DNA of 64,000 bases. Source: Rhizobium tropici CIAT 899. Lineage in GTDB: Bacteria; Pseudomonadota; Alphaproteobacteria; Rhizobiales; Rhizobiaceae. The position numbers and the translations under genes were made by a program. Under the pieces are notes generated by a model. The model was not told the origin of the DNA. It searched no databases and worked only from the letters and a program-made list of their open reading frames with translations. The stretch spans positions 814,374 to 878,373 of the forward strand of contig NC_020062.1 of assembly GCF_000330885.1 (NCBI RefSeq), given 5' to 3'. Positions 1-64,000 of the stretch are shown one piece after another (positions within the stretch are counted from its first letter, which is position 1; the number at the start of each line of letters is the position of its first letter).

Positions 1-1
1 C

Positions 2-1156
2 ATGCTTGCCATTTTTGCCTTTGGTTTTGCCGGCGCCGCGACGTCGCCCTATCAATCGGTCGTCGGCATCCGCGAGCTCGGCCTCAGCAACGGGCTCTAT
101 TCGACGCTGATCTTCTGCGCGGCGGCGGTGAATGTCGTCGTCAGTATTCTACTTGGAAATCTGGCGGACAGGCTCGGCCAATATAAAATGATGATGCTGA
201 CGGTCGCCACTTTCGGCGTGCTGGGCTATGGCGCCGTCTATATCGTGCCGGCGCAGGCGACTTTCGTGCTCAGCGCCTTGTTCTTCCTGCCGATCTATGG
301 CTCGCTCAACTCGCTGCTCTTTGCCAATGTCCGCGTTGCGACGAGGGGAATGGAGCGCAACGATATCGCCACGGTCAATTCGGGCGTGCGGGCGATGATC
401 TCCCTTTCCTGGGTACTGGTTCCCGGCATAACCGGAGCATTGCTTGCCAATTCGGCGAGCATGCTTCCGGCCTATCTGTTCGCAGGTCTCGCCTGCGTCG
501 CCTGTTTTGGATTGATCGCGATTTTCCTGCCGCGCCAGGATGGCATAGACAAGGCGGCGGCACATCACCTTTCCTATCTTGCCGCGCTTGGCGAGGTCAT
601 TTCGCCGCCGGTCTTTCTGCGCCTTATCGCCGTCGCGCTGATCAGCAGCACGCTGCATGTCAACGGCGCCATCCTGCCACTTATTGTCACCGGTGCGGCA
701 CACGGAACCGTGGCGGACATCGGCATTTTGGTTGGGATAGTCGCCCTTCTCGAAATCATCTTCATCGTCGTTTGGGGACGTGCGCAGCGGATTATGAGCC
801 ACGTCGTGGCGCTGGCGATCGGTACCGTGATCTATATCATCTATCTGGTCCTGCTCGGATTGGCGTCGGCGCCCTGGCATGTCTATGCGCTGACCCTCAT
901 CAGCGGGATCGGGGCGGCTGCCCTGATCAGTATTCCGATCACCTATCTGCAGGATCTGATTGCCGAGCGCCCGGGTTTGGGCAGCGCCTTGATCTCGGTC
1001 AATATCTTTCTAAGCGCAGGGCTTAGCGCCCTTCTTTTCGCAATCGGCACGGCCGTCAGCAATTATTCCGGAACGGCGCTTATCGGGGCCGCTGCCGGTT
1101 TGCTGGGGCTTGCCTTGCTGCTCTTCTTCGAAAGAGCGAAGCTGCATGGCTGGTGA
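2..1156 (+). CDS. MFS sugar-efflux (SET-type) transporter, 5' end at window edge
   Basis: The 384-residue reading frame is almost entirely hydrophobic, with about 11-12 membrane segments, and ends with a short basic tail. The loop between early helices carries the MFS signature (GNLADRLGQYK, about residues 52-62). The pattern RAMISLSWV near residue 129 and YLQDL near residue 317 resemble the SetA/SetB sugar efflux family, so export of a sugar or small drug across the inner membrane is the best guess. The ATG at base 2 is the first one visible. It lies inside what looks like helix 1, so the true start may be a little upstream of the window. The gene ends 85 bases before a GntR regulator on the same strand, which may control it. 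The substrate is unknown. Confidence 0.7.
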   Translation: MLAIFAFGFAGAATSPYQSVVGIRELGLSNGLYSTLIFCAAAVNVVVSILLGNLADRLGQYKMMMLTVATFGVLGYGAVYIVPAQATFVLSALFFLPIYGSLNSLLFANVRVATRGMERNDIATVNSGVRAMISLSWVLVPGITGALLANSASMLPAYLFAGLACVACFGLIAIFLPRQDGIDKAAAHHLSYLAALGEVISPPVFLRLIAVALISSTLHVNGAILPLIVTGAAHGTVADIGILVGIVALLEIIFIVVWGRAQRIMSHVVALAIGTVIYIIYLVLLGLASAPWHVYALTLISGIGAAALISIPITYLQDLIAERPGLGSALISVNIFLSAGLSALLFAIGTAVSNYSGTALIGAAAGLLGLALLLFFERAKLHGW

Positions 1157-1177
1157 TCGTTCGTCTACTGAAATTGA

Positions 1178-1223
1178 TTGACGAGGCATCGAGTATTGCC
1201 TAAGTGATAAAGTCATCTGATGA
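1178..1223 (+). promoter_or_regulatory. possible promoter and operator of the GntR gene
   Basis: TTGACG at 1178-1183 is followed after 17 bases by TAAGTG (1201-1206), a weak sigma-70-like pair. Just downstream, 1213-1223 is the palindrome TCATC-T-GATGA, 18 bases before the regulator's ATG, as expected for an autoregulatory site of a FadR-type protein. The -10 match is poor, so this is tentative. Confidence 0.3.
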
Positions 1224-1241
1224 TTTGATGAAAATTCAGCC

Positions 1242-1919
1242 ATGCGCGCTCTGACAAAAATGACGCTCGCGGATACCGCCGTTGAAGCAATCCGCAACGA
1301 AATCACCGCCCGACGTTGGCTGGTCGGGGAAAAGCTGCCGAACGAAGCCTCCCTTTCATCCATGCTGTCGGTCAGCCGCGGTACGATCCGCGAGGCGGTG
1401 AGGGTGCTGGTGTCGCAGGGTTATCTCGAAACTCGGCAGGGATCCGGGACCTATGTTCGGTCTAACAGGGATGTCAGTCTCCCCCTGGATATGGCGCGTC
1501 GCGCTGGATTGAGGGATCAGTTCGAGGCCCGGCTTGCGCTGGAGGTCGAGGCCGCGCGGCTTGCCGCGCTGCGCCACTCACCGGACGTTGTTTCCCAGTT
1601 GCGCGCCTTGCTGGTTGCTCGCGGCAATTATACGGGCGGCGATAAGGCCGCATTCGTCGAGCGCGATCTTGCCTTTCACAGGGCGGTCGTTGCTGCCTCG
1701 CAGAACAGGGCCATGATCGAAATCTACGAGTTCTTCTCTTTCTCGATTGCCGAAACCATCGAGGCGACGCTCGGCGAGGATATTCCCGAGCCGGATATGC
1801 AGGCGCATATCGCCATCGTCGATGCCATCGAAAGCGGCAGTCCCGAAGCGGCCGACAGAGCCGTGCGCCACTTCATGGCCCCCATCGTCGCTACTCTTGA
1901 TCGGTTGCTTATGTCATGA
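1242..1919 (+). CDS. GntR-family (FadR/FCD subgroup) transcriptional regulator
   Basis: This 225-residue protein has an N-terminal winged helix-turn-helix (about residues 10-75), with the family pattern GEKLPNEASLSSMLSVSRGT followed by IREAVRVL and QGSGTYV. A C-terminal all-helical FCD domain (about 90-220) contains the usual metal/ligand-binding His and Asp/Glu residues, including DLAFHRAVV and the C-terminal RAVRHF helix. It probably binds DNA as a dimer and responds to a small carboxylic or sugar-acid ligand. Its stop overlaps the start of the following MFS gene (ATGA), so the two are translationally coupled, which makes that transporter a likely target. The ligand is not predictable from sequence. 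Confidence 0.9.
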   Translation: MRALTKMTLADTAVEAIRNEITARRWLVGEKLPNEASLSSMLSVSRGTIREAVRVLVSQGYLETRQGSGTYVRSNRDVSLPLDMARRAGLRDQFEARLALEVEAARLAALRHSPDVVSQLRALLVARGNYTGGDKAAFVERDLAFHRAVVAASQNRAMIEIYEFFSFSIAETIEATLGEDIPEPDMQAHIAIVDAIESGSPEAADRAVRHFMAPIVATLDRLLMS

Positions 1920-3187
1920 CCATGCCGTCGCAAAATCCCGCCTCGGTCGAATTGATCGATGCCGAGGCCGATGAAATTCCAGCACCGCTGCCGCATGGAG
2001 GCAAATCGCCGATCGGCAGGTTTCTGCTGGGTGCGAGCCTTGTGCTCATCGCTTTCAATTTGAGGCCGGTCTTTTCCAGCGCATCGACACTTTTGCCGGA
2101 GATACGGGCCGGACTTGGTCTCTCCGCCTTCGGCACCAGCATTCTCACGACCTTGCCCGTCATCTGCATGGGACTGTTTTCACCACTTGCGCCAAGGCTC
2201 GCACAACGCATGGGCACCGAGCGTGTTCTGCTCGGCGTCGTTTTCCTTCTTGCACTCGGTACGACGCTACGGGGCTTTTCCTCGATATCGCTGCTGTTCT
2301 TGGGAACGGGCTTGGCCGGTGCCTGCATTGCGATCGGCAATGTGCTGCTGCCGGGCGTCGTCAAGCGCGACTTCCCCGACAGGGCGGCGCTGATGACGGG
2401 TTGCTATACGATGGCGCTATGCGCGGGTGCTGCGAGTGCGGCCGGGTTCACCCTTCCCGTCGAACATGCTCTCGGCGGTTCGCTGGGCGGCGCGCTCGCC
2501 ATCTGGGCCCTGCCTGCCTTCGCAGTCGGACTTCTCTGGTTGCCGCAGGTGATCAGAGCGCACAGCCAGGCGCGGCGCACCGGCTTTCGCGTGACTGGTT
2601 TATGGCGTGACCGCATTGCCTGGCAGGTGACGCTTTTCATGGGGCTGCAATCGGCGCTCGCCTACTGCATCTTCGGCTGGCTCGTGCCCATTCTGCGCGA
2701 GCGTGGTCTCGACGGCGTGACGGCTGGCGTCATCGTGTCGGTCTCGGTCATGGTGCAGGCGGCCGCCTGTCTGGTGGCCCCACATATCGCCGTTAAGGGT
2801 AAGGATCAGCGCGCCATCAACGTCAGCCTCTGCGCGATCGCAGTCATCGCCTTGCTGGGTCTGCTTTTCGCTCCGCTTTGGACAGTCTGGTTCTGGGCCG
2901 TACTTCAGGGCATCGGTCAGGGTGGATTGATCGCGGTGGCGCTGACGGTCATTGTGTTGCGTTCGCCCGACGCGCATGTGGCGGCGCATCTCTCCGGCAT
3001 GGCGCAATTCGTCGGCTATTTGCTCGCTGCAATTGGCCCCCTCGTCGTCGGCATGATTCATGGCTGGACGGGAAGCTTTGCCTGGTGCGCAGTGTTGTTC
3101 GTGCTGCTCGGTCTCGGGGCTGCGATCAACGGCTGGTTTGCCGGCCGCGCGATCACCGTCAATACGAGGACAATCGAAACCCCATGA
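1916..3187 (+). CDS. CynX/NimT-type MFS transporter
   Basis: The 423-residue protein has about 12 membrane helices after a 35-residue hydrophilic N-terminus. The first helix region (FNLRPVFSSASTLLPEIR) and the segment GNVLLPGVVKRDFP near residue 142 are typical of the cyanate/nitroimidazole (CynX/NimT) branch of the major facilitator superfamily. No cyanase gene is nearby, so cyanate is not specifically supported as substrate. The ATG overlaps the stop of the GntR regulator by four bases, so the two are probably one transcription unit. The direction of transport is not predictable. Confidence 0.85.
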   Translation: MTMPSQNPASVELIDAEADEIPAPLPHGGKSPIGRFLLGASLVLIAFNLRPVFSSASTLLPEIRAGLGLSAFGTSILTTLPVICMGLFSPLAPRLAQRMGTERVLLGVVFLLALGTTLRGFSSISLLFLGTGLAGACIAIGNVLLPGVVKRDFPDRAALMTGCYTMALCAGAASAAGFTLPVEHALGGSLGGALAIWALPAFAVGLLWLPQVIRAHSQARRTGFRVTGLWRDRIAWQVTLFMGLQSALAYCIFGWLVPILRERGLDGVTAGVIVSVSVMVQAAACLVAPHIAVKGKDQRAINVSLCAIAVIALLGLLFAPLWTVWFWAVLQGIGQGGLIAVALTVIVLRSPDAHVAAHLSGMAQFVGYLLAAIGPLVVGMIHGWTGSFAWCAVLFVLLGLGAAINGWFAGRAITVNTRTIETP

Positions 3188-3380
3188 TGGAATAAGTGCT
3201 TGTCGCTTGCAGAGTGATGGGTGAGGGCGCGGAAGCGCCGGGGCAGATCACATATGGGGTCGCCGGCAGAGGGCGGTTCTATCGATGCGCCAGCAGCCGG
3301 GATGAATTTGCTCACGCAAGAGCGATCGCTCATTAAAAAACGCAGTGCACGCTCACGGCGCCTGGCGAAGCGCCCGGGGA

Positions 3381-3854
3381 TTATCCGATCTTGCGTTGCC
3401 GGCGGGGCGGCTCAACCACCGGAGGAATCTCGGTCGCGCCCTTGGCGTGGCCAAGGAGAGCCTTCTTGGCCAGCGTCGATCTTGCGGCGGCATAGGAGGC
3501 ACACACCATTGGATAATCCGCAGGCAAGCCCCATTTCCTTCGGTATTCTTCGGGCGTGAGACCATACTTGCTGTTCAAGTGCCGTTTTAGGGATTTGTAT
3601 TTCCCACCGTCTTCCAGGCACACAAGATAATGATCCGTGATGGATTTCTTGATCGGGACCGCTGGCTTCTGAGACTTTTCCATCGGCGCTGTCGACGGCA
3701 CAAGTTGCTGAGAGCCTGCGAGTGCGGAATAAGTTTCCGCAATGAGCCTCGACAAATCTTTCATCGCGAGCGTATTGTTAAGGACGTAGGCGGAGACGAT
3801 CTTGCCCGTCAGCTCAAGAAACCTTTCGCCAGCGACAGTATTTCCTGTTTTCAT
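3381..3854 (-). CDS. Ros/MucR-family transcriptional regulator with atypical zinc-finger ligands
   Basis: This 157-residue protein has the Ros/MucR layout: a helical N-terminal oligomerisation region (about 10-48), a variable linker, then the DNA-binding core with CLEDGGKYKSLKRHL (residues 79-93) and a PEEYRRKWGLPADYP segment. Family members control exopolysaccharide, motility and virulence or symbiosis genes by binding AT-rich sites. Of the four Ros zinc ligands (Cys79, Cys82, His92, His97 in Ros numbering), only Cys79 and His92 are present here; position 82 is Asp and 96-97 are Lys-Tyr. It may therefore fold without zinc, as described for some Mesorhizobium homologues. A GGGAGG ribosome-binding site precedes the ATG. 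Confidence 0.88.
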   Translation of the reverse strand: MKTGNTVAGERFLELTGKIVSAYVLNNTLAMKDLSRLIAETYSALAGSQQLVPSTAPMEKSQKPAVPIKKSITDHYLVCLEDGGKYKSLKRHLNSKYGLTPEEYRRKWGLPADYPMVCASYAAARSTLAKKALLGHAKGATEIPPVVEPPRRQRKIG

Positions 3855-3880
3855 TTCCCGCCTCCCACGATTACTTTAAT

Positions 3881-3909
3881 TATTTATGCAATATGGTTTC
3901 GGCTTTCAA
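3881..3909 (-). promoter_or_regulatory. predicted promoter of the mucR-type gene
   Basis: On the minus strand, TTGAAA (3909-3904) and TAAATA (3886-3881) are separated by 17 bases and sit about 27 bases upstream of the ATG. The surrounding 3870-3970 stretch is markedly AT-rich, as in autoregulated MucR promoters. Beyond it, up to the Nudix pseudogene at 4103, I see no further gene. Confidence 0.5.
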
Positions 3910-4102
3910 TGGAAGATTGAGCGATTTTGGAGATTATTTTTTAGGGTTATTGTTATAGTAAATATGAGGGGCTTAGGATCTGCAAATTGTTATTTGCTCT
4001 GCATGGGCGTTCTCGAACTCACGGTCTCTGCTGCTTGACCGAAAGTCGATAGATTTCCACGAGGTAAGCCATATCGTGCTTTGGCTCTGCCGGAGTCGAA
4101 TG

Positions 4103-4521
4103 TTAGTTGCCGGGGGATAGACTATATTGTCGATGAAATGGCAGGACGTGATGTTCGGTAAGCGGCGCCATGACGATATCAGGCGGATTTTGTGGTGAAA
4201 TCCAGCGAATCTCCTCGATCTCGGCCGTTGCTCCGATTTCGGCATCGCCCACGTGCAGCCGGAATATATCCGCAATGACGGTATGGTCCGGCTCGTTGGC
4301 GGCCGGCGCCTGGAAGCGGCCGATGAAAGTCAAATCGCTTGTGTTTACCGTGAGGCCGAGCTCTTCGAAAGCTCTCTGACAACGGCTGCCTCTGCCGTTT
4401 CCCGCGGCTCGATCTTGCCTCCCGGTTGCATGAAGGCAATCGTGCCGCGCTTGCGCACAAGCAGCGTTTTTCCATCCGGGCGTAGTACCAAGGCCGCCGC
4501 TATCCGTATCGTTTTCGCCAT
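4103..4521 (-). pseudogene. Nudix hydrolase gene with a frameshift in the Nudix box
   Basis: Two minus-strand frames together encode one Nudix protein of about 140 residues. The first begins MAKTIRIAAALVLRPDGK and runs to VVREL; the second resumes at EELGLTVNTSDLTFIGRF and continues to the stop at 4103. Joined, they give an exact Nudix box, G-x5-E-x7-REL-x-EELGL. A single missing base near 4362-4372 shifts the frame inside the catalytic helix, and the first frame ends at 4345. As it stands no functional enzyme can be made. A sequencing error is possible because both halves are otherwise well conserved. The family hydrolyses nucleoside diphosphates linked to another moiety. Confidence 0.8.
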
Positions 4522-4698
4522 GCCGTGATCTGAGCGGATTCGCCGGTAAGTTTCAACGCTCATAATGTCTGCGCATGGTGCCTTACGATAGCCGTTTGGC
4601 GCCCGGCAACGTTCATCGTTACGATGCTGTCAGATGCTGCGGGAAAAATGCGACGATCGCAGTACCGAACTACTTGTGGGATGCGCCGCGTTGCTACC

Positions 4699-4727
4699 TT
4701 GCATAAACAGATAGCTTGTTATATTCT
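4699..4727 (+). promoter_or_regulatory. possible promoter of the padR operon
   Basis: TTGCAT (4699-4704) and TATTCT (4722-4727) are spaced by 17 bases in an AT-rich stretch ending about 20 bases before the PadR start codon. The match is moderate. Confidence 0.4.
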
Positions 4728-4748
4728 TTCTATAAAGTTGAGGCGTTC

Positions 4749-5075
4749 ATGACCGACTCGATCCAAGTTCAATTGCGGAAGGGCGTGCTCGATCTTTGCG
4801 TCCTGGCCGTACTCTCCCGGGGCGAAAGCTACGGCTATGAAATTGCGAGCACACTTGTCGCGGCGGTCGGCATGGGTGAAGGAACGATCTACCCGCTGAT
4901 GCGCAGGATGCAGAATGACGGCTTGGTCGCGACCCGCATCGTCGAGTCGAGCAACGGGCCGCCGCGTAAATATTATCGGCTCACGCCGCTGGGGCGTTCG
5001 ATTTTCGAAGCGCATCGCCGCGATTGGCTGACGTTAGCAGGCTCCGTCGACAAGCTACTTGAGGATTTACCATGA
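4749..5075 (+). CDS. PadR-family transcriptional regulator
   Basis: This 108-residue single-domain winged-helix protein has the PadR features: an N-terminal KGVLDLCVLAVLSRGESYGYEI stretch, the recognition-helix region EGTIYPLMRRMQNDGLV, the wing GPPRKYYRLTPLGR, and a short C-terminal helix. I chose the ATG at 4749 (MTDSIQ) because the family starts here and a GAGG precedes it; an earlier in-frame ATG at 4716 would add an unrelated extension. The stop overlaps the next gene's ATG. PadR proteins commonly control an adjacent HAAS-domain membrane protein, as here, so autoregulation of this operon is likely. Confidence 0.9.
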   Translation: MTDSIQVQLRKGVLDLCVLAVLSRGESYGYEIASTLVAAVGMGEGTIYPLMRRMQNDGLVATRIVESSNGPPRKYYRLTPLGRSIFEAHRRDWLTLAGSVDKLLEDLP

Positions 5076-5644
5076 GCAGGGAAGCCTTTTTGCGCACGCT
5101 GAGATTGGGGCTTGCAGGCCTGCCTCCGCACGAGATCGATGATATCGTGGCCGACTATTCTGCCCATTTCTCCGAATCCGAGGCGTCAGGCCGAAGCGAG
5201 GAGGAGGTTTGCTCCGCGCTCGGCGATCCCGCCAGGGTCGCAAGGGAATTGCGTGCAGATGTCGGGCTGCGTCGTTTCGAGGCGCAGTGGAGCGTACCGA
5301 ACCTCTTGGCCGCCATGATGGCTCTGGCGGGCCTTGCCGTCGTCGATATCTTCTTCCTGCTACCTTTGCTGTTTGCGGCGATTTTCGTGACGCTCGGCCT
5401 TGCGATCGCTTTGGTAGCCGTTGGCGCCGTCGGTCTGAAGATTGTCGTGACGACCGTGCTGTTTCACGTCGGCTTGCCCTCCGTCGGCATGCTGGCTCGT
5501 CTGCTTGTTGGCGCCGGGCTGGTGAGTTGCTTCGTGGGCGGCGGGGCCTTGCTGCTGATGGGGTTGAGTTTGGGTATCCGCATGCTTGGGCAATATGCCC
5601 GCCTGCATTTCCGCTTGGCGCAGGTAGACGAAAGCCGCGCTTGA
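5072..5644 (+). CDS. DUF1700 (HAAS-domain) membrane protein
   Basis: The 190-residue protein starts with a soluble helical HAAS-type domain (about 1-75: LRLGLAGLPPHEIDDIVADY and EEEVCSALGDPARVARELR), followed by four or so hydrophobic helices (about 80-180). Such proteins are regularly encoded directly behind PadR regulators and are thought to sense or signal at the membrane. Their biochemical function is not established. It overlaps the PadR stop (ATGA) and is followed after 34 bases by a DUF2807 protein. Confidence 0.85.
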   Translation: MSREAFLRTLRLGLAGLPPHEIDDIVADYSAHFSESEASGRSEEEVCSALGDPARVARELRADVGLRRFEAQWSVPNLLAAMMALAGLAVVDIFFLLPLLFAAIFVTLGLAIALVAVGAVGLKIVVTTVLFHVGLPSVGMLARLLVGAGLVSCFVGGGALLLMGLSLGIRMLGQYARLHFRLAQVDESRA

Positions 5645-5678
5645 ACGCTGGGCCGCGAATCCTTGGAGGAAATGAACA

Positions 5679-6386
5679 ATGAACGGGAAATTGGCGACTA
5701 TCGCGACGACCGGACTGATTTGTGCATTCGTCTTTCTTGCGCTCGGCATCGGGCTTTCGGGGCCGGATTGGGCCAATGCAGGGCATTGGTGGGGTGGCAC
5801 GCAATCCAGTTGCGGATCTGCCGCATCCGGTGGACAGCAGGTTATCCTGCCTTTCAGCTCCAATGGCAGCCTGACGATCGATATTCCGGCCTCTGTACAC
5901 TATCAGCCGGGCGGAAGGGCGGAGGCCGTCATAACCGGCGATCCAGCGCTGCTCAATCATGTGCGGCTGGAGGGCGGAAGGCTGAGCATGGATTGCAATC
6001 CGGGTTGGTCCAATTCCAAATTCGACGTCAGCCTGTCAGGACCGCTCGTCACTGATTGGAGAGTACGGGGCAGCGGCGATCTCGCTCTGTCGCAGCTCGA
6101 TCAATCAGACCTGCGCCTGAGGATATCCGGAAGCGGCAGCGTCACGGCCACGGGAAGCGCGCGCTCGGTCGATCTCGATGTATCCGGTTCGGGCACCGCG
6201 CGCCTAAAGGACCTGGCCGCTCAATCCGCGAAGATCAGAATTCAGGGCAGTGGCGACGCGGAAGTCGCCGCTGCTGCGGATGCTGATGTTTCGATCAGCG
6301 GAAGTGGCAATATCGAACTCTACGGGCATCCGGTGCTGCGGCGTTCCGAGATCAGAGGCAGCGGCCGCCTGGTTGAGGTGCCATGA
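5679..6386 (+). CDS. DUF2807 (GIN-domain) exported protein
   Basis: The 235-residue protein has an N-terminal hydrophobic segment (about residues 8-25), probably a signal peptide or anchor. A repeat-rich C-terminal half shows the recurrent GSG pattern (RVRGSGDL, RISGSGSV, DVSGSGTA, RIQGSGDA, SISGSGNI, EIRGSGRL). This is the putative auto-transporter adhesin head (GIN) fold, a right-handed beta-helix-like repeat. It is the third gene of the PadR-HAAS-GIN operon, a common bacterial cassette. The protein is probably periplasmic or surface-exposed; its role is unknown. Confidence 0.85.
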   Translation: MNGKLATIATTGLICAFVFLALGIGLSGPDWANAGHWWGGTQSSCGSAASGGQQVILPFSSNGSLTIDIPASVHYQPGGRAEAVITGDPALLNHVRLEGGRLSMDCNPGWSNSKFDVSLSGPLVTDWRVRGSGDLALSQLDQSDLRLRISGSGSVTATGSARSVDLDVSGSGTARLKDLAAQSAKIRIQGSGDAEVAAAADADVSISGSGNIELYGHPVLRRSEIRGSGRLVEVP

Positions 6387-6463
6387 GGTCAGTGCGACGA
6401 AACTTCTCGTGATAGCTTTGACCTCTTATAGGGCCCGTATTCAGCGCTCACCTTGCTTTGGGT

Positions 6464-6489
6464 GATTCTCATGTTAATCAGTGAGAATC
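6464..6489 (+). promoter_or_regulatory. inverted repeat upstream of hpaR (candidate operator)
   Basis: GATTCTCA (6464-6471) and its exact reverse complement TGAGAATC (6482-6489) are separated by 10 bases. The site lies 22 bases upstream of the hpaR ATG, a typical position for autorepression by a dimeric regulator. Which protein binds it is not known. Confidence 0.45.
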
Positions 6490-6511
6490 GTAATCGAAGC
6501 GAATATGCCGA

Positions 6512-7033
6512 ATGCAGAGCAAAACAGACGCTAATGCCAAGCCACGCCCGGAGCCTGACACGAGAAAGGCACAATCAAAGAGACTGCTGAGCGACCGCCG
6601 CCGTTCTCTGGCGATCGGACTTCTGCGCGCCCGTGAAGCGGTCATGAGCCATTTCCGACCGATCCTGGTGGCGCATGATGTGACCGAGCAGCAATGGCGT
6701 GTCATTCGCGTTCTCTATGAAGGCGGAAAGCTCGATGCCACGGAACTCGCAGACAAGGCATCCATTCTTGCCCCGAGCCTGACGCGCATGATCCGTTCGC
6801 TCGAAGAGCGCGGCTTTATCACCAAGCATAAGGATGATGCCGACGGCCGCAGGGTATTGTTGCAGATCACGGCGGCCGGGGAGGCGGTTGTCGAGGACGT
6901 TATGCCGGAAAGCCTGAAGGTCTATGCAGATATCGATGCCCGGTTCGGTGTGGAGCGCGTCGAGAAGCTTCTCGATATGCTGGATGAACTGGCGGCATTG
7001 AAATTGGAGAATGGCTCGGTCGGCGAGGAGTGA
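6512..7033 (+). CDS. hpaR: HpaR, MarR-family repressor of homoprotocatechuate degradation
   Basis: This 173-residue MarR protein begins with a charged 25-residue N-terminus. The core follows: HDVTEQQWRVIRVLYEGGKLDATELADKA, then the recognition helix SLTRMIRSLEERGFI and the wing HKDDADGRRVLLQIT. The spacing and these motifs match HpaR/HpcR, which represses homoprotocatechuate-pathway genes until aromatic pathway compounds bind it. It is convergent with the hpa operon (70 bases to the hpaI stop), and its position at the end of that operon supports the assignment. The palindrome just upstream may be its own operator. Confidence 0.88.
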   Translation: MQSKTDANAKPRPEPDTRKAQSKRLLSDRRRSLAIGLLRAREAVMSHFRPILVAHDVTEQQWRVIRVLYEGGKLDATELADKASILAPSLTRMIRSLEERGFITKHKDDADGRRVLLQITAAGEAVVEDVMPESLKVYADIDARFGVERVEKLLDMLDELAALKLENGSVGEE

Positions 7034-7103
7034 TGGGCCGCTTCGGTTTTATTGATCCGCAAAATACGCAATAGGCGAACGACGACCGCCGTGGCCCCTG
7101 CTG

Positions 7104-7910
7104 TTAATAGACCTTGACGTCCTCAGGCGGCTTGGCTGCATCCGCCTTCTTGAAATCGTCAAGAAGCTTGATGGTAGCATTGGCAAGCAGTGTGACGTCG
7201 TTGCCGATCGCGACGAAGGTCGCGCCGAGCTCCAGATAGCGTTTTGCCAGAGAGAGATCGCCGATCAAGATGCCTGCCGCCTTGCCATGCGACTGGATTT
7301 TTGCGAGCGCCTTTTCGACTTCTGCCTGCACTTCAGGGGCACCCGGCTTGCCGAGATAACCCATGTCTGCGGCGAGATCGGATGGTCCGATAAAGACGCC
7401 GTCGACGCCTTCCGTCGAGGCGATGTCGTCGAGCGCCGCAAGTCCGGCGTGGCTTTCCACCTGCAGAAGCAGGCAGATCTCGTCATTGGCCGTCGCAAGG
7501 TAGTCCGGAATGCGGTTAAAGGCGGAGGCGCGGGCGAGGGCTGCGCCGACGCCGCGTACGCCATGCGGTGGGTATCGCACCGCCTTGACCATGGTCTCGG
7601 CCATCTCCTTGCTGTCGACCATCGGGATGAGCAAGGTCTGCGCGCCGATGTCGAGCATCTGCTTGATGATCCAGGTTTCGCCGATCGGCGGACGGATCAC
7701 CGCATGGCTGGGCGTGCCTTTCATCGCCTGCAGTTGCGAGACGAGAAGCGGCACGTCGTTCGGGGCATGCTCGGCATCGAGCAGCAACCAGTCGTAGCCG
7801 GCGCCCGCGCAGATTTCGACCGTGTAGGCATTGGCGAGCGCCTGCCAGAGGCCGATCTGCGCCCGACCTTCCTTCAGAGCCTGTTTGAAGAGATTTTTAG
7901 GCGCCGGCAT
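7104..7910 (-). CDS. hpaI: 4-hydroxy-2-oxoheptanedioate aldolase
   Basis: The 268-residue HpcH/HpaI class II aldolase splits 4-hydroxy-2-oxoheptanedioate into pyruvate and succinic semialdehyde, the last carbon-carbon cleavage of the 4-hydroxyphenylacetate pathway in the cytoplasm. Diagnostic segments are GLWQALANAYTVEI, DWLLLDAEHAPND (catalytic His within AEHAPND), MLDIGAQTLLIPMV, the metal-binding Glu in LLLQVESHAGL, and GVFIGPSDLAADMGYLG with its metal-binding Asp. Length is normal. It is the last gene of a seven-gene operon; hpaH ends 11 bases upstream. The C-terminus carries a short extra lysine/proline-rich tail. Confidence 0.95.
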   Translation of the reverse strand: MPAPKNLFKQALKEGRAQIGLWQALANAYTVEICAGAGYDWLLLDAEHAPNDVPLLVSQLQAMKGTPSHAVIRPPIGETWIIKQMLDIGAQTLLIPMVDSKEMAETMVKAVRYPPHGVRGVGAALARASAFNRIPDYLATANDEICLLLQVESHAGLAALDDIASTEGVDGVFIGPSDLAADMGYLGKPGAPEVQAEVEKALAKIQSHGKAAGILIGDLSLAKRYLELGATFVAIGNDVTLLANATIKLLDDFKKADAAKPPEDVKVY

Positions 7911-7921
7911 ACTTCACTCCT

Positions 7922-8725
7922 TCATGCGAAAAACAGGCTGACCGATCCGTAGGGGCCGAAATCGGCATTGATCGTATCGCCATGCCGCGCCTCGATCGGG
8001 CGGATGAAAGACCCGGCGAGCACGATCTGACCGGCTTCGATGCCGTCGCCATATTGCGACAGGCGATTGGCAAGCCAGGCGATCCCGCGCGCGGGCTGGT
8101 TGAGCACACCGGCGCCAAGCCCGGTTTCCTCCACTTCGGCATTGCGGCTGACGATCGCGCCCATCCAGCGCATGTCGATCTCACCCGGCCGCACAGCACG
8201 GCCGCCGGTGACGATGCCGGCATTGGCGGCATTGTCGGAAATAGTGTCGACGATGGTGCGCGCCGTCTTCGTCTCCGGATCGACGCGAAGGATGCGTGTG
8301 TCAAGGATCTCGAGGGCTGGCGTCACATAGTCGGTGGCATTCAGCACATCGAAGATCGAGATATCAGGCCCCTTGAGCGGCGCCTTCATGACGAAAGCGA
8401 TCTCGGCTTCGATACGCGGCTGGATGAAGCGGTCGGCCGGCACTGTCGCGCCATCTTCGAAGACCATATCGTCAAAGAGCACCCCGGAATCGGGGATGTT
8501 GATGTTCAGCGCATATTGCATCGCTTTCGACGTCAGCCCGATCTTCCAGCCGATGGGTTTGCGGCCACTCGCGATCTTCTTCTGCACCCAGGCGCTCTGG
8601 ACGGCATAGGAATCATCCATGGTCATCTGGGGATACTTGAGCGAAAGGAGCCCTGTCTGGACGCGCGTCCGCTCGGCCTGATCGAGGTTTTCGGCCGCGG
8701 CCTGGATTTCATCTTGCGACAGCAT
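7922..8725 (-). CDS. hpaH: 2-oxo-hept-4-ene-1,7-dioate hydratase
   Basis: The 267-residue protein belongs to the hydratase/decarboxylase (MhpD/HpaH) family. It adds water to 2-oxohept-4-ene-1,7-dioate to give the substrate of HpaI. Visible signatures are [12 protein letters not shown] near residue 58, the acidic metal-site region [18 protein letters not shown] near 102-119, and [14 protein letters not shown] in the C-terminal half. Length is typical. The ATG shares a base with the stop of the upstream decarboxylase gene (TGATG), so the two are translationally coupled. Confidence 0.95.
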
Positions 8726-9597
8726 CAGCGCACCTCATCGGCGATGGTGTTTCTCAGGATGCCAAGGCCATCGGCCTCGACTTCGACGACATCGCCGGGC
8801 TTCAGCCAGATCGGCGGATCGAAGCGGGCGCCGGCACCGGTCGGCGTGCCCGTGACGATCACGTCGCCGGGCACGAGCGTTGTGAAGGTGGAGATATAGT
8901 TGATGATCTTGCGGAAAGAGAAGATCATCCGGCTGGTACGGTCGCTCTGGCGCACTTCGCCATTGACGCGCGTCGTGAGCGCAATGTCGTCGAGCTGCGC
9001 TGCATCGGTGAAGGGGATCAGCCAGGGGCCGATCCCGCCGGTATTGTCGAAGTTCTTGCCCTGGGTGACGTTGAATTTTGCGTGCCGCACCCAGTCGCGG
9101 ATCGTGCCCTCGTTGCAGAGCGACAGGGCCGCGATATGGGAGAAGGCATCGGCTTCGGCAATCCGGCGGCCACCCTTGCCGATGACGATGACGACCTCGC
9201 CTTCATAGTCGAGCTGCGGGCTTTCCGGCGGCCGGATCAAGGGCTGTTCGTGCCCTGTAAACGACCGCGGAAAGCGGATGAAGAGAGAGGGATTGGAGGG
9301 GGCGGCCTGCCCATCCTTGTATTCCTCATTGCGGTCGGGGAAATTGACCCCGACGCAAATGATCTTTTCCGGCGACGGAATGGGAATCTCGAAGCGGATG
9401 TCGTCAAGTGCGAAATCCGGCTTCAATGATTTGGCTTCTTCTGCGAGCCGAGCGAGGCGACCGGCCTCGATCACCTCCCGCAGCGTCGGCCAAGTCGCGC
9501 CGTGGCGCGCGGAGAGGTCGACGACACCGTTGCCGACCGCAAGTCCATAGCCATGACGGCCGTTTCTCGAAAAGGACAGGAATCTGGGATGGGTCAT
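8725..9597 (-). CDS. hpaG: FAH-family decarboxylase/isomerase of the homoprotocatechuate pathway (HpaG-like)
   Basis: This 290-residue fumarylacetoacetate-hydrolase-family protein has an N-terminal cap (about 1-75) and the catalytic core. The core contains IICVGVNFPDRNEE, the metal ligands in LDYEGEVVIVIGKG (Glu residues), a later Asp region, and the C-terminal GDVIVTGTPTGAGARFDP. In this operon it most likely performs the 5-oxopent-3-ene-1,2,5-tricarboxylate decarboxylase step. Enterobacterial HpaG is a fused two-domain enzyme of about 430 residues; here a single FAH domain is paired with a separate HpaF isomerase. Family membership is certain, while the exact step rests on operon context. 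Confidence 0.85.
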   Translation of the reverse strand: MTHPRFLSFSRNGRHGYGLAVGNGVVDLSARHGATWPTLREVIEAGRLARLAEEAKSLKPDFALDDIRFEIPIPSPEKIICVGVNFPDRNEEYKDGQAAPSNPSLFIRFPRSFTGHEQPLIRPPESPQLDYEGEVVIVIGKGGRRIAEADAFSHIAALSLCNEGTIRDWVRHAKFNVTQGKNFDNTGGIGPWLIPFTDAAQLDDIALTTRVNGEVRQSDRTSRMIFSFRKIINYISTFTTLVPGDVIVTGTPTGAGARFDPPIWLKPGDVVEVEADGLGILRNTIADEVR

Positions 9598-9620
9598 GCT
9601 TTCACGGCCTTCTCTTGACC

Positions 9621-11075
9621 TCAGACGACGCCGCCGAGGCAGACATATTTGATTTCGGTGAATTCCTCGATGCCGTAGCGCGAACCTTCGCGACCGAGGC
9701 CGGAGAGCTTGACGCCGCCGAAGGGCGCTTCGGCCGTCGAGATCAGGCCGGTATTGACGCCAACCATGCCGTATTCCAGGGCTTCGGCAACGCGGAAGAC
9801 GCGGGCGAGGTCCTTGGCATAGAAATAGGAAGCAAGGCCGAACTCGGTGTCGTTGGCCTGGGCGATGACGTCGGCCTCGTCCTTGAAGCGGAAGAGGGGA
9901 GCCACCGGCCCAAAGGTCTCTTCCTTCGCGACGGCCATGGCAGGCGTGACATCGGCAAGTACGGTTGCCTCATAGAAGCGCCCGCCGAGCTGATGGCGAT
10001 GCCCACCGGCAATGACACGGCCGCCCTTGGAAAGCGCATCGGCGACATGCTCTTCGACCTTGGCAAGGGCCGCCTCGTCGATCAGCGGGCCGAGATTAAT
10101 GCCTTCGTCGAAGCCATTGCCGGTCTTAAGCCCGCCGACCGCCTTCGAGAGCTTCTCGGTAAAGGCGTCGTAGACGCCCTCCTGCACGTAGAGCCTGTTT
10201 GCGCAGACGCAGGTTTGGCCATTGTTGCGGAACTTGGCGATCAGCGCGCCTTCGACGGCGGCATCGAGATCGGCATCGTCGAACACGATGAAAGGCGCAT
10301 TGCCGCCAAGCTCCAGGCCGAGTTTCTTGATGGTCGGCGCGCTCTGCTTGTAAAGTTCCGCACCGACCTCTGTCGAGCCGGTGAAGGTGAGCTTGCGCAC
10401 GACCGGGCTTGCGGTCATCTCGCCGCCGATGGCACGGGCCGAGCCTGTCAGCACACTGAAGAGGCCCTTGGGCAGGCCGGCACGTTCGGCCAGGATCGCG
10501 ATCGCAATTGCCGAAAACGGTGTCTGCGAGGCCGGCTTCAGCACCATGGCGCAGCCGGCTGCAAAGGCCGGACCGGCCTTGCGGGTGATCATCGCATTCG
10601 GGAAGTTCCAGGGCGTGATCGCCGCGACGACGCCAATCGGCTGCTTCATGATCAGAATGCGCTTGTCTTTCTGGTGGCCGGGAATGATGTCGCCATAGAC
10701 GCGCCGGGCTTCTTCCGCAAACCATTCGATGAAGCTCGCGCCATAGGCGATTTCACCCTTGGCTTCGGGCAGCGGCTTGCCCTGTTCGGCTGTCAGGATG
10801 CGTCCGAGGTCATCCTGGTTTTCCATCATCAGCTCGAACCAGCGGCGCAAGATGCCGGAGCGTTCCTTGGCCGTGCGGGCCGCCCATTCCCTCTGCGCGA
10901 CTTCGGCTGCGGCAATCGCCTTTTTGGTCTCGGCAGCACCTAGATTGGGAACGAGGCCGATGATTTCGCCCGTTGCGGGATTGTCGACCTTGATCGCATT
11001 GGATGGATCGGCCTCGATCCACTCTCCGCCGACCAATGCGGCCTGCCGGAACAATGTTGCGTCTTTCAATTTCAT
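9621..11075 (-). CDS. gabD: NAD(P)-dependent succinate-semialdehyde dehydrogenase
   Basis: The 484-residue aldehyde dehydrogenase has the GabD pattern: TPWNFPNAMITRKAGPAFAAGC, ELGGNAPFIVFDDADLD with the catalytic Glu, and NNGQTCVCANRLYV with the nucleophilic Cys, and it ends GREGSRYGIEEFTEIKYVCLGG. It oxidises succinic semialdehyde to succinate. Its place between hpaD and hpaG in the same operon means it removes the semialdehyde released by HpaI, closing the route into the TCA cycle. In many bacteria this gene is outside the hpa operon. The spacing to hpaD is 68 bases. Confidence 0.92.
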   Translation of the reverse strand: MKLKDATLFRQAALVGGEWIEADPSNAIKVDNPATGEIIGLVPNLGAAETKKAIAAAEVAQREWAARTAKERSGILRRWFELMMENQDDLGRILTAEQGKPLPEAKGEIAYGASFIEWFAEEARRVYGDIIPGHQKDKRILIMKQPIGVVAAITPWNFPNAMITRKAGPAFAAGCAMVLKPASQTPFSAIAIAILAERAGLPKGLFSVLTGSARAIGGEMTASPVVRKLTFTGSTEVGAELYKQSAPTIKKLGLELGGNAPFIVFDDADLDAAVEGALIAKFRNNGQTCVCANRLYVQEGVYDAFTEKLSKAVGGLKTGNGFDEGINLGPLIDEAALAKVEEHVADALSKGGRVIAGGHRHQLGGRFYEATVLADVTPAMAVAKEETFGPVAPLFRFKDEADVIAQANDTEFGLASYFYAKDLARVFRVAEALEYGMVGVNTGLISTAEAPFGGVKLSGLGREGSRYGIEEFTEIKYVCLGGVV

Positions 11076-11143
11076 GACTGCCTCCTCGCGCTTTCGAACG
11101 TTGGTGAGAGCGGGCGTTTTCCACCCGCTCTCAAGGGTAACGC

Positions 11144-12124
11144 TTAAGGAGCGATAATCGGCTGTGCCTTCAGATCAGGCTCGGCCACTTCCGCACCGGC
11201 AAACAGGCTACCATGTTCGAACCAGGATTTGGGAGCGGGTGCGCCCCACAATGTCTGGCGCTGCGGATCCTTGAGATCCCATTTGATCGGTTCCAGATCG
11301 GGATCGACGGTCTGGTAGTCCGAGCAATAGATCTCGATGCGGTGGCCGTCGGGATCGAGAATATAGAGGAAGAAGGCGTTGGAGATGCCGTGGCGGCCCG
11401 GGCCGCGCTCGATATTGGTGACCCAACCTGTTGTTGCCATCAGATCGAGCAGATCGATGATGTTGAGCGGCGTCGGCACCCAGAAGGCGGTGTGGTGCAG
11501 GCGCGGGCCGCGGCCATTGGTGAAGGCGATGTCGTGGACGCCGCCCTTGCGATGCGTCCAGGCCGCCCAGAGACGGCCGGTTTCTTCGTCCTCAGTATAT
11601 TCGGTGACGCGGAAGCCGAGCTCGTTGTAGAAAGCGACGCTTTCGTCAACATTGGTCGAGAAGCAGTTGAAGTGGTCGATGCGCAGCGGCTTCACGCCCT
11701 TGTAAAGCGCGTATTTCTGATGGATCGGCGGCAGGCGGTCCATCTTCGAATAGAACTCAAGCGGGATGCCGTGCGGGTCGCGGGTGCGGAAGGTCCGTGC
11801 CTGGTAGGGACGTTCGACCCATTCAACCGGCAGGTCCTTGTCCTTGAAGAAATGCGCCGCCTTGTCGAGATCCTCGTCACTGAAGACCTTGAAGCCGAGA
11901 TCGCGGGCTTCGGCCTTATCGGACTTTTTCAGCACGATGCAATGATGGCCGCGCTCTTCCATCGCACGCAGGTAGATCGTGTCGGCCGTCTCGTCCGTCA
12001 CCTGAAGGCCGAGCGTGTCGACATAGAAGGCGCGCGACTTGGCAAGATCGGTGACGCCGAACTCGATGTGGCTGAGGCGCACGATGTTGAAGGGCGGATA
12101 GAGATTGGGTTTCGGCAGGGGCAT
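11144..12124 (-). CDS. hpaD: 3,4-dihydroxyphenylacetate 2,3-dioxygenase
   Basis: The 326-residue type I extradiol dioxygenase has two vicinal-oxygen-chelate domains: an N-terminal one from LSHIEFGVTDLAKSRAFY, and a C-terminal catalytic one. The expected 2-His-1-carboxylate metal site is seen as His151 (RIDHFN), His210/211 (RLHHTAFW) and Glu264 (HRIEIYCSDY). It cleaves the ring of homoprotocatechuate to 5-carboxymethyl-2-hydroxymuconate semialdehyde. The protein resembles the Brevibacterium/Arthrobacter-type HPCD more than the class III LigB-type HpaD of E. coli. It lies between hpaE and gabD in the operon. Confidence 0.93.
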   Translation of the reverse strand: MPLPKPNLYPPFNIVRLSHIEFGVTDLAKSRAFYVDTLGLQVTDETADTIYLRAMEERGHHCIVLKKSDKAEARDLGFKVFSDEDLDKAAHFFKDKDLPVEWVERPYQARTFRTRDPHGIPLEFYSKMDRLPPIHQKYALYKGVKPLRIDHFNCFSTNVDESVAFYNELGFRVTEYTEDEETGRLWAAWTHRKGGVHDIAFTNGRGPRLHHTAFWVPTPLNIIDLLDLMATTGWVTNIERGPGRHGISNAFFLYILDPDGHRIEIYCSDYQTVDPDLEPIKWDLKDPQRQTLWGAPAPKSWFEHGSLFAGAEVAEPDLKAQPIIAP

Positions 12125-12163
12125 TTGTTCCTCCTCTTATGCGTATTTATGTGCGTTGGCGGC

Positions 12164-13681
12164 TCAGCCGCCGAGTTTCTGGATCGCGTGCGGCTTGGTG
12201 GCGAAGGCGACGTTCTTGGTTTCCATGTAAAAATCGAAGGACCAGTCGCCGCCGTCGCGGCCGATGCCGGAGCTCTTGACCCCGCCGAAGGGCGTGGGCA
12301 GGTGACGGACGTTTTCCGAATTGACCCAGATCATGCCGGCTTCGAGATGATCGGTGAAACGGAACGCGCGAGTGACGTCGGAGGTCCAGAGATAGCCGGT
12401 CAGGCCGTATTGCACGTCATTGGCCAGTGCCAGCGCGTCGGCTTCATCCTTGAAGGGAATGGCGGTCAGCACGGGACCGAAGATTTCTTCCTGCGCAATG
12501 CGCATCTGGTTGTTGGCACCGGTGAAGAGTGTGGGCGAGACGTAGCAGCCACCGCCCGGGCCGTTGACCTTCTCGCCGCCGGCGGCAAGCGTGGCACCTT
12601 CCGAACGGCCGATCTGAATGTATTCCAGCACCTTCTTTTCATGCACGGGATGGACGAGCGGGCCGACGACCGTTTCAGGATCGAGGGGATGGCCGACCTT
12701 GATGCGCTTGGCCTTTTCGGCGACGATCGCGGTGAATTTGTCGTAGACGCTTTCCTCGACCAGCAGGCGCGAGGACGAGGTGCAGCGCTCGCCGTTTAGC
12801 GAATAGATCATGAAGACGGCGGCATCGGCGGCGCGCTCGAGATCGGCATCGGCAAAGACGATGACCGGGTTCTTGCCGCCAAGCTCGAAATGCACCCGCT
12901 TCAGCGTATCTGCCCCCTGCTTCATGATCATCGAGCCGGTGCGGCTTTCGCCGACAAAACCGATCGCCTTGATCAGGGGATGTTCCGTCAGCGCACGACC
13001 GGCATCTTCGCCCATACCGTTGACGAGGTTCCAAACACCCTTCGGCAGGCCGGCTTCCTCGGCAATTTCGACAAGCAGGCGGGCCGTCAGCGGCGAGAAT
13101 TCTGCCGGCTTGTGGACGATGGTGCAACCGGCGGCAAGCGCCGGCGCGATCTTCCAGGTCGACAGCATGAAGGGCGTATTCCAGGGCGTGATGATGCCGA
13201 CCGGGCCGATCGGAACGCGCGTTGTCAGGTTCACCTGGCCGTCGGCGCGGATCGCCTTGCCGTCACGCGCTTCTGGTGCGCGGTCGGCGAAGAAACGGAA
13301 GTTTTCCGCGCCGCGCAGGGCGGCCTTGGCCATGAACTTCAGCGACTGTCCGGTGTCCATGCACTCGACAAAAGCGATCTCTTCGGCGCGGGCGACGATC
13401 GCGTCGGCAATCTTGTGAAGGAGTTTCTTGCGCGCGTCACCGGGCATCGCAGCCCATTCAGCAAAGGCGGCTTTTGCGGCCTTTGCGGCGCGATCGATAT
13501 CGGCAGCCTTACCGTGAGCAACGGTTGCGAGCGGCTTCAGATCAACGGGGGATATGGTCTCGAATGTGGAGCCATCATCGGCACGCACATCCTCGCCATT
13601 GACGTGGTTCAGTACGCCGTTATCCTTGAATCGGGCGAGAAAGCCTTCGGCCTTTGCGATGTTTTCCTGCAGTTTGGACAT
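12164..13681 (-). CDS. hpaE: 5-carboxymethyl-2-hydroxymuconate semialdehyde dehydrogenase
   Basis: The 505-residue NAD-dependent aldehyde dehydrogenase contains TPWNTPFMLSTWKIAPALAAG, the catalytic Glu in FELGGKNPVIVFADADLE, and the nucleophilic Cys in NGERCTSSSRLLVE, a motif typical of HpaE. It oxidises the ring-cleavage semialdehyde made by HpaD to 5-carboxymethyl-2-hydroxymuconate. Length is as expected. The gene follows hpaF by 41 bases and precedes hpaD by 39. Confidence 0.94.
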   Translation of the reverse strand: MSKLQENIAKAEGFLARFKDNGVLNHVNGEDVRADDGSTFETISPVDLKPLATVAHGKAADIDRAAKAAKAAFAEWAAMPGDARKKLLHKIADAIVARAEEIAFVECMDTGQSLKFMAKAALRGAENFRFFADRAPEARDGKAIRADGQVNLTTRVPIGPVGIITPWNTPFMLSTWKIAPALAAGCTIVHKPAEFSPLTARLLVEIAEEAGLPKGVWNLVNGMGEDAGRALTEHPLIKAIGFVGESRTGSMIMKQGADTLKRVHFELGGKNPVIVFADADLERAADAAVFMIYSLNGERCTSSSRLLVEESVYDKFTAIVAEKAKRIKVGHPLDPETVVGPLVHPVHEKKVLEYIQIGRSEGATLAAGGEKVNGPGGGCYVSPTLFTGANNQMRIAQEEIFGPVLTAIPFKDEADALALANDVQYGLTGYLWTSDVTRAFRFTDHLEAGMIWVNSENVRHLPTPFGGVKSSGIGRDGGDWSFDFYMETKNVAFATKPHAIQKLGG

Positions 13682-13722
13682 CGTCTATTCCTTTGGTGTT
13701 ATGTCGTCCCACGAAGGGAATG

Positions 13723-14109
13723 TCATTTGCCGCGCAGCCGCGGATGAATGGCGTTCTTTTTCCAGCTCAGCTCCGCATCGATCTCGCGGATCTCCAGCGA
13801 AAGCGCGAAATGCGGCGTCTCGAATAGGGGGGCGAGAACGTCGATCGCGGCGGCAAAGATTGCTTCGCCGGTGCGCTTCTTCTCTTCGTCCGTGCGGCCC
13901 TTGCCGATGCGGAAGTTCAGATCGACGAAGGCGTTTTCCGGCAGCTTGTCGGCGATGGCGTAGTGATCGGCGCGAAAGGCGCGCACCCGCACGGCACCGA
14001 TCTCGAAAAGGCCGGTGTCCAGAACCGTCTTCAGCAGCCGTTTGCAGAGCGCGCCGATATCGGCGCGGCCCTCCAGATTGGCCGAATATTCGATGGCGAG
14101 ATGTGGCAT
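13723..14109 (-). CDS. hpaF: 5-carboxymethyl-2-hydroxymuconate delta-isomerase
   Basis: This 128-residue tautomerase-superfamily protein starts MPHLAIEYS. Pro1, exposed after removal of the initiator Met, is the family's catalytic base. The C-terminal ENAFVDLNFRIGKGR and IREIDAELSWKKNAIH segments agree with CHMI proteins, which act as trimers in the cytoplasm and isomerise the HpaE product. It is the first gene of the hpa operon, with a strong GGGAGGA ribosome-binding site and the operon's regulatory region directly upstream. Confidence 0.93.
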   Translation of the reverse strand: MPHLAIEYSANLEGRADIGALCKRLLKTVLDTGLFEIGAVRVRAFRADHYAIADKLPENAFVDLNFRIGKGRTDEEKKRTGEAIFAAAIDVLAPLFETPHFALSLEIREIDAELSWKKNAIHPRLRGK

Positions 14110-14134
14110 TGAGTCCTCCCGATCTCTTATTTAT

Positions 14135-14167
14135 TTAACACGTTAACAATTGTGTCGAGGATGTCAA
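14135..14167 (-). promoter_or_regulatory. regulatory region of the hpaF-E-D-gabD-G-H-I operon
   Basis: The 54-base gap before hpaF holds TTAAC-AC-GTTAA (14135-14146) overlapping a second perfect palindrome, ACAATTGT (14146-14153). On the minus strand a TTGACA (14167-14162) overlaps the kinase stop codon, but the hexamer 17 bases downstream is a poor -10 and falls in the palindrome. This arrangement fits a promoter covered by a MarR-type repressor such as HpaR. Binding is inferred. Confidence 0.4.
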
Positions 14168-15183
14168 GCGGCTGCCTTGAGCATTCTTGCCATATCGAGG
14201 CTTTCATCGACGTAACGCGACAGACGCTCGGCGCTGTCCGGAATTTCCGGGCGTTCGGCGAGCCATCCGATATATGTAAGGCTCCGCAGCAGCATGAATA
14301 GAGGCAGGCTCGCCAGCGTTGCGTCGGAGAGCACCCGTCGACTGCGATAGCCTGATATCAATGCTTTCTCGATTGCGGGATAGGCGGGTTCGCTGCGGTT
14401 CTTGAGCAGAGTCGTCGCGAGATCGAACAGGCGGAAGCCATGCCCCGCATCGTCGAAATCGATGAAAGCGACATTGCCGTCAGTTCCTGTCAGGAAGATG
14501 TTTTCCCGCACGAGGTCGGCATGGATCAGCCCGCAATCGAGAGTTTGACTGTTCGCGTTCGCAAGGGCGTGGCGTAGCTCGTCGCGCAAAGCCGAGAGCG
14601 CGATGATGCTGTCGGATGGAAGGCCTCGGCAATCCCAGAAGCGGCCCCAGAGCGGCTTTTCGCCGAGCAGCCCATTGATGTCCCAAACCGGGCGGCGAAA
14701 ACGTTCCGGTGGTTCCCACGCATCGGCAAGCGCGTGCATGGTGGCCATGTTCTGCCCGATACGGAAGAAGATTGCTTCCTGCAACTCGACAGACTGCGAT
14801 AGCGGCACGCCACTTTGGCCAAGCGGCACACCATCGATCCAGCTCACCACATCGGCATGCTGCTCGGCAAAATGCCTGTTGGCCGGCAGTCGGACGAGGC
14901 TCTGCTTTCTGCTTGTCGGCACAGGGCTCGGCACATCCAGGCCGCCGAGCTTGAGGGCGGCCATGAAGTGCAGCTCCGAGCGCAGGCTCGTTTCATCATG
15001 ATAGCCCGGGCGATGCAGCCGGAGCGCGGCGAATTGCCCGTCTTCCAATGTAATGCGGAAGACGGCGTTCTCCCGATATTTCATCAGCATGGGCTCGTGC
15101 GCCCGCACGGACCAATTGTCGAGCGCCTCAAGCGCCCGCTTCTGCAAGGCGTCGTGGATGTTTTGCGGCAACTGATCAGCCAT
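14164..15183 (-). CDS. APH/hydroxylysine-kinase-like phosphotransferase
   Basis: This 339-residue aminoglycoside-phosphotransferase-fold kinase has the catalytic loop LIHADLVRENIF with Asp223 and Asn228, followed by the metal-binding FIDFDDAGHGF (Asp242 region). The closest known relatives of such stand-alone kinases next to AGXT2L-type enzymes are hydroxylysine kinase (AGPHD1) and homoserine-kinase II-like proteins. The gene ends a six-gene minus-strand operon and begins 6 bases after the phospho-lyase gene, so the pair very likely acts in sequence. The kinase would phosphorylate the hydroxyl of an amino alcohol, and the lyase would eliminate phosphate and ammonia. The substrate is not proved; the location next to the hpa operon suggests an aromatic amino alcohol. 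Confidence 0.8.
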   Translation of the reverse strand: MADQLPQNIHDALQKRALEALDNWSVRAHEPMLMKYRENAVFRITLEDGQFAALRLHRPGYHDETSLRSELHFMAALKLGGLDVPSPVPTSRKQSLVRLPANRHFAEQHADVVSWIDGVPLGQSGVPLSQSVELQEAIFFRIGQNMATMHALADAWEPPERFRRPVWDINGLLGEKPLWGRFWDCRGLPSDSIIALSALRDELRHALANANSQTLDCGLIHADLVRENIFLTGTDGNVAFIDFDDAGHGFRLFDLATTLLKNRSEPAYPAIEKALISGYRSRRVLSDATLASLPLFMLLRSLTYIGWLAERPEIPDSAERLSRYVDESLDMARMLKAAA

Positions 15184-15189
15184 ATCGCC

Positions 15190-16473
15190 TCACAGGCCAG
15201 ACAGGACGTCGTCGAAGATCGACAACATGTAGTCGGCATTTTCCCGCGTGAACGGCATGGGCGGGCGGATCTTCGTGGCGCATTGGTGAATGCCGATCTT
15301 GCCCATCAGCACGCCGCGTTCGCGCATTTCGTTGACGATGCGGGTCGCCTCAGCGGTTGCCGGCTCCTTCGTTTGCCTGTCGAGCACGAATTCCGTACCC
15401 ATGAAGAGGCCGCTGCCGCGCACGTCGCCGATGATCGAATGTTTCTCGGCCAGCCGCTGGAAGGCATGGCGGGTGTATTCGCCGACATTGCGGGCATTCT
15501 CGATGAGGTTTTCGTCCCCGATGACATCGAGCACGGCCATGGCAGCCGCGCAGGAGACCGGATTGCCGCCGAAGGTATTGAAATAGCGGAACGCCTTGCG
15601 AAAGGCGTTTATCGTGTCGAGATTGGCAATCACGCCGCCAACAGGGTGGCCGTTCGCCATCGGCTTGCCGAGTGTCACGATATCGGGAACGATGCCGGCG
15701 TGCTGGTGACCCCACATATGCGTGCCGGTACGGCCAAAACCGGGCTGCACCTCGTCGGTAATCACGAGGCCGCCGGCTTTGCGTACGGCTGTGACCGTCT
15801 TGTCGAGAAAGCCCGGCGGCAGATCCGGAAAGCCTTCATTGGCAAAGAACGGATCGATGATGATCGCCGAGAATCCGTGAGGTGTGTCTTGAAGCGAGGC
15901 GATCGCCCTCTCGACTTCGGCCGCGAAGGCCGTAGCAAAGGCCTCTCCGCCCTCGCCATCGAGCGGACGGTAGCTGTCGGGAGCCGGCACATGGCGGACA
16001 TGGCCGCCGAAACCGCCAACCGGCGGCATACGGGTCGAGAGCTGCGATACCGCGGTCGTATTGCCATGATAGGTGTGGTTCGTGGCGATGACGCCGGTCT
16101 TGCCGGTCACAGCCTGCGCCATGCGCAGGGCCACGTCGTTCGCCTCGCTGCCGGTGCAGGTCAGGATCGCAGCATTGAGGCTTTTGTCGAAGGTTGCAGT
16201 CAGCCGCTCGACATAGTCGAGAATGCTTTCATGCAGGTAGCGGGTATGCGTGTTCAGCGTCGAAGCCTGCCGCGCGATCGCTTCCACCACACGGGGGTGG
16301 CAATGGCCGACATGCGGCACATTGTTGTAGCAATCGAGATATTTACGGCCGTCGGCATCCCATAGCCAAACGCCTTCCCCCCGCACGAGATGCACGGGGT
16401 CGTCATAGAAGAGCGACATGTTGCGGCCTAAAAGTCGTTCACGGCGCGCGATAAGGGCGGCATTGTCGGACAT
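15190..16473 (-). CDS. class III PLP enzyme of the amino-alcohol-phosphate phospho-lyase (AGXT2L) type
   Basis: The 427-residue protein looks like a class III aminotransferase, with LDCYNNVPHVGHCHP near residue 47, Asp240 in ITDEVQPGFGR and the PLP lysine Lys270 in DIVTLGKPMANGHP. The NVxHVGHCHP and GKPxxNGHPV patterns and the ending of the large domain (FNTFGGNPVSCA) are those of ethanolamine-phosphate and 5-phosphohydroxylysine phospho-lyases, not ordinary transaminases. These remove phosphate and ammonia to leave an aldehyde. The ATG at 16473 was chosen because homologous sequence begins there; upstream extension to 16689 is non-homologous and overlaps the previous gene. It is two bases after the transaminase gene. 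Confidence 0.85.
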   Translation of the reverse strand: MSDNAALIARRERLLGRNMSLFYDDPVHLVRGEGVWLWDADGRKYLDCYNNVPHVGHCHPRVVEAIARQASTLNTHTRYLHESILDYVERLTATFDKSLNAAILTCTGSEANDVALRMAQAVTGKTGVIATNHTYHGNTTAVSQLSTRMPPVGGFGGHVRHVPAPDSYRPLDGEGGEAFATAFAAEVERAIASLQDTPHGFSAIIIDPFFANEGFPDLPPGFLDKTVTAVRKAGGLVITDEVQPGFGRTGTHMWGHQHAGIVPDIVTLGKPMANGHPVGGVIANLDTINAFRKAFRYFNTFGGNPVSCAAAMAVLDVIGDENLIENARNVGEYTRHAFQRLAEKHSIIGDVRGSGLFMGTEFVLDRQTKEPATAEATRIVNEMRERGVLMGKIGIHQCATKIRPPMPFTRENADYMLSIFDDVLSGL

Positions 16474-16475
16474 GG

Positions 16476-17831
16476 TTAGCCCCTTGCGGCGGTGAGACCT
16501 GCGTCGAGCGCGGTCAGCATGGTCTGGACATTCTCGGCGGTCACGATCAGCGGCGGCGACATGATGACGTTGGCGCCCGAGGTGCGCACGAGAACGCCGG
16601 CGTCGTAGGTCGCGTCCTGCACCTTCTGGATCACATCCTTGGCGGCGCCACTCTTTTTGGCACGGTCGCTGACGAGCTCGAGGGCGCACATCAGGCCTTT
16701 GCCGCGAACGTCGCCCACCAGTTCATGCTTGTCCTGCAGCTTCTTCAGGCCGGCGAGCAGTTCTTCACCACGCGCGGCAGCGTTATCCGCGACGTTGAGC
16801 CGCTTGGTTTCCTTCAAGGTGGCAAGGGCTGCTGCGGCGCCAACCGGATGGCCGGAATAGGTGTAGCCGTGACCGATGCTTCCGACCGCGCTCTTGTTGC
16901 TTTCGAAGACCTGAGCGACCTTGTCGGAGATCATCACGGCTCCGAAGGGGAAATAGCCGTTGGTGATCGCCTTGGCCGTCGACATCATGTCCGGCTGTAC
17001 GCCCCAGAGGCGCGATCCGGTCCACGCGCCGGTGCGGCCGAAAGCGGTGATGACCTCGTCGGCGATCAAGAGAATGCCGTGACGGTCGCAGATTTCACGC
17101 ATCAACGGCAGGAAGGTTTCGTGCGGGACGATGACGCCGCCGGCGCCGAGCACCGGTTCGACGATCAGCGCGGCAATGGTATCGGCTCCCTGGAAGGCAA
17201 TCTCGTCCTCGAAGAGCCTGCCGATGGCAGCCGCAATCTCGGCGCCATCGGTGGTGTTGAATGGGTTGCGATAGGGGAAGGGCGCGGGCAGATGGATGAC
17301 GCCCGGGAGCAGCGGTTCGTAATTGCGGCGGAAATTCTGGTTGCCGTTGACGGAAGCGCCGCCAAAATGCGTGCCGTGATAGCCCTTCTTCAGCGCAAAG
17401 AATTTGGTGCGCTCGGGCTGGCCGTTGACCTTGTGGTATTGCCGAGCCAGCCGCAGGCAGGTCTCGACCGAATCCGAGCCGCCCGAGGTGAAGAAGGAAC
17501 GGCTGAGGCCATCCGGCTTGAACCATTCGGCAAGCTCGTAGGACAGTTCGATCAGCGGCGAGTTGGTCGTGCCGCGGAAAGTCGAATAATAGGGCAGATC
17601 GTCGAGCTGGTCGCGGATCGCCTTCTTCACCGGCTCGCAGGAGTAGCCGAGATTGACGTTCCAGAGGCCGCCGACGGCATCAAGTACCTTCTGGCCGTGA
17701 ATATCGACTATTTCGACGCCTTCGCCGGAATTGATGATGCGAGGCGGATTGGCCTGCATCTCGGCTGGATGGGCCATCGGGTGCCACAGGTGGCGTGCGT
17801 TATTTTCGATGATGAAATTGGTCTCACGCAT
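16476..17831 (-). CDS. class III (omega) aminotransferase
   Basis: The 451-residue PLP enzyme has HLWHPMAHP at residue 14, TSGGSDSVETCLRLARQYH at 116, KKGYHGTHFGG at 148, Asp258 in IADEVITAFGRTG and the Schiff-base Lys287 in STAKAITNGYFP. This is the omega-amine:pyruvate / taurine-pyruvate type, which transfers the amino group of a primary amine to pyruvate. The ATG at 17831 follows an AGAGGAA ribosome-binding site; a longer frame to 17879 overlaps the HAD gene. In this block it could deaminate an arylethylamine directly to the aldehyde. The substrate is inferred from context only. Confidence 0.88.
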   Translation of the reverse strand: MRETNFIIENNARHLWHPMAHPAEMQANPPRIINSGEGVEIVDIHGQKVLDAVGGLWNVNLGYSCEPVKKAIRDQLDDLPYYSTFRGTTNSPLIELSYELAEWFKPDGLSRSFFTSGGSDSVETCLRLARQYHKVNGQPERTKFFALKKGYHGTHFGGASVNGNQNFRRNYEPLLPGVIHLPAPFPYRNPFNTTDGAEIAAAIGRLFEDEIAFQGADTIAALIVEPVLGAGGVIVPHETFLPLMREICDRHGILLIADEVITAFGRTGAWTGSRLWGVQPDMMSTAKAITNGYFPFGAVMISDKVAQVFESNKSAVGSIGHGYTYSGHPVGAAAALATLKETKRLNVADNAAARGEELLAGLKKLQDKHELVGDVRGKGLMCALELVSDRAKKSGAAKDVIQKVQDATYDAGVLVRTSGANVIMSPPLIVTAENVQTMLTALDAGLTAARG

Positions 17832-17847
17832 GTCAAATTCCTCTTGT

Positions 17848-18498
17848 TCAGAGCCCCAGCATCGCAAGTGCGCGGGCATAGCTTTCGGCAGGGCGGGTCA
17901 CGTCGAAATGCACGTGAGGCAGGTTCACGGCTTCGGCACCCTCGATGTTCTTCCTCTGGTCGTCGACGAAGACGCAGGCCTCGCGTGCCAAATTGAGCTC
18001 GGCAAGAACGAGCTCGTAGGCGCGGAGATCGGGTTTCAGGATCTTCGTATAGGTCGCATCGACGATGACGTCGAAAAGCTCGATCAGCGGAAAACGTTGG
18101 CGGAATTCGACGCCATAGAAGAGGTCGAGCTCGTTCGACAGGATCGCCAGCTTCAGGCCGGCTTCTTTCGCACGCAGGATAGCGTCGCGGGCTTCCGGGC
18201 GCAGAACCAGCTCCGGTTCGGCTCCGCGCGCCCGGCGCACGAAGGTCTGCATGTCCGTCCAGTTTTCGCCGACCATCTTGCCGACTTCGCCGGCCCGCGT
18301 GAGCCAATAGTCGCGTTCTGTAATCTCGCGGTTCTGCATTGCGACCCAAAGCGGGTCTGTCGCCGTGTCGAACGGCCCGAGCCAGGTCAGCGATCCCGGG
18401 GGAAGGCCAAGCGTGCGCTCGGTGATGTCATGGGTTTCGAACAGCGTGCGGGTAACGACGCCGCCAAAATCGAGGATAAGTGCGCGATCTTGGGTCAT
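17848..18498 (-). CDS. HAD-superfamily hydrolase
   Basis: The 216-residue protein carries the four HAD motifs: motif I ILDFGGVVT near the N-terminus (the nucleophilic Asp is present, but the usual +2 Asp is replaced by Gly in DFGG), motif II LAILSNE, motif III lysine in TKILKPD, and motif IV CVFVDDQRKN. Subclass IA helical cap. The D-x-G variation is seen in some dehalogenase/epoxide-hydrolase-N type members, so phosphatase activity is doubtful. It overlaps the UPF0261 gene stop (ATGA) and precedes the transaminase by 16 bases. Role in the amine block unknown. Confidence 0.85.
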   Translation of the reverse strand: MTQDRALILDFGGVVTRTLFETHDITERTLGLPPGSLTWLGPFDTATDPLWVAMQNREITERDYWLTRAGEVGKMVGENWTDMQTFVRRARGAEPELVLRPEARDAILRAKEAGLKLAILSNELDLFYGVEFRQRFPLIELFDVIVDATYTKILKPDLRAYELVLAELNLAREACVFVDDQRKNIEGAEAVNLPHVHFDVTRPAESYARALAMLGL

Positions 18499-19748
18499 GG
18501 CCGTCCCTCCGGAATGACGCCTTCGGCGACCCATCGATCGAAGATGGCAAGGGCGGCGGCAGAGAAGGCGGGCGCATTGATATGGGCGTCAACTTCGTGA
18601 AGAGCGACAGAGGGCGGAACGGCGCGGCGCATCTCATCGATGAATGCGTCAAGGCCTTCCGGATCATGGAGGGGCTCATCCGGCTTGTCCCATTCCTGCA
18701 ATCCTTCGGTCGGCAGCAGGAAGGCGACTTTCGCTTCTGCGCGTTGCAATTTCCGTCCGATCAGCCGCGCGACTTCACGCCGGCCTTCAGGCGAGGTCGT
18801 CACCGATCCGATCAGCCGGTTATGAGCGTGGTAGGGTCGATCCGCGAAGATTGTGGGCAAGTCCTGCCACGCCTGGAGATCGACCATATCGACGGCACCG
18901 GGTGCGACGATCTGCGGAATGCCGGCCCGCCCTGCGTTTTCCAAACGATCGGGTCCAGAGGTGACGACGCTGCTATAATGATGATTGCTGACTTCCTGGA
19001 TGCAGAAATCGAAGACGGCGGCAAAGTCTCCCTTCGCAGCGATTGCTTCATAGGCGCGCCCGCCCATGCCGGTGGAATGGAATACGGCGACGTCATAGCC
19101 GCGCTTTTCCAGCTCGGGCCGCAGATATTTCATATATTTGAGGCAGGACGAGCCGAGCGAGGTCATGCCGACGAGGGGTCGTTCTCGATCGGGCTTGGTG
19201 CCGTGCTTGGCAGCGCCGACGACCGCGCCGCAGGCTTGCGAGAGCACGGAGCGGCAGATGCTGTTAAGGCCGTAGAGACCGCCAGCCCACAGAATCATCA
19301 TCAGATCGGGGGCAATGCGTTCGGGCGGAATGAGGTGGGAGTAGGCAATGGTCGAGACCACGAATTTGGGGACGCCGAGCGGCAGGATGGCGGCCACATC
19401 GAGCGCCAGGTCCGTTCCCATGGAGCCGCCGAGCACGATGATGCCGTCGATGAGCCCGTCTTCATAGAGGCGGAGGGTCAGGACCGACGCACCCTTCGCC
19501 ATAGCCGCCATGGCGCTGTTTTCATCGCCGCTTTCGGCAATCGCCGCAATCGTGGTTCCGGCAGCCTCGGCAATGTCGTGCTTGGAATAATCAGGATTAT
19601 AGGGCGGATCGCTGAGAATGCTGACATCCATCATCACCGGGCGGCCGCCCGCTTCGGAGATGACGGATGCCATAAACTGCAGTTCGTCGCATTTGGTGTC
19701 ACCGGTTCCGATGACGAGTATCCGTGGTGAGGGAGCCTCCGGGCTCAT
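18495..19748 (-). CDS. Tm-1-like ATP-binding (UPF0261) family protein
   Basis: This 417-residue protein belongs to the UPF0261 family, whose N-terminal half is related to the tomato Tm-1 resistance protein. Characteristic segments are ILVIGTGDTKCDELQFM at the start, VLGGSMGTDLAL near 108-120, GMTSLGSSCLKY near 213, VFHSTGMGGRAYE near 244 and the conserved GAVDMVD motif near 307. Biochemical function is not established in bacteria. The ATG at 19748 shares a base with the iclR stop (TGATG), so it is co-translated with the regulator. An in-frame TTG one codon upstream is less likely. Its presence inside an amine-catabolic operon is notable. Confidence 0.88.
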   Translation of the reverse strand: MSPEAPSPRILVIGTGDTKCDELQFMASVISEAGGRPVMMDVSILSDPPYNPDYSKHDIAEAAGTTIAAIAESGDENSAMAAMAKGASVLTLRLYEDGLIDGIIVLGGSMGTDLALDVAAILPLGVPKFVVSTIAYSHLIPPERIAPDLMMILWAGGLYGLNSICRSVLSQACGAVVGAAKHGTKPDRERPLVGMTSLGSSCLKYMKYLRPELEKRGYDVAVFHSTGMGGRAYEAIAAKGDFAAVFDFCIQEVSNHHYSSVVTSGPDRLENAGRAGIPQIVAPGAVDMVDLQAWQDLPTIFADRPYHAHNRLIGSVTTSPEGRREVARLIGRKLQRAEAKVAFLLPTEGLQEWDKPDEPLHDPEGLDAFIDEMRRAVPPSVALHEVDAHINAPAFSAAALAIFDRWVAEGVIPEGRP

Positions 19749-20533
19749 CAATCCGTCCTCTTGGGTTTCGCAATGGTTTCCGTGGGTCTTTCCGACCCGT
19801 AGTATTTTTCTGAGATAGCGTTGGCTGCAGCAGCTGTCTGCGCGCCGAATTCGTGAATGGCGGCCGTGTTGGTGCGCGAGAGCGGAGCGGCGATCGCCAC
19901 ACAGCCAATCGGTCGGCCGGCTGGGGTGCGCACGGGTGCCGCCGTGCTGATGACGCCGGCCTCCAGGCCCTGGTCAATGATGGAAAAACCTCGTGCTGCG
20001 GTTTCAGCGAGCATCTTACGCAGCAATTGGGGATCGGTGACGGTGTGATCGGTAAATTTCTCAATCGGCTTTTTAAGCGCTGCGTCGATTTCTGCCTGTG
20101 GACAGAAGGCCAGAAAGGCGAGGCCCGATGCCGTCGCATGGAAGGGAAGGAGGCTGCCGACATCGACGATGATGCGGTGCGCGCGTGCCGAATCCTCGAC
20201 GTGAATGGTCGAGAGCTGTCCGCCTGAAAACTCCGAGAGATGAACGGTCTCGGTCGAGGCTTCGGCAAGCGCCTTGATGAAAGGAATTGCGATCCGCAGG
20301 AAGGGAAAGCGCGCTTCCCGGATGCGAGCGAGGCGGACCGGCGCCGAGCCGATGCGGTAGCGGCGCGTGTCCTGATCCTGCTCGACGAAGCTGTGTTTTT
20401 CCAGCTCCACGAGAAAGCGTCGTGCCGTTGCCTTGTCCAGCGCGCACAGGCGAGCGATGTCGGTCAGACCCGCCTCCTTGTCCAGCCGTGACAGGGTGTC
20501 AAGCAATGCCAGCGCCTTTCCGATCGTGCTCAT
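19748..20533 (-). CDS. IclR-family transcriptional regulator
   Basis: The 261-residue protein has an N-terminal winged helix (about 5-65: LALLDTLSRLDKEAGLTDIARLCALDKATARRFLVELEKH) and a C-terminal ligand-binding IclR domain containing STIHVEDSARAHRIIVDVG and a C-terminal APLSRTNTA region. It probably controls the operon it heads (IclR, UPF0261, HAD, transaminase, phospho-lyase, kinase) and the divergent permease and aldehyde dehydrogenase genes from the shared 317-base intergenic region. The inducer is unknown. Confidence 0.9.
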   Translation of the reverse strand: MSTIGKALALLDTLSRLDKEAGLTDIARLCALDKATARRFLVELEKHSFVEQDQDTRRYRIGSAPVRLARIREARFPFLRIAIPFIKALAEASTETVHLSEFSGGQLSTIHVEDSARAHRIIVDVGSLLPFHATASGLAFLAFCPQAEIDAALKKPIEKFTDHTVTDPQLLRKMLAETAARGFSIIDQGLEAGVISTAAPVRTPAGRPIGCVAIAAPLSRTNTAAIHEFGAQTAAAANAISEKYYGSERPTETIAKPKRTD

Positions 20534-20850
20534 TGTTCCTCCTCTTGGGTTGGTCAGGTTCTGATTCTGTGCGTTCCAGCCTCGGCTTCCGTCAAATCAG
20601 CTTGCTGACCCTGCACCACGGCACGATAGCAGTGACCCAAGATACTTAACATGCGAAATAACTTGACAGAGGCCGGCAATGTTTGCAAGTCTATATTTGA
20701 AGCTGTGGTTCAAATAATGAACCATAAGCGCTGACGACGGCTAAATCAACAAAAGCATAAGCCCGCTCGTCAGTCCGGTTTTTGGTGGAGGTCGCACGCG
20801 TGCAATCGCAGCGATGATCGGATGTTCTTAAACAAGGGGAACGAACGCAG
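20534..20850. promoter_or_regulatory. divergent regulatory region, iclR / APC permease
   Basis: This 317-base gap contains no gene that I can support. It holds a perfect 7-bp inverted repeat, TGGTTCA and TGAACCA with a five-base AATAA spacer (20706-20724), the size and form of IclR-family operators. A TTGACA at 20663-20668 has no convincing -10 at normal spacing. An AGGGG stretch before 20851 can serve as ribosome-binding site for the permease. Confidence 0.5.
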
Positions 20851-22305
20851 ATGAACACGCAAAATTCGCAAGGTGCGGCTGAAAACCAGCTGCGCAAAAA
20901 CAGTCTCGGCGTCGGTGCCGTGACCTTCCTCGTCGTTTCGGCTGCCGCGCCGCTGACGGCTGTTGCCGGCGGCGTGCCGCTTTCGATGATGCTCGGCAAC
21001 GGGCCGGGTATTCCGCTCACCTTCCTACTGGTGACGGCTATTCTGTTGCTGTTTGCAGTCGGCTACGTCGCCATGGCGCGTCATATTCGCAATGCTGGTG
21101 CCTTCTATGCCTATACGGCGCAGGGCCTTGGCGGTCTCATGGGCGGTGCCGCCGCGCTCATTGCCATTCTCGCCTATAATGCCATGCAGGTCGGCGTTCT
21201 CGGGCTTTTCGGTGCCGCGACCAAGGGCTTCTTCGCCGAGCAGCTCGGTCTCGATCTTCCGTGGTGGGTCTGGAGCTTCATCGGCATCGCCTTCGTTGCC
21301 GTCTTCGGCTATCGGCGCGTCGATCTGTCGGCCAAGGTGCTGACCGTGCTTGTCATTCTCGAATATCTCGTCGTGCTCGTCATCGACGCCGCGATCTTCG
21401 CCAAAGGTGGCGATGCCGGCCTCTCGGCATCGCCTTTCACGCCGACCGCCTTTTGGAGCGGAACGCCGGCCATCGGCCTCCTGTTCTGCTTTGCCGCCTT
21501 CATCGGCTTCGAAGCGACGACCATCTATAGCGAAGAGGCCCGTGAGCCGGAAAAGACCGTGCCGCGCGCCACCTATATCTCCGTTCTCATCATCGGCCTT
21601 TTCTATATGCTGACCTCCTGGCTGATGGTGACGGGCGCCGGCGTCGACAAGCTCGTGCCGACCCTGCAGGGCCTCGCCGATCCCACCACCTTCCTCTTCG
21701 GCCTTGCCGAGCGCTATGTCGGCCATTGGATTACCGTCGTGATGAGCGTGCTCTTCATCACCAGCCTGTTTGCCGGCATTCTTGCCTTCCACAACGGCGT
21801 GGCGCGCTACATGTATGTCGCCGGCCGCGAAGGCCTGCTGCCGAAGTCGGTCGGCGTCACGCATCCGGTCTTCCAGAGCCCGCATGTCGGCTCGATCATT
21901 CAGACCGTTATTGCTATTCTGGTGATCGCGCTTTTCGCGGTGACAGGCCAGGATCCAGTGCTGGCGCTCTTCTCCTGGCTCACCAATGTTGCGACGCTGG
22001 CGATCATCCTACTGATGGCCTTCACCGCCTTCTCGATCGTGGTGTTCTTCAGCCGCAATCCGGGGTTCGAGAGCAATGTGCTCGTTATCAAGGTGCTTCC
22101 GATCGTGACGGGACTCATTCTGCTCGCACTCGTCTATTATATCTCGGCGAATTTCGGCGCGATTGCCGGCGCCAATGGCGTGCTTGCGGTGGTCTTGCCG
22201 GGCCTGGTGCTGATTGCCGGCATCATCGGCTTTATCGCGGCGGCTCGCCTGAAGTCGTCCGATGCGGCAGGCTATGCCCGCCTCGGCGCCGGCCAGGAAG
22301 CCTGA
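20851..22305 (+). CDS. APC-family amino acid/amine permease
   Basis: The 484-residue inner-membrane protein has about 12-14 membrane helices and the APC-superfamily hallmarks: LGVGAVTFLVVSAAAPLTAVAGG in helix 1, FAAFIGFEATTIYSEEAREPEKTVPRA in helix 6 and the following loop, and an extended C-terminal helix. It imports an amino acid or amine by cation symport. Divergent from the IclR operon and followed by an aldehyde dehydrogenase, it is the natural uptake system for the amine degraded by this block. The precise substrate cannot be read from sequence. Confidence 0.88.
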   Translation: MNTQNSQGAAENQLRKNSLGVGAVTFLVVSAAAPLTAVAGGVPLSMMLGNGPGIPLTFLLVTAILLLFAVGYVAMARHIRNAGAFYAYTAQGLGGLMGGAAALIAILAYNAMQVGVLGLFGAATKGFFAEQLGLDLPWWVWSFIGIAFVAVFGYRRVDLSAKVLTVLVILEYLVVLVIDAAIFAKGGDAGLSASPFTPTAFWSGTPAIGLLFCFAAFIGFEATTIYSEEAREPEKTVPRATYISVLIIGLFYMLTSWLMVTGAGVDKLVPTLQGLADPTTFLFGLAERYVGHWITVVMSVLFITSLFAGILAFHNGVARYMYVAGREGLLPKSVGVTHPVFQSPHVGSIIQTVIAILVIALFAVTGQDPVLALFSWLTNVATLAIILLMAFTAFSIVVFFSRNPGFESNVLVIKVLPIVTGLILLALVYYISANFGAIAGANGVLAVVLPGLVLIAGIIGFIAAARLKSSDAAGYARLGAGQEA

Positions 22306-22361
22306 ACCAGTTCCAATCACGGTGGCGGGAAAACCCGCCACCCTCTCTGTGAGACAATGAG

Positions 22362-23840
22362 ATGCAGGAAAAGATCGACCAGCTCCGGACTTTATCCGTT
22401 TCGCCGCAGGCATTGTTCATCGCAGGCGCCTGGCGCCAGCCGATCAGCGGCGCTGCGATGGACGTCACTTCGCCGATCGACGGAACAAAGCTGACCACCA
22501 TTGCCGATGCCGGCACTGATGATGTCGATCTGGCCGTCAAGGCTGCACGCCATTCCTTCGAAAAGGGCAGTTGGTCGAAGGCGGCGCCGGCCGAACGCAA
22601 GAAGGTGTTGCTGAAAATTGCCGAACTGATCGAGAAGAACGCGCTTGAACTCGCCGTACTCGGCGTGCGTGACAACGGCACGGAAATTTCGATGGCGCTA
22701 AAGGCCGAGCCCGGCAGCGCCGCCGGCACGTTCCGTTACTATGCCGAGGCGGTCGACAAGGTCTATGGCCAGATCGCGCCGACGGCTCAGAATATTCTCG
22801 GTCTCGTCCATCGCGAGGCCATCGGCGTCGTTGCCGCTATCGTGCCGTGGAATTTCCCGATGATGATCGGCGCCTGGAAGATCGCGCCGGCGCTTGCTGC
22901 CGGCAATTCCGTCGTGCTGAAGCCCGCCGAGGGCGCGTCGCTGACGCTGCTGAAGCTTGCCGAAATTTGCGCCGAGGCCGGATTGCCCGAAGGCGTGCTC
23001 AACGTCGTGACCGGGCGCGGTGCGGTCTGCGGCGAGGCACTGGGGCTGCACATGGATATCGATGTCCTCGCCTTCACCGGTTCCGGCCCCGTCGGACGGC
23101 GGCTCCTGGAATATTCGGCGCGCTCGAATCTGAAGCGTGTCTACCTGGAGCTTGGCGGCAAGTCGCCGAACATCGTCTTTGCCGATGCGCCCGATCTCGA
23201 TCAGGCGGCCAAGGTTTCCGCCTATGGCATTTTTCGCAATTCCGGCCAGGTCTGTGTCGCCGGTTCCCGGCTGCTTGTGGAGAAGTCGATTCATAAGGCC
23301 TTCTCCGAGAAAGTGACCGGCATTGCCGAAAGCATGAAAGTTGGCGATCCCCTGCAGCTTTCGACGGAAGCCGGAGCTATCTCCAGCGAGGTCCAGCTGA
23401 GAAAAGACCTTGGCTATGTCTCGCAGGCGGTATCGGAGGGTGCATCGCTGCGCACCGGTGGTTCGCGTATTCTTGAGGAGACGGGCGGCTATTACATGCG
23501 GCCGACCGTATTCGATGCGACGCCGTCGATGACGCTGGCGCGGGAAGAGGTCTTCGGCCCGATCCTGTCGATCATCCCCTTCGAAACGGAGGCCGAGGCA
23601 CTTGAGATCGCCAATGCCACTGAATACGGCCTTGCCTCGGCCGTCTGGACGTCGAACATGTCGTGCGCCCATCGGATGGTGCGGGGCATCCGCGCCGGCG
23701 TGGTGCATGTCAACACCTATGGCGGCAGCGATAACAGCGTGCCGCTCGGCGGCGTCAAGCAATCCGGCAATGGTCATGACAAGTCGCTGCATGCGCTCGA
23801 CAAATATGTCGATCTGAAGACGGCTTGGATTCAGCTCTGA
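22362..23840 (+). CDS. NAD-dependent aldehyde dehydrogenase (candidate arylacetaldehyde dehydrogenase)
   Basis: This 492-residue aldehyde dehydrogenase has VPWNFPMMIGAWKIAPALAAGN, the catalytic Glu in LELGGKSPNIVFADA and the nucleophilic Cys in NSGQVCVAGSRLLVE. It resembles broad-specificity betaine/phenylacetaldehyde-type enzymes. It lies 56 bases after the permease gene and ends at a strong terminator. In the proposed pathway it would oxidise the aldehyde made by the transaminase or the phospho-lyase to the carboxylic acid, which could be 4-hydroxyphenylacetate. Family membership is certain; the substrate is inferred. Confidence 0.9.
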   Translation: MQEKIDQLRTLSVSPQALFIAGAWRQPISGAAMDVTSPIDGTKLTTIADAGTDDVDLAVKAARHSFEKGSWSKAAPAERKKVLLKIAELIEKNALELAVLGVRDNGTEISMALKAEPGSAAGTFRYYAEAVDKVYGQIAPTAQNILGLVHREAIGVVAAIVPWNFPMMIGAWKIAPALAAGNSVVLKPAEGASLTLLKLAEICAEAGLPEGVLNVVTGRGAVCGEALGLHMDIDVLAFTGSGPVGRRLLEYSARSNLKRVYLELGGKSPNIVFADAPDLDQAAKVSAYGIFRNSGQVCVAGSRLLVEKSIHKAFSEKVTGIAESMKVGDPLQLSTEAGAISSEVQLRKDLGYVSQAVSEGASLRTGGSRILEETGGYYMRPTVFDATPSMTLAREEVFGPILSIIPFETEAEALEIANATEYGLASAVWTSNMSCAHRMVRGIRAGVVHVNTYGGSDNSVPLGGVKQSGNGHDKSLHALDKYVDLKTAWIQL

Positions 23841-23858
23841 CGGATTGCTTGCTCATGC

Positions 23859-23897
23859 AAACAGGGTGCCGCGTTATCGCGGGCACCCTGTTTTCGT
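23859..23897 (+). terminator. rho-independent terminator after the aldehyde dehydrogenase gene
   Basis: A 12-bp perfect stem (AAACAGGGTGCC paired with GGCACCCTGTTT) encloses an 11-base loop and runs into TTTTCGTTT. It lies 18 bases past the stop codon and separates this operon from the convergent hpaC gene. Confidence 0.85.
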
Positions 23898-23929
23898 TTC
23901 TCGTGATCGCCAGCCATTCCATGCGGCAC

Positions 23930-24442
23930 TCAGCCGCCGAAGCTGCCCGTCTGGGTCGGCACATGCACATAGTTGCGGTCAAAATAGAGCAGGGCATGCC
24001 CATCCTTGCGGCTGCGGATATCCATGACTTCACCGATGAAGATATGGTGCGTGCCGACCAGGCGCGCTTCCGTCAGACGGCAATCGAAGGAGACGATCGC
24101 ATCGGAAAGCGCCTGGCTGCCGGAGCGGAAGTTGATCCATTCCGCCGCGGCATAGCGCTCCTCCATGTCGGCGCGTTGGCCGGCGAAATAGCCGGCCAGT
24201 TCCTTGTGCTCCTGCGTCAGGACATTGACGCAGAAGCGACGATTATCAAGGAAGAGGCTTGTTTGCGCCGAGCGGCTGTTCATGCAGACCAGCAGCGTCG
24301 GCGGCTCGTCGGTGACGCTGCACATGGCGGTCGCGGTAAAGCCGCCGCGGCCGGCAGGGCCGTTGGTGGTGATCACGTTGACCGGCGCGCAAACCCTGGC
24401 CATGGCGTTGCGAAATTCGGTTTTCGAGAGTTGCTCCTCCAT
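23930..24442 (-). CDS. hpaC: 4-hydroxyphenylacetate 3-monooxygenase, flavin reductase component
   Basis: The 170-residue flavin reductase-like domain protein supplies reduced flavin to HpaB. Typical features are the N-terminal FRNAMARVCAPVNVITTNGP, the FTATAMCSVTDEPPTLLVCMN flavin-binding segment, and the C-terminal HHIFIGEVMDI and ALLYFDRNY. The ATG at 24442 (MEEQLSK) is preceded at proper distance by TGAGGA and lies 10 bases after hpaB; a longer frame to 24487 overlaps hpaB. It is the second gene of the hpaBC unit. Confidence 0.93.
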   Translation of the reverse strand: MEEQLSKTEFRNAMARVCAPVNVITTNGPAGRGGFTATAMCSVTDEPPTLLVCMNSRSAQTSLFLDNRRFCVNVLTQEHKELAGYFAGQRADMEERYAAAEWINFRSGSQALSDAIVSFDCRLTEARLVGTHHIFIGEVMDIRSRKDGHALLYFDRNYVHVPTQTGSFGG

Positions 24443-24452
24443 GGCAACGTCC

Positions 24453-26015
24453 TCACTCGGCAGCGCTGCGGACTGGGGAGGTGTCACCGAGGGGTGGCAG
24501 CCACGTATCTCCGGTCCAGCCGTTCTCGTCGTAATCGCTCATGCACTGATCGACGAGCGCTTCCATTTCCTTCAGCCGCCCGCCGCGCTCGGCGCCCTTC
24601 AGCACCTGCAGACGGACTTCCTCCGGCGCGCCGGCATAGTTGAGCTCATAGAGGGCATGGCGTCCGCCGAATTCGGTGCCCGTTGCGTCCCACAGCAGCT
24701 TCATGATCTTGATGCGCTCGATATGGCCCATATCGTTGGAACCGCGCACATATTGCGCGAGGTAGCGGTCGATCTCCGGATTGCCGAAATCCTTGGCCGA
24801 GGAAGGCAGGTAGATCAGCCCCGAAGCGATGACCCTGCGTACGGTTTCGATGACGCGCGGATAGGCCTCCGACATGAAGGTGCGATAGGAGAGGGCTGCT
24901 TCCATGTTCGGCAGCACCGCGCCATTGGCCCAAGGCTGCGGATTATAGGCCATGGCGTTGGAAAACGACCAGAACATGTGGCGAAGCGCGATGATTTCGC
25001 CGAGTGCCGCCTGGTTGCCGCGGAAGGCATCGCCGCCGGTCGCGCGCAGCGCCTTGGCGAGCAGCCCGGCGATGAAGTCGAGCTTCACGGCAAAACGGGT
25101 GCAGCCCTGGAAGCAATAGCCATGCATGAAGCCCGAGGCCGGATGAAAGGAGAGTATCTTGGCCGCATCGCGCAGCACGAGCACGTCCTCCCAGGGCACG
25201 AAGACATTATCGAGCACCAGGATCGCGTCGTTCTCGTCAAAGCGAGAAGACAACGGATAGTCGAAGGGATGTCCCACGGTATTGGCGGTCTGCTCGTAGG
25301 AGACGCGGCAGAACATCTTGATGCCAGGGGCATTCATCGGAACGATGAACATGACCGACAGAGACGGGTCTTCCGTGACCGTCGCCGAGCTCTGGGCAAG
25401 GAAATTATAGTGGGTCAACGCCGAAGACGTCGCTACCACCTTGGCACCGGAGACGTAGATGCCGGCATCGGTCTCCTTGGTGATGTGGACGAAAACGTCC
25501 TTAACGGCATCGGCCGGCTTGTGACGGTCGATCGGCGGATTGACGATCGCGTGGTTCATGAAGAGCACGGATTCCTGCGCCCGCTTATGCCAGGAAAGCG
25601 CATTGTCCTTGAACGGCCCATACCAGTCGGCATTGGCGCCGAGCGTGTTCATGAGGGCCGCCTTGTAATCGGCGGTGCGGCCCATCCAGCCATAGGACAT
25701 GCGCGCCCAATCGGCGATGGCGCCTTGCTGGGCGACAAGCTCGGCGGAGGATTTTGCTACCCGGAAGTATTTGTGGGTATAGCCGCCTGAACCGGTATCG
25801 GTCGGGGATGTCAGACGATCCTTGGTCTTTTCATCGTGCAGCGCGTCGTACATGCGGGCGAGCGAGCGGACGGAATTGCGCATGGCTGGATGCGCAGTTA
25901 CATCGGCGATGCGCTCGCCATTGATATAGACTTCGCGGCCGTCGCGCAGGCTTTCCAGATATTCGGCGCCGGTAAATGGGCGGGTCTTGTCGCTGCGGTG
26001 ATCTTCAGCTCGCAT
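24453..26015 (-). CDS. hpaB: 4-hydroxyphenylacetate 3-monooxygenase, oxygenase component
   Basis: This 520-residue FADH2-dependent hydroxylase converts 4-hydroxyphenylacetate to homoprotocatechuate, the substrate of HpaD. The family features seen are TGAEYLESLRDGREVYINGE at the start, the N-terminal domain with ADWARMSYGWMGRTADYKA, the substrate/flavin region SALTHYNFLAQ and the DRYLAQYVRGSNDMGHIERIK helix near the end. The ATG at 26015 has an AGGGAGGA ribosome-binding site eight bases upstream, which decides this start over an in-frame TTG/ATG at 26039. It is divergent from hpaA. Confidence 0.94.
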   Translation of the reverse strand: MRAEDHRSDKTRPFTGAEYLESLRDGREVYINGERIADVTAHPAMRNSVRSLARMYDALHDEKTKDRLTSPTDTGSGGYTHKYFRVAKSSAELVAQQGAIADWARMSYGWMGRTADYKAALMNTLGANADWYGPFKDNALSWHKRAQESVLFMNHAIVNPPIDRHKPADAVKDVFVHITKETDAGIYVSGAKVVATSSALTHYNFLAQSSATVTEDPSLSVMFIVPMNAPGIKMFCRVSYEQTANTVGHPFDYPLSSRFDENDAILVLDNVFVPWEDVLVLRDAAKILSFHPASGFMHGYCFQGCTRFAVKLDFIAGLLAKALRATGGDAFRGNQAALGEIIALRHMFWSFSNAMAYNPQPWANGAVLPNMEAALSYRTFMSEAYPRVIETVRRVIASGLIYLPSSAKDFGNPEIDRYLAQYVRGSNDMGHIERIKIMKLLWDATGTEFGGRHALYELNYAGAPEEVRLQVLKGAERGGRLKEMEALVDQCMSDYDENGWTGDTWLPPLGDTSPVRSAAE

Positions 26016-26110
26016 CTCGTATTCCTCCCTTGAGATCATGGCTGACGCTACGTCCGGAGCCTTGCCGCGACCATGGACAAAGAGGGCAATTCGCTGGTAC
26101 TTTTTCCGGC

Positions 26111-27004
26111 ATGTCGCAGAAGAACGAAATCCCGAATTTCTTTGTCTATGGCGTGCCGAGCCGGGCGCTGGATGTCGGATTCCTGCATGTGGAAACGGTC
26201 ATGGACCGAAAAACACTGCATTTTGGGCATGTCGCATCCCATAAACACCCGCTGATGGGGCAGATCACCTATTGGTACAAGGGCGGTGGTCGCTACAGGA
26301 TCGAGGATCGGACTTGGAATTTTTCCGCTCCGACGATCAGTTTCGTGCCGAGCAACATCATTCATGGATTCGATGTCGATGATCAGTCCGATGCCATCGT
26401 CCTTTCGATATCGGACGATACCTTAAAGGCTTTGGCACCCCAGGTGGATCTAAGCCTTGATGTGCCCACCTTTCTGACAGCGCGGCCGGACGATCCTTCC
26501 TGGCAAAAGCTCGACACGCTGCTGCAGATGGTGAGTGCGGAATATCGCGAGCGTAGCGGCCAGAGTGAAAAGGTCATGTTGGGTCTGATCGGCGTTGTAC
26601 TGTCGCTGATGAGCCGGCTTGGCGGCAGCGCGGCGCTGCCTTCGGCTTCGCCGACCGTGGCGCTCGCGCTCGCGTTGCGGAGCGCCATCGACCGGCATTA
26701 CAAGAGCGATTGGCCGGTCGGCACCTATGTCGACCTGCTCGCCACGACGCCGCATCTGCTCGATAAGGCGGCGCGCGAGGTGTTTGGACACAGCGTAAAG
26801 GAGATGCTTTTGGACCGGCGGCTGCTGGAAGCCAAGCGCCTCTTGATGTTCACCATCCGCTCCGTCGAGGATATCGGCCGCGAAGTGGGTTTTGAAGACC
26901 CCGCCTATTTCTCGCGCTTCTTTCGCAAGCGGATGGGGGAGGCGCCGGCGGCCTGGCGGCGCCGGAATTTGGAACGGGAGCCATCGGGTAATGATGCGGC
27001 GTAA
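26111..27004 (+). CDS. hpaA: HpaA-type AraC-family activator
   Basis: The 297-residue AraC/XylS protein has an N-terminal cupin-like sensor (GHVASHKHPLMGQITYWYKGGGRYRIEDRTW, about residues 38-70) and a C-terminal pair of helix-turn-helices (about 190-285) ending in VEDIGREVGFEDPAYFSRFFRKRMGEAP. Divergent by 95 bases from hpaB, it corresponds to HpaA, which activates hpaBC when 4-hydroxyphenylacetate is present. The start at 26111 is where family similarity begins; the frame is open upstream into the hpaB leader. Confidence 0.87.
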   Translation: MSQKNEIPNFFVYGVPSRALDVGFLHVETVMDRKTLHFGHVASHKHPLMGQITYWYKGGGRYRIEDRTWNFSAPTISFVPSNIIHGFDVDDQSDAIVLSISDDTLKALAPQVDLSLDVPTFLTARPDDPSWQKLDTLLQMVSAEYRERSGQSEKVMLGLIGVVLSLMSRLGGSAALPSASPTVALALALRSAIDRHYKSDWPVGTYVDLLATTPHLLDKAAREVFGHSVKEMLLDRRLLEAKRLLMFTIRSVEDIGREVGFEDPAYFSRFFRKRMGEAPAAWRRRNLEREPSGNDAA

Positions 27005-27046
27005 CACGGGCGGGTCGCAGCGACATGTTCGAGATATCTTGATCGA

Positions 27047-27874
27047 TCAGCTTCTCCGATAGCGGGCGCGGAATTCGCGCGGCGTGCAGTTTTCGCGCTC
27101 ATGGAATAGTCGGGAGAAATAGAACGGATCATCGAACCCGACTTTCGAGGCGATGATCTCGATCTTGTCGTCCGTCATCGTCAGCAACTCCTTGGCACGG
27201 TCCATGCGCACACGAAGCTGAAAGCCCTTTGGCGGAAGCCCGACTTCCGCCGTGATTTTCCGCCGTAGCGTTGCGGATGACATGCCGTATTCAGCGGCAA
27301 AAGCTGCCATATCAAGGGATTGTGTCGCTCTTTGGCGAAGCGCCTCGATGATTTCCCCGATATCCGAGCCTTGCTGAGGGGAGGGAACGGCCTGGCTCGC
27401 CTGCCGTGCGGCCAGAATGACCATCTGATGAAGAGCGGCGGCGGCGGCTGCTCTCGACAGGTTGGTATCCTCGATGAGATCGTCTTGGATCGTGCCGAAA
27501 AGACGCTGCACGCTGTCGAGATTACGTAGGGTAATGAGCGGATTCTGCTCGCTGATGAGGCGAAGGCGCAGAAAGTCGCGCACGAGAGAGCCTTCGAAAA
27601 GCGCCCATCGTTCGCTCCAACCTTCAGCATCAGGGCCGTACGAATGCTGGCGGTTCGGGAAGAGCCAGAAGAGCGCCGGGCCTTTCACGCTTCTGCGGCC
27701 GGCGGCATCCGTTTCGAGAAAGCCCTGGCCGCTCTCGACGAGAACCACCGCATAGCTCGGCAGCTTCCGCGCGGTGACGGCATGCATGGCGTGTTGCCTG
27801 CCGCTGCCGGTGACCGACAGTCCTCCCGTGGCTGCAAGCGGTGAGCGGTAGATGGCATGTTTTGCCGGCTTCAT
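27047..27874 (-). CDS. AraC-family transcriptional regulator
   Basis: The protein has about 275 residues. The N-terminal half is a cupin-type sensor (LPSYAVVLVESGQGFLETDAAG and the following FWLFPNRQHSYGP). The C-terminal half is a double helix-turn-helix ending DKIEIIASKVGFDDPFYFSRLFHERENCTPREFRARYRR. The ATG at 27874 is the first in frame; a TTG at 27946 could extend it by 24 residues, and no clear ribosome-binding site decides. It is divergent from the PhyH-family dioxygenase and probably regulates it. Confidence 0.88.
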   Translation of the reverse strand: MKPAKHAIYRSPLAATGGLSVTGSGRQHAMHAVTARKLPSYAVVLVESGQGFLETDAAGRRSVKGPALFWLFPNRQHSYGPDAEGWSERWALFEGSLVRDFLRLRLISEQNPLITLRNLDSVQRLFGTIQDDLIEDTNLSRAAAAAALHQMVILAARQASQAVPSPQQGSDIGEIIEALRQRATQSLDMAAFAAEYGMSSATLRRKITAEVGLPPKGFQLRVRMDRAKELLTMTDDKIEIIASKVGFDDPFYFSRLFHERENCTPREFRARYRRS

Positions 27875-27971
27875 GGTGAGCGAAAAGTCCAGTATCACTT
27901 TCGTCCATGTAGTGAACCATCGCTGACAGCTAGATTCAATGGGCAATCAGTTCAAACCATAGGCGAGTGAA

Positions 27972-28895
27972 ATGTCGATTCCCATGCAGGCCGTGCCCTC
28001 CGGCGAGAATGCACTCAACCTTGTTGCCAATGGAAAGATTCTCTCTACTGCGGCTCATCGGCTCGGCTATCTCACCCCGACCGATCCAGGCATCGGTATG
28101 GAGCCAATCCGTCGGCTTTACGAGGAGAACGGCTATGTATGGCTCAAGGGTTTCCTGCCGCGTAGGGACGTGATCGATTTTCGCGGCTGGGTCTTCGGCC
28201 ATATGGCGAAGACAGGGCTGATTGCGGAAGGAACGGACCCGAGGGATGGAATCGCCTCGGCGGCGGAAGGCCGGGATGTCGATCGTTGCCTGATGTCGCT
28301 CGTGCGCTCGGTCGCCTATGAGGGCTTTTGCGCCCAGCCGCGTCTTTCGCGCTTCATGGACGAATTCCTCTCGGGCATCTCCTATCTGCACAAGCGCAAG
28401 ATCATGCGCCATGTGCGGCCGGGAACGACGACGGCGACGCCAGCCCATTACGATCTGGTCTATCTTCGCGGCGGCACCAGCCGGATCGTGACGGCATGGA
28501 TACCGATCGGGGATATCCCGATCGAAATGAGCGGTCTGACCTATTTGGAAGGATCGCACGCCATCGGTGCCCGAATGGAGCACGAGTTCAGCGAAAAGAA
28601 CAAGGATCTCAGTCCTGAGGAACGCGTGAGCGCCTATAATCGAAACATGACGGAGGGTGGCTGGGTCTCGAAGGATCTGCCGGATATGGCGGAACGCTTC
28701 GATACGCGCTGGCTGGTCGCCGACTATGAGGCAGGCGACGTCATGCTCCATTCACCGTTCATGATCCACGCCTCGACCACCAATCAGGACAGGCAGCACA
28801 GATTGCGCCTTTCCACCGACATTCGCTATCAGAACGTCGAGGACGAGATCGATGCGCGATGGAACAACCACTGGACGCTCGGCGACATGCTGTGA
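27972..28895 (+). CDS. phytanoyl-CoA dioxygenase (PhyH) family protein
   Basis: This 307-residue Fe(II)/2-oxoglutarate-dependent oxygenase has a double-stranded beta-helix fold with the metal triad HYD (His-x-Asp in PAHYDLVY) and a distal His in SPFMIHAST. An Arg follows in RLRLSTDIRY for 2-oxoglutarate binding. The N-terminal 40 residues and RLYEENGYVWLKGFLPR are typical of the PhyH group. The substrate is unknown; members hydroxylate lipids, amino acids or alkylated compounds. It is controlled, by position, by the divergent AraC protein. Its stop is a single base from the convergent glycosyltransferase-like gene. Confidence 0.85.
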   Translation: MSIPMQAVPSGENALNLVANGKILSTAAHRLGYLTPTDPGIGMEPIRRLYEENGYVWLKGFLPRRDVIDFRGWVFGHMAKTGLIAEGTDPRDGIASAAEGRDVDRCLMSLVRSVAYEGFCAQPRLSRFMDEFLSGISYLHKRKIMRHVRPGTTTATPAHYDLVYLRGGTSRIVTAWIPIGDIPIEMSGLTYLEGSHAIGARMEHEFSEKNKDLSPEERVSAYNRNMTEGGWVSKDLPDMAERFDTRWLVADYEAGDVMLHSPFMIHASTTNQDRQHRLRLSTDIRYQNVEDEIDARWNNHWTLGDML

Positions 28896-28896
28896 G

Positions 28897-29790
28897 TCAG
28901 GTTTGATCCTGTTGCAGGCTCGTTCGAAGCGTGCCCCAATTGTCATCCTTTAGCACGCGTTCGATTTCCTCGACCCGATCGCGACGGCGCTTCAGCCGTT
29001 TGCCGATGCGGCCAAACCAGCGTTTGCGCTTGGTCGCCTCGCGGCTTGCCTGTAGCTGCTCGATGAAGACTTCGCCGACGGACCCATTTTCGAGCCGGTC
29101 GAATATCCAGCAGAAGGCGGCAGGCAGTTTCGCCACCTTGAATTGCGGCTTCGTGCTTGCCGCATCCTCGGTGATGATTTCCTCCAGAACGACCTGATCC
29201 CACACGTCGGGCTTGGCAAGGCATCCTTCCCGCCAGCGCTCGATGAGCTGCGCCGCGCCAGGCGTATCGTTGATGAGAATGGTCGCGCTGATAAGGCGTT
29301 CATCGCCTTCATAATAGACGGCAATATCGCATTCGAGCTTACGAAGCTCCGGCCAGGGATTGCGGTGGAAGACGGCATCGACGTCGACATAGAGCAAAGG
29401 CCCGCGCAGCCTTGCCCTTTCCTGAAGCAGGAAACCTGGTTTCAGCCCGGCATTCAATACCCAGCTGCCGGCGCTGGGGACTGCCGTTGCAGAGACCTTC
29501 AGCCCGATCCGCTCCGCTGAATGGGCCATACGTTCCTTTTCCTGTTCGTAAAAACTGCCCTCGGTAAAAAATGCCACAATCGGGCCGTCGGCGCTGGTTG
29601 CCTTGGATGTGCGTTCGGCCAGATCCCGTGTGGCTGGGAAGGGGACAATCAATGCACGCTGCTGCGGACTCCAGGGGCGAATTTTATTGAGGATATTCAA
29701 GAAGGCACCTTCGGGGTTTGTAAGCTTCAATCGATATCCGCCACCTTGAAAGCGTTGCGGACGAGATTGAGAGTTTGGATGAATGGGCAT
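28897..29790 (-). CDS. putative GT-A-fold glycosyltransferase-like protein
   Basis: The 297-residue soluble protein has a Rossmann-like N-terminal region (RALIVPFPATRDLAE, PIVAFFTEGSFYEQE). A central LLYVDVDAVFHRNPWPEL segment carries the DxD pattern of nucleotide-sugar transferases and is followed by ISATILINDTPGAAQLIERW. This is the layout of the nucleotide-diphospho-sugar transferase group (PF03407-like). The last 60 residues are highly basic (KRKRWFGRIGKRLKRRRDR), suggesting contact with membrane or nucleic acid. No polysaccharide genes are near, so the acceptor is unknown. Confidence 0.6.
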   Translation of the reverse strand: MPIHPNSQSRPQRFQGGGYRLKLTNPEGAFLNILNKIRPWSPQQRALIVPFPATRDLAERTSKATSADGPIVAFFTEGSFYEQEKERMAHSAERIGLKVSATAVPSAGSWVLNAGLKPGFLLQERARLRGPLLYVDVDAVFHRNPWPELRKLECDIAVYYEGDERLISATILINDTPGAAQLIERWREGCLAKPDVWDQVVLEEIITEDAASTKPQFKVAKLPAAFCWIFDRLENGSVGEVFIEQLQASREATKRKRWFGRIGKRLKRRRDRVEEIERVLKDDNWGTLRTSLQQDQT

Positions 29791-29874
29791 TTTGGCTGGC
29801 CGATGGCGGATAGGTCACATCGCTGGCGTTCGTACCGGATTGGCAAACCGTTTGATCTTCGCTAATCGATTGTC

Positions 29875-30042
29875 ATGTCCGATAATGTCATCAAGTTTGA
29901 ACGTCGTCCGAAGCCGAAACCACCGAGACAAACGCCTCCCTGGCTCAAGCGTTTGTTGGCGATCCTGGCCGTCATTGCGTTTTTCGTAGCAGCCTTTGCT
30001 TATTTCACGCTGAAGAGCGGCGCAGCCGGCCCAACATTCTGA
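29875..30042 (+). CDS. small single-pass membrane protein (55 aa)
   Basis: This 55-residue frame opens with MSDNVIKFERRPKPKP, a basic proline-rich cytoplasmic head of about 23 residues. A single hydrophobic helix follows (about 27-47: RLLAILAVIAFFVAAFAYF), then a short tail. The charge distribution predicts the N-terminus inside the cell. The head resembles short rhizobial proteins starting with a VIKFERR-type pattern. No function is known. No strong ribosome-binding site is evident, but codon use matches the neighbours. Confidence 0.6.
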   Translation: MSDNVIKFERRPKPKPPRQTPPWLKRLLAILAVIAFFVAAFAYFTLKSGAAGPTF

Positions 30043-30059
30043 GCAGTTCAAGACTGCTC
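30041..30059 (+). terminator. hairpin at the stop of the 55-aa gene
   Basis: GAGCAGT and ACTGCTC form a perfect 7-bp stem around a five-base loop, starting at the stop codon, followed by CCCTTGCTTTT. It is a weak terminator candidate because the T-run is interrupted. Confidence 0.3.
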
Positions 30060-30271
30060 CCCTTGCTTTTCGTAGAAAGCCGTTGAGCCTGGACACAGTT
30101 CATCTCGGCAAGATTTTCTTTTGCTGGAAATGAAGGTTTTTATCTAGATATTTCAATTATTTAATGGAGATACTTTGTGTCTCCGCAGCTTGGTCGCGGG
30201 TGGAAGTTGATCCCAGCGTTTCTATATTTCAGGGATGTTCATGGTCTGACAAACAGGAAGAGGAGCAGGAC

Positions 30272-30496
30272 ATGACATTGACCTCGCAAGACGTCACCAC
30301 CGTACTCGGCCCTGTCGACGAGACCCTTATCGCCGATATCGTTGCGACAGGCGCAACGCCGACGGATCTGTCCGAGGCATGGGCTTGGGTCAATAGCGAT
30401 GAGGCTTTGATCGGCGAGGGCCGCCATCTGCCTGATGGTAAGGTGGCAGCGCTGGTGGATCTGCTTTCCGCCGACGATGAGGAGTGGGAAGAGTAG
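30272..30496 (+). CDS. small acidic hypothetical protein (74 aa)
   Basis: The 74-residue protein is acidic, lacks a signal or membrane helix, and has two predicted helical stretches (VDETLIADIVATG and LSEAWAWVNSDEALIGEG) with a DDEEWEE C-terminus. An AGGAGCAGG ribosome-binding site precedes the ATG at 30272, which supports this start over an ATG 108 bases upstream. I do not recognise the family. It lies among small stress-type genes. Confidence 0.6.
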   Translation: MTLTSQDVTTVLGPVDETLIADIVATGATPTDLSEAWAWVNSDEALIGEGRHLPDGKVAALVDLLSADDEEWEE

Positions 30497-30570
30497 CAAT
30501 TGGCGTTTTCAAGGCCTGATGCTAGCCATGCCGCCACCTATATACGGCATGGCTGCAGGCTCTAATATTC

Positions 30571-31050
30571 CTAAAGCTCAACCTTTGCATTGTCGCCCAT
30601 GTCGGGTCTCGAATTCGAGATAGCTGCCGCCGCCATCTTGATGTAGCTGATGACGCTGCCGGGGCTATCCCAATATTCAGCGAAGACAGGCGTCACTTTC
30701 AAAACGCGGATCGAGGGATCGTCGGCGCTGTCCCACCAGGCCCTGGCTCCCGTGGACCAGAGATCCCTAACGCGTTCACGGTCGTTGCTGACTTCAGCCG
30801 TCCCGGAGATCGAAACATATTTTTGACCCCGGGTGTCGGCGAAGGCGAGGCAGACATTCGGCCAGCGGGCGATCTCCTCATCCTTGTGGCCCGCGACATC
30901 CGTCAGGAAATAAATCGCATTTTCGATCGGTTCGGGATGTGCAGCCATCGGCCGTGCGCGCAGGCTTCCGGATATTTGCGTGGTCAGCATGCAAAAGCCG
31001 ATCTTGTCGACCAATTCCCAAACGCGCGCGTTCTCGTCGGTGTCCGTCAT
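30571..31050 (-). CDS. pyridoxamine-5'-phosphate-oxidase-like (general stress protein 26 type) protein
   Basis: The 159-residue split-barrel flavin-binding protein contains IGFCMLTTQISGSLRARPMAAHPE near residue 15, IYFLTDVAGHKDEEIARWPNVCLAFAD in the middle and KYVSISGTAEVSNDRERVRDLWS after it. This is the general stress protein 26 / PNPOx-like family, which binds FMN or FAD; a specific reaction is not established. It lies 62 bases downstream of a hydrophilic stress-type protein on the same strand and is probably co-transcribed with it from the EcfG-like promoter at 31482-31506. Confidence 0.85.
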   Translation of the reverse strand: MTDTDENARVWELVDKIGFCMLTTQISGSLRARPMAAHPEPIENAIYFLTDVAGHKDEEIARWPNVCLAFADTRGQKYVSISGTAEVSNDRERVRDLWSTGARAWWDSADDPSIRVLKVTPVFAEYWDSPGSVISYIKMAAAAISNSRPDMGDNAKVEL

Positions 31051-31112
31051 GGCTGTCTCCTGGTTTTGATTGCAAAGAGAGGGAGTTGAGTTGAGATCAT
31101 CCGCTGAAGGAT

Positions 31113-31379
31113 CTATGGCTGCTCGCGAGTGCCCGGTGTAGCCTCACGCTGGTCCGCATCGTCAAGATCGCTCTTCACGACGAAGGCGTCGCCATGCTGG
31201 CGAACGGCTTCTTTTTCCGCTTCGATATTGGGCACGTCGTCAGCAGCGCGCTCTTTGACGTGTTCCGACGCCGCGTCGATCTCACCTTTGGTCTGGTCGG
31301 CGGGAACCGATCCAGCGCGATTGCGGGTGGCGTCATGCTCGGTCTTCGAGTTGCCATTGTCGCGTCGCGTGTCTGTCAT
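31113..31379 (-). CDS. small hydrophilic hypothetical protein (88 aa)
   Basis: This protein of 88 residues is almost wholly charged and polar (rich in Asp, Glu, Arg, Thr), has no hydrophobic core, and is predicted to be disordered. The ATG at 31379 (MTDTRRDNG) follows CAGGA at eight bases; ATGs at 31388 and 31421 are less well placed. Such proteins are common in the rhizobial general stress regulon, and an EcfG-like promoter lies upstream. No family is recognised with certainty. Confidence 0.6.
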   Translation of the reverse strand: MTDTRRDNGNSKTEHDATRNRAGSVPADQTKGEIDAASEHVKERAADDVPNIEAEKEAVRQHGDAFVVKSDLDDADQREATPGTREQP

Positions 31380-31481
31380 TTCGCTCATCCTGTTCGTCTG
31401 CTCCGCGAAGTCTCGCGTCATTTTGAAGATGGCGCGGCCGAGAGCCTTCCTTAGTGCGGGGGCGACTGGCCACGTCGGTCA

Positions 31482-31506
31482 AACCGCGCGGCGCGCCCAT
31501 TGTTCC
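31482..31506 (-). promoter_or_regulatory. EcfG-like (general stress) promoter, minus strand
   Basis: On the minus strand GGAAC (31506-31502) is followed after 16 bases by GGTT (31485-31482), one base off the alphaproteobacterial EcfG consensus GGAAC-N16/17-CGTT. It points at the hydrophilic protein and PNPOx-like genes. Confidence 0.4.
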
Positions 31507-31566
31507 GTACTCGCGAGGCAAACGCGGATTTCCTTTGTCGATGGAGGCCAGAAGGCTGGGCGGAAT

Positions 31567-31591
31567 GGAACCTTGAACCCGAATTTGCGTC
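31567..31591 (+). promoter_or_regulatory. EcfG-like (general stress) promoter, plus strand
   Basis: GGAAC (31567-31571) is followed after 16 bases by CGTC (31588-31591), one base off the EcfG consensus. It lies 69 bases upstream of the 96-residue protein gene and is back-to-back with the minus-strand promoter. Confidence 0.45.
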
Positions 31592-31659
31592 TTCCTAAGT
31601 GAGTGACAGCCGAGGCTTTATGAGCTCGGTCACAATCACGTCTCTCAGGAGTGACCAAA

Positions 31660-31950
31660 ATGGAAGTAAGAACAAAAACCATCGAAGAACTCAGCGTCGA
31701 AGAGCGCGAGGAAATTCTCATCGATGTTGCGAAGACATTGGAAGGCAATGCACGCGAGGCCCTCGTCGAAGGCAACAAACAATTCGCCATCCTGTCCACC
31801 AATATGGCGGAAGCGATCCGCGTCAATGCAGACGAGCTTGCCCGCGACGATCCGGAAAATGCCGAACGGCTTTTGCAACAAGCTGTCGCAATGATCTCGC
31901 AGTTCAATGCTACTCATCCTTACCGATTGGTCAGCACGGCTGTTCACTAA
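31660..31950 (+). CDS. small helical hypothetical protein (96 aa)
   Basis: The 96-residue, mostly helical, acidic cytoplasmic protein (TIEELSVEEREEILIDVAKTLEGNAREAL, then LSTNMAEAIRVNADELARDDPENAERLLQQ) has no signal peptide. The ATG at 31660 has CAGGA nine bases upstream; a GTG at 31651 sits too close to it. It is 50 bases before the DUF1269 gene and is probably co-transcribed from the EcfG-like promoter. I do not recognise a characterised family. Confidence 0.6.
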   Translation: MEVRTKTIEELSVEEREEILIDVAKTLEGNAREALVEGNKQFAILSTNMAEAIRVNADELARDDPENAERLLQQAVAMISQFNATHPYRLVSTAVH

Positions 31951-32000
31951 GGGCTGCACGCCTCACTTCTCGTTTCGACAACACGACCCGGAGGATTTCG

Positions 32001-32543
32001 ATGTCAGAACTTATTGTGCTTGGTTTCGATGATGCCGACAAAGCGGACGCTGTCCTGAACCGCCTCGTTCAGCTCGAAAAAGAATATTTGATCGATCTGG
32101 AGGATGCCGTCATCGCCGTTCGTGATGAATCCGGAAAGGTTCGTCTGAAGCAGAGTGTCAATCTGACGGCGGCAGGCGCTGCAAGCGGTGGTCTTTCGGG
32201 CGCTCTCTGGGGTTCGCTCGTTGGTCTACTTTTCCTCAATCCTCTTGCTGGGCTCGTCGTCGGCGGCGCAATCGGTGCCGGCTCCGGCGCTCTTGCCGGA
32301 TCGATGGCCGATTACGGTATCGACGACGATCTCATGAAGCGCCTGGCCGAAACCATTCCGGCGAAGAGTTCCGCGCTTTTCCTCCTGATCCGCAAGGTTC
32401 AGCCGGAAAAGGTGCTTGCCGAATTCAAGGGCGAGCATGCGCGGCTGCTGCGCACCTCGCTGTCGCCCGAGCAGGAGGCGCGGCTGCGCCAGGTGCTTGT
32501 CGACGAGACCTCACCGACGCCTGAGGCTTCCGCCACCGTCTGA
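32001..32543 (+). CDS. DUF1269 membrane-associated protein
   Basis: This 180-residue protein starts with a small alpha/beta domain (ELIVLGFDDADKADAVLNRL). A glycine-rich hydrophobic hairpin follows (about 65-100: GLSGALWGSLVGLLFLNPLAGLVVGGAIGAGSGALAG), then a second soluble domain ending in LRTSLSPEQEARLRQVL. This is DUF1269, a widespread family of unknown function often induced by stress. GGAGGAT precedes the ATG. Confidence 0.85.
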   Translation: MSELIVLGFDDADKADAVLNRLVQLEKEYLIDLEDAVIAVRDESGKVRLKQSVNLTAAGAASGGLSGALWGSLVGLLFLNPLAGLVVGGAIGAGSGALAGSMADYGIDDDLMKRLAETIPAKSSALFLLIRKVQPEKVLAEFKGEHARLLRTSLSPEQEARLRQVLVDETSPTPEASATV

Positions 32544-32580
32544 ACGTAATTCCGATCTCTACTCCTGTCGTCGGCGGAGG

Positions 32581-32605
32581 CCGTGCTTTCGTCCAGGAAG
32601 CACGG
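32581..32605 (+). terminator. hairpin after the DUF1269 gene
   Basis: CCGTGCTT and AAGCACGG form a perfect 8-bp stem with a 9-base loop 38 bases after the stop. No T-run follows, so it may be an attenuator or RNA-stabilising hairpin instead of an intrinsic terminator. The rest of the gap to 32769 shows nothing else. Confidence 0.35.
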
Positions 32606-32768
32606 TGGCTCGAGGATTGAACGGTGCGCTCGCCATTACCTGCGCGCCTTCCCTAATCGGGCAAATACTGCCATTGTAGGTCATGCGGTCATTCACTAGC
32701 CGCAGCAGGGAGAGGGCAAGCCCCGGACGGCCATTGTCAGCACATGTTTCCAGGCGAAAACTTGCGCG

Positions 32769-33638
32769 ATGACCGATCCTGTAATTCGTCAAAACCAGCC
32801 GCCGGAAAAACCCAAAATATCGCTGATTCAGACCAAACGCGCGACGCTGCAGGCGCTAAGAGTCATGATCGCGTGCACGATCACCTATGCCATTTCACAG
32901 CATCTCCATCTCCAGCAGGGCTATTGGGCCGTCTTCACGGTACTGATCGTCATGCAGGCGTCGGTGGGCGCGACCGCTGGAGCGGCTTTCGACCGGCTGA
33001 TTGCGACGGTCGCAGGCGCCGTGCTCGGAGGTATTGCGGTCTTCGTCACGCCGCAGGAGCCGCTTGCGATTGGCATTGCCCTGATCTGCGTCGTCGGCTT
33101 TTCAAGTTTCGTGGCGGCGCGCGTGCCTCGTCTGCGCAATGCCGGACTGACGGCCGCGATCGTCATGTTGACACATTCCGCCGCCGTTCCCGTCGAGATT
33201 TTCGTGATCGATCGCATTGCCGAGATTACGCTCGGCGGTGTCGTCGGCGTGCTCGCCAGCCTGTTCATCCTGCCGACGCGCTCGCGGACCATGGTGTTGG
33301 ATCGCTTCGGGTCGGCACTCGACCTCATGGCGCAGATCTTGCGAAGGCTTGCAGCCGGCGTCGAAAAGGGTGAGCCTGTATCGGCCACCGAGGCAAATAT
33401 TGCCCTGCGTCAGTCCTTGATGGCGACGGAAGCGCTTTTGACCGACGCGCAGCGCGAGCGCGCCTTCTGGCTGACACGCCAGGGAATTTCGGAAGCCATT
33501 CCCCGTTCGCTCTGGCGCATCCGCAACGACATGACCTATCTCAGCCACATCGTGGAAACACCTTTCCCGCCAGCGATTGTAGAAGCGATCGGGCTCCAGG
33601 CTGGCGGAATGCTGATCATGTCCCAGGACGTGGTGTAG
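32769..33638 (+). pseudogene. FUSC-family membrane protein, 5' part (split by IS256-type element)
   Basis: The first 281 codons encode the membrane half of a FUSC / aromatic-acid-exporter-like protein. After a 23-residue cytoplasmic head come six hydrophobic helices (about 30-165, including YWAVFTVLIVMQASVGATAGAAFDRL), then a soluble helical region. At base 33613 the reading runs into the insertion element, which adds a few foreign residues and a stop. The missing C-terminal 84 residues lie beyond the element at 34980-35232 in frame; the restored protein would have about 365 residues. A truncated protein could still be made, but its cytoplasmic domain is lost. Confidence 0.9.
33606..33613 (+). 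repeat. left target-site duplication of the IS
   Basis: The eight bases GGAATGCT immediately left of the element are repeated exactly at 34972-34979 on the right. Confidence 0.92.
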
Positions 33639-33641
33639 CTT
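33614..33641 (+). repeat. left terminal inverted repeat of the IS256-type element
   Basis: Pairs with 34944-34971 with four mismatches over 28 bases. Confidence 0.88.
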
Positions 33642-33678
33642 AGACGACCACGGCTCATCCCAGAGGGTCGGATGAGTA

Positions 33679-34875
33679 TCAGCTTGCTGCTGGCAGGCTG
33701 ATGAGCGGATCATCGCTCATTGTGGCGATTGTCTCAAGTGTCATGTAGCGGGATCGCTGGACGGCCCATTCATCGTTCTGTTCGAGCAGCAGCGCACCGA
33801 CCAGGCGCACGATGGCGTCGTCGTTGGGGAAAATGCCGACGACCTCTGTGCGCCGCTTGATCTCACCGTTCAATCGCTCAATGGGGTTGGTCGAGTGAAG
33901 TTTGGCCCAATGCTGCTTGGGAAAGGTCATGTAGGCGAGCACGTCTTGCTCGGCACTGTCCATGAGACTGGCGAGCTTCGGTACCTTTGGCCTGATCTGG
34001 TCGGCGACGTTGCGCCACTGAGTGCTTGCGGCCTCCGGCGTGTCCTGAGCGAAGGCCGTTGCAATGAACGCGGAGACAACCCGGCGTCCGCTCTTTCCAG
34101 CATGGGCCAAGGCATTGCGCATAAAGTGCACCCTGCAGCGCTGCCAGGTGGCGGAAAGCACTTTCGATACTGCGGCCTTGATGCCCTCATGGGCATCGGA
34201 GACGACGAGCTTGACGCCGCGCAGCCCCCGCCTGATCAGCTTTCGAAGAAACTCGGTCCAGATCGCCTCGGCCTCGGACGTGCCGATCTCCATGCCGAGC
34301 ACTTCGCGTCGGCCATCGGTGTTGACGCCGACGGCGATGATTACGGCGACGGAGACAATACGACCACCGCGCCGAACCTTGAGGTAGGTCGCATCGATCC
34401 ACAGGTAGGGCCATTCTCCTTCGATGGGCCTGTCGAGGAAGGCCTTCACCTTCTCATCGATCTCCTCGCAGAGCCGGGACACCTGACTTTTGGAGATGCC
34501 CGACATGCCCATGGCCTTGACGAGGTCATCAACAGAGCGGGTCGAAACACCCTGGATATAAGCCTCCTGGATGACCGCCGTCAGAGCCTTCTCGGCCATG
34601 CGGCGCGGCTCCAGGAAGCTCGGGAAGTAGCTGCCGGTGCGAAGCTTGGGAATGCGCAGCTCGACGGTGCCCGCCCGTGTCTCCCAATCCCGGTCGCGAT
34701 AGCCGTTACGCTGGGCCAGCCGGAAGCCATTCTTCTCGCCATAGGCCGCGCCGGTCTTCGTGCCGACCTCCAGCGCCATCAGCTTCTCGGCAGCAAAGCC
34801 GATCATCTCCCGCAGCAAATCGGCATCAGCGCTCTTCTCAACGAGTGAGCGCAGGTTCATCATGTCGTCGGTCAT
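33679..34875 (-). CDS. IS256-family transposase
   Basis: The 398-residue mutator-type (IS256/MULE) DDE transposase has the catalytic triad at Asp161 ([10 protein letters not shown]), Asp227 (VVSDAHEG) and Glu333 ([13 protein letters not shown]). The C-x2-H region [10 protein letters not shown] near 247 lies between the second and third residues, as in the family. An N-terminal DNA-binding region precedes it ([24 protein letters not shown]). The frame is intact and full length, so the element may be active. No second transposase or passenger gene is present. Confidence 0.96.
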
Positions 34876-34943
34876 CGGTGGTGTCCCTCAGGTTGGCTCT
34901 AAGCAACCCGACCCTACCGGAAATCACCGATGGCTATGAAATC

Positions 34944-34971
34944 AAGCTACACCACTCCATGGGACACGATC
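34944..34971 (-). repeat. right terminal inverted repeat of the IS256-type element
   Basis: Reverse complement of the left end with four mismatches over 28 bases. Confidence 0.88.
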
Positions 34972-34979
34972 GGAATGCT
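34972..34979 (+). repeat. right target-site duplication of the IS
   Basis: GGAATGCT, identical to 33606-33613. Confidence 0.92.
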
Positions 34980-35232
34980 GGAGGCACAGGCCCGTTTTGC
35001 GGAGGCATGCGGCCGGGCGTTGCGTGCCGGTGGCGAAATCGATCCGGATGTGCTTTCGGCAGGCGACGCGGCTTTCGAGGCCGCGTTCAGCACTCTTCAG
35101 ACTTCCGAGGCCGCCCAGTCGATGGGATTTAGCGAAACGGGCCGGTTGTTCGGTCTCGATTTCACATTGCGGCGCATGCGCCAGAATTTTCTCGATCTCG
35201 CCGACCGCATCCGCGAAAGCAACGTCAATTGA
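34980..35232 (+). pseudogene. FUSC-family protein, 3' part (beyond the insertion)
   Basis: These bases encode the soluble C-terminal part of the interrupted FUSC protein (EAQARFAEACGRALRAGGEID, and the ending LRRMRQNFLDLADRIRESNVN). The frame continues exactly from the 5' part across the duplicated GGAATGCT. An ATG at 34930 inside the element end could start a 100-residue chimeric peptide, but this alone lacks any membrane segment and is unlikely to function. Confidence 0.88.
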
Positions 35233-35330
35233 AAGGCTCCAGCCTGTTTTTGGCCAGTCCCAAGTCTCTGCGTTGGGTGCGATGGTCGACATCCAGCAAC
35301 GTGGAAATCCGATTGAGGCTGTCGAAGCAG

Positions 35331-35367
35331 TTGACGCAATTTTAACCGAGGATACTATATCTTGTGT
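35331..35367 (+). promoter_or_regulatory. nrdHIEF promoter with an overlapping NrdR box
   Basis: TTGACG (35331-35336) and TACTAT (35353-35358), spaced by 16 bases, form a promoter-like pair. Overlapping the -10, 35352-35367 reads ATACTATATCTTGTGT, which differs from the NrdR-box consensus ACACTATATATTGTGT at two of 16 positions. NrdR is the ATP/dATP-sensing repressor of ribonucleotide reductase genes. Usually two boxes occur; I see only this one clearly. Confidence 0.65.
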
Positions 35368-35560
35368 TCGAGGTTCTTCTGATTCGCAAGGATTGGAGGC
35401 TAAGATGGGAATCCGGTCGGCGAGCATGATGCTTGCCAAGCCGGAGCTGCCCCCGCAACTGTGAGCGGTGAGCATTCGTTTGATGACGTCACTGAGGCCT
35501 CGTGCTTTGGGAAGGCAAGACGAATGTTATGACCCGCGAGCCAGGAGACCTGCCTTGAGC
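35368..35560 (+). ncRNA. cobalamin (B12) riboswitch
   Basis: The 5' leader of nrdHIEF shows the conserved cobalamin aptamer elements in order: GAGGTTC near 35370, GGGAATCCGGT (35406-35416), the strongly conserved core GAGCTGCCCCCGCAACTGTGA near 35445, and the B12 box AGCCAGGAGACCTGCC at 35539-35554. The family binds adenosylcobalamin and usually lowers expression when B12 is abundant. Upstream of a B12-independent ribonucleotide reductase this makes sense: the enzyme would be switched down when a B12-dependent reductase (NrdJ, not in this window) can operate. Confidence 0.92.
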
Positions 35561-35762
35561 ATTGACGTCCACGGGCGGGGTGTCCGACTGGCGAGCGATG
35601 ATCCAAGCGGCATGATGGTCGCCATCGCTTCCTCGAAGGTCCCGCTGATAACTTCGGGGTGAAGTGCATGTTCCTGAGTATCCATAGTCGCCCGCGCGAG
35701 TGACGGTCGCTTAAATGCGTCCGGCCACGAGCTAGGTTTGCCTCCGCTTTTCACCCGCCGAG

Positions 35763-35791
35763 CGGGCATCATCCGATGCCCGAGCGATTTT
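35763..35791 (+). terminator. possible attenuator hairpin before nrdH
   Basis: CGGGCATC and GATGCCCG form a perfect 8-bp stem with a four-base loop (35763-35782), followed by AGCGATTTT. It sits between the riboswitch and nrdH and could be the expression platform, although it is some 200 bases past the aptamer and its T-run is short. The intervening 35561-35762 shows no gene. Confidence 0.45.
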
Positions 35792-35818
35792 CCATGCCCA
35801 TCCATACGAGGATATCTC

Positions 35819-36040
35819 ATGAGCATTACCGTCTACAGCAAGCCCGCCTGCGTCCAGTGCACAGCCACGACCCGCGCCCTTGATCGCCAAGGCATCGACT
35901 ACACCATCGTCGACGTATCGACCGACGCTGCCGCTTATGAACTGGTGCAAGGTCTCGGCTATCGCCAGGTTCCGGTTGTTGTCGCCGGCGAGCTGCATTG
36001 GGCCGGCTTCCGTCCCGACATGATCAGCACCCTCGCTTGA
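35819..36040 (+). CDS. nrdH: NrdH, glutaredoxin-like reductant of class Ib ribonucleotide reductase
   Basis: The 73-residue redoxin has the active-site CVQC (residues 11-14) in [15 protein letters not shown], the cis-Pro segment RQVPVVV and the C-terminal WAGFRPDMI typical of NrdH. It passes electrons from thioredoxin reductase to NrdE. The ATG at 35819 was chosen because similarity starts there; the frame is open upstream. It is the first gene of nrdHIEF. Confidence 0.95.
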
Positions 36041-36051
36041 GGATCCGGGCG

Positions 36052-36447
36052 GTGGGCGAGATCGTCTATTTCTCCAGCCGGTCGGAAAATACCCATCGCT
36101 TCGTTGTCAAGCTCGCATTGCCGGCTGCTCGTATCCCGCTTTCCGTGGGGGACGAGTTTCGTGCGACCTCGCCCTACGTCCTGATCGTCCCGACCTATTG
36201 CGGCGACGGCGGCAAGGGGGCCGTGCCCAAGCAGGTGATCCGCTTCCTCAACGATGCGGGCAACCGTTCGAACATCCGCGGGGTCATCGCCGCGGGCAAC
36301 AGCAACTTCGGCGCGACCTATGGGATCGCCGGCGACATTGTCTCTGCCAAATGCCAGGTACCGTATCTCTATCGGTTCGAACTTCTGGGCACGGATGAGG
36401 ATGTCGCCAATGTCAGATACGGATTGGAACGATTTTGGACACGCTAA
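36052..36447 (+). CDS. nrdI: NrdI, flavodoxin-like activator of NrdF
   Basis: The 131-residue flavodoxin-fold protein starts with GTG ([18 protein letters not shown], where [10 protein letters not shown] is the FMN phosphate loop) and has [12 protein letters not shown] and [18 protein letters not shown]. It delivers an oxidant that builds the dimanganese-tyrosyl radical cofactor of NrdF. The GTG at 36052 is preceded by GAGGA at the end of nrdH and lies 11 bases after its stop. Its end overlaps nrdE by 13 bases. Confidence 0.94.
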
Positions 36448-38645
36448 GCTCTTCTTTATCGCGGGATGCGGGCGAAAAACCGCTGAGCACTTTTTCTCAT
36501 CCCGCGAATGACCGGCCAGCCAAGGCCGCGGAACCGGCCTTGGATTATCACGCACTGAACGCCATGCTGAACCTCTATGACGAGCACGGAAAAATCCAGC
36601 TCGACAGGGATCGCATGGCGGCCAAGCAGTACTTTCTCCAGCACGTCAACCAGAACACGGTCTTCTTCCATAACCTGAGGGAAAAGCTCGATTATCTGGT
36701 GACGGAAGGCTACTACGAGCAGGAGGTGCTGGATCAATATTCCTTCAATTTCGTGCGCGATCTCTTCGATCAGGCCTATGCGAAGAAATTCCGTTTTCCG
36801 ACCTTCCTCGGCGCCTTCAAATACTACACCAGCTACACGCTGAAGACCTTCGATGGAAAGCGCTATCTCGAGCGTTATGAAGACCGCATCTGCATGGTAG
36901 CGCTGACGCTGGCGCAGGGCAGCGAGCAGATCGCGCGCGATCTGGTGGACGAGATCATCTCCGGCCGGTTCCAGCCGGCAACGCCGACCTTCCTCAATGC
37001 CGGCAAGAAGCAGCGCGGAGAGCTGGTCTCCTGCTTCCTGCTGCGTGTCGAAGACAATATGGAATCGATCGGCCGCGCCATTAACTCGGCTCTGCAGCTT
37101 TCGAAACGCGGCGGAGGCGTGGCGCTATCGCTCACCAACATCCGTGAGGCCGGTGCGCCGATCAAGCACATCGAGAACCAGTCGTCCGGCATCATTCCTG
37201 TCATGAAGCTGCTTGAGGACTCCTTCTCCTACGCCAACCAGCTTGGCGCGCGGCAGGGGGCGGGCGCCGTCTATCTGAACGCCCACCACCCGGACATCAT
37301 GCGCTTCCTCGATACCAAGCGCGAAAATGCCGACGAGAAGATCCGCATCAAGACGCTGTCGCTCGGTGTCGTCATTCCCGACATCACCTTCGAGCTCGCG
37401 AAGAACAACGACGATATGTACCTGTTCTCGCCCTATGACGTGGAACGCGTCTATGGCGTGCCGTTTACCGAGATCTCGGTGACGGAAAAGTACCGCGAGA
37501 TGGTGGCAGACAGCCGCATCCGCAAGAAGAAGATCAAGGCGCGCGACTTCTTCCAGGTCATCGCCGAAATCCAGTTCGAGAGCGGCTATCCCTACATCAT
37601 GTTCGAGGACACGGTGAATCGTGCAAACCCCATCGCCGGCCGTATCACCATGAGCAATCTCTGCTCGGAAATCCTGCAGGTGAGCGAAGCCAGCGAATAT
37701 GGCGACGACCTCTCCTACAAGCATATGGGCAAGGACATCTCCTGCAATCTCGGCTCGCTCAACATTGCTGCCGCCATGGACAGCCCCGATTTCGGCAAGA
37801 CGATCGAAATGTCGATCCGCGCGCTGACGGCTGTCTCCGACATGAGCCACATCTCTTCCGTGCCTTCGATCGAGAAGGGCAATGACGAAAGCCATGCGAT
37901 CGGCCTCGGCCAGATGAACCTGCACGGCTATCTCGCCCGCGAGCGCATCTTCTACGGTTCGGAAGAAGGCGTCGATTTTACCAATATCTACTTCTACACG
38001 GTGACCTACCACGCCATTCGCGCTTCGAACCTGCTTGCGGTCGAGCGAAGCCAGAGCTTCAAGGGTTTCGAGAATTCGAAATATGCCTCCGGCGAGTATT
38101 TCGACAAATATACCGAGCGGGAATGGAAGCCGGCGACCGAGCGTGTCGCGGAAATCTTTGAAAGAGCCGGCATCGCCATCCCGACGCAGGAGGATTGGCT
38201 CGAATTGAAGCAGGCCGTAATGGAAGGCGGTCTCTATAATCAGAACCTGCAGGCCGTGCCGCCGACGGGCTCGATCTCCTATATCAACCACTCGACCTCT
38301 TCGATCCACCCGATCGTCTCCAAGATCGAGATCCGCAAGGAAGGCAAGATCGGCCGCGTCTACTACCCGGCTGCCTTCATGACGAACGACAATCTCGATT
38401 ACTACCAGGACGCCTACGAAATCGGTCCGGAAAAGATCATCGATACCTATGCGGCCGCGACCCAGCATGTCGACCAGGGCCTGTCGCTCACGCTGTTCTT
38501 CCGCGACACCGCGACCACGCGCGATATCAACAAGGCGCAGATCTATGCCTGGAAGAAGGGCATCAAGACCATCTACTACATCCGGCTTCGCCAGATGGCG
38601 CTCGAAGGCACGCAGGTTCAGGGCTGCGTTTCCTGCACGCTCTGA
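36435..38645 (+). CDS. nrdE: class Ib ribonucleoside-diphosphate reductase, alpha subunit
   Basis: This 736-residue NrdE reduces ribonucleoside diphosphates. Seen are the N-terminal [19 protein letters not shown], the substrate-site [12 protein letters not shown] and ELVSCFLL with the first active Cys, the NLCSEI and [14 protein letters not shown] segments, the finger-loop [18 protein letters not shown] and the C-terminal redox pair CVSCTL. The allosteric ATP-cone of NrdA is absent, as expected for class Ib. The start is TTG at 36435 inside nrdI; an alternative downstream ATG would cut family-conserved residues. Confidence 0.95.
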
Positions 38646-38653
38646 ACCTTTGA

Positions 38654-39640
<987 letters not shown>

Positions 39641-39734
39641 GGATGGAGCTTGGCGCAGCTTAGGCAGTTCGAGCCAGTATTTTCGAAACCGCCTCAAGAC
39701 GAAGCGGCGCTTGCGTTCGTATGAAACGCCAAAT

Positions 39735-39761
39735 GACCGGCCCTAGCGGATAGGGTCGGTC
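39735..39761. terminator. hairpin between convergent nrdF and HU genes
   Basis: An 11-bp stem with one G-T pair (GACCGGCCCTA with TAGGGTCGGTC) surrounds a five-base loop in the 156-base convergent gap. It could end transcription from either side; T-runs are weak. Confidence 0.4.
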
Positions 39762-39796
39762 ATGGAGCCTACGGGCCTTGCCGGCCAGAGCAGGGA

Positions 39797-40075
39797 TTAT
39801 TTGTTGAGCGCATCCTTCAGCGCCTTTGCAGGCGTGAAGGTCAGCTTCTTCGATGCTGCAACCTTGATGGTTGCGCCCGTTCCGGGGTTGCGTGCTTCGC
39901 GCTCCGGCGTATCCTTGACCTTGAACTTGCCAAAACCCGGAATGGAGGTTTCGGCGCCGGAGGTCGCGGCTCCGGTGATGGCGGCAAAGACGGCTTCGAC
40001 GATTGCCTTGCCCTGTGCCTTGGTCAGCTTGTGGTCAGCGGCAATCTTGTCTGCAATTTCATTGGTAGTGGTCAT
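39797..40075 (-). CDS. HU-family DNA-binding protein
   Basis: The 92-residue protein has the HU/IHF fold: two N-terminal helices (TTNEIADKIAADHKLTKAQGKAIVEAVFAAI), then the beta-arm region with PGFGKFKVKDTPEREARNPGTGATIKVAASKKLTF and a C-terminal helix FTPAKALKDALN. The RNPxTG tip with its intercalating Pro is present. It bends and compacts DNA as a homodimer. It stands alone, convergent with nrdF. Confidence 0.93.
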   Translation of the reverse strand: MTTTNEIADKIAADHKLTKAQGKAIVEAVFAAITGAATSGAETSIPGFGKFKVKDTPEREARNPGTGATIKVAASKKLTFTPAKALKDALNK

Positions 40076-40430
40076 GAGGCTTCCCCCGCATTGATAACGG
40101 CGGAATCATTTCCATTGGAGATGCCAGTTGTCACGAGGAGTTCTGACATGAAAGGGCGAGAAAGCCTGCATTTCCACAGGTTCCGACGCATTGACGCCAT
40201 TTTGGAGCCTTTCCGAGGATGATTTTCCAGGCGAAGACCTGATCATGCAGCCGATAGAGAGCGACAAACGGGTATCCGCAGAAGCGCGCGAATCTCCGGA
40301 AATGGACGAACCTTGGGGCAACGGCGCATCTTTTCACCATATGGACACCCGCTATGGCGGCGCGATCGGGGTGGCCTTTCGCTGGTTGGCTCTATAGAGG
40401 CTTGCTCACGATGGATGAATGGGACAAGCA
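40076..40430. other. intergenic stretch without a supportable gene
   Basis: Short open frames on both strands lack ribosome-binding sites and recognisable protein features. It presumably holds the HU promoter and that of the following small gene. I see no hairpin or repeat of note. Confidence 0.4.
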
Positions 40431-40652
40431 ATGGAACACGAGATCAAGATAGACAACCGCGGCGATTTCGGGCTGTGGGCAATCGAGGTCGCAAAGCAGA
40501 TCATCAGCAATGAAGGCTTTGAACTGGCAAGAGCAGCACGGGACGGCACGGATGACGATGTCCGCGCGGCCGGCAACGCACTTGGCCAGGCGATCACCAA
40601 CGCAATGATGGAAATCTATGATGGCCTGATCGATAAAGCTGATGAAGATTAG
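40431..40652 (+). CDS. small hypothetical protein (73 aa)
   Basis: The 73-residue acidic protein (MEHEIKIDNRGDFGLWAIEVAKQIISNEGF, then NALGQAITNAMMEIYDGLIDKADED) is mostly helical, with no signal or membrane segment. An ATG 12 bases upstream would add four residues. No clear ribosome-binding site is visible. I do not recognise the family; codon use and composition look coding. Confidence 0.5.
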   Translation: MEHEIKIDNRGDFGLWAIEVAKQIISNEGFELARAARDGTDDDVRAAGNALGQAITNAMMEIYDGLIDKADED

Positions 40653-40813
40653 GATCGTCTTCGAAGATTGTGGGCAGTCATCCGTGTGCGGCCACCTTTC
40701 TTTGGGGTTGAAGTCCAAAAATTGCACCAACTTAAAATCGCAGCCTTACAATCACGAACAGGCATCCCCATATTAGGGCAAATTCGTCTTTCTGCCCTAT
40801 GACAGGAGAGCCA

Positions 40814-41812
40814 ATGTTCAGTGCAGTGCCGCGCTTTGCCAAGATCGCAGCTATCGTCGTCCTCGCCGCCGCGTCGTCCGTGGCGACCTTTGATGCCGCC
40901 GATGCGCGCCGGGCCGGATCCAGCGGCTTCGGAAGCCGTGGAACGCGCACCTTCGATACCCCGGCCATTACGAGGACAGCGCCCACGCAGGCCGCACCCA
41001 TTGACCGGACGATGACGCAGCGGCCGCCGCAGCAGACGACGACCCAGCCGCCGCTTGGCGCGCCCCAGCGTCCTGGCCTTTTCGGTGGATTCGGCGGGTC
41101 GATGATCGGCGGCCTGATCGCCGGTGGCCTTCTCGGCATGCTGCTCGGCCATGGTTTCGGCGGTGGCATCGGCTTCCTCGGAATGCTGCTGCAGATCGGT
41201 CTGATCGTGCTGCTCATCAGCTTTGCGATGCGCTTCTTCGCAAACCGGCAGCGCACGCAATATGCGGCACCCGGATCTGGGTCGTCCTACAATATGAACC
41301 CGATGAACAATGCCAGCGCATCGCCGCGTCCTTCCTTCTCCATCCCGTCTATCGGCGGCGGAGCAGCGGCCGCCCAAAAGATGCGCCAAGCCAATGACGA
41401 AATCGGGCTGCAGCAGGCTGATCTCGATCGTTTCGAGCACCTTCTCACCGAAATCCAAACAGCCTATGGCACGGAGGATTATGCGGCGATACGTCGGCTG
41501 ACCACGCCGGAGGCGATGTCTTATCTGGCCGAGGAGCTCGGTGAGAACGCTACCAATGGCGTGCGTAACAGCGTTTCCGATGTGCGCCTGTTGCAGGGTG
41601 ATATCGCCGAGGCTTGGCGTGAGGAAGACACTGAATACGCAACGCTTGCAATGCGCTACTCGAGCATCGACGCGATGGTCGATCGCACGACCGGAAAGCT
41701 TGTGGATGGCGACGACCGCATTCCTTCCGAGACGACGGAACTCTGGACCTTCGTGCGCAAGCCGGGTTCGGACTGGAAGCTTTCGGCGATCCAGGGAACT
41801 GGCCAGCATTGA
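40814..41812 (+). CDS. Tim44-domain membrane-anchored protein
   Basis: The 332-residue protein has an N-terminal hydrophobic segment (about 5-25), probably a signal or anchor. A proline/threonine-rich low-complexity linker follows (about 50-85), then a glycine-rich hydrophobic hairpin (about 88-140), and a C-terminal Tim44/MRPL45-like domain (about 185-330: QADLDRFEHLLTEIQTAYGTEDYAAIRRLTTPEAMSYL and ELWTFVRKPGSDWKLSAIQG). This architecture matches bacterial TimA-like proteins. Its role is unclear, possibly envelope-associated. CAGGAGA precedes the ATG at 40814. Confidence 0.8.
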   Translation: MFSAVPRFAKIAAIVVLAAASSVATFDAADARRAGSSGFGSRGTRTFDTPAITRTAPTQAAPIDRTMTQRPPQQTTTQPPLGAPQRPGLFGGFGGSMIGGLIAGGLLGMLLGHGFGGGIGFLGMLLQIGLIVLLISFAMRFFANRQRTQYAAPGSGSSYNMNPMNNASASPRPSFSIPSIGGGAAAAQKMRQANDEIGLQQADLDRFEHLLTEIQTAYGTEDYAAIRRLTTPEAMSYLAEELGENATNGVRNSVSDVRLLQGDIAEAWREEDTEYATLAMRYSSIDAMVDRTTGKLVDGDDRIPSETTELWTFVRKPGSDWKLSAIQGTGQH

Positions 41813-42129
41813 TCTTGAACTGACTCCAGCTGGAGATTGCCCCGAGCGGAAGCCGGGGCAATCGGCTGATCCTGCGCAGGCATGAATGCTCCCAAGGCGG
41901 GCTCGGCTTTTATTTAAGCCTTATTTCGGTCGCGGCGCTGTCCGAAGGCCATTCGTTTTTTCAAAACGTTCCAGCGCCAATGTTAGAAGACTTTCAGGAG
42001 AGTGCTTTGGTGCTGCTCGAGCGTCTAGCGCACCGACTATGGAGCGGCTACGCGCACCATTGAGTGCTATAGTGCGGATGGGAGCAGCGCAGTAGCGCAA
42101 GAATCAAACCTTATGCTTGGAGGAGGCGA
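41813..42129. other. intergenic region with a strong hairpin after the Tim44-like gene
   Basis: This 317-base gap has no supportable gene. At 41835-41863 a perfect 10-bp stem (GATTGCCCCG with CGGGGCAATC, nine-base loop) stands 22 bases past the stop codon, preceded by the palindrome CTCCAGCTGGAG (41824-41835). There is no T-run after it, so it may be a transcript-end hairpin. GGAGGAG before 42130 is the ribosome-binding site of the alcohol dehydrogenase. Confidence 0.5.
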
Positions 42130-43140
42130 ATGAGGGCAGTCCGTTTGGAAGCGATCGGCGATATGACCATGCGTATGGTCGAGAAGCCGAGCGCCGGGCC
42201 GGGAGAGATCATCGTCCGGGTTCTTGCCGCCGGCATCTGTGGGTCCGACCGGCACATGTACAAGGGCGAATATCCGACGGCGATCCCGGTGACCCTGGGT
42301 CACGAGTTCTGCGGCCTCGTGGAAGAGGTGGGTGAGGGTGTTTCGTCATTTGTAGGCGGAGAACTCGTCACGGTCGATCCGAATATTGCCTGCGGTACCT
42401 GCCCTGCCTGCCGGCGTGGGCGGCCGAATCTCTGCGCCAACCTCACGGCTATCGGCGTGACGCGGGATGGCGGCTTTGCCGACTATGTTGCGGTTCCCTG
42501 CAGCCAGGCTTTCACGCTGCCTCCGGATCTCGATCCCGTCCATGGCGCCTTCTGCGAGCCGCTGGCCTGCTGCATCCATGCCATCGACAAGGCACAAATC
42601 CGTCCGGGCGATAGCGTTGCCATATTGGGCGGCGGCGTGATCGGCCTGCTCATGGTCCAACTGGCCCGTTTGGCCGGCGCAGACCAGATCATCCTTGTCA
42701 CGAGACAGCTGTCGCGGCGCGAGGCGGCGTTGCGCCTGGGAGCGACGCTGGCCCTCGACCCGACGGCGATCGATGCGGTTGCCGCCGTCAAGGACGCGAC
42801 CCATGGCGGCGTTGACGTCGTCATAGAATGTGCCGGCGTTCCCGAAACGCTTCAGAGCGGCGTTCGGATGGCGCGGCGCGGCGGTGCTTTCGTGCTCTTC
42901 GGTGTAACGCCAGCAGGCCTCGAAGTGCCCGTTCTGCCATTCGATCTGCTCGTCAATGAGGTCGAGATCAGGCCGGCCTATCTCAATCCCTTTACCCACG
43001 CTCGCGCCGCCGCCATGGTGGCAGGCGGGATTCTGGAGCTGGATTCGCTTGTTACGAAGACGATCGGCCTTGAAGACGTCGCAGGTGTGGTTGGCAGCGC
43101 GCCGCTGGCCGGCGAAATCAAGGTCATAGTCCGGCCCTGA
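42130..43140 (+). CDS. zinc-dependent alcohol dehydrogenase (sorbitol/threonine dehydrogenase-like MDR)
   Basis: This 336-residue medium-chain dehydrogenase has catalytic-zinc ligands in AAGICGSDRHMYKG (Cys) and TLGHEFCG (His, Glu), and a third region at FCEPLACCIHA. The structural zinc cluster is complete with four Cys in CGTCPACRRGRPNLC. The NAD site VAILGGGVIGLLMVQLARLAGA follows. It oxidises a secondary alcohol such as a polyol or L-threonine-like substrate. A decayed LacI-type gene follows directly, suggesting that this was once part of a regulated sugar/polyol locus. Confidence 0.9.
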   Translation: MRAVRLEAIGDMTMRMVEKPSAGPGEIIVRVLAAGICGSDRHMYKGEYPTAIPVTLGHEFCGLVEEVGEGVSSFVGGELVTVDPNIACGTCPACRRGRPNLCANLTAIGVTRDGGFADYVAVPCSQAFTLPPDLDPVHGAFCEPLACCIHAIDKAQIRPGDSVAILGGGVIGLLMVQLARLAGADQIILVTRQLSRREAALRLGATLALDPTAIDAVAAVKDATHGGVDVVIECAGVPETLQSGVRMARRGGAFVLFGVTPAGLEVPVLPFDLLVNEVEIRPAYLNPFTHARAAAMVAGGILELDSLVTKTIGLEDVAGVVGSAPLAGEIKVIVRP

Positions 43141-43146
43141 GCGCGC

Positions 43147-43363
43147 TCACATCCATGTGCGAACGGGACCGGTGGACTCGCGCTCGATCAAGGTAACAGA
43201 CACTTTGACGAGATATCGTGGCGCGGTCGCCATCGGTGTGGCTGCTTCGATAAGGGTTTCCAATCGGCGGACGGCCTGACTCTTCGAACGAGTTCGGCAA
43301 CGCAGGCGGGCGCTTCGATAAGCGCATCAACGTGCTCGTAGCCCATCATCAACCGCACTGGCA
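43147..43363 (-). pseudogene. C-terminal remnant of a LacI-family regulator
   Basis: On the minus strand two overlapping frames reconstruct the end of a LacI-type regulator. VRLMMGYEHVDALIEAPACVAELVRR continues after a frameshift as QAVRRLETLIEAATPMATAP, then RYLVKVSVTLIERESTGPVRTWM and a stop at 43147. The phrase LIERESTGPVR is the usual LacI/GalR C-terminal signature. The helix-turn-helix and sensor parts are missing upstream, so this is a relic. It ends seven bases from the convergent alcohol dehydrogenase stop. Confidence 0.65.
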
Positions 43364-43549
43364 TTTATAAGATTTTTATATCTTCCGCTTTTCCGCCGTC
43401 TCGAACCTTAATGCGGTTCGGTCGCATATTACATTCGGAAGATGCACCCCAAGTGATCTTTCTGGTCGGCAGGAAAAAAGAGGCGCCTGAGTAAAGGGCG
43501 CTCTCCATCGTTTCTGCATTCAACAATAACAATCAAGGAATCGCGATCG

Positions 43550-43633
43550 ATGATGGACATTCTTCTTGTCGGGATCGGCGTTTTATTCTTCCTCCTTTGC
43601 GTCGCTTACACCAAGGCCTGCGACAGCCTCTAG
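43550..43633 (+). CDS. 27-residue membrane peptide upstream of kdpF
   Basis: The 27-residue frame (MMDILLVGIGVLFFLLCV, then AYTKACDSL) is a single membrane helix with a short polar C-terminus. It starts 98 bases before kdpF, on the same strand, with no other gene between it and the kdp promoter region. Similar very short peptides with a final ACD-type tail occur before kdpF in some other proteobacteria, to my recollection. A possible weak ribosome-binding site (CAAGGAA) lies 10 bases upstream. Its role is unknown; it could be a KdpF-like accessory subunit. Confidence 0.55.
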   Translation: MMDILLVGIGVLFFLLCVAYTKACDSL

Positions 43634-43647
43634 TCGGAGAGACGGCA

Positions 43648-43737
43648 ATGCTTCTCGATTACATTCTCGGTGGCGGCGTGACGATCTTTCTCACCGTCTA
43701 CCTGGTCTACGCTCTCATTCGCCCCGAGCGCTTCTAA
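43648..43737 (+). CDS. kdpF: KdpF, small stabilising subunit of the K+-transporting ATPase
   Basis: The 29-residue single-helix protein MLLDYILGGGVTIFLTVYL, then VYALIRPERF, matches the KdpF pattern, especially the LIRPERF ending. KdpF stabilises the KdpABC complex in the inner membrane. GGAGAGACGG provides a ribosome-binding site, and the gene is 27 bases upstream of kdpA. Confidence 0.9.
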   Translation: MLLDYILGGGVTIFLTVYLVYALIRPERF

Positions 43738-43764
43738 TAGCGCTTCATAGGGAAAGTTACCTCC

Positions 43765-45468
43765 ATGACCTTCAACGGATGGCTTCAGATCCTCATTTAC
43801 ATCGGGATCCTTCTCCTGCTCGTCAAACCGCTCGGCGGTTACATGACACGTGTCTTCACCGGCGAGCGCACCTTCCTCTCCTTCGTCCTCCGTCCTGTGG
43901 AACGGGGGCTTTATCGTTTGGCCGGCACGGATGAGCGCGAAGAGCAGCACTGGACAGCCTATTCGGTTTCCATGCTGTTGTTCAGCCTCGCCGGCTTTCT
44001 CGTTCTTTATGCGCTGCAGCGCCTGCAAGGCAGCCTGCCGTACAATCCGGCCGGCATGACCGCAGTTGGCCCGGAACTGTCCTTCAACACGGCAACCAGC
44101 TTCGTCACCAATACCAATTGGCAGAACTACGGCGGCGAAAGCACGATGTCCTACCTCGTGCAGATGGCCGGCCTGACAGTCCAGAACTTCGTTTCCGCGG
44201 CAACCGGCATCGCCATAGCCATTGCGCTGATCCGTGCTTTCGCACGTGCCTCGGGCAAGGCGATCGGCAACTTCTGGGTCGATATGGTCCGCGCGACGCT
44301 CTATGTCCTCTTGCCGATCTGCATCTTGCTGACAATTGCTTTCGTCTATCTCGGCGTGCCGCAGACGCTCGGTCCCTATGTCGATGCCACGACGCTCGAA
44401 GGCGCCAAGCAGACGATTGCCGTTGGTCCCGTCGCTTCGCAGCTCGCCATCAAGATGCTTGGCACGAATGGCGGCGGCTTCTTCAACGCCAACTCGGCGC
44501 ATCCCTTCGAAAACCCCGATGCCATCTCCAACTTCATCCAGATGCTGGCGATCTTCGCCATCGGTGCTGCGCTGACGAACGTCTTCGGCCGCATGGTCGG
44601 CAGCCAGCGTCAGGGCTGGGCGATCCTGGCAGCAATGGGAACGCTCTTCATCGCTGGCGTCATCGTCACCTACTGGGCCGAAGCAGCCGGTAATCCGCTT
44701 GTTCATGCGCTCGGTATCCAGGGCGGCAATATGGAAGGCAAGGAAGTGCGCTTCGGGCTTGCCGCATCCTCGCTGTTCGCAGTCATTACCACGGCGGCAT
44801 CCTGCGGCGCGGTCAATGGCATGTTGGGCAGCTTTACGGCTATCGGCGGCATGATCCCGCTCATCAACCTGCAGCTCGGCGAAGTCATCGTCGGCGGCGT
44901 CGGCGCCGGCTTCTACGGCATCCTGATGTTCGTCATCATTGCGATCTTCGTCGCCGGCCTGATGGTTGGGCGCACGCCGGAATATCTCGGCAAGAAGATC
45001 GAAGCGAAGGAAGTGAAGATGGCGATGCTCGCCGTACTTTGCCTCCCCTTCGGGATGCTGATCTTTACCGCAATCTCCGCGGTATTACCGTCAGCAGTCG
45101 CCGCTATCGGCAATTCCGGCCCGCATGGGTTCTCTGAAATCCTCTATGCCTACAGCTCTGCGGCAGCGAATAACGGCTCGGCCTTTGCCGGTCTGTCGGC
45201 CAACACCCCCTGGTACAACACCACGCTCGGTATCGTCATGCTGATCGGCCGCTTCCTGGTCATCGTTCCGGCCCTTGCGATTGCCGGTTCCCTGATCAGC
45301 AAGAAGACGGTTCCTGCCTCGGCCGGCACGTTCCCAACGGATGGCCCGCTCTTCGTCGGTTTGCTGGTTGGTACGATCCTGATTGTCGGTGGCCTGACCT
45401 TCTTCCCGGCACTGGCGCTCGGACCGATCGTCGAACATCTCGCGATGATCGCAGGCCAGACCTTCTAG
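43765..45468 (+). CDS. kdpA: K+-transporting ATPase subunit A (channel-like)
   Basis: The 567-residue membrane protein has ten or more helices and four selectivity-filter-like loops; visible are [37 protein letters not shown], and [26 protein letters not shown]. It binds and conducts K+ with high affinity. Length and motifs are normal. It is part of kdpFABCDE, followed by an unlisted 53-residue protein and then kdpB. Confidence 0.97.
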
Positions 45469-45479
45469 GGATCACTGTC

Positions 45480-45641
45480 ATGAGCCACCTGCTTTTGGCC
45501 AGGCTTAGAAAAGCTATCGACCCACGCCCCTTCGACAGGGGGCCTGGCCCGGCCGGAATAACCTGCGCTTCCGACGCCATTTTGCTGGCGATGGTTGCCC
45601 TGTTCCTCGGCCTTGTCGTCTTCGGATTTTTGATCGGCTGA
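45480..45641 (+). CDS. 53-residue single-pass membrane protein between kdpA and kdpB
   Basis: The 53-residue frame begins MSHLLLARLRKAIDPRPFDRG, a basic, Pro-rich soluble head. A hydrophobic C-terminal helix (about 33-52: AILLAMVALFLGLVVFGFLI) predicts tail anchoring. It starts 11 bases after the kdpA stop and ends 48 bases before kdpB, and fills what is otherwise an unusually long gap for this operon. Canonical kdp operons do not have a gene here. No ribosome-binding site is obvious (AGGGATCACT is the best). It could be an accessory subunit or regulator of the Kdp pump. Confidence 0.55.
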   Translation: MSHLLLARLRKAIDPRPFDRGPGPAGITCASDAILLAMVALFLGLVVFGFLIG

Positions 45642-45689
45642 TCGGCTGCGTTCCGATCTGACGTTTTCCTCTTCACGCTGGAGCCTCTT

Positions 45690-47777
45690 ATGAGCCAGTT
45701 AAAATCAGCGAGTATTCTGGATTCTCGCATTCTCGTTCCGGCCATCGGCGCTTCGTTCAAGAAGTTGAACCCGCGCACGCTCGCCAAGAACCCCGTCATG
45801 TTCGTGGTCGCCGTCGTTTCGATGCTGACGACCGTCCTCTTCCTGCGCGACCTCGTCACCGGCGGCGGCAATCTCGGCTTTTCGCTGCAGATCAATATCT
45901 GGCTGTGGTTCACCGTGCTATTTGCCAATTTCGCCGAAGCCGTTGCCGAGGGGCGCGGCAAGGCGCAGGCGGATTCGCTGCGCAAGTCGCGCACGGAAAC
46001 CCAGGCGAAGCTGCTCGCCGGTAACAGCCGCACGGATTACAAGATGGTGCCTGGCACCAGCCTGAAGGTCGGTGACGTCGTTCTGGTGGAAGCCGGCGAT
46101 ATCATCCCGTCGGACGGCGAAGTCATCGAAGGCGTCGCCTCCGTCAATGAGGCTGCGATCACCGGTGAATCCGCGCCCGTCATCCGTGAATCGGGCGGCG
46201 ACCGCTCGGCTGTGACCGGCGGTACGCAGGTTCTCTCGGATGAGATCCGCGTGCGCATCACGGCCGCTGCAGGCTCGACCTTCATCGACCGTATGATCGC
46301 GCTGGTCGAAGGTGCCGAACGGCAGAAGACGCCGAACGAAATCGCGCTCAATATCCTGCTGGCCGGCATGACGCTGATCTTCGTGCTTGCAACCGTCACT
46401 ATCCCGAGCTTTGCCGCCTATGCCGGCGGTTCAATCCAGACGGTCGTGCTCGTTGCACTCTTCGTGACGCTGATCCCGACCACCATCGGCGCGTTGCTTT
46501 CGGCGATCGGTATTGCCGGTATGGACCGCCTGGTGCGCTTCAACGTGCTTGCCATGTCTGGTCGTGCCGTCGAAGCCGCCGGCGATGTCGACACGCTGCT
46601 CCTCGATAAGACCGGCACGATCACGCTCGGCAACCGTCAGGCAACCGCCTTCCGCCCGGTCCGGGGTATCAGCGAGCACGATCTCGCCGATGCCGCGCAG
46701 CTTGCCTCGCTGGCCGACGAGACGCCGGAGGGACGCTCGATCGTCGTGCTCGCCAAGGAGAAATATGCGATCCGTGGCCGAGACATGACCAGCCTGAAGG
46801 CGACCTTCGTTCCTTTTACCGCTCAGACCCGCATGAGTGGCGTCGATCTCGATGGCTCCTCGATCCGCAAGGGCGCGGTCGATGCTGTCGTCGCCTATGT
46901 CGAAGGTGCAGCCAATGGTGCGACGGAAGGTACAGCCGTTATCTCGCGCACATCCAGCGAAACGCTGCGCGAGCTACAGGTGATCGCCGATGAGATCGCC
47001 AAGGCCGGCGGTACGCCGCTCGCCGTTGCACGTGACGGTCGTCTTCTCGGGGTTATCCATCTCAAGGATATCGTCAAGGGCGGTATTCGCGAGCGTTTTG
47101 CGGAACTGCGCCGCATGGGCATCCGCACGGTCATGATCACCGGCGATAATCCGCTGACGGCCGCCGCGATTGCCGCCGAAGCCGGTGTCGACGACTTCCT
47201 CGCTCAGGCAACGCCTGAGATGAAGCTGGCACTGATGCGTCAGGAGCAGGCACAGGGCAAGCTGGTCGCCATGTGCGGCGACGGCACGAACGACGCGCCC
47301 GCACTCGCCCAGGCCGATGTCGGCGTGGCCATGAACACCGGCACGGTCGCCGCCCGCGAAGCCGGCAACATGGTCGATCTCGACAGTGACCCGACGAAGC
47401 TCATCGAGATCGTCGAGATTGGCAAGCAGCTGCTGATGACCCGCGGTGCGTTGACCACCTTCTCCATCGCCAACGATATCGCGAAGTACTTCGCCATCAT
47501 CCCGGCGATGTTCATCGCCTTCTATCCGCAGCTGAAGATGCTTAATGTCATGGGGCTGGCAACGCCGCAGAGCGCCATCCTCTCGGCTATCATCTTTAAC
47601 GCGCTCATCATCGTCGCGCTGATCCCGCTGTCATTGAAGGGTGTCCGCTACCGGCCGATCGGCGCCGGCGCGCTGCTCAGCCGCAACCTGCTGATCTACG
47701 GCCTCGGCGGCATCATCGTTCCCTTCATCGGCATCAAGGCCATCGACATGGCGATCACTGCCATCGGCCTCGCCTAA
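45690..47777 (+). CDS. kdpB: K+-transporting P-type ATPase subunit B
   Basis: The 695-residue P-type ATPase has the actuator-domain TGES (158-161), the phosphorylation site DKTGT with Asp306, the nucleotide-binding [13 protein letters not shown] region and the hinge motif [22 protein letters not shown]. Membrane helices flank these. It hydrolyses ATP to drive K+ uptake through KdpA. Length is typical. Confidence 0.97.
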
Positions 47778-47789
47778 GGAGTTTCTCTC

Positions 47790-48395
47790 ATGTTGAAACA
47801 AATCAGACCCGCGATCGTCATGATCGTCGCTACGACCGTTCTGACTGGCCTTGCCTATCCGCTTGCCATGACCGGTGTCGCCCAGGCGCTCTTTCCCCAT
47901 CAGGCCAATGGCAGCCTGGTGGAGAAGGACGGCAAGGTGATCGGCTCCAGCCTTATCGGCCAGAATTTTACGGCGGATAAATATTTCCACGGTCGTCCCT
48001 CGGCCACGACCGGTGCCGATCCGAATGACCCGACCAAATCGGTCTCCGCACCCTATAATGCCGCCAATTCCGGCGGCTCCAATCTCGGTCCGACCAATTC
48101 GGCTCTGATGACACGTATCAAGGGCGATGCCGCAACGCTGCAGGCCCAGAATCCCAATACGCCGGTTCCGATCGATCTGGTCACGACATCGGGCAGCGGT
48201 CTCGATCCGGACATCTCGCCTCAAGATGCCTATTTCCAGATCCCGCGCGTTGCCAAAGCACGAAACATGGATGAGGCCAAGGTCAAGTCGCTCGTCGACG
48301 CTGCCATCGAGCCTCGAGAACTCGGCGTTCTCGGCGAGCCAGTGGTCAATGTGCTGGCATTGAACCAGGCGCTTGATGCTTCTATGACTCAATAA
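47790..48395 (+). CDS. kdpC: K+-transporting ATPase subunit C
   Basis: The 201-residue protein has one N-terminal membrane helix (about 7-30) and a periplasmic domain with [31 protein letters not shown] and the C-terminal [15 protein letters not shown]. KdpC assists K+ binding and nucleotide affinity of the complex. It is 12 bases after kdpB. Confidence 0.96.
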
Positions 48396-48454
48396 GTTGA
48401 AGAGGTTGAGACGGTTAACGCCGTCCCGACCTTAACTGGAAAGACGATCCGTGA

Positions 48455-51166
48455 ATGGCAGACGACAGCCGCGATATGCTGAGCAGGCCTTCTCCCGATG
48501 CGCTTCTCGAAAAGGCGCGGGCAGAAACACGCGGACGGCTGAAGATATTCCTGGGAGCGGCACCAGGCGTCGGTAAGACCTATGAGATGCTGATGTCAGG
48601 CAGGGCGAAGATCGCCGACGGCGTCGATGTTGTGATCGGCGTGGTCGAGACCCATGGCCGCCGCGAGACACAGGCCCTGCTTGAAGGATTCGAGATCGTT
48701 CCGCGCGTCAATGTCGATTACAAGGGCAGGGCGCTTGAGGAAATGGATCTCGATGCCATCCTGAAGCGCCGCCCCGACCTGGTGCTTGTCGACGAACTTG
48801 CCCATACCAATGCTTATGGCAGCCGGCATCCCAAACGCTATCTCGATGTGAAGGAGCTTCTCGACCGTGGGATCGACGTCTATACGACGCTTAATATCCA
48901 GCATGTTGAAAGCCTGAATGACGTCGTCTCGCAGATTACCCGCATCCGGGTGCGCGAGACGGTGCCGGATTCGATCATCGATCTCGCCGACGATGTCGAA
49001 ATCATCGATCTGACGCCTGATGATCTCATTAAGCGGCTACATGACGGCAAGGTCTATGTCTCAAAGACGGCTGAGCGGGCGCTGACTAATTATTTCACGC
49101 CCGGCAACCTGACGGCACTCCGCGAACTGGCGCTGCGGCGCACCGCCCAGCGCGTCGACGACCAGCTCCTGACCCATATGCAGGCGCACGCGATCCAGGG
49201 GCCGTGGGCTGCCGGCGAGCGTGTGCTCGTTTCCATCGATCATCACCCGCGCTCGGCGTCGTTGGTCCGCTACGCCGCCCGCATGGCTGCGCGCCTGCGG
49301 GCTCCCTGGGCGGCCGTCTATGTCGAAACCAACCGCTCGATCAGCTTGAGCGAGGCGCAGCGCGACACGATTGCCGCGACGCTCAGGCTCGCCGAGCAGC
49401 TCGGCGGTGAAGCTATCACGCTTCCGGGCCGCGAGGTGGCGGAGGAATTGCTTCGCCATTCGGCGAGCAACAATGTCACCCACATCGTCATCGGTTCGCC
49501 AAAAATCGGCTCCTGGCGCGATTGGTCGCGGCGTTCTGTGTCCTACGATCTCATCCGCAGGGCCGGGGACATCAGCGTCCATGTCATTTCCGGCAGCGAA
49601 GCGGATGGCGAGGCTGCAAGGCGGGGTGTCAAAGTGGCGCCTTCGCCGCCGCCTTTCCAGCTCCGTGGTTATGTCCTGGCAACGCTCTATGTCGCCATCG
49701 CGCTCGGTTTCTGCGTCATTCTCGATCAGGTGCTGGACGTACGCAACCTGGCGCTCGTCTTTCTGATGGCGGTTCTGGCCAGCGCGGTAACGCAGGGCCT
49801 GCGCCCGGCGCTCTATTCCTGTTTTCTCGGCGCTCTTGCCTTCAACTTCTTCTTCCTGCCGCCGCGCTACACACTGACGATCAGCGATCCGGAAAGCGTG
49901 CTTGCCTTCTTTTTCTTCCTCGGTGTCGCGGTGATCGCGAGTAACCTGACGGCAACGGTGCAGCGCCAGGCGGCGGCGGCGCGGCAACGGGCGCGAACCA
50001 CCGAAGACCTTTATCTTTTCTCCAAGAAGCTTGCCGGCACGGGTACGCTGGACGATGTTCTCTGGGCAACCGCCTTTCAATTGGCGTCGATGCTGAAACT
50101 GCGGGTCGTGCTGCTCCTTCCCGAACTTGGCACGATTGCCGTCAAGGCGGGCTATCCGCCTGACGATACGCTTGACGATGCCGATATTGCGGCGGCGCGC
50201 TGGGCATGGGAGCACAATCACGCCGCCGGCCGCGGCGCCGATACCTTGCCGGGTGCCAAACGTCTTTACGTCCCCCTGCGCACCGGCCGCGCTGCCGTGG
50301 GCGTCATCGGCCTCGATAGCGACCGGCGCGACGGCCCGCTCTTGACGCCGGAGCAACAGCGGCTGCTCGATGCACTCGCCGATCAGGCGGCTCTTGCCAT
50401 CGAGCGCGTACAACTGGTTGCCGATGTCGACCGGGCGAAGCTTGCCGTCGAGGCGGACCGGCTGCGCTCGGCGCTGCTGACCTCGATTTCGCATGATCTG
50501 AAGACGCCGCTTGCTGCCATCCTTGGTGCGGCCGGAACCTTGCGCGATTATCTGGAGACGCTGCCGAACGAGGACCGGGTGGATCTCCTGTCGACCGTCA
50601 TCGACGAATCCGAGCGCCTCAACCGCTTCATCGCCAATCTTCTCGATATGACCAAGATCGAGTCCGGTGCGATGGAGCCGAATTATGCCTTGCATTATGC
50701 CGGCGACATTGTCGGCAGCGCGCTGCGGCGGGCGGAAAAAATCCTGGCGCAACACCGTGTTGACGTGAAGATGCCCGTCGATCTGCCGATGGTGAAGGTC
50801 GACCCGGTCCTGTTCGAGCAGGTGCTGTTCAATCTGCTCGACAATGCCGCCAAATATGCGCCGGAGGGATCGGCCATTCGGCTGGAGGCCTGGTCCGATA
50901 TCGACAACATCGTCTTCCGCGTGATGGACGAGGGACCGGGTATTCCGCCCACCGACCTCGAGCGCGTCTTCGATATATTCTACCGCGTACGCAAGGGCGA
51001 TCAGGTGCGCGCGGGAACCGGTCTTGGCCTGTCCATCTGCCGCGGTTTCATCGAGGCGATGGGTGGCACGATTGCCGCCGGTAACAGAACGGATCGGCAG
51101 GGAGCGGGCTTCACCATCCGTCTGCCGAAACCAACAGATGTCCTGAAGTTGGATGAATTGAAATGA
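48455..51166 (+). CDS. kdpD: KdpD sensor histidine kinase
   Basis: This 903-residue membrane kinase begins with the KdpD domain, with a Walker A at GAAPGVGKTY (Lys41) and LVLVDELAHTNAYGSRHPKRY. Next are a universal-stress-protein-like domain (about 250-375), four membrane helices (about 405-510), a GAF-like domain and the kinase core. The phosphoacceptor His680 is in SHDLKTPLAA; the ATP-binding N, G1 and G2 boxes follow (NLLDNAAKYAP, DEGPGIPP, GTGLGLSICRGF). It senses K+ limitation and phosphorylates KdpE; it overlaps kdpE by four bases. Confidence 0.96.
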   Translation: MADDSRDMLSRPSPDALLEKARAETRGRLKIFLGAAPGVGKTYEMLMSGRAKIADGVDVVIGVVETHGRRETQALLEGFEIVPRVNVDYKGRALEEMDLDAILKRRPDLVLVDELAHTNAYGSRHPKRYLDVKELLDRGIDVYTTLNIQHVESLNDVVSQITRIRVRETVPDSIIDLADDVEIIDLTPDDLIKRLHDGKVYVSKTAERALTNYFTPGNLTALRELALRRTAQRVDDQLLTHMQAHAIQGPWAAGERVLVSIDHHPRSASLVRYAARMAARLRAPWAAVYVETNRSISLSEAQRDTIAATLRLAEQLGGEAITLPGREVAEELLRHSASNNVTHIVIGSPKIGSWRDWSRRSVSYDLIRRAGDISVHVISGSEADGEAARRGVKVAPSPPPFQLRGYVLATLYVAIALGFCVILDQVLDVRNLALVFLMAVLASAVTQGLRPALYSCFLGALAFNFFFLPPRYTLTISDPESVLAFFFFLGVAVIASNLTATVQRQAAAARQRARTTEDLYLFSKKLAGTGTLDDVLWATAFQLASMLKLRVVLLLPELGTIAVKAGYPPDDTLDDADIAAARWAWEHNHAAGRGADTLPGAKRLYVPLRTGRAAVGVIGLDSDRRDGPLLTPEQQRLLDALADQAALAIERVQLVADVDRAKLAVEADRLRSALLTSISHDLKTPLAAILGAAGTLRDYLETLPNEDRVDLLSTVIDESERLNRFIANLLDMTKIESGAMEPNYALHYAGDIVGSALRRAEKILAQHRVDVKMPVDLPMVKVDPVLFEQVLFNLLDNAAKYAPEGSAIRLEAWSDIDNIVFRVMDEGPGIPPTDLERVFDIFYRVRKGDQVRAGTGLGLSICRGFIEAMGGTIAAGNRTDRQGAGFTIRLPKPTDVLKLDELK

Positions 51167-51855
51167 ACACTACCGCTGTCAAGATTCTCGTTGTCGATGA
51201 TGAACCGCCGATCCGCAAATTGCTGCGCGTCGGTCTTGGCGCCCAGGGCTACGTCGTCAACGAGGCGCAGAGCGCCGCATCGGCTCGGGTATCGGTCGCC
51301 GAGGATCAACCCGATCTGATCGTGCTGGATCTCGGCTTGCCCGACAAATCCGGCCAGGACCTGCTTTTGGAATGGCGTGAGGATGGGGTGCAGATCCCGG
51401 TGGTCATTCTGTCGAGCCGCACCGATGAAGCTGGTATCGTCAAGGCGCTGGAGAGCGGCGCCGATGATTATGTGACCAAGCCTTTCGGCGTCAACGAGCT
51501 TGCCGCCCGCATCCGCGTAGCGCTGCGACATCGCCTGCAGCAGCAGGGCGAAAAGGCGATTTTCCAGACCGGCGGCCTTTCCATTGATCTCGTCAAGCGC
51601 ATCGTCAAGGTCGATGGCAGGGAGATCAAGCTGTCGCCGAAGGAGTACGACATCCTGCGGGTGCTTGCCCAGCATGCCGGCAAGGTCCTGACGCATCAGT
51701 TTTTGCTGAAGCAGATCTGGGGGCCGGCGGCCGATGTGCAGTATCTGCGCGTCTATGTGCGCCAGCTCCGGCAGAAGATCGAAGAAATCCCGGATCAGCC
51801 ACGCTATATCACCACCGAGACTGGCGTTGGCTATCGGCTGCGTGAGCCTGATTGA
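51163..51855 (+). CDS. kdpE: KdpE response regulator
   Basis: The 230-residue OmpR/PhoB-type regulator has a receiver domain with phosphoacceptor Asp56 (DLIVLDLGLP), a conserved Thr/Ser in VILSSR and Lys in DYVTKPFG. A winged-helix effector domain follows (about 130-228: KLSPKEYDILRVLAQHAGKVLTHQFLLKQIWG, VYVRQLRQKIE, TETGVGYRL). It activates kdpFABC. ATGA overlap with kdpD indicates coupled translation. Confidence 0.96.
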   Translation: MNTTAVKILVVDDEPPIRKLLRVGLGAQGYVVNEAQSAASARVSVAEDQPDLIVLDLGLPDKSGQDLLLEWREDGVQIPVVILSSRTDEAGIVKALESGADDYVTKPFGVNELAARIRVALRHRLQQQGEKAIFQTGGLSIDLVKRIVKVDGREIKLSPKEYDILRVLAQHAGKVLTHQFLLKQIWGPAADVQYLRVYVRQLRQKIEEIPDQPRYITTETGVGYRLREPD

Positions 51856-51954
51856 GGCGGCGCAGATTTCGAGCCCGTTATCGAGGCGATTTGGCCTCGG
51901 ATTTGTGGCGATGAATACCATTTCAGAATTTATTGCCGGACCTTGAGTGCGACT

Positions 51955-52410
51955 ATGGACCTTTCCACGATCATTCTTCCGGAACACGTCTTTGTCGGCG
52001 TCTCCACTCCGACGAAATGGCGCGCATTGCAGATGCTGTCGTCGAAGGCAGCCCATTGCTTTGGTCTGGACGAGGCAGTGGTCCTGCGGGCGCTGGAGAC
52101 GCGCGAAAAATTGGGCACGACGGGGATCGGCAATGGCGTTGCGGTTCCGCATGCCGCCATCGCTGCCATGACGAGGCCTCGGGGACTGATGGTGCATTTT
52201 ACACATCCCGTCGATTTCGATGCCATCGACGACGTGCCGACGGAATGGGCTTTCGTGCTGTTGTTCGGAGAGGGCGGTCGGAGCGACTATCTGAACGTGC
52301 TTGCCGCGATCGCGAGGCGTTTGCGCACGGAAGGCGTTCTGACGGCGATGCGGCAGACAAAGAGCGCTGATGAACTCTATTCCGTCTTCATGTCCGACAC
52401 AATTTGCTGA
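51955..52410 (+). CDS. PtsN-like PTS EIIA(Ntr)-family protein
   Basis: The 151-residue EIIA type-2 domain has the phosphorylatable His66 in GIGNGVAVPHAAI, the preceding REKLGTTG and the typical PVDFDAIDDVPTEWAFVLLF and RRLRTEGVLTAMRQTKSADELYSVF segments. The PTS-Ntr EIIA of enterobacteria and rhizobia binds KdpD or influences kdp expression, so its location 99 bases behind kdpE suggests a dedicated role in K+ control. The ATG at 51955 is taken; a TTG at 51943 would add four residues. The main ptsN is normally next to rpoN, so this would be a second copy. Confidence 0.8.
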   Translation: MDLSTIILPEHVFVGVSTPTKWRALQMLSSKAAHCFGLDEAVVLRALETREKLGTTGIGNGVAVPHAAIAAMTRPRGLMVHFTHPVDFDAIDDVPTEWAFVLLFGEGGRSDYLNVLAAIARRLRTEGVLTAMRQTKSADELYSVFMSDTIC

Positions 52411-52571
52411 CGACGCACTCGTTGCGCGTCTGATGTCATTCAGGAATGTGATTTCACTTTTCTGGATTCTATGGGATGCTGTTCTCCACGGTTGCCGAAA
52501 ACGGGAACTGTCTTCGTTACTTTATACGACCAAGTTGGTAGGGTTTAAGGACAAACGAAGGGGGTGTATTC

Positions 52572-53600
52572 ATGCAGACGATAAAGCTTTCACGGCTTCT
52601 CGCCACAGCTGTTCTGATCGGCAGTTTCTCGATCGCGGCCGTCGCACCGACCTGGGCGGCGGACAAGACGCTTCTCAATGTTTCCTACGATCCGACCCGT
52701 GAACTCTATAAGGATTTCAACACGGCCTTTGCTGCCAACTGGAAGAAGGACACGGGTGAAACCATCAATATCAAGGCTTCGCATGGCGGTTCCGGCGCGC
52801 AGGCCCGCTCGGTCATCGACGGTCTTGATGCCGATGTCGTGACGCTGGCGCTTGAAGGCGATATCGATGCGATCGCCAAGGCGACGCACAAGATCCCCGC
52901 CGACTGGAAGACCAAGTTCCCGAACAATTCCGTTCCCTATACCTCCACCATCGTTTTCCTGGTGCGCAAGGGCAATCCCAAGGGCATTAAGGACTGGGGG
53001 GATCTGGTGAAGGACGGCGTCGAAGTCATCACGCCGAACCCGAAGACATCGGGCGGTGCCCGCTGGAACATTCTGGCGGCATGGGCCTGGGCCAAGCAGG
53101 CCAATGGCGGCGATGATGCCAAGGCGCAGGACTACGTCGGGCAGCTCCTCAAGCATGTGCCGGTCCTCGACACCGGTGCGCGCGGGGCGACGACGACCTT
53201 TGTGCAGCGTGGTCTTGGTGATGTTCTGCTCGCCTGGGAAAACGAAGCCTACCTCTCGCTCGACGAGCTCGGTCCCGATAAATTCGAGATCGTGACACCG
53301 TCCGTTTCGATCCGCGCCGATCCTCCGGTTGCCGTCGTCGATGGCAATGTCGACACGAAGGGCACGCGCAAGGTCGCGGAAGCATACCTGAAATACCTGT
53401 ACTCGGATGAAGGTCAGAAGATCGCTGCGAAGCACTATTACCGGCCGATCAAGCCGGAAGCAGCCGATCCGAAGGATGTCGCTCGTTTCCCGTCCCTGAA
53501 GCTCGCAACTATTGACGACTTCGGCGGATGGTCTCAAGCTCAGCCGAAATTCTTCGCTGACGGGGGCGTCTTCGATCAGATCTATAAGCCGGGACAATAA
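52572..53600 (+). CDS. sbp: periplasmic sulfate-binding protein
   Basis: The 342-residue protein has a signal peptide (about 1-29, ending in TWAADKT) and the Sbp/CysP solute-binding fold: [65 protein letters not shown] and [15 protein letters not shown]. These residues form the sulfate site by main-chain NH groups. It delivers sulfate or thiosulfate to CysTW. First gene of sbp-cysT-cysW-cysA. The 161 bases upstream hold no gene and presumably the promoter. Confidence 0.96.
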
Positions 53601-53606
53601 GACTGA

Positions 53607-54464
53607 ATGCATTCTATAACCCGCAAGCGGTGGCGGTTACGGCAGCCGAGCGTCATTCCAGGATTCGGATTGGCGCTCGGCGTTACCTTGGCTTGGCTCA
53701 TCTTCATCGTTCTCATTCCGCTGTCGGGACTGCTGTGGAAGAGCAGCGCCCTCGGCTGGCAGAATTTCTGGGCCCTCGCGCTTGACGTGCGCACGCTCTA
53801 TGCGCTGCGCATGAGCTTCGGCGGCGCCTTCATCGCTGCGCTCGTCAATGCCGTGCTCGGACTTATCCTGGCTTGGGTGCTGGTGCGTTACCGCTTTCCG
53901 GGCAAGCGCATCCTGGATGCCATGGTTGATCTGCCGTTCGCCCTGCCGACGGCAGTCGCCGGGATTGCCTTGACGACGCTCTATGCGCCGAATGGCTGGA
54001 TCGGTCAGTTCCTGACGCCGCTCGGCATCAAGATCGCGTTCACCCCGGTGGGTATCGTCATCGCGCTGATTTTCGTCGGCTTACCGTTCGTGGTGCGCAC
54101 TGCGCAGCCCGTCATGGAGGAGATCGACCGCGAGGTCGAGGAGGCGGCAGCGACCCTCGGCGCGTCGCGTTTCCAGACGATAACCCGCGTGCTCTTGCCA
54201 GGCCTTGCGCCCGCGGCGCTGACGGGCTTTGCATTGGCGTTTGCGCGCGCGGCCGGCGAATACGGATCGGTCATCTTCATCGCCGGCAACAAGCCCTATG
54301 TTTCCGAAATCGCACCGCTGCTCATCGTCATTCGCCTGGAGGAATACAATTATTCCGCGGCGACGGCGATTGCGACGTTGATGCTGTTTATTTCCTTCAC
54401 CATGCTTTTGATCATCAACCTCATCCAGTCCTGGAGCAGAAGGAGGTATGGCTATGGCGCATGA
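53607..54464 (+). CDS. cysT: sulfate ABC transporter permease CysT
   Basis: The 285-residue inner-membrane permease has about six helices and the EAA coupling loop [28 protein letters not shown] near residue 174. The N-terminal [22 protein letters not shown] and the segment [14 protein letters not shown] are characteristic of CysT (CysU). It forms the channel with CysW. It follows sbp by six bases. Confidence 0.95.
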
Positions 54465-55326
54465 TCTTTCTGCACCAGTCGAAACGGGTCATTCCGTCAT
54501 CACCGAAAGCCGCATCGCACGCATTATTTTCGTGCTGATTTCGTTGGTCTTCCTGACATTGATGGTCCTGCTGCCGCTCGCTGCCGTTTTCGTCGAGGCT
54601 TTCCGGAAAGGAATCGAAACCTTCTTCGGAGCCTTGGTCGACGAGGAGACCTTCGCGGCGATCCGGCTGACCCTGATCGTTGCCGGCATCAGCGTGCCCC
54701 TGAACCTCGTCTGCGGTGTTGCTGCCGCCTGGGCGATCGCCAAGTTCGAATTCAAGGGCAAAGCCTTTCTCACCACCCTGATAGATCTGCCCTTCTCGGT
54801 GTCGCCGGTCATATCGGGTCTGGTCTTCGTGCTGTTGTTCAATTCCAACAGCACACTCGGGCCCTGGCTGCAGAGCCACGGCATACAGATATTGTTTGCG
54901 GTTCCGGGCCTTGTACTGGCGACGATGTTTGTCACCTTTCCCTTCGTCGCGCGTGAGCTGATCCCGCTGATGCAGGAGCAGGGCAGCGCAGACGAGGAGG
55001 CCGCACTTTCGCTTGGGGCGAATGGCTGGCAGACCTTCTGGTATGTCACGCTGCCGAACATCAAATGGGGTCTGCTTTACGGGGTCCTGCTCTGCAATGC
55101 CCGCGCCATGGGCGAGTTCGGCGCCGTTTCGGTGGTTTCCGGCCACATTCGCGGCGAAACAAACACCATGCCGCTGCAGGTCGAGATTCTCTATAACGAA
55201 TATAATTTCTCCGGGGCCTTTGCCGTTGCTACGCTCCTGGCTCTGCTTGCCCTCGTTACATTGATACTGAAGACGCTGCTGGAAATGCGCTATAGCGAAG
55301 AGATCGCAGCCAGCCGGCGTCACTGA
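54454..55326 (+). CDS. cysW: sulfate ABC transporter permease CysW
   Basis: The 290-residue permease has about six helices, an EAA loop [31 protein letters not shown], and the CysW-typical [27 protein letters not shown]. The ATG at 54454 has AGGAGG seven bases upstream; the ATG at 54448 sits directly on that site and is less likely. It overlaps the cysT end by 11 bases. Confidence 0.95.
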
Positions 55327-55337
55327 AGGAATTCTTA

Positions 55338-56384
55338 ATGGAAGTTCGCGTTCAAAACCTGCGTAAGGAATTCGGTCGCTTTCCCGCATTGCATGACGTG
55401 TCCCTGGATATCCGCTCGAGCGAACTGATCGCGCTTCTCGGACCGTCTGGCTCTGGCAAGACGACGCTGCTGCGCCTGATTGCCGGTTTGGAAACGCCCA
55501 CGGAGGGCAAGATCTTCTTTGGCGAAGAGGATGCTTCGCTGAAGACCGTCCAACAGCGTAATATCGGCTTCGTGTTTCAGCATTATGCGCTGTTCAGGCA
55601 CATGACGGTGCTCGACAATATCTCCTTCGGTCTGAAGGTTCGCTCGGCATCGCGGCGCCCGCCGCGCGATGAAATCCGCCGCCGTGCAACGGAGCTGCTA
55701 GAACTGGTGCAACTAAATGGCCTGGAGAAGCGCTATCCAACGCAGCTTTCAGGCGGCCAGCGCCAGCGTGTTGCGCTGGCGCGGGCCATGGCGGTGGAGC
55801 CGAATGTCTTGCTTCTCGACGAGCCCTTCGGGGCTCTCGATGCGCAGGTGCGCAAGGACCTGCGCAAATGGCTGCGTGAGATTCACGACCGCACCGGCCA
55901 CACCACCGTTTTCGTGACCCATGACCAGGAAGAAGCACTGGAGCTCGCCGACCGGGTCGTCGTTCTCAATAAGGGCGCGATCGAACAGGTCGGCACGCCG
56001 GACGAGATCTACGACACGCCGAACTCGCCTTTCGTTTATGGCTTCATCGGTCAGTCCAATCGTCTCAAGGTGCGCATCACCAGCGGTGAGATCTGGTTCG
56101 ATGACAAGCCGCTGGGGCTCAGCACGCCGCATGAGCCCGATGGCGAAGCCTATCTCTATTTCCGACCCCACGATATCGAGATCCGCGACGGCGATGGCGG
56201 CGCGATCGCGGGGCTGCTCGTTGCCAGCAGGCGCGTGGCAGGCACCCGCCATCTTGAGATCAACATCGGTGCCGAGCACGATCCTATCGAAATCGAACTG
56301 CCACCGAACAAGGCGGATGCATTGGACCGCAACCGCATCGCCTTCAGGCCGACGCGCTGGAAGCTCTTTCGCAACGGCGTCTGA
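55338..56384 (+). CDS. cysA: sulfate/thiosulfate ABC transporter ATP-binding protein CysA
   Basis: The 348-residue ATPase has Walker A ([16 protein letters not shown]), the Q-loop ([14 protein letters not shown]), the ABC signature ([14 protein letters not shown]), Walker B with the catalytic Glu ([14 protein letters not shown]) and the switch His ([10 protein letters not shown]). A C-terminal TOBE-like domain follows (about 235-348, FRPHDIEI). It energises CysTW. 11 bases after cysW; convergent with udh, whose stop is three bases away. Confidence 0.96.
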
Positions 56385-56387
56385 CGA

Positions 56388-57185
56388 TCAGTCCTCGGGG
56401 TGAGCGGCAGAAGCGAAGCCGCCGCCCTGATAGACGATTGCGGGATCGTTCGGATCCTCAGCGGGTGTTCTCGACAGAATTTCGGCCCGCCACGGCGCTG
56501 CGCTATCGCGCGGCTTCCAGCCGAGGAAGGCTGCGTTGCCGTTGTCCCACCATTGCTCGTCATTGTCCGAGACACCGTAGACGATCGTGTGGCCGAGACG
56601 CGGGGCGTTGAAGGCGCAATCGCACAGCGAGACGAAATCCCTGATGCTGAACCAGGTGGCGAGCATGCGCGTATTGCGCGGCTCCGGGAAGCACGAACCA
56701 ATACGTACCGAAAGCGTTTCCTGGCCGAACTTGTCGAAGTAAAGGCTTGCGACCGCCTCGCCGAATACTTTTGAGACGCCATAGAGCGAATCCGGCCGTG
56801 TCGGCACCTTGTTGTCGATCCGCTCGTCGCGACGGTAGAAGCCGATCGTGTGATTGGAGCTTGCAAAAACGATGCGCGGCTTGCCGGCGGCACGCGCTGC
56901 TTCATAAAGATTGTAGAGGCCGACGATATTGCCCTGCAGGATCAGATCGAATGGCTTCTCGACCGAAATGCCGCCGAGATGGATGATCCCGTCCACACCC
57001 TTGACCATTGCCTCGACGCCGCCACGGTCGGCGAGATCGCAAGCGACAAAACGCTCGTTCGGACGCAAGTCGCTTATCGGCGAGAGATCGGATAAAACGA
57101 CATTCTCGGCAATTTGCGACAGAAGCGGCCTGATCGCCTGCCCGACGCCACCGGCGGCGCCAGTCAGCAACAAAGTCTTCAGCAT
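56388..57185 (-). CDS. udh: NAD-dependent uronate dehydrogenase
   Basis: The 265-residue short-chain-dehydrogenase-fold protein closely follows Agrobacterium Udh: LLLTGAAGGVGQAIRP for NAD binding, GIIHLGGISVEKPFDLILQGNI, ASSNHTIGFY, the catalytic Tyr135-x3-Lys139 (YGVSK) and RIGSCFPEPRNTRM. It oxidises D-galacturonate or D-glucuronate to the aldarolactone in pectin sugar catabolism. The ATG at 57185 has GGGAGA upstream and fits the family length; the frame is open to 57269. Confidence 0.92.
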   Translation of the reverse strand: MLKTLLLTGAAGGVGQAIRPLLSQIAENVVLSDLSPISDLRPNERFVACDLADRGGVEAMVKGVDGIIHLGGISVEKPFDLILQGNIVGLYNLYEAARAAGKPRIVFASSNHTIGFYRRDERIDNKVPTRPDSLYGVSKVFGEAVASLYFDKFGQETLSVRIGSCFPEPRNTRMLATWFSIRDFVSLCDCAFNAPRLGHTIVYGVSDNDEQWWDNGNAAFLGWKPRDSAAPWRAEILSRTPAEDPNDPAIVYQGGGFASAAHPED

Positions 57186-57287
57186 GGATTGTCTCCCGGA
57201 TCGGTCAATTGCGGGCAGCCTATAAGATGGTCCTTCGCCCGTCATCACATATATCGGTGGGATCAACATGAAGCATGTCGATAAAGT

Positions 57288-58130
57288 CTAGGCTGTCTGT
57301 GGATGTCGCTGCGCGTCGTTGTCGAACGTTTCGAGACTGACGACTGCCTTGATGGGCAGATGATCCGACGCCAGGCGCGCCAGCGGTGAATCATGCACCT
57401 CGACCGCGGAGATCATGCCGCGGCGATTTGCCATGATGCGATCGAGCGCCAGGAGCGGCAGCGTCGAGGGAAAGCTCGGAACGGCAGGGGGAAGCGGGCC
57501 GAAGGCGGCCTGGAAGGTATTGAGCGATGAGCGATCGCCCAGCCGCCATTCATTGAGATCGCCCAGCAGGATGGTCGGCATCTCGCTGCCGTCATTCATG
57601 AGGTCGACGATCAGGCGCGTCTGCTGCGCACGCGAGCGATGCAGCAGGCCGAGGTGCGCGGCGATGATCCTTAGGCTTCCGCCGCGCGCCAATTCCAGTT
57701 CGGCAATGAGTGCGCCGCGCGGCTCCAGCCCGGGCAGATTGATCTGATGGACATCGCGAACCGTGCCCTGCTTGAAAAGCACGACATTGCCATGCCAGCC
57801 ATGAGCCTTGGTGACGCCGGTGATCGGCACCGGAATAAGCCCTGTTTCACGCTCGAGGCGGCGCAGATCAAGGATACCCGTGCGTTCCCCGAAACGGGTG
57901 TCCGCTTCCTGCAGACCGATGATATCGGCATCGATTTCATGAATGACGCGGCTGGTGCGTTCCGGATCGAAGCGGCGGTCGGCGCCGACGCATTTGTGGA
58001 CATTGTAGGAGGCGATCAATGTGCCTTCCGGTCGGTCCACCTTGCCGCCAGCCGGCTTGGGGCGCGATTTCTTGCGGTTCTTCAGGCTTTCCAGAATGCT
58101 CGCACGGAGGCTTTCTTTCTTCTTTCGCAT
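57288..58130 (-). CDS. endonuclease/exonuclease/phosphatase (EEP) family protein
   Basis: The 280-residue protein has the EEP-domain motifs TLIASYNVHKCVGAD (Asn and neighbouring catalytic residues), DIIGLQEADTRF (metal-binding Glu), IIAAHLGLLHRSRAQQ, ILLGDLNEW (Asp-x-Asn) and the C-terminal ASDHLPIKAVV (Asp-His pair). The N-terminus is basic (KKKESLRASILESLKNRKKSRPKP) with no signal peptide. It lies downstream of and co-directional with the cardiolipin-synthase-like gene, a pairing common in alphaproteobacteria. The substrate could be DNA or a phospholipid head group. Confidence 0.85.
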   Translation of the reverse strand: MRKKKESLRASILESLKNRKKSRPKPAGGKVDRPEGTLIASYNVHKCVGADRRFDPERTSRVIHEIDADIIGLQEADTRFGERTGILDLRRLERETGLIPVPITGVTKAHGWHGNVVLFKQGTVRDVHQINLPGLEPRGALIAELELARGGSLRIIAAHLGLLHRSRAQQTRLIVDLMNDGSEMPTILLGDLNEWRLGDRSSLNTFQAAFGPLPPAVPSFPSTLPLLALDRIMANRRGMISAVEVHDSPLARLASDHLPIKAVVSLETFDNDAQRHPQTA

Positions 58131-58253
58131 CTATCCGTCGACCGTTCCTTGATCAGACCATGTCGGGCACATGGGAAAGAGTATAAGAAGCGATCGTTGG
58201 CCTTGTCATGTAAAAAGGCTGCGACCAGGCCAGATTGTTCGGTCAAGCTAGCG

Positions 58254-59717
58254 TCAGAGATAGGGCGAACCGAGCCAAAGCACCTTTTCGACAAGTCTGA
58301 CGATGAAGGGCCGCGCCCGAAGCTTTTCGAGATCGACCGGATGCGCCGTTTCGAGGATTGCGCCGATATGCGCATCGATCGTGCCGGCAAAGCCGCGATC
58401 GAGCACCTCGAGATCCACCTCGAAATTGAGCCTCAGCGAGCGCGGATCGAGATTGGAAGAGCCGACATAGGCCCAGATGCCGTCGACGGCCAAAAGCTTG
58501 GAATGGTTGAAAGCGCCTTTGGCGCGCCAGATGCGGCAATAATTCTTCAGCATCTGGTCGAATTGCGCCGTCATGGCACGGTCGACGAGTACGAGATTAT
58601 TGGCTGTCGGCACGACGATATCGACCTCGACGCCGCGCCGGGCTGCTGTCACCAGTGCGCTGATCAATTCTCGATCCGGCAGGAAATAAGGTGACATGAT
58701 GCGAATTGATTTATGCGCTACCGACAGCGCTCCAATCAGCATCTTATGATTGGTCTCGACGCTGCGATCCGGGCCGGAGGCGACGACCCGCATAAAGACT
58801 GGGGCACCCGGCTCGTTGGAAGGGGAGGCAATCCGCCATTCCGGAGTGCTTAGGACCTCGCCCGTGGTAAAGCGCCAGTCTTCGGCTGCCGTATTGAAGA
58901 GATCGGCGACTGCCGGGCCTGTGACGCAGAAATGCATGTCGCGGGCGCAGTGATCGCGAGCGAATTCGCGCGTAAAACCCTGGCGTATGTTCATGCCGCC
59001 GGTAAAGGCAATTCGCCCGTCGATGCTGAGGATCTTACGGTGGGTGCGCAGGTTGGCATAGGGCAACCGGAGGCCGATGATGACATTGCCGTTGAAGACG
59101 TCGACCGGAACGCCGCCCTGGCGCAGATAACCCATGATGCTCGGCACGGAATAGCGGGCGCCGACGGCGTCGATAAGTACGCGGACGCTGACGCCGCGTT
59201 TGGTCGCGGCAATCAGGGCATCGGCGATGCGAAGGCCGATCGGATCGCGATCGAAAATATAGGTTTCCATCAGGATGCTGCGTTCGGCGCCATCGATTGC
59301 GGCTTTCATCGCGGCATAGGCGACATCGCCGTTCGCCAGCATCTCGATCGTGTTTCCGGTGCTCATCGTGTAACGGACGACACGGTCGCCGAGCGTCTTC
59401 ATCGAGCCGAAACGTTCGCCGAAGAGCCGCCGCACCTCGCCGCCATCGGCGTCGAAGCTGGAGAGCTCGCCATTCGCATCCTTGCGAAAAAGCGCATCTC
59501 GCTGCGAGCTGAGGGAGGCCCGGCGGATGCGATTGATGCCGGCGACAGCATAGAGGACGGCACCAATGATGGGGGACAAGATGATGACGCCGACCCAGCC
59601 GATCGCGGCGCGGACATCCTCTTTGGTCATGGCTGCATGAATTGCAGCAGCGGCCCCCATAGCGATGGAAAGGACGGCGAGAATTTGGCCCCAATGGGCG
59701 GCCACGAGGTCGATCAT
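58254..59717 (-). CDS. cardiolipin synthase / phospholipase D family protein
   Basis: The 487-residue protein has two N-terminal membrane helices (about 8-30 and 40-60) and two PLD active-site motifs, HRKILSIDGRIAFTGGMN near 233 and HSKLLAVDGIWAYVGSSNLDPRS near 410, each with the H-x-K-x4-D core. It probably condenses phosphatidylglycerol molecules into cardiolipin at the inner membrane, like bacterial Cls. The first TM pair and overall length agree with Cls rather than with soluble PLD nucleases. Confidence 0.88.
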   Translation of the reverse strand: MIDLVAAHWGQILAVLSIAMGAAAAIHAAMTKEDVRAAIGWVGVIILSPIIGAVLYAVAGINRIRRASLSSQRDALFRKDANGELSSFDADGGEVRRLFGERFGSMKTLGDRVVRYTMSTGNTIEMLANGDVAYAAMKAAIDGAERSILMETYIFDRDPIGLRIADALIAATKRGVSVRVLIDAVGARYSVPSIMGYLRQGGVPVDVFNGNVIIGLRLPYANLRTHRKILSIDGRIAFTGGMNIRQGFTREFARDHCARDMHFCVTGPAVADLFNTAAEDWRFTTGEVLSTPEWRIASPSNEPGAPVFMRVVASGPDRSVETNHKMLIGALSVAHKSIRIMSPYFLPDRELISALVTAARRGVEVDIVVPTANNLVLVDRAMTAQFDQMLKNYCRIWRAKGAFNHSKLLAVDGIWAYVGSSNLDPRSLRLNFEVDLEVLDRGFAGTIDAHIGAILETAHPVDLEKLRARPFIVRLVEKVLWLGSPYL

Positions 59718-60042
59718 AATGCAAGTATATCCTTGCGCGCAAAAGCTGCAATGAGCCGGCTTGCGGTCATCAGAAGGCTATCGGTGCGAAAATTCATCCT
59801 ATTAGATAATTTTAATTGAACCCCGTTGTCACCGCCTTCATAGTTAGGGTGCTTCGGCTGCTTCGCTACCGTCCCCCACGGTAAATCTGTCTTTTGTTTG
59901 AAGCGCCACTGCGGTTCGAGAGTCGAGACCGAAGAACGCTTGACCTAGCGTCTTGACTGCTCGGGGGAGGCGTAAAGCCCGCATTTCAAGAACGGGCATT
60001 GTTCATCAAACCATGTTCAATGATGCGAACGGAGAACAGCAG
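59718..60042. other. intergenic region, cls / DUF2934 gene
   Basis: This 325-base stretch has no supportable gene. An AT-rich segment at 59799-59818 may belong to the cls promoter. GGAGAA before 60043 serves as ribosome-binding site of the plus-strand gene. No clear sigma-factor motif was found. Confidence 0.4.
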
Positions 60043-60312
60043 ATGTTGGAACCTCGGGACGAATGGATCAAGAAACGCGCATACGCCATATGGGAAGAGG
60101 AAGGTCATCCTTCGGGACGCGACGCCGAGCACTGGGCGCAGGCGAGCAGCGAGCGTATTGCGCTTGAAAAGACCGTAGCAAACGGCAGCACGATCGATAT
60201 CAAGCCAAAGGCGAAGCGCAAGACGGCGGTCGCTGCGGCGGCTGTTGCCGAGGAGAAATCGGCCAAACCCGCGAAGAAAACGCCGAAGAAGGCTGTAGTG
60301 CCGAAGGTGTAA
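60043..60312 (+). CDS. DUF2934 domain protein
   Basis: The 89-residue protein has an N-terminal DUF2934 motif (IKKRAYAIWEEEGHPSGRDAEHW, split by no gaps, residues 7-29) and a lysine/alanine-rich C-terminal tail (KPKAKRKTAVAAAA, EEKSAKPAKKTPKK) like histone H1-type tails. The ATG at 60043 has GGAGAA seven bases upstream; an ATG at 60013 is also in frame. DUF2934 proteins are small stress-associated proteins of unknown function; the tail suggests nucleic-acid binding. Confidence 0.8.
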   Translation: MLEPRDEWIKKRAYAIWEEEGHPSGRDAEHWAQASSERIALEKTVANGSTIDIKPKAKRKTAVAAAAVAEEKSAKPAKKTPKKAVVPKV

Positions 60313-60350
60313 GGCGTGTCGGTCTTAAGAGTGTGGCGGAGACAGGAGCG

Positions 60351-60370
60351 GCCTGTTGGCAACGGCAGGC
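60351..60370 (+). terminator. GNRA-loop hairpin after the DUF2934 gene
   Basis: GCCTGTTG and CGGCAGGC pair over 8 bp (two G-U) around a GCAA tetraloop, followed by GCCCTCTCTTTC. A weak terminator candidate 38 bases after the stop. Confidence 0.35.
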
Positions 60371-60489
60371 GCCCTCTCTTTCAAAAGACGGCGGCCGGCG
60401 GAATATTTGCAATAATTCCGGTGATTTGGCTCTCTTGCGCGACATAGTTGTCACACATCGATGCTACGAATTGCGAAGGGAGCTTAGCA

Positions 60490-60591
60490 ATGGGTCGTAG
60501 CGACATCGATGATAGGGAAATGACCGTTGCCGCAATCGTTGCGGCGTGCTGCGTTGCCTGTTTTGCCAATGGGTTTGGAGCGATGCGATGA
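60490..60591 (+). CDS. possible 33-residue small protein
   Basis: The frame MGRSDIDDREMTVAAIVAACC, then VACFANGFGAMR has a polar head and a short Ala/Cys-rich hydrophobic stretch. Its stop overlaps the ATG of the next small gene (ATGA), which suggests coupled translation. It is too short for a confident call. Confidence 0.3.
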   Translation: MGRSDIDDREMTVAAIVAACCVACFANGFGAMR

Positions 60592-60797
60592 CATCTCTCC
60601 TTATATTGACCGCGCTCTATCTGCTGGCCGCCTTGGTCCTGATTTTGATCATCGATCGTTCAGTCGGCATCTTTTTCCCGGCTTCAGCCAAGCAATCTGC
60701 CGCCGCGCGGCATGATCGGCGCTTGCGAATGCTTCCAGCCAGTCTGCTGTCCAGTAATCGCAATTCGCCCGGGCGGATCTCGGAACCTTTTCTCTGA
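60588..60797 (+). CDS. small single-pass membrane protein (69 aa)
   Basis: The 69-residue protein has one N-terminal membrane helix (about 3-22: SLLILTALYLLAALVLILII), then a basic soluble tail. The ATG at 60588 is chosen because it begins the hydrophobic segment and overlaps the preceding stop. The family is not recognised. Confidence 0.45.
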   Translation: MTSLLILTALYLLAALVLILIIDRSVGIFFPASAKQSAAARHDRRLRMLPASLLSSNRNSPGRISEPFL

Positions 60798-60806
60798 CGA
60801 CGGGTT
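60782..60806 (+). promoter_or_regulatory. EcfG-like (general stress) promoter
   Basis: GGAAC (60782-60786) is followed after 16 bases by GGTT (60803-60806), one base off GGAAC-N16/17-CGTT, and lies 30 bases upstream of the ATG at 60836. Confidence 0.45.
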
Positions 60807-60835
60807 GGTTTTTCGTCCTAACAAGGAGAAAGATC

Positions 60836-61150
60836 ATGCCCCGAGGAGACAAATCGGCCTATACGGACAAACAGAAGCGCAAGGCTGAGCATATCGAGGA
60901 AGGATATGAAGAGCGCGGCGTTTCCAATGAGGAGGCGGAGCGGCGTGCCTGGGCGACGGTCAATAAGGAAAGCGGCGGCGGTAAGAAATCCGGCTCCGGT
61001 CGCGGCCATTCCGAAAATCACGAATCGTCCGAAAAGGGCGGCAGGATCGGCGGACGTGCTGCTGCCAAGCGACCGGCTGCGGAGCGTTCCGCCTCTGCAA
61101 AGAAGGCGGCTGCGACGCGCAAACGTCACGAGCATAATGCGCGCAGCTAG
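60836..61150 (+). CDS. small basic stress-type protein (often annotated plasmid stabilisation protein)
   Basis: The 104-residue, highly charged protein starts MPRGDKSAYTDKQKRKAEHIEEGYEERG, continues with the conserved EEAERRAWATVNKESGGGKKSG, and ends in a Lys/Ala/Arg-rich tail. Homologues are widespread in Rhizobiales and loosely called plasmid stabilisation proteins, without firm evidence. Composition suggests DNA binding or disorder. AAGGAGAAAG is the ribosome-binding site, and an EcfG-like promoter precedes it. Confidence 0.8.
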   Translation: MPRGDKSAYTDKQKRKAEHIEEGYEERGVSNEEAERRAWATVNKESGGGKKSGSGRGHSENHESSEKGGRIGGRAAAKRPAAERSASAKKAAATRKRHEHNARS

Positions 61151-61373
61151 CCTCCCTGTTAGAGGTCTCGCCGGACCTTTCTCACAGGCCGACGATGAAA
61201 TTCACAGGGCTTCTGGCGCATATGTGTAGCCTATAACCGGGTCGCCACTTATCTTCTGCACTATCGGCGCTAAATTGCAGGCTTGCGATGCGCCGATGGT
61301 GACGATGACGAGAATATGCCCGTCGCTACGACTGCCGCGGCTGGCTTTTCAATTCTCGGGAGGGAAAAACGGA

Positions 61374-62111
61374 ATGGCTTACGAACTCTATTATTGGGAT
61401 GGCATTCAAGGGCGCGGCGAATTCGTTCGGCTGGCGCTGGAGGAGGCGGGTGCGGAGTATGTCGATGTTTGTCGCGGACCGGCAAGCAAGGGGCAGGGAA
61501 TGCCCGCCATGTTCGCCATCATGGGCGGAAAATCCGACTTCGATCTTCCGTTTGCGCCGCCATTTCTGAAGGATGGCGATCTCATCATTCCGCATGTGGC
61601 GAATATCCTGATGTATCTCGGCCCGAAACTAGGTCTGGCACCGAGGGACGAAGGAAAGCGCCACGTGTTGAACGGCCTGCAGTTGACCATCACCGATCTC
61701 GTCGCCGAGGTACACGACACACATCACCCGATCGCAACGTCGAAATATTACGAGGACCAGAAGCAAGAGGCCAAAGCGCGCGCTGCAGAATTCATCGAAA
61801 ACCGCATTCCCAAGTTTCTCGGCTATTTCGAGAAAGTGCTTCAGCAGAACCCCGAAGGATCGAGCCATATCTTCGGAAATGAATTGACCTATGTCGATCT
61901 ATCGCTGTTCCAGGTCTATGAGGGATTGCACTATGCCTTCCCGCGCGCGACAAAGCATTTTGAGCGCGATTATCCGCATCTGACTGCGCTGCATGCAGCT
62001 GTCATGAAACGGCCCAACATTGCTCGCTATCTTCAGTCCGATCGCCGCATTCCCTTCAATGAGAACGGCATTTTCCGGCACTATCCGGAACTGGACAAAG
62101 ATGTGGCCTGA
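61374..62111 (+). CDS. glutathione S-transferase family protein
   Basis: The 245-residue protein has an N-terminal thioredoxin-like domain (AYELYYWDGIQGRGEFVRLALEEAG, with the GRGEFVR substrate-contact stretch) and a C-terminal all-helical domain (about 95-230, FGNELTYVDLSLFQVYEGL containing the conserved Asp). It probably conjugates or reduces electrophiles with glutathione. The ATG at 61374 begins the domain; the upstream open frame to 61275 is not homologous. It is three bases ahead of the methyltransferase-like gene. Confidence 0.88.
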   Translation: MAYELYYWDGIQGRGEFVRLALEEAGAEYVDVCRGPASKGQGMPAMFAIMGGKSDFDLPFAPPFLKDGDLIIPHVANILMYLGPKLGLAPRDEGKRHVLNGLQLTITDLVAEVHDTHHPIATSKYYEDQKQEAKARAAEFIENRIPKFLGYFEKVLQQNPEGSSHIFGNELTYVDLSLFQVYEGLHYAFPRATKHFERDYPHLTALHAAVMKRPNIARYLQSDRRIPFNENGIFRHYPELDKDVA

Positions 62112-62114
62112 GCG

Positions 62115-62681
62115 ATGCTGCTTTATCAGTTCATTCCCGCATGCTGGATCATCTGGCTGTTGATCTGGCTTTTCGCTTCTTTCGGCGTCAAGAAGAGCGT
62201 GCGGCAGGAGGATCCGTTGTCGCGGCTCGGCAATACTGCGCCGATCTGGATCGGCGCCTTCCTGCTTTCAATCGATCCATCCTGGTTCGGCCCCTTGCGA
62301 TATCGTATCATTCCGCAAGACCCTGCATCTTATGCAATCGGTGCTGCTCTGACCTTCATCGGTCTGCTCTTCGCCGTCTGGGCGCGCTATCATATTGGCA
62401 GAAACTGGAGTGGCGTGATTACCCTCAAGGAAGATCACGCGCTTATACGCTCCGGTCCATATGCGCTTGTCCGGCATCCGATCTATTCCGGTCTGATGCT
62501 CGCCATCATCGGCTCGGCAATTGCGCGAGGCGATATCGCGGCGGCCCTGGCCATCGTCGCCGTTCTCTATGCCGTGCTGCGCCGTGTGCGAATCGAGGAA
62601 AGTTGGATGAGCGAGACCTTCGGCTCGGCCTATGCCGACTATAAGGCCAGCACGCCCGCGCTGGTCCCGTTTCTCGTGTAG
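62115..62681 (+). CDS. isoprenylcysteine carboxyl methyltransferase (ICMT)-family membrane protein
   Basis: The 188-residue membrane protein has about four to five helices. The conserved C-terminal SAM/phospholipid-methyltransferase signature is seen as YALVRHPIYSGLMLAIIGSAIA followed by RRVRIEESWMSETFGSAYADYKA. Bacterial members methylate unknown lipids or small molecules; there are no prenylated-CaaX proteins here. It follows the GST gene by three bases. Confidence 0.85.
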   Translation: MLLYQFIPACWIIWLLIWLFASFGVKKSVRQEDPLSRLGNTAPIWIGAFLLSIDPSWFGPLRYRIIPQDPASYAIGAALTFIGLLFAVWARYHIGRNWSGVITLKEDHALIRSGPYALVRHPIYSGLMLAIIGSAIARGDIAAALAIVAVLYAVLRRVRIEESWMSETFGSAYADYKASTPALVPFLV

Positions 62682-62683
62682 CG

Positions 62684-63571
62684 TCAGACCTTCAGCGGCG
62701 CTGCCGTCTTGAAGAAATCCGCCCAGGGATCGGTGCTCGATTGGCCGAGGCGCGATGCTGCATTCTTGACCGTAAAGGAAGCAGGCCCGATCGTGCCGTC
62801 CAATTCCTCCCAATTGACCGGCATCGAAACGGCGGTGCCCTTTCTGGCGCGCGTCGAATAGGGTGCCACGGCAGTATTGCCGCGACCGTTGCGCAGATAG
62901 TCGATGAAGATATGGCCCGCCCGCTTCGCCTTGCTGGCGACCGACAAATATGTCTGCGGACTATCGGCACTCATGGCATGGGCGATCGCTTCGGCGGCAT
63001 CCTTGATATCAGGCCAGGTCGCCTGCGGTTTGACGGATGCGACCACATGCAGTCCCTTGCCGCCAGAGGTTTTGACAAAGGAGGTCAGTCCCTGGGCCGC
63101 GAACCGCTCCCTGATCTCTTTCGCGGCAGTCACGACCTTGCGCCATGCGATATCCTCGCCGGGATCGAGGTCCATGATGATCATGTCGGGCTTTTCCCAA
63201 TGCTCGATCGCGGTGCCCCAGGGGTGTATCTCCAGGGCGGCTGATTGGACGAGTGCAGCAAGCCCGTCGAAACTCTCGATCTTCAAAAGTTTTGCAGCGT
63301 CTTTGTCTTCAGGATCGGCGATTTCGGTGATGTTATGATTGATGCCTTTCCAGGCGTGTTTCTGGAAGAACCGTGGCCCATCGATACCATCGGGGCAGCG
63401 CAAGAGGGCGAGGGGGCGATTGATGACGAATGGCGACATGCGCTCCCACGCCAGGGCATAATATTCGAGAAGATCTTGCTTGGTAATCTCGTCGTCGGGC
63501 CAATAGACCCGCTCCGGGTGGGTCAATTCCACCGACGTCTTGATGCCGTCATGAGTGGGCGTCTTTGCCAT
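62684..63571 (-). CDS. LigD polymerase (primase-like) domain protein
   Basis: This protein of about 295 residues is a stand-alone archaeo-eukaryotic-primase-type polymerase domain of LigD, with TKQDLLEYYALAWERM and HPWGTAIEHWEKPDMIIMDLDPGE (two catalytic Asp in DLD), SGGKGLHVV, and a C-terminal VAPYSTRARKGTAVSMPVNWEELD. It adds nucleotides during non-homologous end joining with Ku. No ligase or nuclease domain and no Ku gene are in this window. The ATG at 63571 has GGAG nine bases upstream; the frame extends to 63637. It is convergent with the ICMT-like gene. Confidence 0.85.
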   Translation of the reverse strand: MAKTPTHDGIKTSVELTHPERVYWPDDEITKQDLLEYYALAWERMSPFVINRPLALLRCPDGIDGPRFFQKHAWKGINHNITEIADPEDKDAAKLLKIESFDGLAALVQSAALEIHPWGTAIEHWEKPDMIIMDLDPGEDIAWRKVVTAAKEIRERFAAQGLTSFVKTSGGKGLHVVASVKPQATWPDIKDAAEAIAHAMSADSPQTYLSVASKAKRAGHIFIDYLRNGRGNTAVAPYSTRARKGTAVSMPVNWEELDGTIGPASFTVKNAASRLGQSSTDPWADFFKTAAPLKV

Positions 63572-63660
63572 CTGCATGCGCTCCATCTTCTTGGACGCGA
63601 AGGTCCCGCGCCGGGCAAGACTAACATTGCCCGGCACACAAAGCGACCGCTGACCGCATC

Positions 63661-64000
63661 TCAGGGCATGAGCTGGCCGCCATTGACCTCGATGATCTGG
63701 CCGGTGATGTAGCCGGACAGGGTGGGAGAGGCGAGGAAGAGATAAGCGCCGACGCAGTCTTCCGGCGTGCCGACGAATCCCATGGGAATCGTCTTGCGCT
63801 GTAGTTCCATCTGCTCGTCGTTGGTATAGCGCTCATGGAACGGCGTCGCGATGACGCCGGGTGCGACGGCATTGACGCGGATCTTGTCGTTGACGAATTC
63901 CTTGGCGTGCCCATGGGTAATGGTCGAGACGAAACCCTTCGAGGCGGCATAGAGAATTGCGCCATTGCCGCCGCCGTTGCGCGCGGCAATCGAGGTCGTG
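63661..64000 (-). CDS. short-chain dehydrogenase/reductase, C-terminal part (cut by window end)
   Basis: The last 112 codons of an SDR protein are visible. They contain the catalytic Tyr-x3-Lys in LYAASKGFV, then RVNAVAPGVIATPFHERY, MGFVGTPEDCVGAYLFLAS and the C-terminal GYITGQIIEVNGGQLMP. The NAD(P)-binding N-terminal half is beyond the window. It is a cytoplasmic NAD(P)-dependent alcohol/ketone oxidoreductase of unknown substrate. Confidence 0.9.
   Translation of the reverse strand, partial: TTSIAARNGGGNGAILYAASKGFVSTITHGHAKEFVNDKIRVNAVAPGVIATPFHERYTNDEQMELQRKTIPMGFVGTPEDCVGAYLFLASPTLSGYITGQIIEVNGGQLMP

Follow-up and report, generated by a model that had tools for sequence, protein, structure and literature searches.

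Gene organization of the block and its regulatory region

We analysed a 64,000-nucleotide stretch of Rhizobium tropici CIAT 899 DNA (the window), in which six genes on the minus strand were assigned to an APH-fold small-molecule kinase (KIN, 14164-15183; Pfam APH, 89 bits), a class-III PLP-dependent phospho-lyase of the AGXT2L (ETNPPL/PHYKPL) group (PLY, 15190-16473; Aminotran_3, 261 bits, cut-off 30.5), a class-III omega-transaminase (OTA, 16476-17879; NCBIfam PRK07481, 773 bits, cut-off 575), a HAD-superfamily phosphatase-like protein (17848-18534; Pfam Hydrolase, 62 bits), a UPF0261 (Tm-1-like) protein (18495-19751; PRK02399.1-4, 730 bits, cut-off 556) and an IclR-family regulator (19748-20533; Pfam IclR_C and HTH_IclR). 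The successive distances from KIN to the regulator gene are 6, 2, -32, -40 and -4 bases, indicating a tight operon. Internal Met 17 of OTA may be its true start. The plus strand carries the genes for an APC-family amine/amino-acid permease (20851-22305; Pfam AA_permease_2) and an aldehyde dehydrogenase (ALDH, 22362-23840; Pfam Aldedh, 533 bits). The initial annotation had described this gene content and order, the divergence of the operon from the permease and dehydrogenase genes, and the position of the block between hpaF-E-D-gabD-G-H-I and hpaC/hpaB; all of these were confirmed by the strands and coordinates, and every reading frame was found to be open.

On one side of the block, the minus strand carries hpaF (13723-14109), whose orthologues adjoin hpaE in relatives, hpaE (12164-13681; TIGR02299, 780 bits, cut-off 638), hpaD for a type I homoprotocatechuate 2,3-dioxygenase (11144-12124; TIGR02295, 420 bits, cut-off 321), gabD (9621-11075; PRK11241, 849 bits, cut-off 828), an hpaG-like gene of the C-terminal type only (8725-9597; TIGR02303, 163 bits, below the cut-off of 276), hpaH (7922-8725; TIGR02312, 447 bits, cut-off 351) and hpaI (7104-7910; TIGR02311, 405 bits, cut-off 369), followed on the plus strand by hpaR (6512-7033; TIGR02337, 167 bits, cut-off 121). 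The gabD slot holds an aromatic amino-acid decarboxylase gene in some relatives. On the other side, an hpaC-like flavin reductase gene (23930-24487; TIGR02296, 160 bits, below the cut-off of 206) and an hpaB-like gene for a 4-hydroxyphenylacetate 3-monooxygenase oxygenase (24453-26039; TIGR02310, 753 bits, below the cut-off of 885) lie on the minus strand. A regulator gene labelled AraC-type by eye (26111-27004, plus strand) is divergent from hpaB; it is hpaA-like in position, its orthologues adjoin hpaB in relatives, and it had no NCBIfam match at E <= 1e-40. Thus, HpaD, HpaE, HpaH, HpaI, HpaR and GabD scored above the curated cut-offs of their NCBIfam models, while HpaB, HpaC and HpaG scored below them, and the latter names are therefore kept at family level only.

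Between the two divergent transcription units lies a conserved palindrome, GGTTCA-N5-TGAACC (20707-20723), which is the sole exact copy within the window and one of three in the 6.69-Mb genome. Among 51 loci, the palindrome was identified upstream of iclR as an exact copy in 29, with one mismatch in seven and with two mismatches in three, and it was absent within 450 bp of iclR in the other 12. We predict that IclR regulates the block and that this palindrome is its operator. The hpa promoters in the window have no copy of the palindrome, and IclR control of those promoters was rejected on this ground. Just before the palindrome, a TTGACA ... TATATT stretch (20663-20697, plus strand), read from the sequence as a possible promoter, is mostly conserved across an alignment of 25 intergenic regions; its two elements are spaced by 23 bases, unlike those of a standard sigma-70 promoter, and we do not claim such a promoter at this position.

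Association with hpa genes and the core module

Since only five genomes of an order-wide sample of 199 encoded the lyase, co-occurrence was analysed at family level in 247 genomes, 26 of which, spanning 17 genera, carry PLY. We found hpaD in all 26 PLY-bearing genomes, compared with 63 of the 247 overall (p = 3.5e-18; the sampled genomes are related, so this and the other Fisher p-values overstate independence), and PLY and hpaD were within 10 kb of each other in 13. The lack of a conserved neighbourhood with hpa genes in relatives, named beforehand as an outcome that would refute the proposal, was thus not borne out. In the same sample, UPF0261 was present in 26/26 PLY-bearing genomes, hpaD in 47 of the 55 UPF0261-bearing genomes, and an hpaB orthologue (at least 88% identity) in 18 of the 26, being missing in eight. 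In a separate collection, hpa structural genes adjoined the lyase gene in 25 of 80 loci, in several arrangements.

As a control we used PLY2, a paralogue 51% identical to PLY. hpaD occurred in 8 of 22 PLY2-bearing genomes (p = 0.17) and in none of the 14 genomes of the family sample with PLY2 and without PLY, and no PLY2 site in that sample lay within 20 kb of hpaD on one contig, with positions read by eye. On this control we rejected a chance neighbourhood of the block and the hpa genes, although PLY2 is itself enriched both with hpaB (8/22, p = 0.0003) and with PLY itself (p = 0.0006), so that the control is not wholly independent. The phenylacetate marker paaA was found in 16 of the 26 PLY-bearing genomes against 88/247 overall (p = 0.004) and was missing in 10. 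We therefore rejected phenylacetate as the general exit, leaving it as a possible side route, and plain phenylethanolamine is for the same reason a poorer substrate fit.

The initial annotation had placed the kinase and the lyase at the heart of the block. We found instead that the transaminase/UPF0261/IclR module adjoins hpa genes without them: of 13 known loci in PLY-negative genomes, 10 were fetched, and in all 10 the core lies beside hpa genes and lacks KIN and PLY, with OTA and IclR present in 10 and ALDH in seven. The core is thus the transaminase-HAD-UPF0261-IclR-transporter-aldehyde dehydrogenase module, and the KIN/PLY pair is an optional add-on. In many relatives the APC permease is replaced by TctC/TctB/TctA.

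Among solved structures, OTA best matched 6s54, an aminotransferase family protein (427 bits), and the omega transaminase 5lh9 (425 bits), and it is predicted to be a transaminase of phenethylamines of the tyramine/dopamine type. The nearest NCBIfam models of ALDH were PuuC, BADH and StyD, all scoring under cut-off; we predict a (4-hydroxy)phenylacetaldehyde dehydrogenase. For UPF0261, all matches of the structure search other than Tm-1 and 9mpy were weaker and of different kinds, and the protein is predicted to handle a p-hydroxyphenyl compound. HAD and UPF0261 are kept in the core although the scheme proposed below needs neither.

Loci of relatives carry further genes. One encodes an aromatic amino-acid decarboxylase, which scored 392 bits with the DOPA decarboxylase 7xin; this gene is part of hpa operons or adjoins UPF0261. 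A gene for a type II homoprotocatechuate dioxygenase faces away from UPF0261 across the palindrome at three loci (L017, L094 and L095); the L017 enzyme scored 447 bits with TIGR02298 (cut-off 316) and 357 bits with 8iq8. These type II dioxygenases are unrelated to the type I HpaD of the window. An Amidohydro_3 enzyme was identified in L012, L091, L092, L096 and L109, and those of the loci that extend far enough also encode an ABC binding protein. Among 21 searched genomes with UPF0261/OTA loci lacking nearby hpa genes, six were without hpaD, including the isolates carrying L047, L052 and L074, which suggests another exit or clusters that serve another amine.

The predicted kinase/phospho-lyase pair and its possible substrates

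Compared with solved structures, PLY scored 405 bits with the A. aurescens phospholyase 5g4i and 361 bits with human ETNPPL (6tor), the next best match being at 202 bits. The motifs NNV, YHG[NH], GKPMxNGHP and N-T-[FY]-x-GNPVS are present in PLY, 5g4i and 6tor and, except for YHG, absent from the neighbouring OTA; they may be marks of lyase activity. PLY is accordingly placed as a predicted AGXT2L-type ammonia/phosphate lyase that would release phosphate, ammonia and an aldehyde. KIN has an APH domain with the HxDxxxxN and DFD motifs, which are catalytic in APH proteins, and its nearest solved structure is aminopropanol kinase 6ef6; it is predicted to be a beta-amino-alcohol (octopamine-type) kinase. 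Moreover, a natural PLY-KIN fusion occurs in locus L103, and in L104 the operon of the window type is kept but its KIN/PLY pair is foreign. Given the L103 fusion, and since the solved structures closest to KIN and PLY are an aminopropanol kinase and phospho-lyases, respectively, the two most likely act as a pair, probably on a beta-amino alcohol. Of the earlier proposal that a beta-hydroxy amine is phosphorylated and eliminated, the pairing and a likely beta-amino alcohol gained support, while octopamine, norepinephrine and synephrine are candidate substrates.

We then weighed other substrates. KIN and PLY could degrade a small aliphatic amino alcohol such as ethanolamine, 1-amino-2-propanol or hydroxylysine, with the hpa context being incidental or the substrate mixed. 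Known characterised relatives, namely 5g4i, ETNPPL and 6ef6, use such substrates; the pair lies away from hpa genes in genomes G347 and G408; and in a Rhodobacterales clade of 20 PLY-KIN loci no core or hpa gene was found nearby by tblastn, with hpaD in 9 of the 20 genomes, so that the pair may have another job in that clade. However, hpaD accompanies PLY in the family sample even when unlinked, the paralogue PLY2 behaves differently, and the UPF0261 of the hpa-linked core is in every PLY-bearing genome of that sample. Two further AGXT2L-like genes of the same genome, 51% and 39% identical to PLY, could also cover aliphatic amino alcohols. We consider an aliphatic substrate unlikely.

Alternatively, the substrate could be a beta-hydroxy aromatic amino acid or another (N-/O-methylated) aromatic amino alcohol rather than octopamine or norepinephrine. 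The decarboxylase found in relatives is consistent with this, and P450 and glutamine-synthetase-like genes (L023, L048, L051 and L058) and DAO/GCV_T dehydrogenases (L035, L047, L050, L052, L099 and L100) suggest N-/O-substituted upstream substrates. Nevertheless, the decarboxylase would take off the carboxylate ahead of KIN and PLY, dealkylation would again yield octopamine-type amines, and decarboxylase, P450, glutamine-synthetase-like and DAO/GCV_T-type genes are missing from the block in the window; we consider such a substrate improbable. It is very improbable that the block serves simple phenethylamines only, with PLY a disguised aminotransferase and KIN acting on an unrelated target: PLY does have the class-III aminotransferase fold, most of the named proteins among the 120 relatives listed for it are annotated as aminotransferases, and the core exists without it, but it is far nearer to phospho-lyases than to any transaminase, carries the phospho-lyase motifs, is fused to KIN in L103 and swapped jointly with it in L104, and OTA already provides a transaminase.

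Proposed pathway and comparison with known systems

Reading from sequence and gene context, we think it probable that the block supplies the amine-entry steps, one half of a homoprotocatechuate catabolic system, with the core serving tyramine/dopamine-type amines and the add-on octopamine/norepinephrine-type amines; in this assignment we infer the substrates, the reactions and the operator. In the core route, a phenethylamine (tyramine or dopamine) would be imported and transaminated by OTA to the arylacetaldehyde, which ALDH would oxidize to 4-hydroxy- or 3,4-dihydroxyphenylacetate. In the add-on route, KIN would phosphorylate the benzylic hydroxyl of a beta-hydroxylated phenethylamine (octopamine or norepinephrine), and PLY would strip phosphate and ammonia via a PLP aldimine to give the same arylacetaldehyde. 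HpaBC would add a ring hydroxyl where needed, HpaD/E/F/G/H/I would then degrade the ring compound, and IclR would govern the entry genes via the palindrome. The view of the block as an upper pathway into the 4-hydroxyphenylacetate/homoprotocatechuate route, already put forward in the initial annotation, is supported by the presence of hpaD in all 26 PLY-bearing genomes of the family sample, the varied linkage, and the decarboxylase and second dioxygenase in relatives.

More speculatively, the block could belong to a modular 'phenethylamine catabolon' of Alphaproteobacteria, in which an IclR-controlled core of transaminase, HAD, UPF0261, ALDH and a swappable APC/Tct transporter would turn tyramine/dopamine into homoprotocatechuate and is combined with a KIN/PLY plug-in for octopamine/norepinephrine, and decarboxylase and Amidohydro_3 plug-ins under the same palindrome would free amines from amino acids or plant phenolamides (feruloyl-octopamine, feruloyl-tyramine). 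UPF0261 would then act on p-hydroxyphenyl compounds as a new enzyme, or bind them; we regard this larger scheme as possible but doubtful. If the proposed pathway is true, it provides genes and a transferable two-gene unit for the use of phenolic beta-hydroxy amines by soil and plant-associated bacteria, as well as a direct assay for this use in bacteria, adds aromatic compounds to the substrate range known for AGXT2L lyases, and gives the uncharacterised UPF0261 family a setting in the catabolism of aromatic amines.

That bacteria can break down octopamine and norepinephrine has been known at the level of activity from the 1980s onwards. In searches of open-access papers, we found no description of a kinase/phospho-lyase route for aromatic amines, and the papers listed there for octopamine kinases, for UPF0261 and for the degradation of feruloyl-octopamine named no such pathway. 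Chemistry of this kind is already known, and a variant for aromatic amines would be new. The UPF0261 protein Saro_1862 (9mpy) comes from a different organism and neighbourhood from that of the block.

In the known amino alcohol route, an APH-fold kinase phosphorylates the hydroxyl of a 1,2-amino alcohol; a class-III PLP lyase then splits off phosphate and ammonia, and the resulting aldehyde goes to an aldehyde dehydrogenase. The block resembles the route of aminopropanol kinase 6ef6 and phospholyase 5g4i in its pair of an APH-fold kinase and a class-III PLP lyase. It differs in that KIN and PLY are encoded among hpa genes and next to a transaminase and UPF0261, that no microcompartment gene was seen in the block, and that the substrate is predicted to carry a hydroxyphenyl group where H or CH3 stands in the known substrates. 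In the 3,4-dihydroxyphenylacetate catabolon of Pseudomonas putida U and the aromatic biogenic amine system of P. aeruginosa PAO1, amines reportedly pass via arylacetaldehyde and arylacetate to homoprotocatechuate meta-cleavage, the amines being oxidised by a dehydrogenase or an oxidase, while octopamine enters via an ATP-independent hydrolyase activity. The order proposed here is the same, whereas the entry steps are predicted to rely on a transaminase and on the kinase/phospho-lyase pair. Finally, ETNPPL and PHYKPL (AGXT2L1/2) act on phosphoethanolamine and 5-phosphohydroxylysine, respectively (cf. PMC8154272). PLY falls in the same lyase group by its score to ETNPPL and the common motifs, and is predicted to differ in taking an aromatic substrate.

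Composition and setting of the amine block

The gene list and order that the initial annotation had given for the block at 14164-23840 were confirmed, with the operon gaps measured. In this genome of 6.69 Mb in four contigs, where the window spans C4:814374-878373, an APH-fold kinase (KIN), an AGXT2L-type phospho-lyase (PLY), a class-III omega-transaminase (OTA), a HAD protein, a UPF0261 protein and an IclR regulator form a minus-strand operon with gaps between neighbours of 6, 2, -32, -40 and -4 bases, and an APC permease and an aldehyde dehydrogenase (ALDH) diverge from it on the plus strand. The block is flanked by the 4-hydroxyphenylacetate/homoprotocatechuate degradation (hpa) genes hpaF-E-D-gabD-G-H-I on one side, and by hpaC-hpaB and an AraC-type gene on the other. 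In a profile search of the window, HpaD, HpaE, HpaH, HpaI, HpaR and GabD scored above the curated cut-offs, and HpaB, HpaC and HpaG below them. At 27047-28895, an AraC-type regulator is divergent from a phytanoyl-CoA dioxygenase family-like gene (labels by eye); these genes gave no NCBIfam match at E <= 1e-40.

Relatives were examined through the best 80 of 595 confirmed PLY-like loci in the GTDB genome collection, chosen by likeness to PLY and not a random sample, many of them cut by contig ends. KIN was found near PLY in 75 of these 80 (absent from L037, L040, L041, L085 and L086), UPF0261 in 42, and the fetched DNA of 25 included one or more hpa structural genes at >= 40% identity. The block is embedded in hpa in Rhizobium and Ensifer, and hpa lies on its opposite side and strand in Mesorhizobium; hpa genes also adjoin it in Rhodobacterales (L042, L043, L046, L054, L058, L059), where Tct genes usually replace the APC permease, and in Granulosicoccaceae (L048, L061). 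An aromatic amino-acid decarboxylase gene lies between hpaD and hpaG in L013, L018, L042 and L054, and near UPF0261 in L017, L020, L093 and L095. The first gene divergent from UPF0261 in L017, L094 and L095 encodes a type II homoprotocatechuate dioxygenase that is not related to the HpaD of the window and has homologues of ~54% identity in the hpa loci L046, L117, L124 and L126; this independently argues for 3,4-dihydroxyphenylacetate as the product.

Cytochrome P450 genes occur in the amine cluster of L023, L048, L051, L058 and L126, there adjoining a glutamine-synthetase-like gene, and of L028, L029, L032, L069, L054 and L121. A DAO + GCV_T two-domain dehydrogenase in the cluster of L035, L047, L050, L052, L099 and L100 hints at N-methylated amines.

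Co-occurrence across the family

Six queries were run against one set of 247 genomes from the window's family. PLY was found in 26 genomes and 17 of 109 genera (E <= 1e-150), hpaD, the type I homoprotocatechuate 2,3-dioxygenase gene, in 63 (E <= 1e-100), UPF0261 in 55 (E <= 1e-120), hpaB orthologues at >= 88% identity in 24 (leaving out six further genomes with 51-55% matches only) and paaA, a phenylacetate-route marker, in 88. All 26 PLY genomes carried hpaD (p = 3.5e-18; since the sampled genomes are related, all p-values here are guides only) and UPF0261, 18 carried hpaB and 16 paaA. In 13 of the 26, no more than 10 kb separates PLY from hpaD; the other 13, some of them draft assemblies, have hpaD away from PLY. 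UPF0261 was accompanied by hpaD in 47/55 genomes, and in 21/29 when PLY was absent.

The control PLY2, a 51%-identical paralogue, was present in 22 genomes of 15 genera. Eight of these had hpaD, all of them PLY-positive as well, and none of the remaining 14 did. PLY2 is not a fully independent control, because it is itself enriched with PLY (p = 0.0006) and hpaB (p = 0.0003). In the window's own genome, the lyase at this level of identity belongs to a second kinase and phospho-lyase pair at C4:1389354-1393598 (L002, L089:8798-11262) that is not tied to hpaD and whose neighbours, as labelled by eye, are an ALDH, another transaminase and a gamma-glutamyltransferase-like gene. A third AGXT2L-like lyase (39% identical) lies inside a 994-residue open frame at C1:298975-303246 (L003), perhaps like the PRK06148/PRK06149 fusions of NCBIfam.

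Modularity and regulation

In the sample, 13 genomes without PLY have UPF0261 and hpaD no more than 20 kb apart. Stretches were fetched from 10 of these and from three PLY-positive genomes; the 10 PLY-negative loci contained OTA (10/10), IclR (10/10), HAD (9/10) and ALDH (7/10), and neither KIN nor PLY in any. The same-genus genomes G069 (L105) and G105 (L121) both have hpa, OTA-HAD-UPF0261-IclR, APC and ALDH; KIN-PLY occurs in G069 but not in G105, as the last genes of the OTA operon. In G347 and G408 the core stands beside hpa, and KIN-PLY elsewhere with an IclR copy. The operon of L104 (G356) is of the window type, with 81% (OTA), 82% (HAD) and 75% (UPF0261) identity to the window, but its PLY (63%) and KIN (44%) are not of that type; they are 89% and 68% identical to those of L073, a Tct-type cluster. 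The two genes were exchanged together, as a unit. A natural PLY-KIN fusion occupies one open frame of 789 residues, stop to stop, at L103:9484-11634. KIN-PLY is therefore a plug-in of two genes that behaves as a single unit.

Positions 20707-20723, in the gap between iclR and the permease gene, form a perfect palindrome, GGTTCAAATAATGAACC. Across 51 loci that carry iclR together with UPF0261 or OTA, GGTTCA-N5-TGAACC was found within 450 bp upstream of iclR exactly in 29 (including some with Tct genes in place of APC), with one mismatch in seven and with two in three, and was absent from this interval in 12. It was present with at most one mismatch in 8 of the 13 fetched stretches. It also separates UPF0261 from the divergent dioxygenase gene in L017, L094 and L095 and, with one mismatch, from a divergent decarboxylase gene in L093. 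We infer that IclR binds this palindrome. The TTGACA and TATATT motifs preceding it are 23 bases apart, a spacing that does not fit a standard sigma-70 promoter. Two further exact copies lie outside the window, at C4:1676074 and C1:3341406. The palindrome also precedes an Amidohydro_3 gene, exactly in L109:16700-19626 and L096:18212-19870, with one mismatch in L012:1-2297 and L091:11831-14739, and also in L092:11865-14739 (assigned by Pfam for L109 and L091, the others being 69-82% identical homologues). A Peripla_BP_6 binding protein adjoins this gene in all but L096, which ends there; the enzyme may release amines from amides.

Predicted substrates and reach of the hpaD exit

Genome-wide hpaD was checked for 50 loci (49 genomes) without adjacent hpaD, leaving out five more, including L021 with the amine set. 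It was found in 28/49 genomes; by cluster type, as read from the table, in 15/21 loci of UPF0261/OTA clusters, 9/20 of a core-less PLY-KIN clade and 4/9 of the rest. The genome search found no hpaD in the isolates L047, L052 and L074, all with the amine set, so beyond the window's family the hpaD exit does not hold for every such cluster. The Rhodobacterales PLY-KIN clade without core or hpa genes nearby (L024, L025, L044, L053, L062-L064, L068, L070 and others) has neighbours that look by eye like housekeeping genes, and possibly acts on a different amino alcohol.

The initial annotation had proposed that a beta-hydroxy aromatic amine is phosphorylated, eliminated to an aldehyde and passed to the hpa route. 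Its main line held and is sharpened here: the core (OTA, HAD, UPF0261, IclR, transporter and ALDH) would serve phenethylamines, and the KIN-PLY plug-in would serve beta-hydroxylated phenethylamines, both predicted substrates. Kinase/phospho-lyase chemistry is already known on aliphatic amino alcohols, whereas here it is predicted on aromatic biogenic amines, a use for which we found no description in the literature searched and which, if true, would be new as far as that literature extends.
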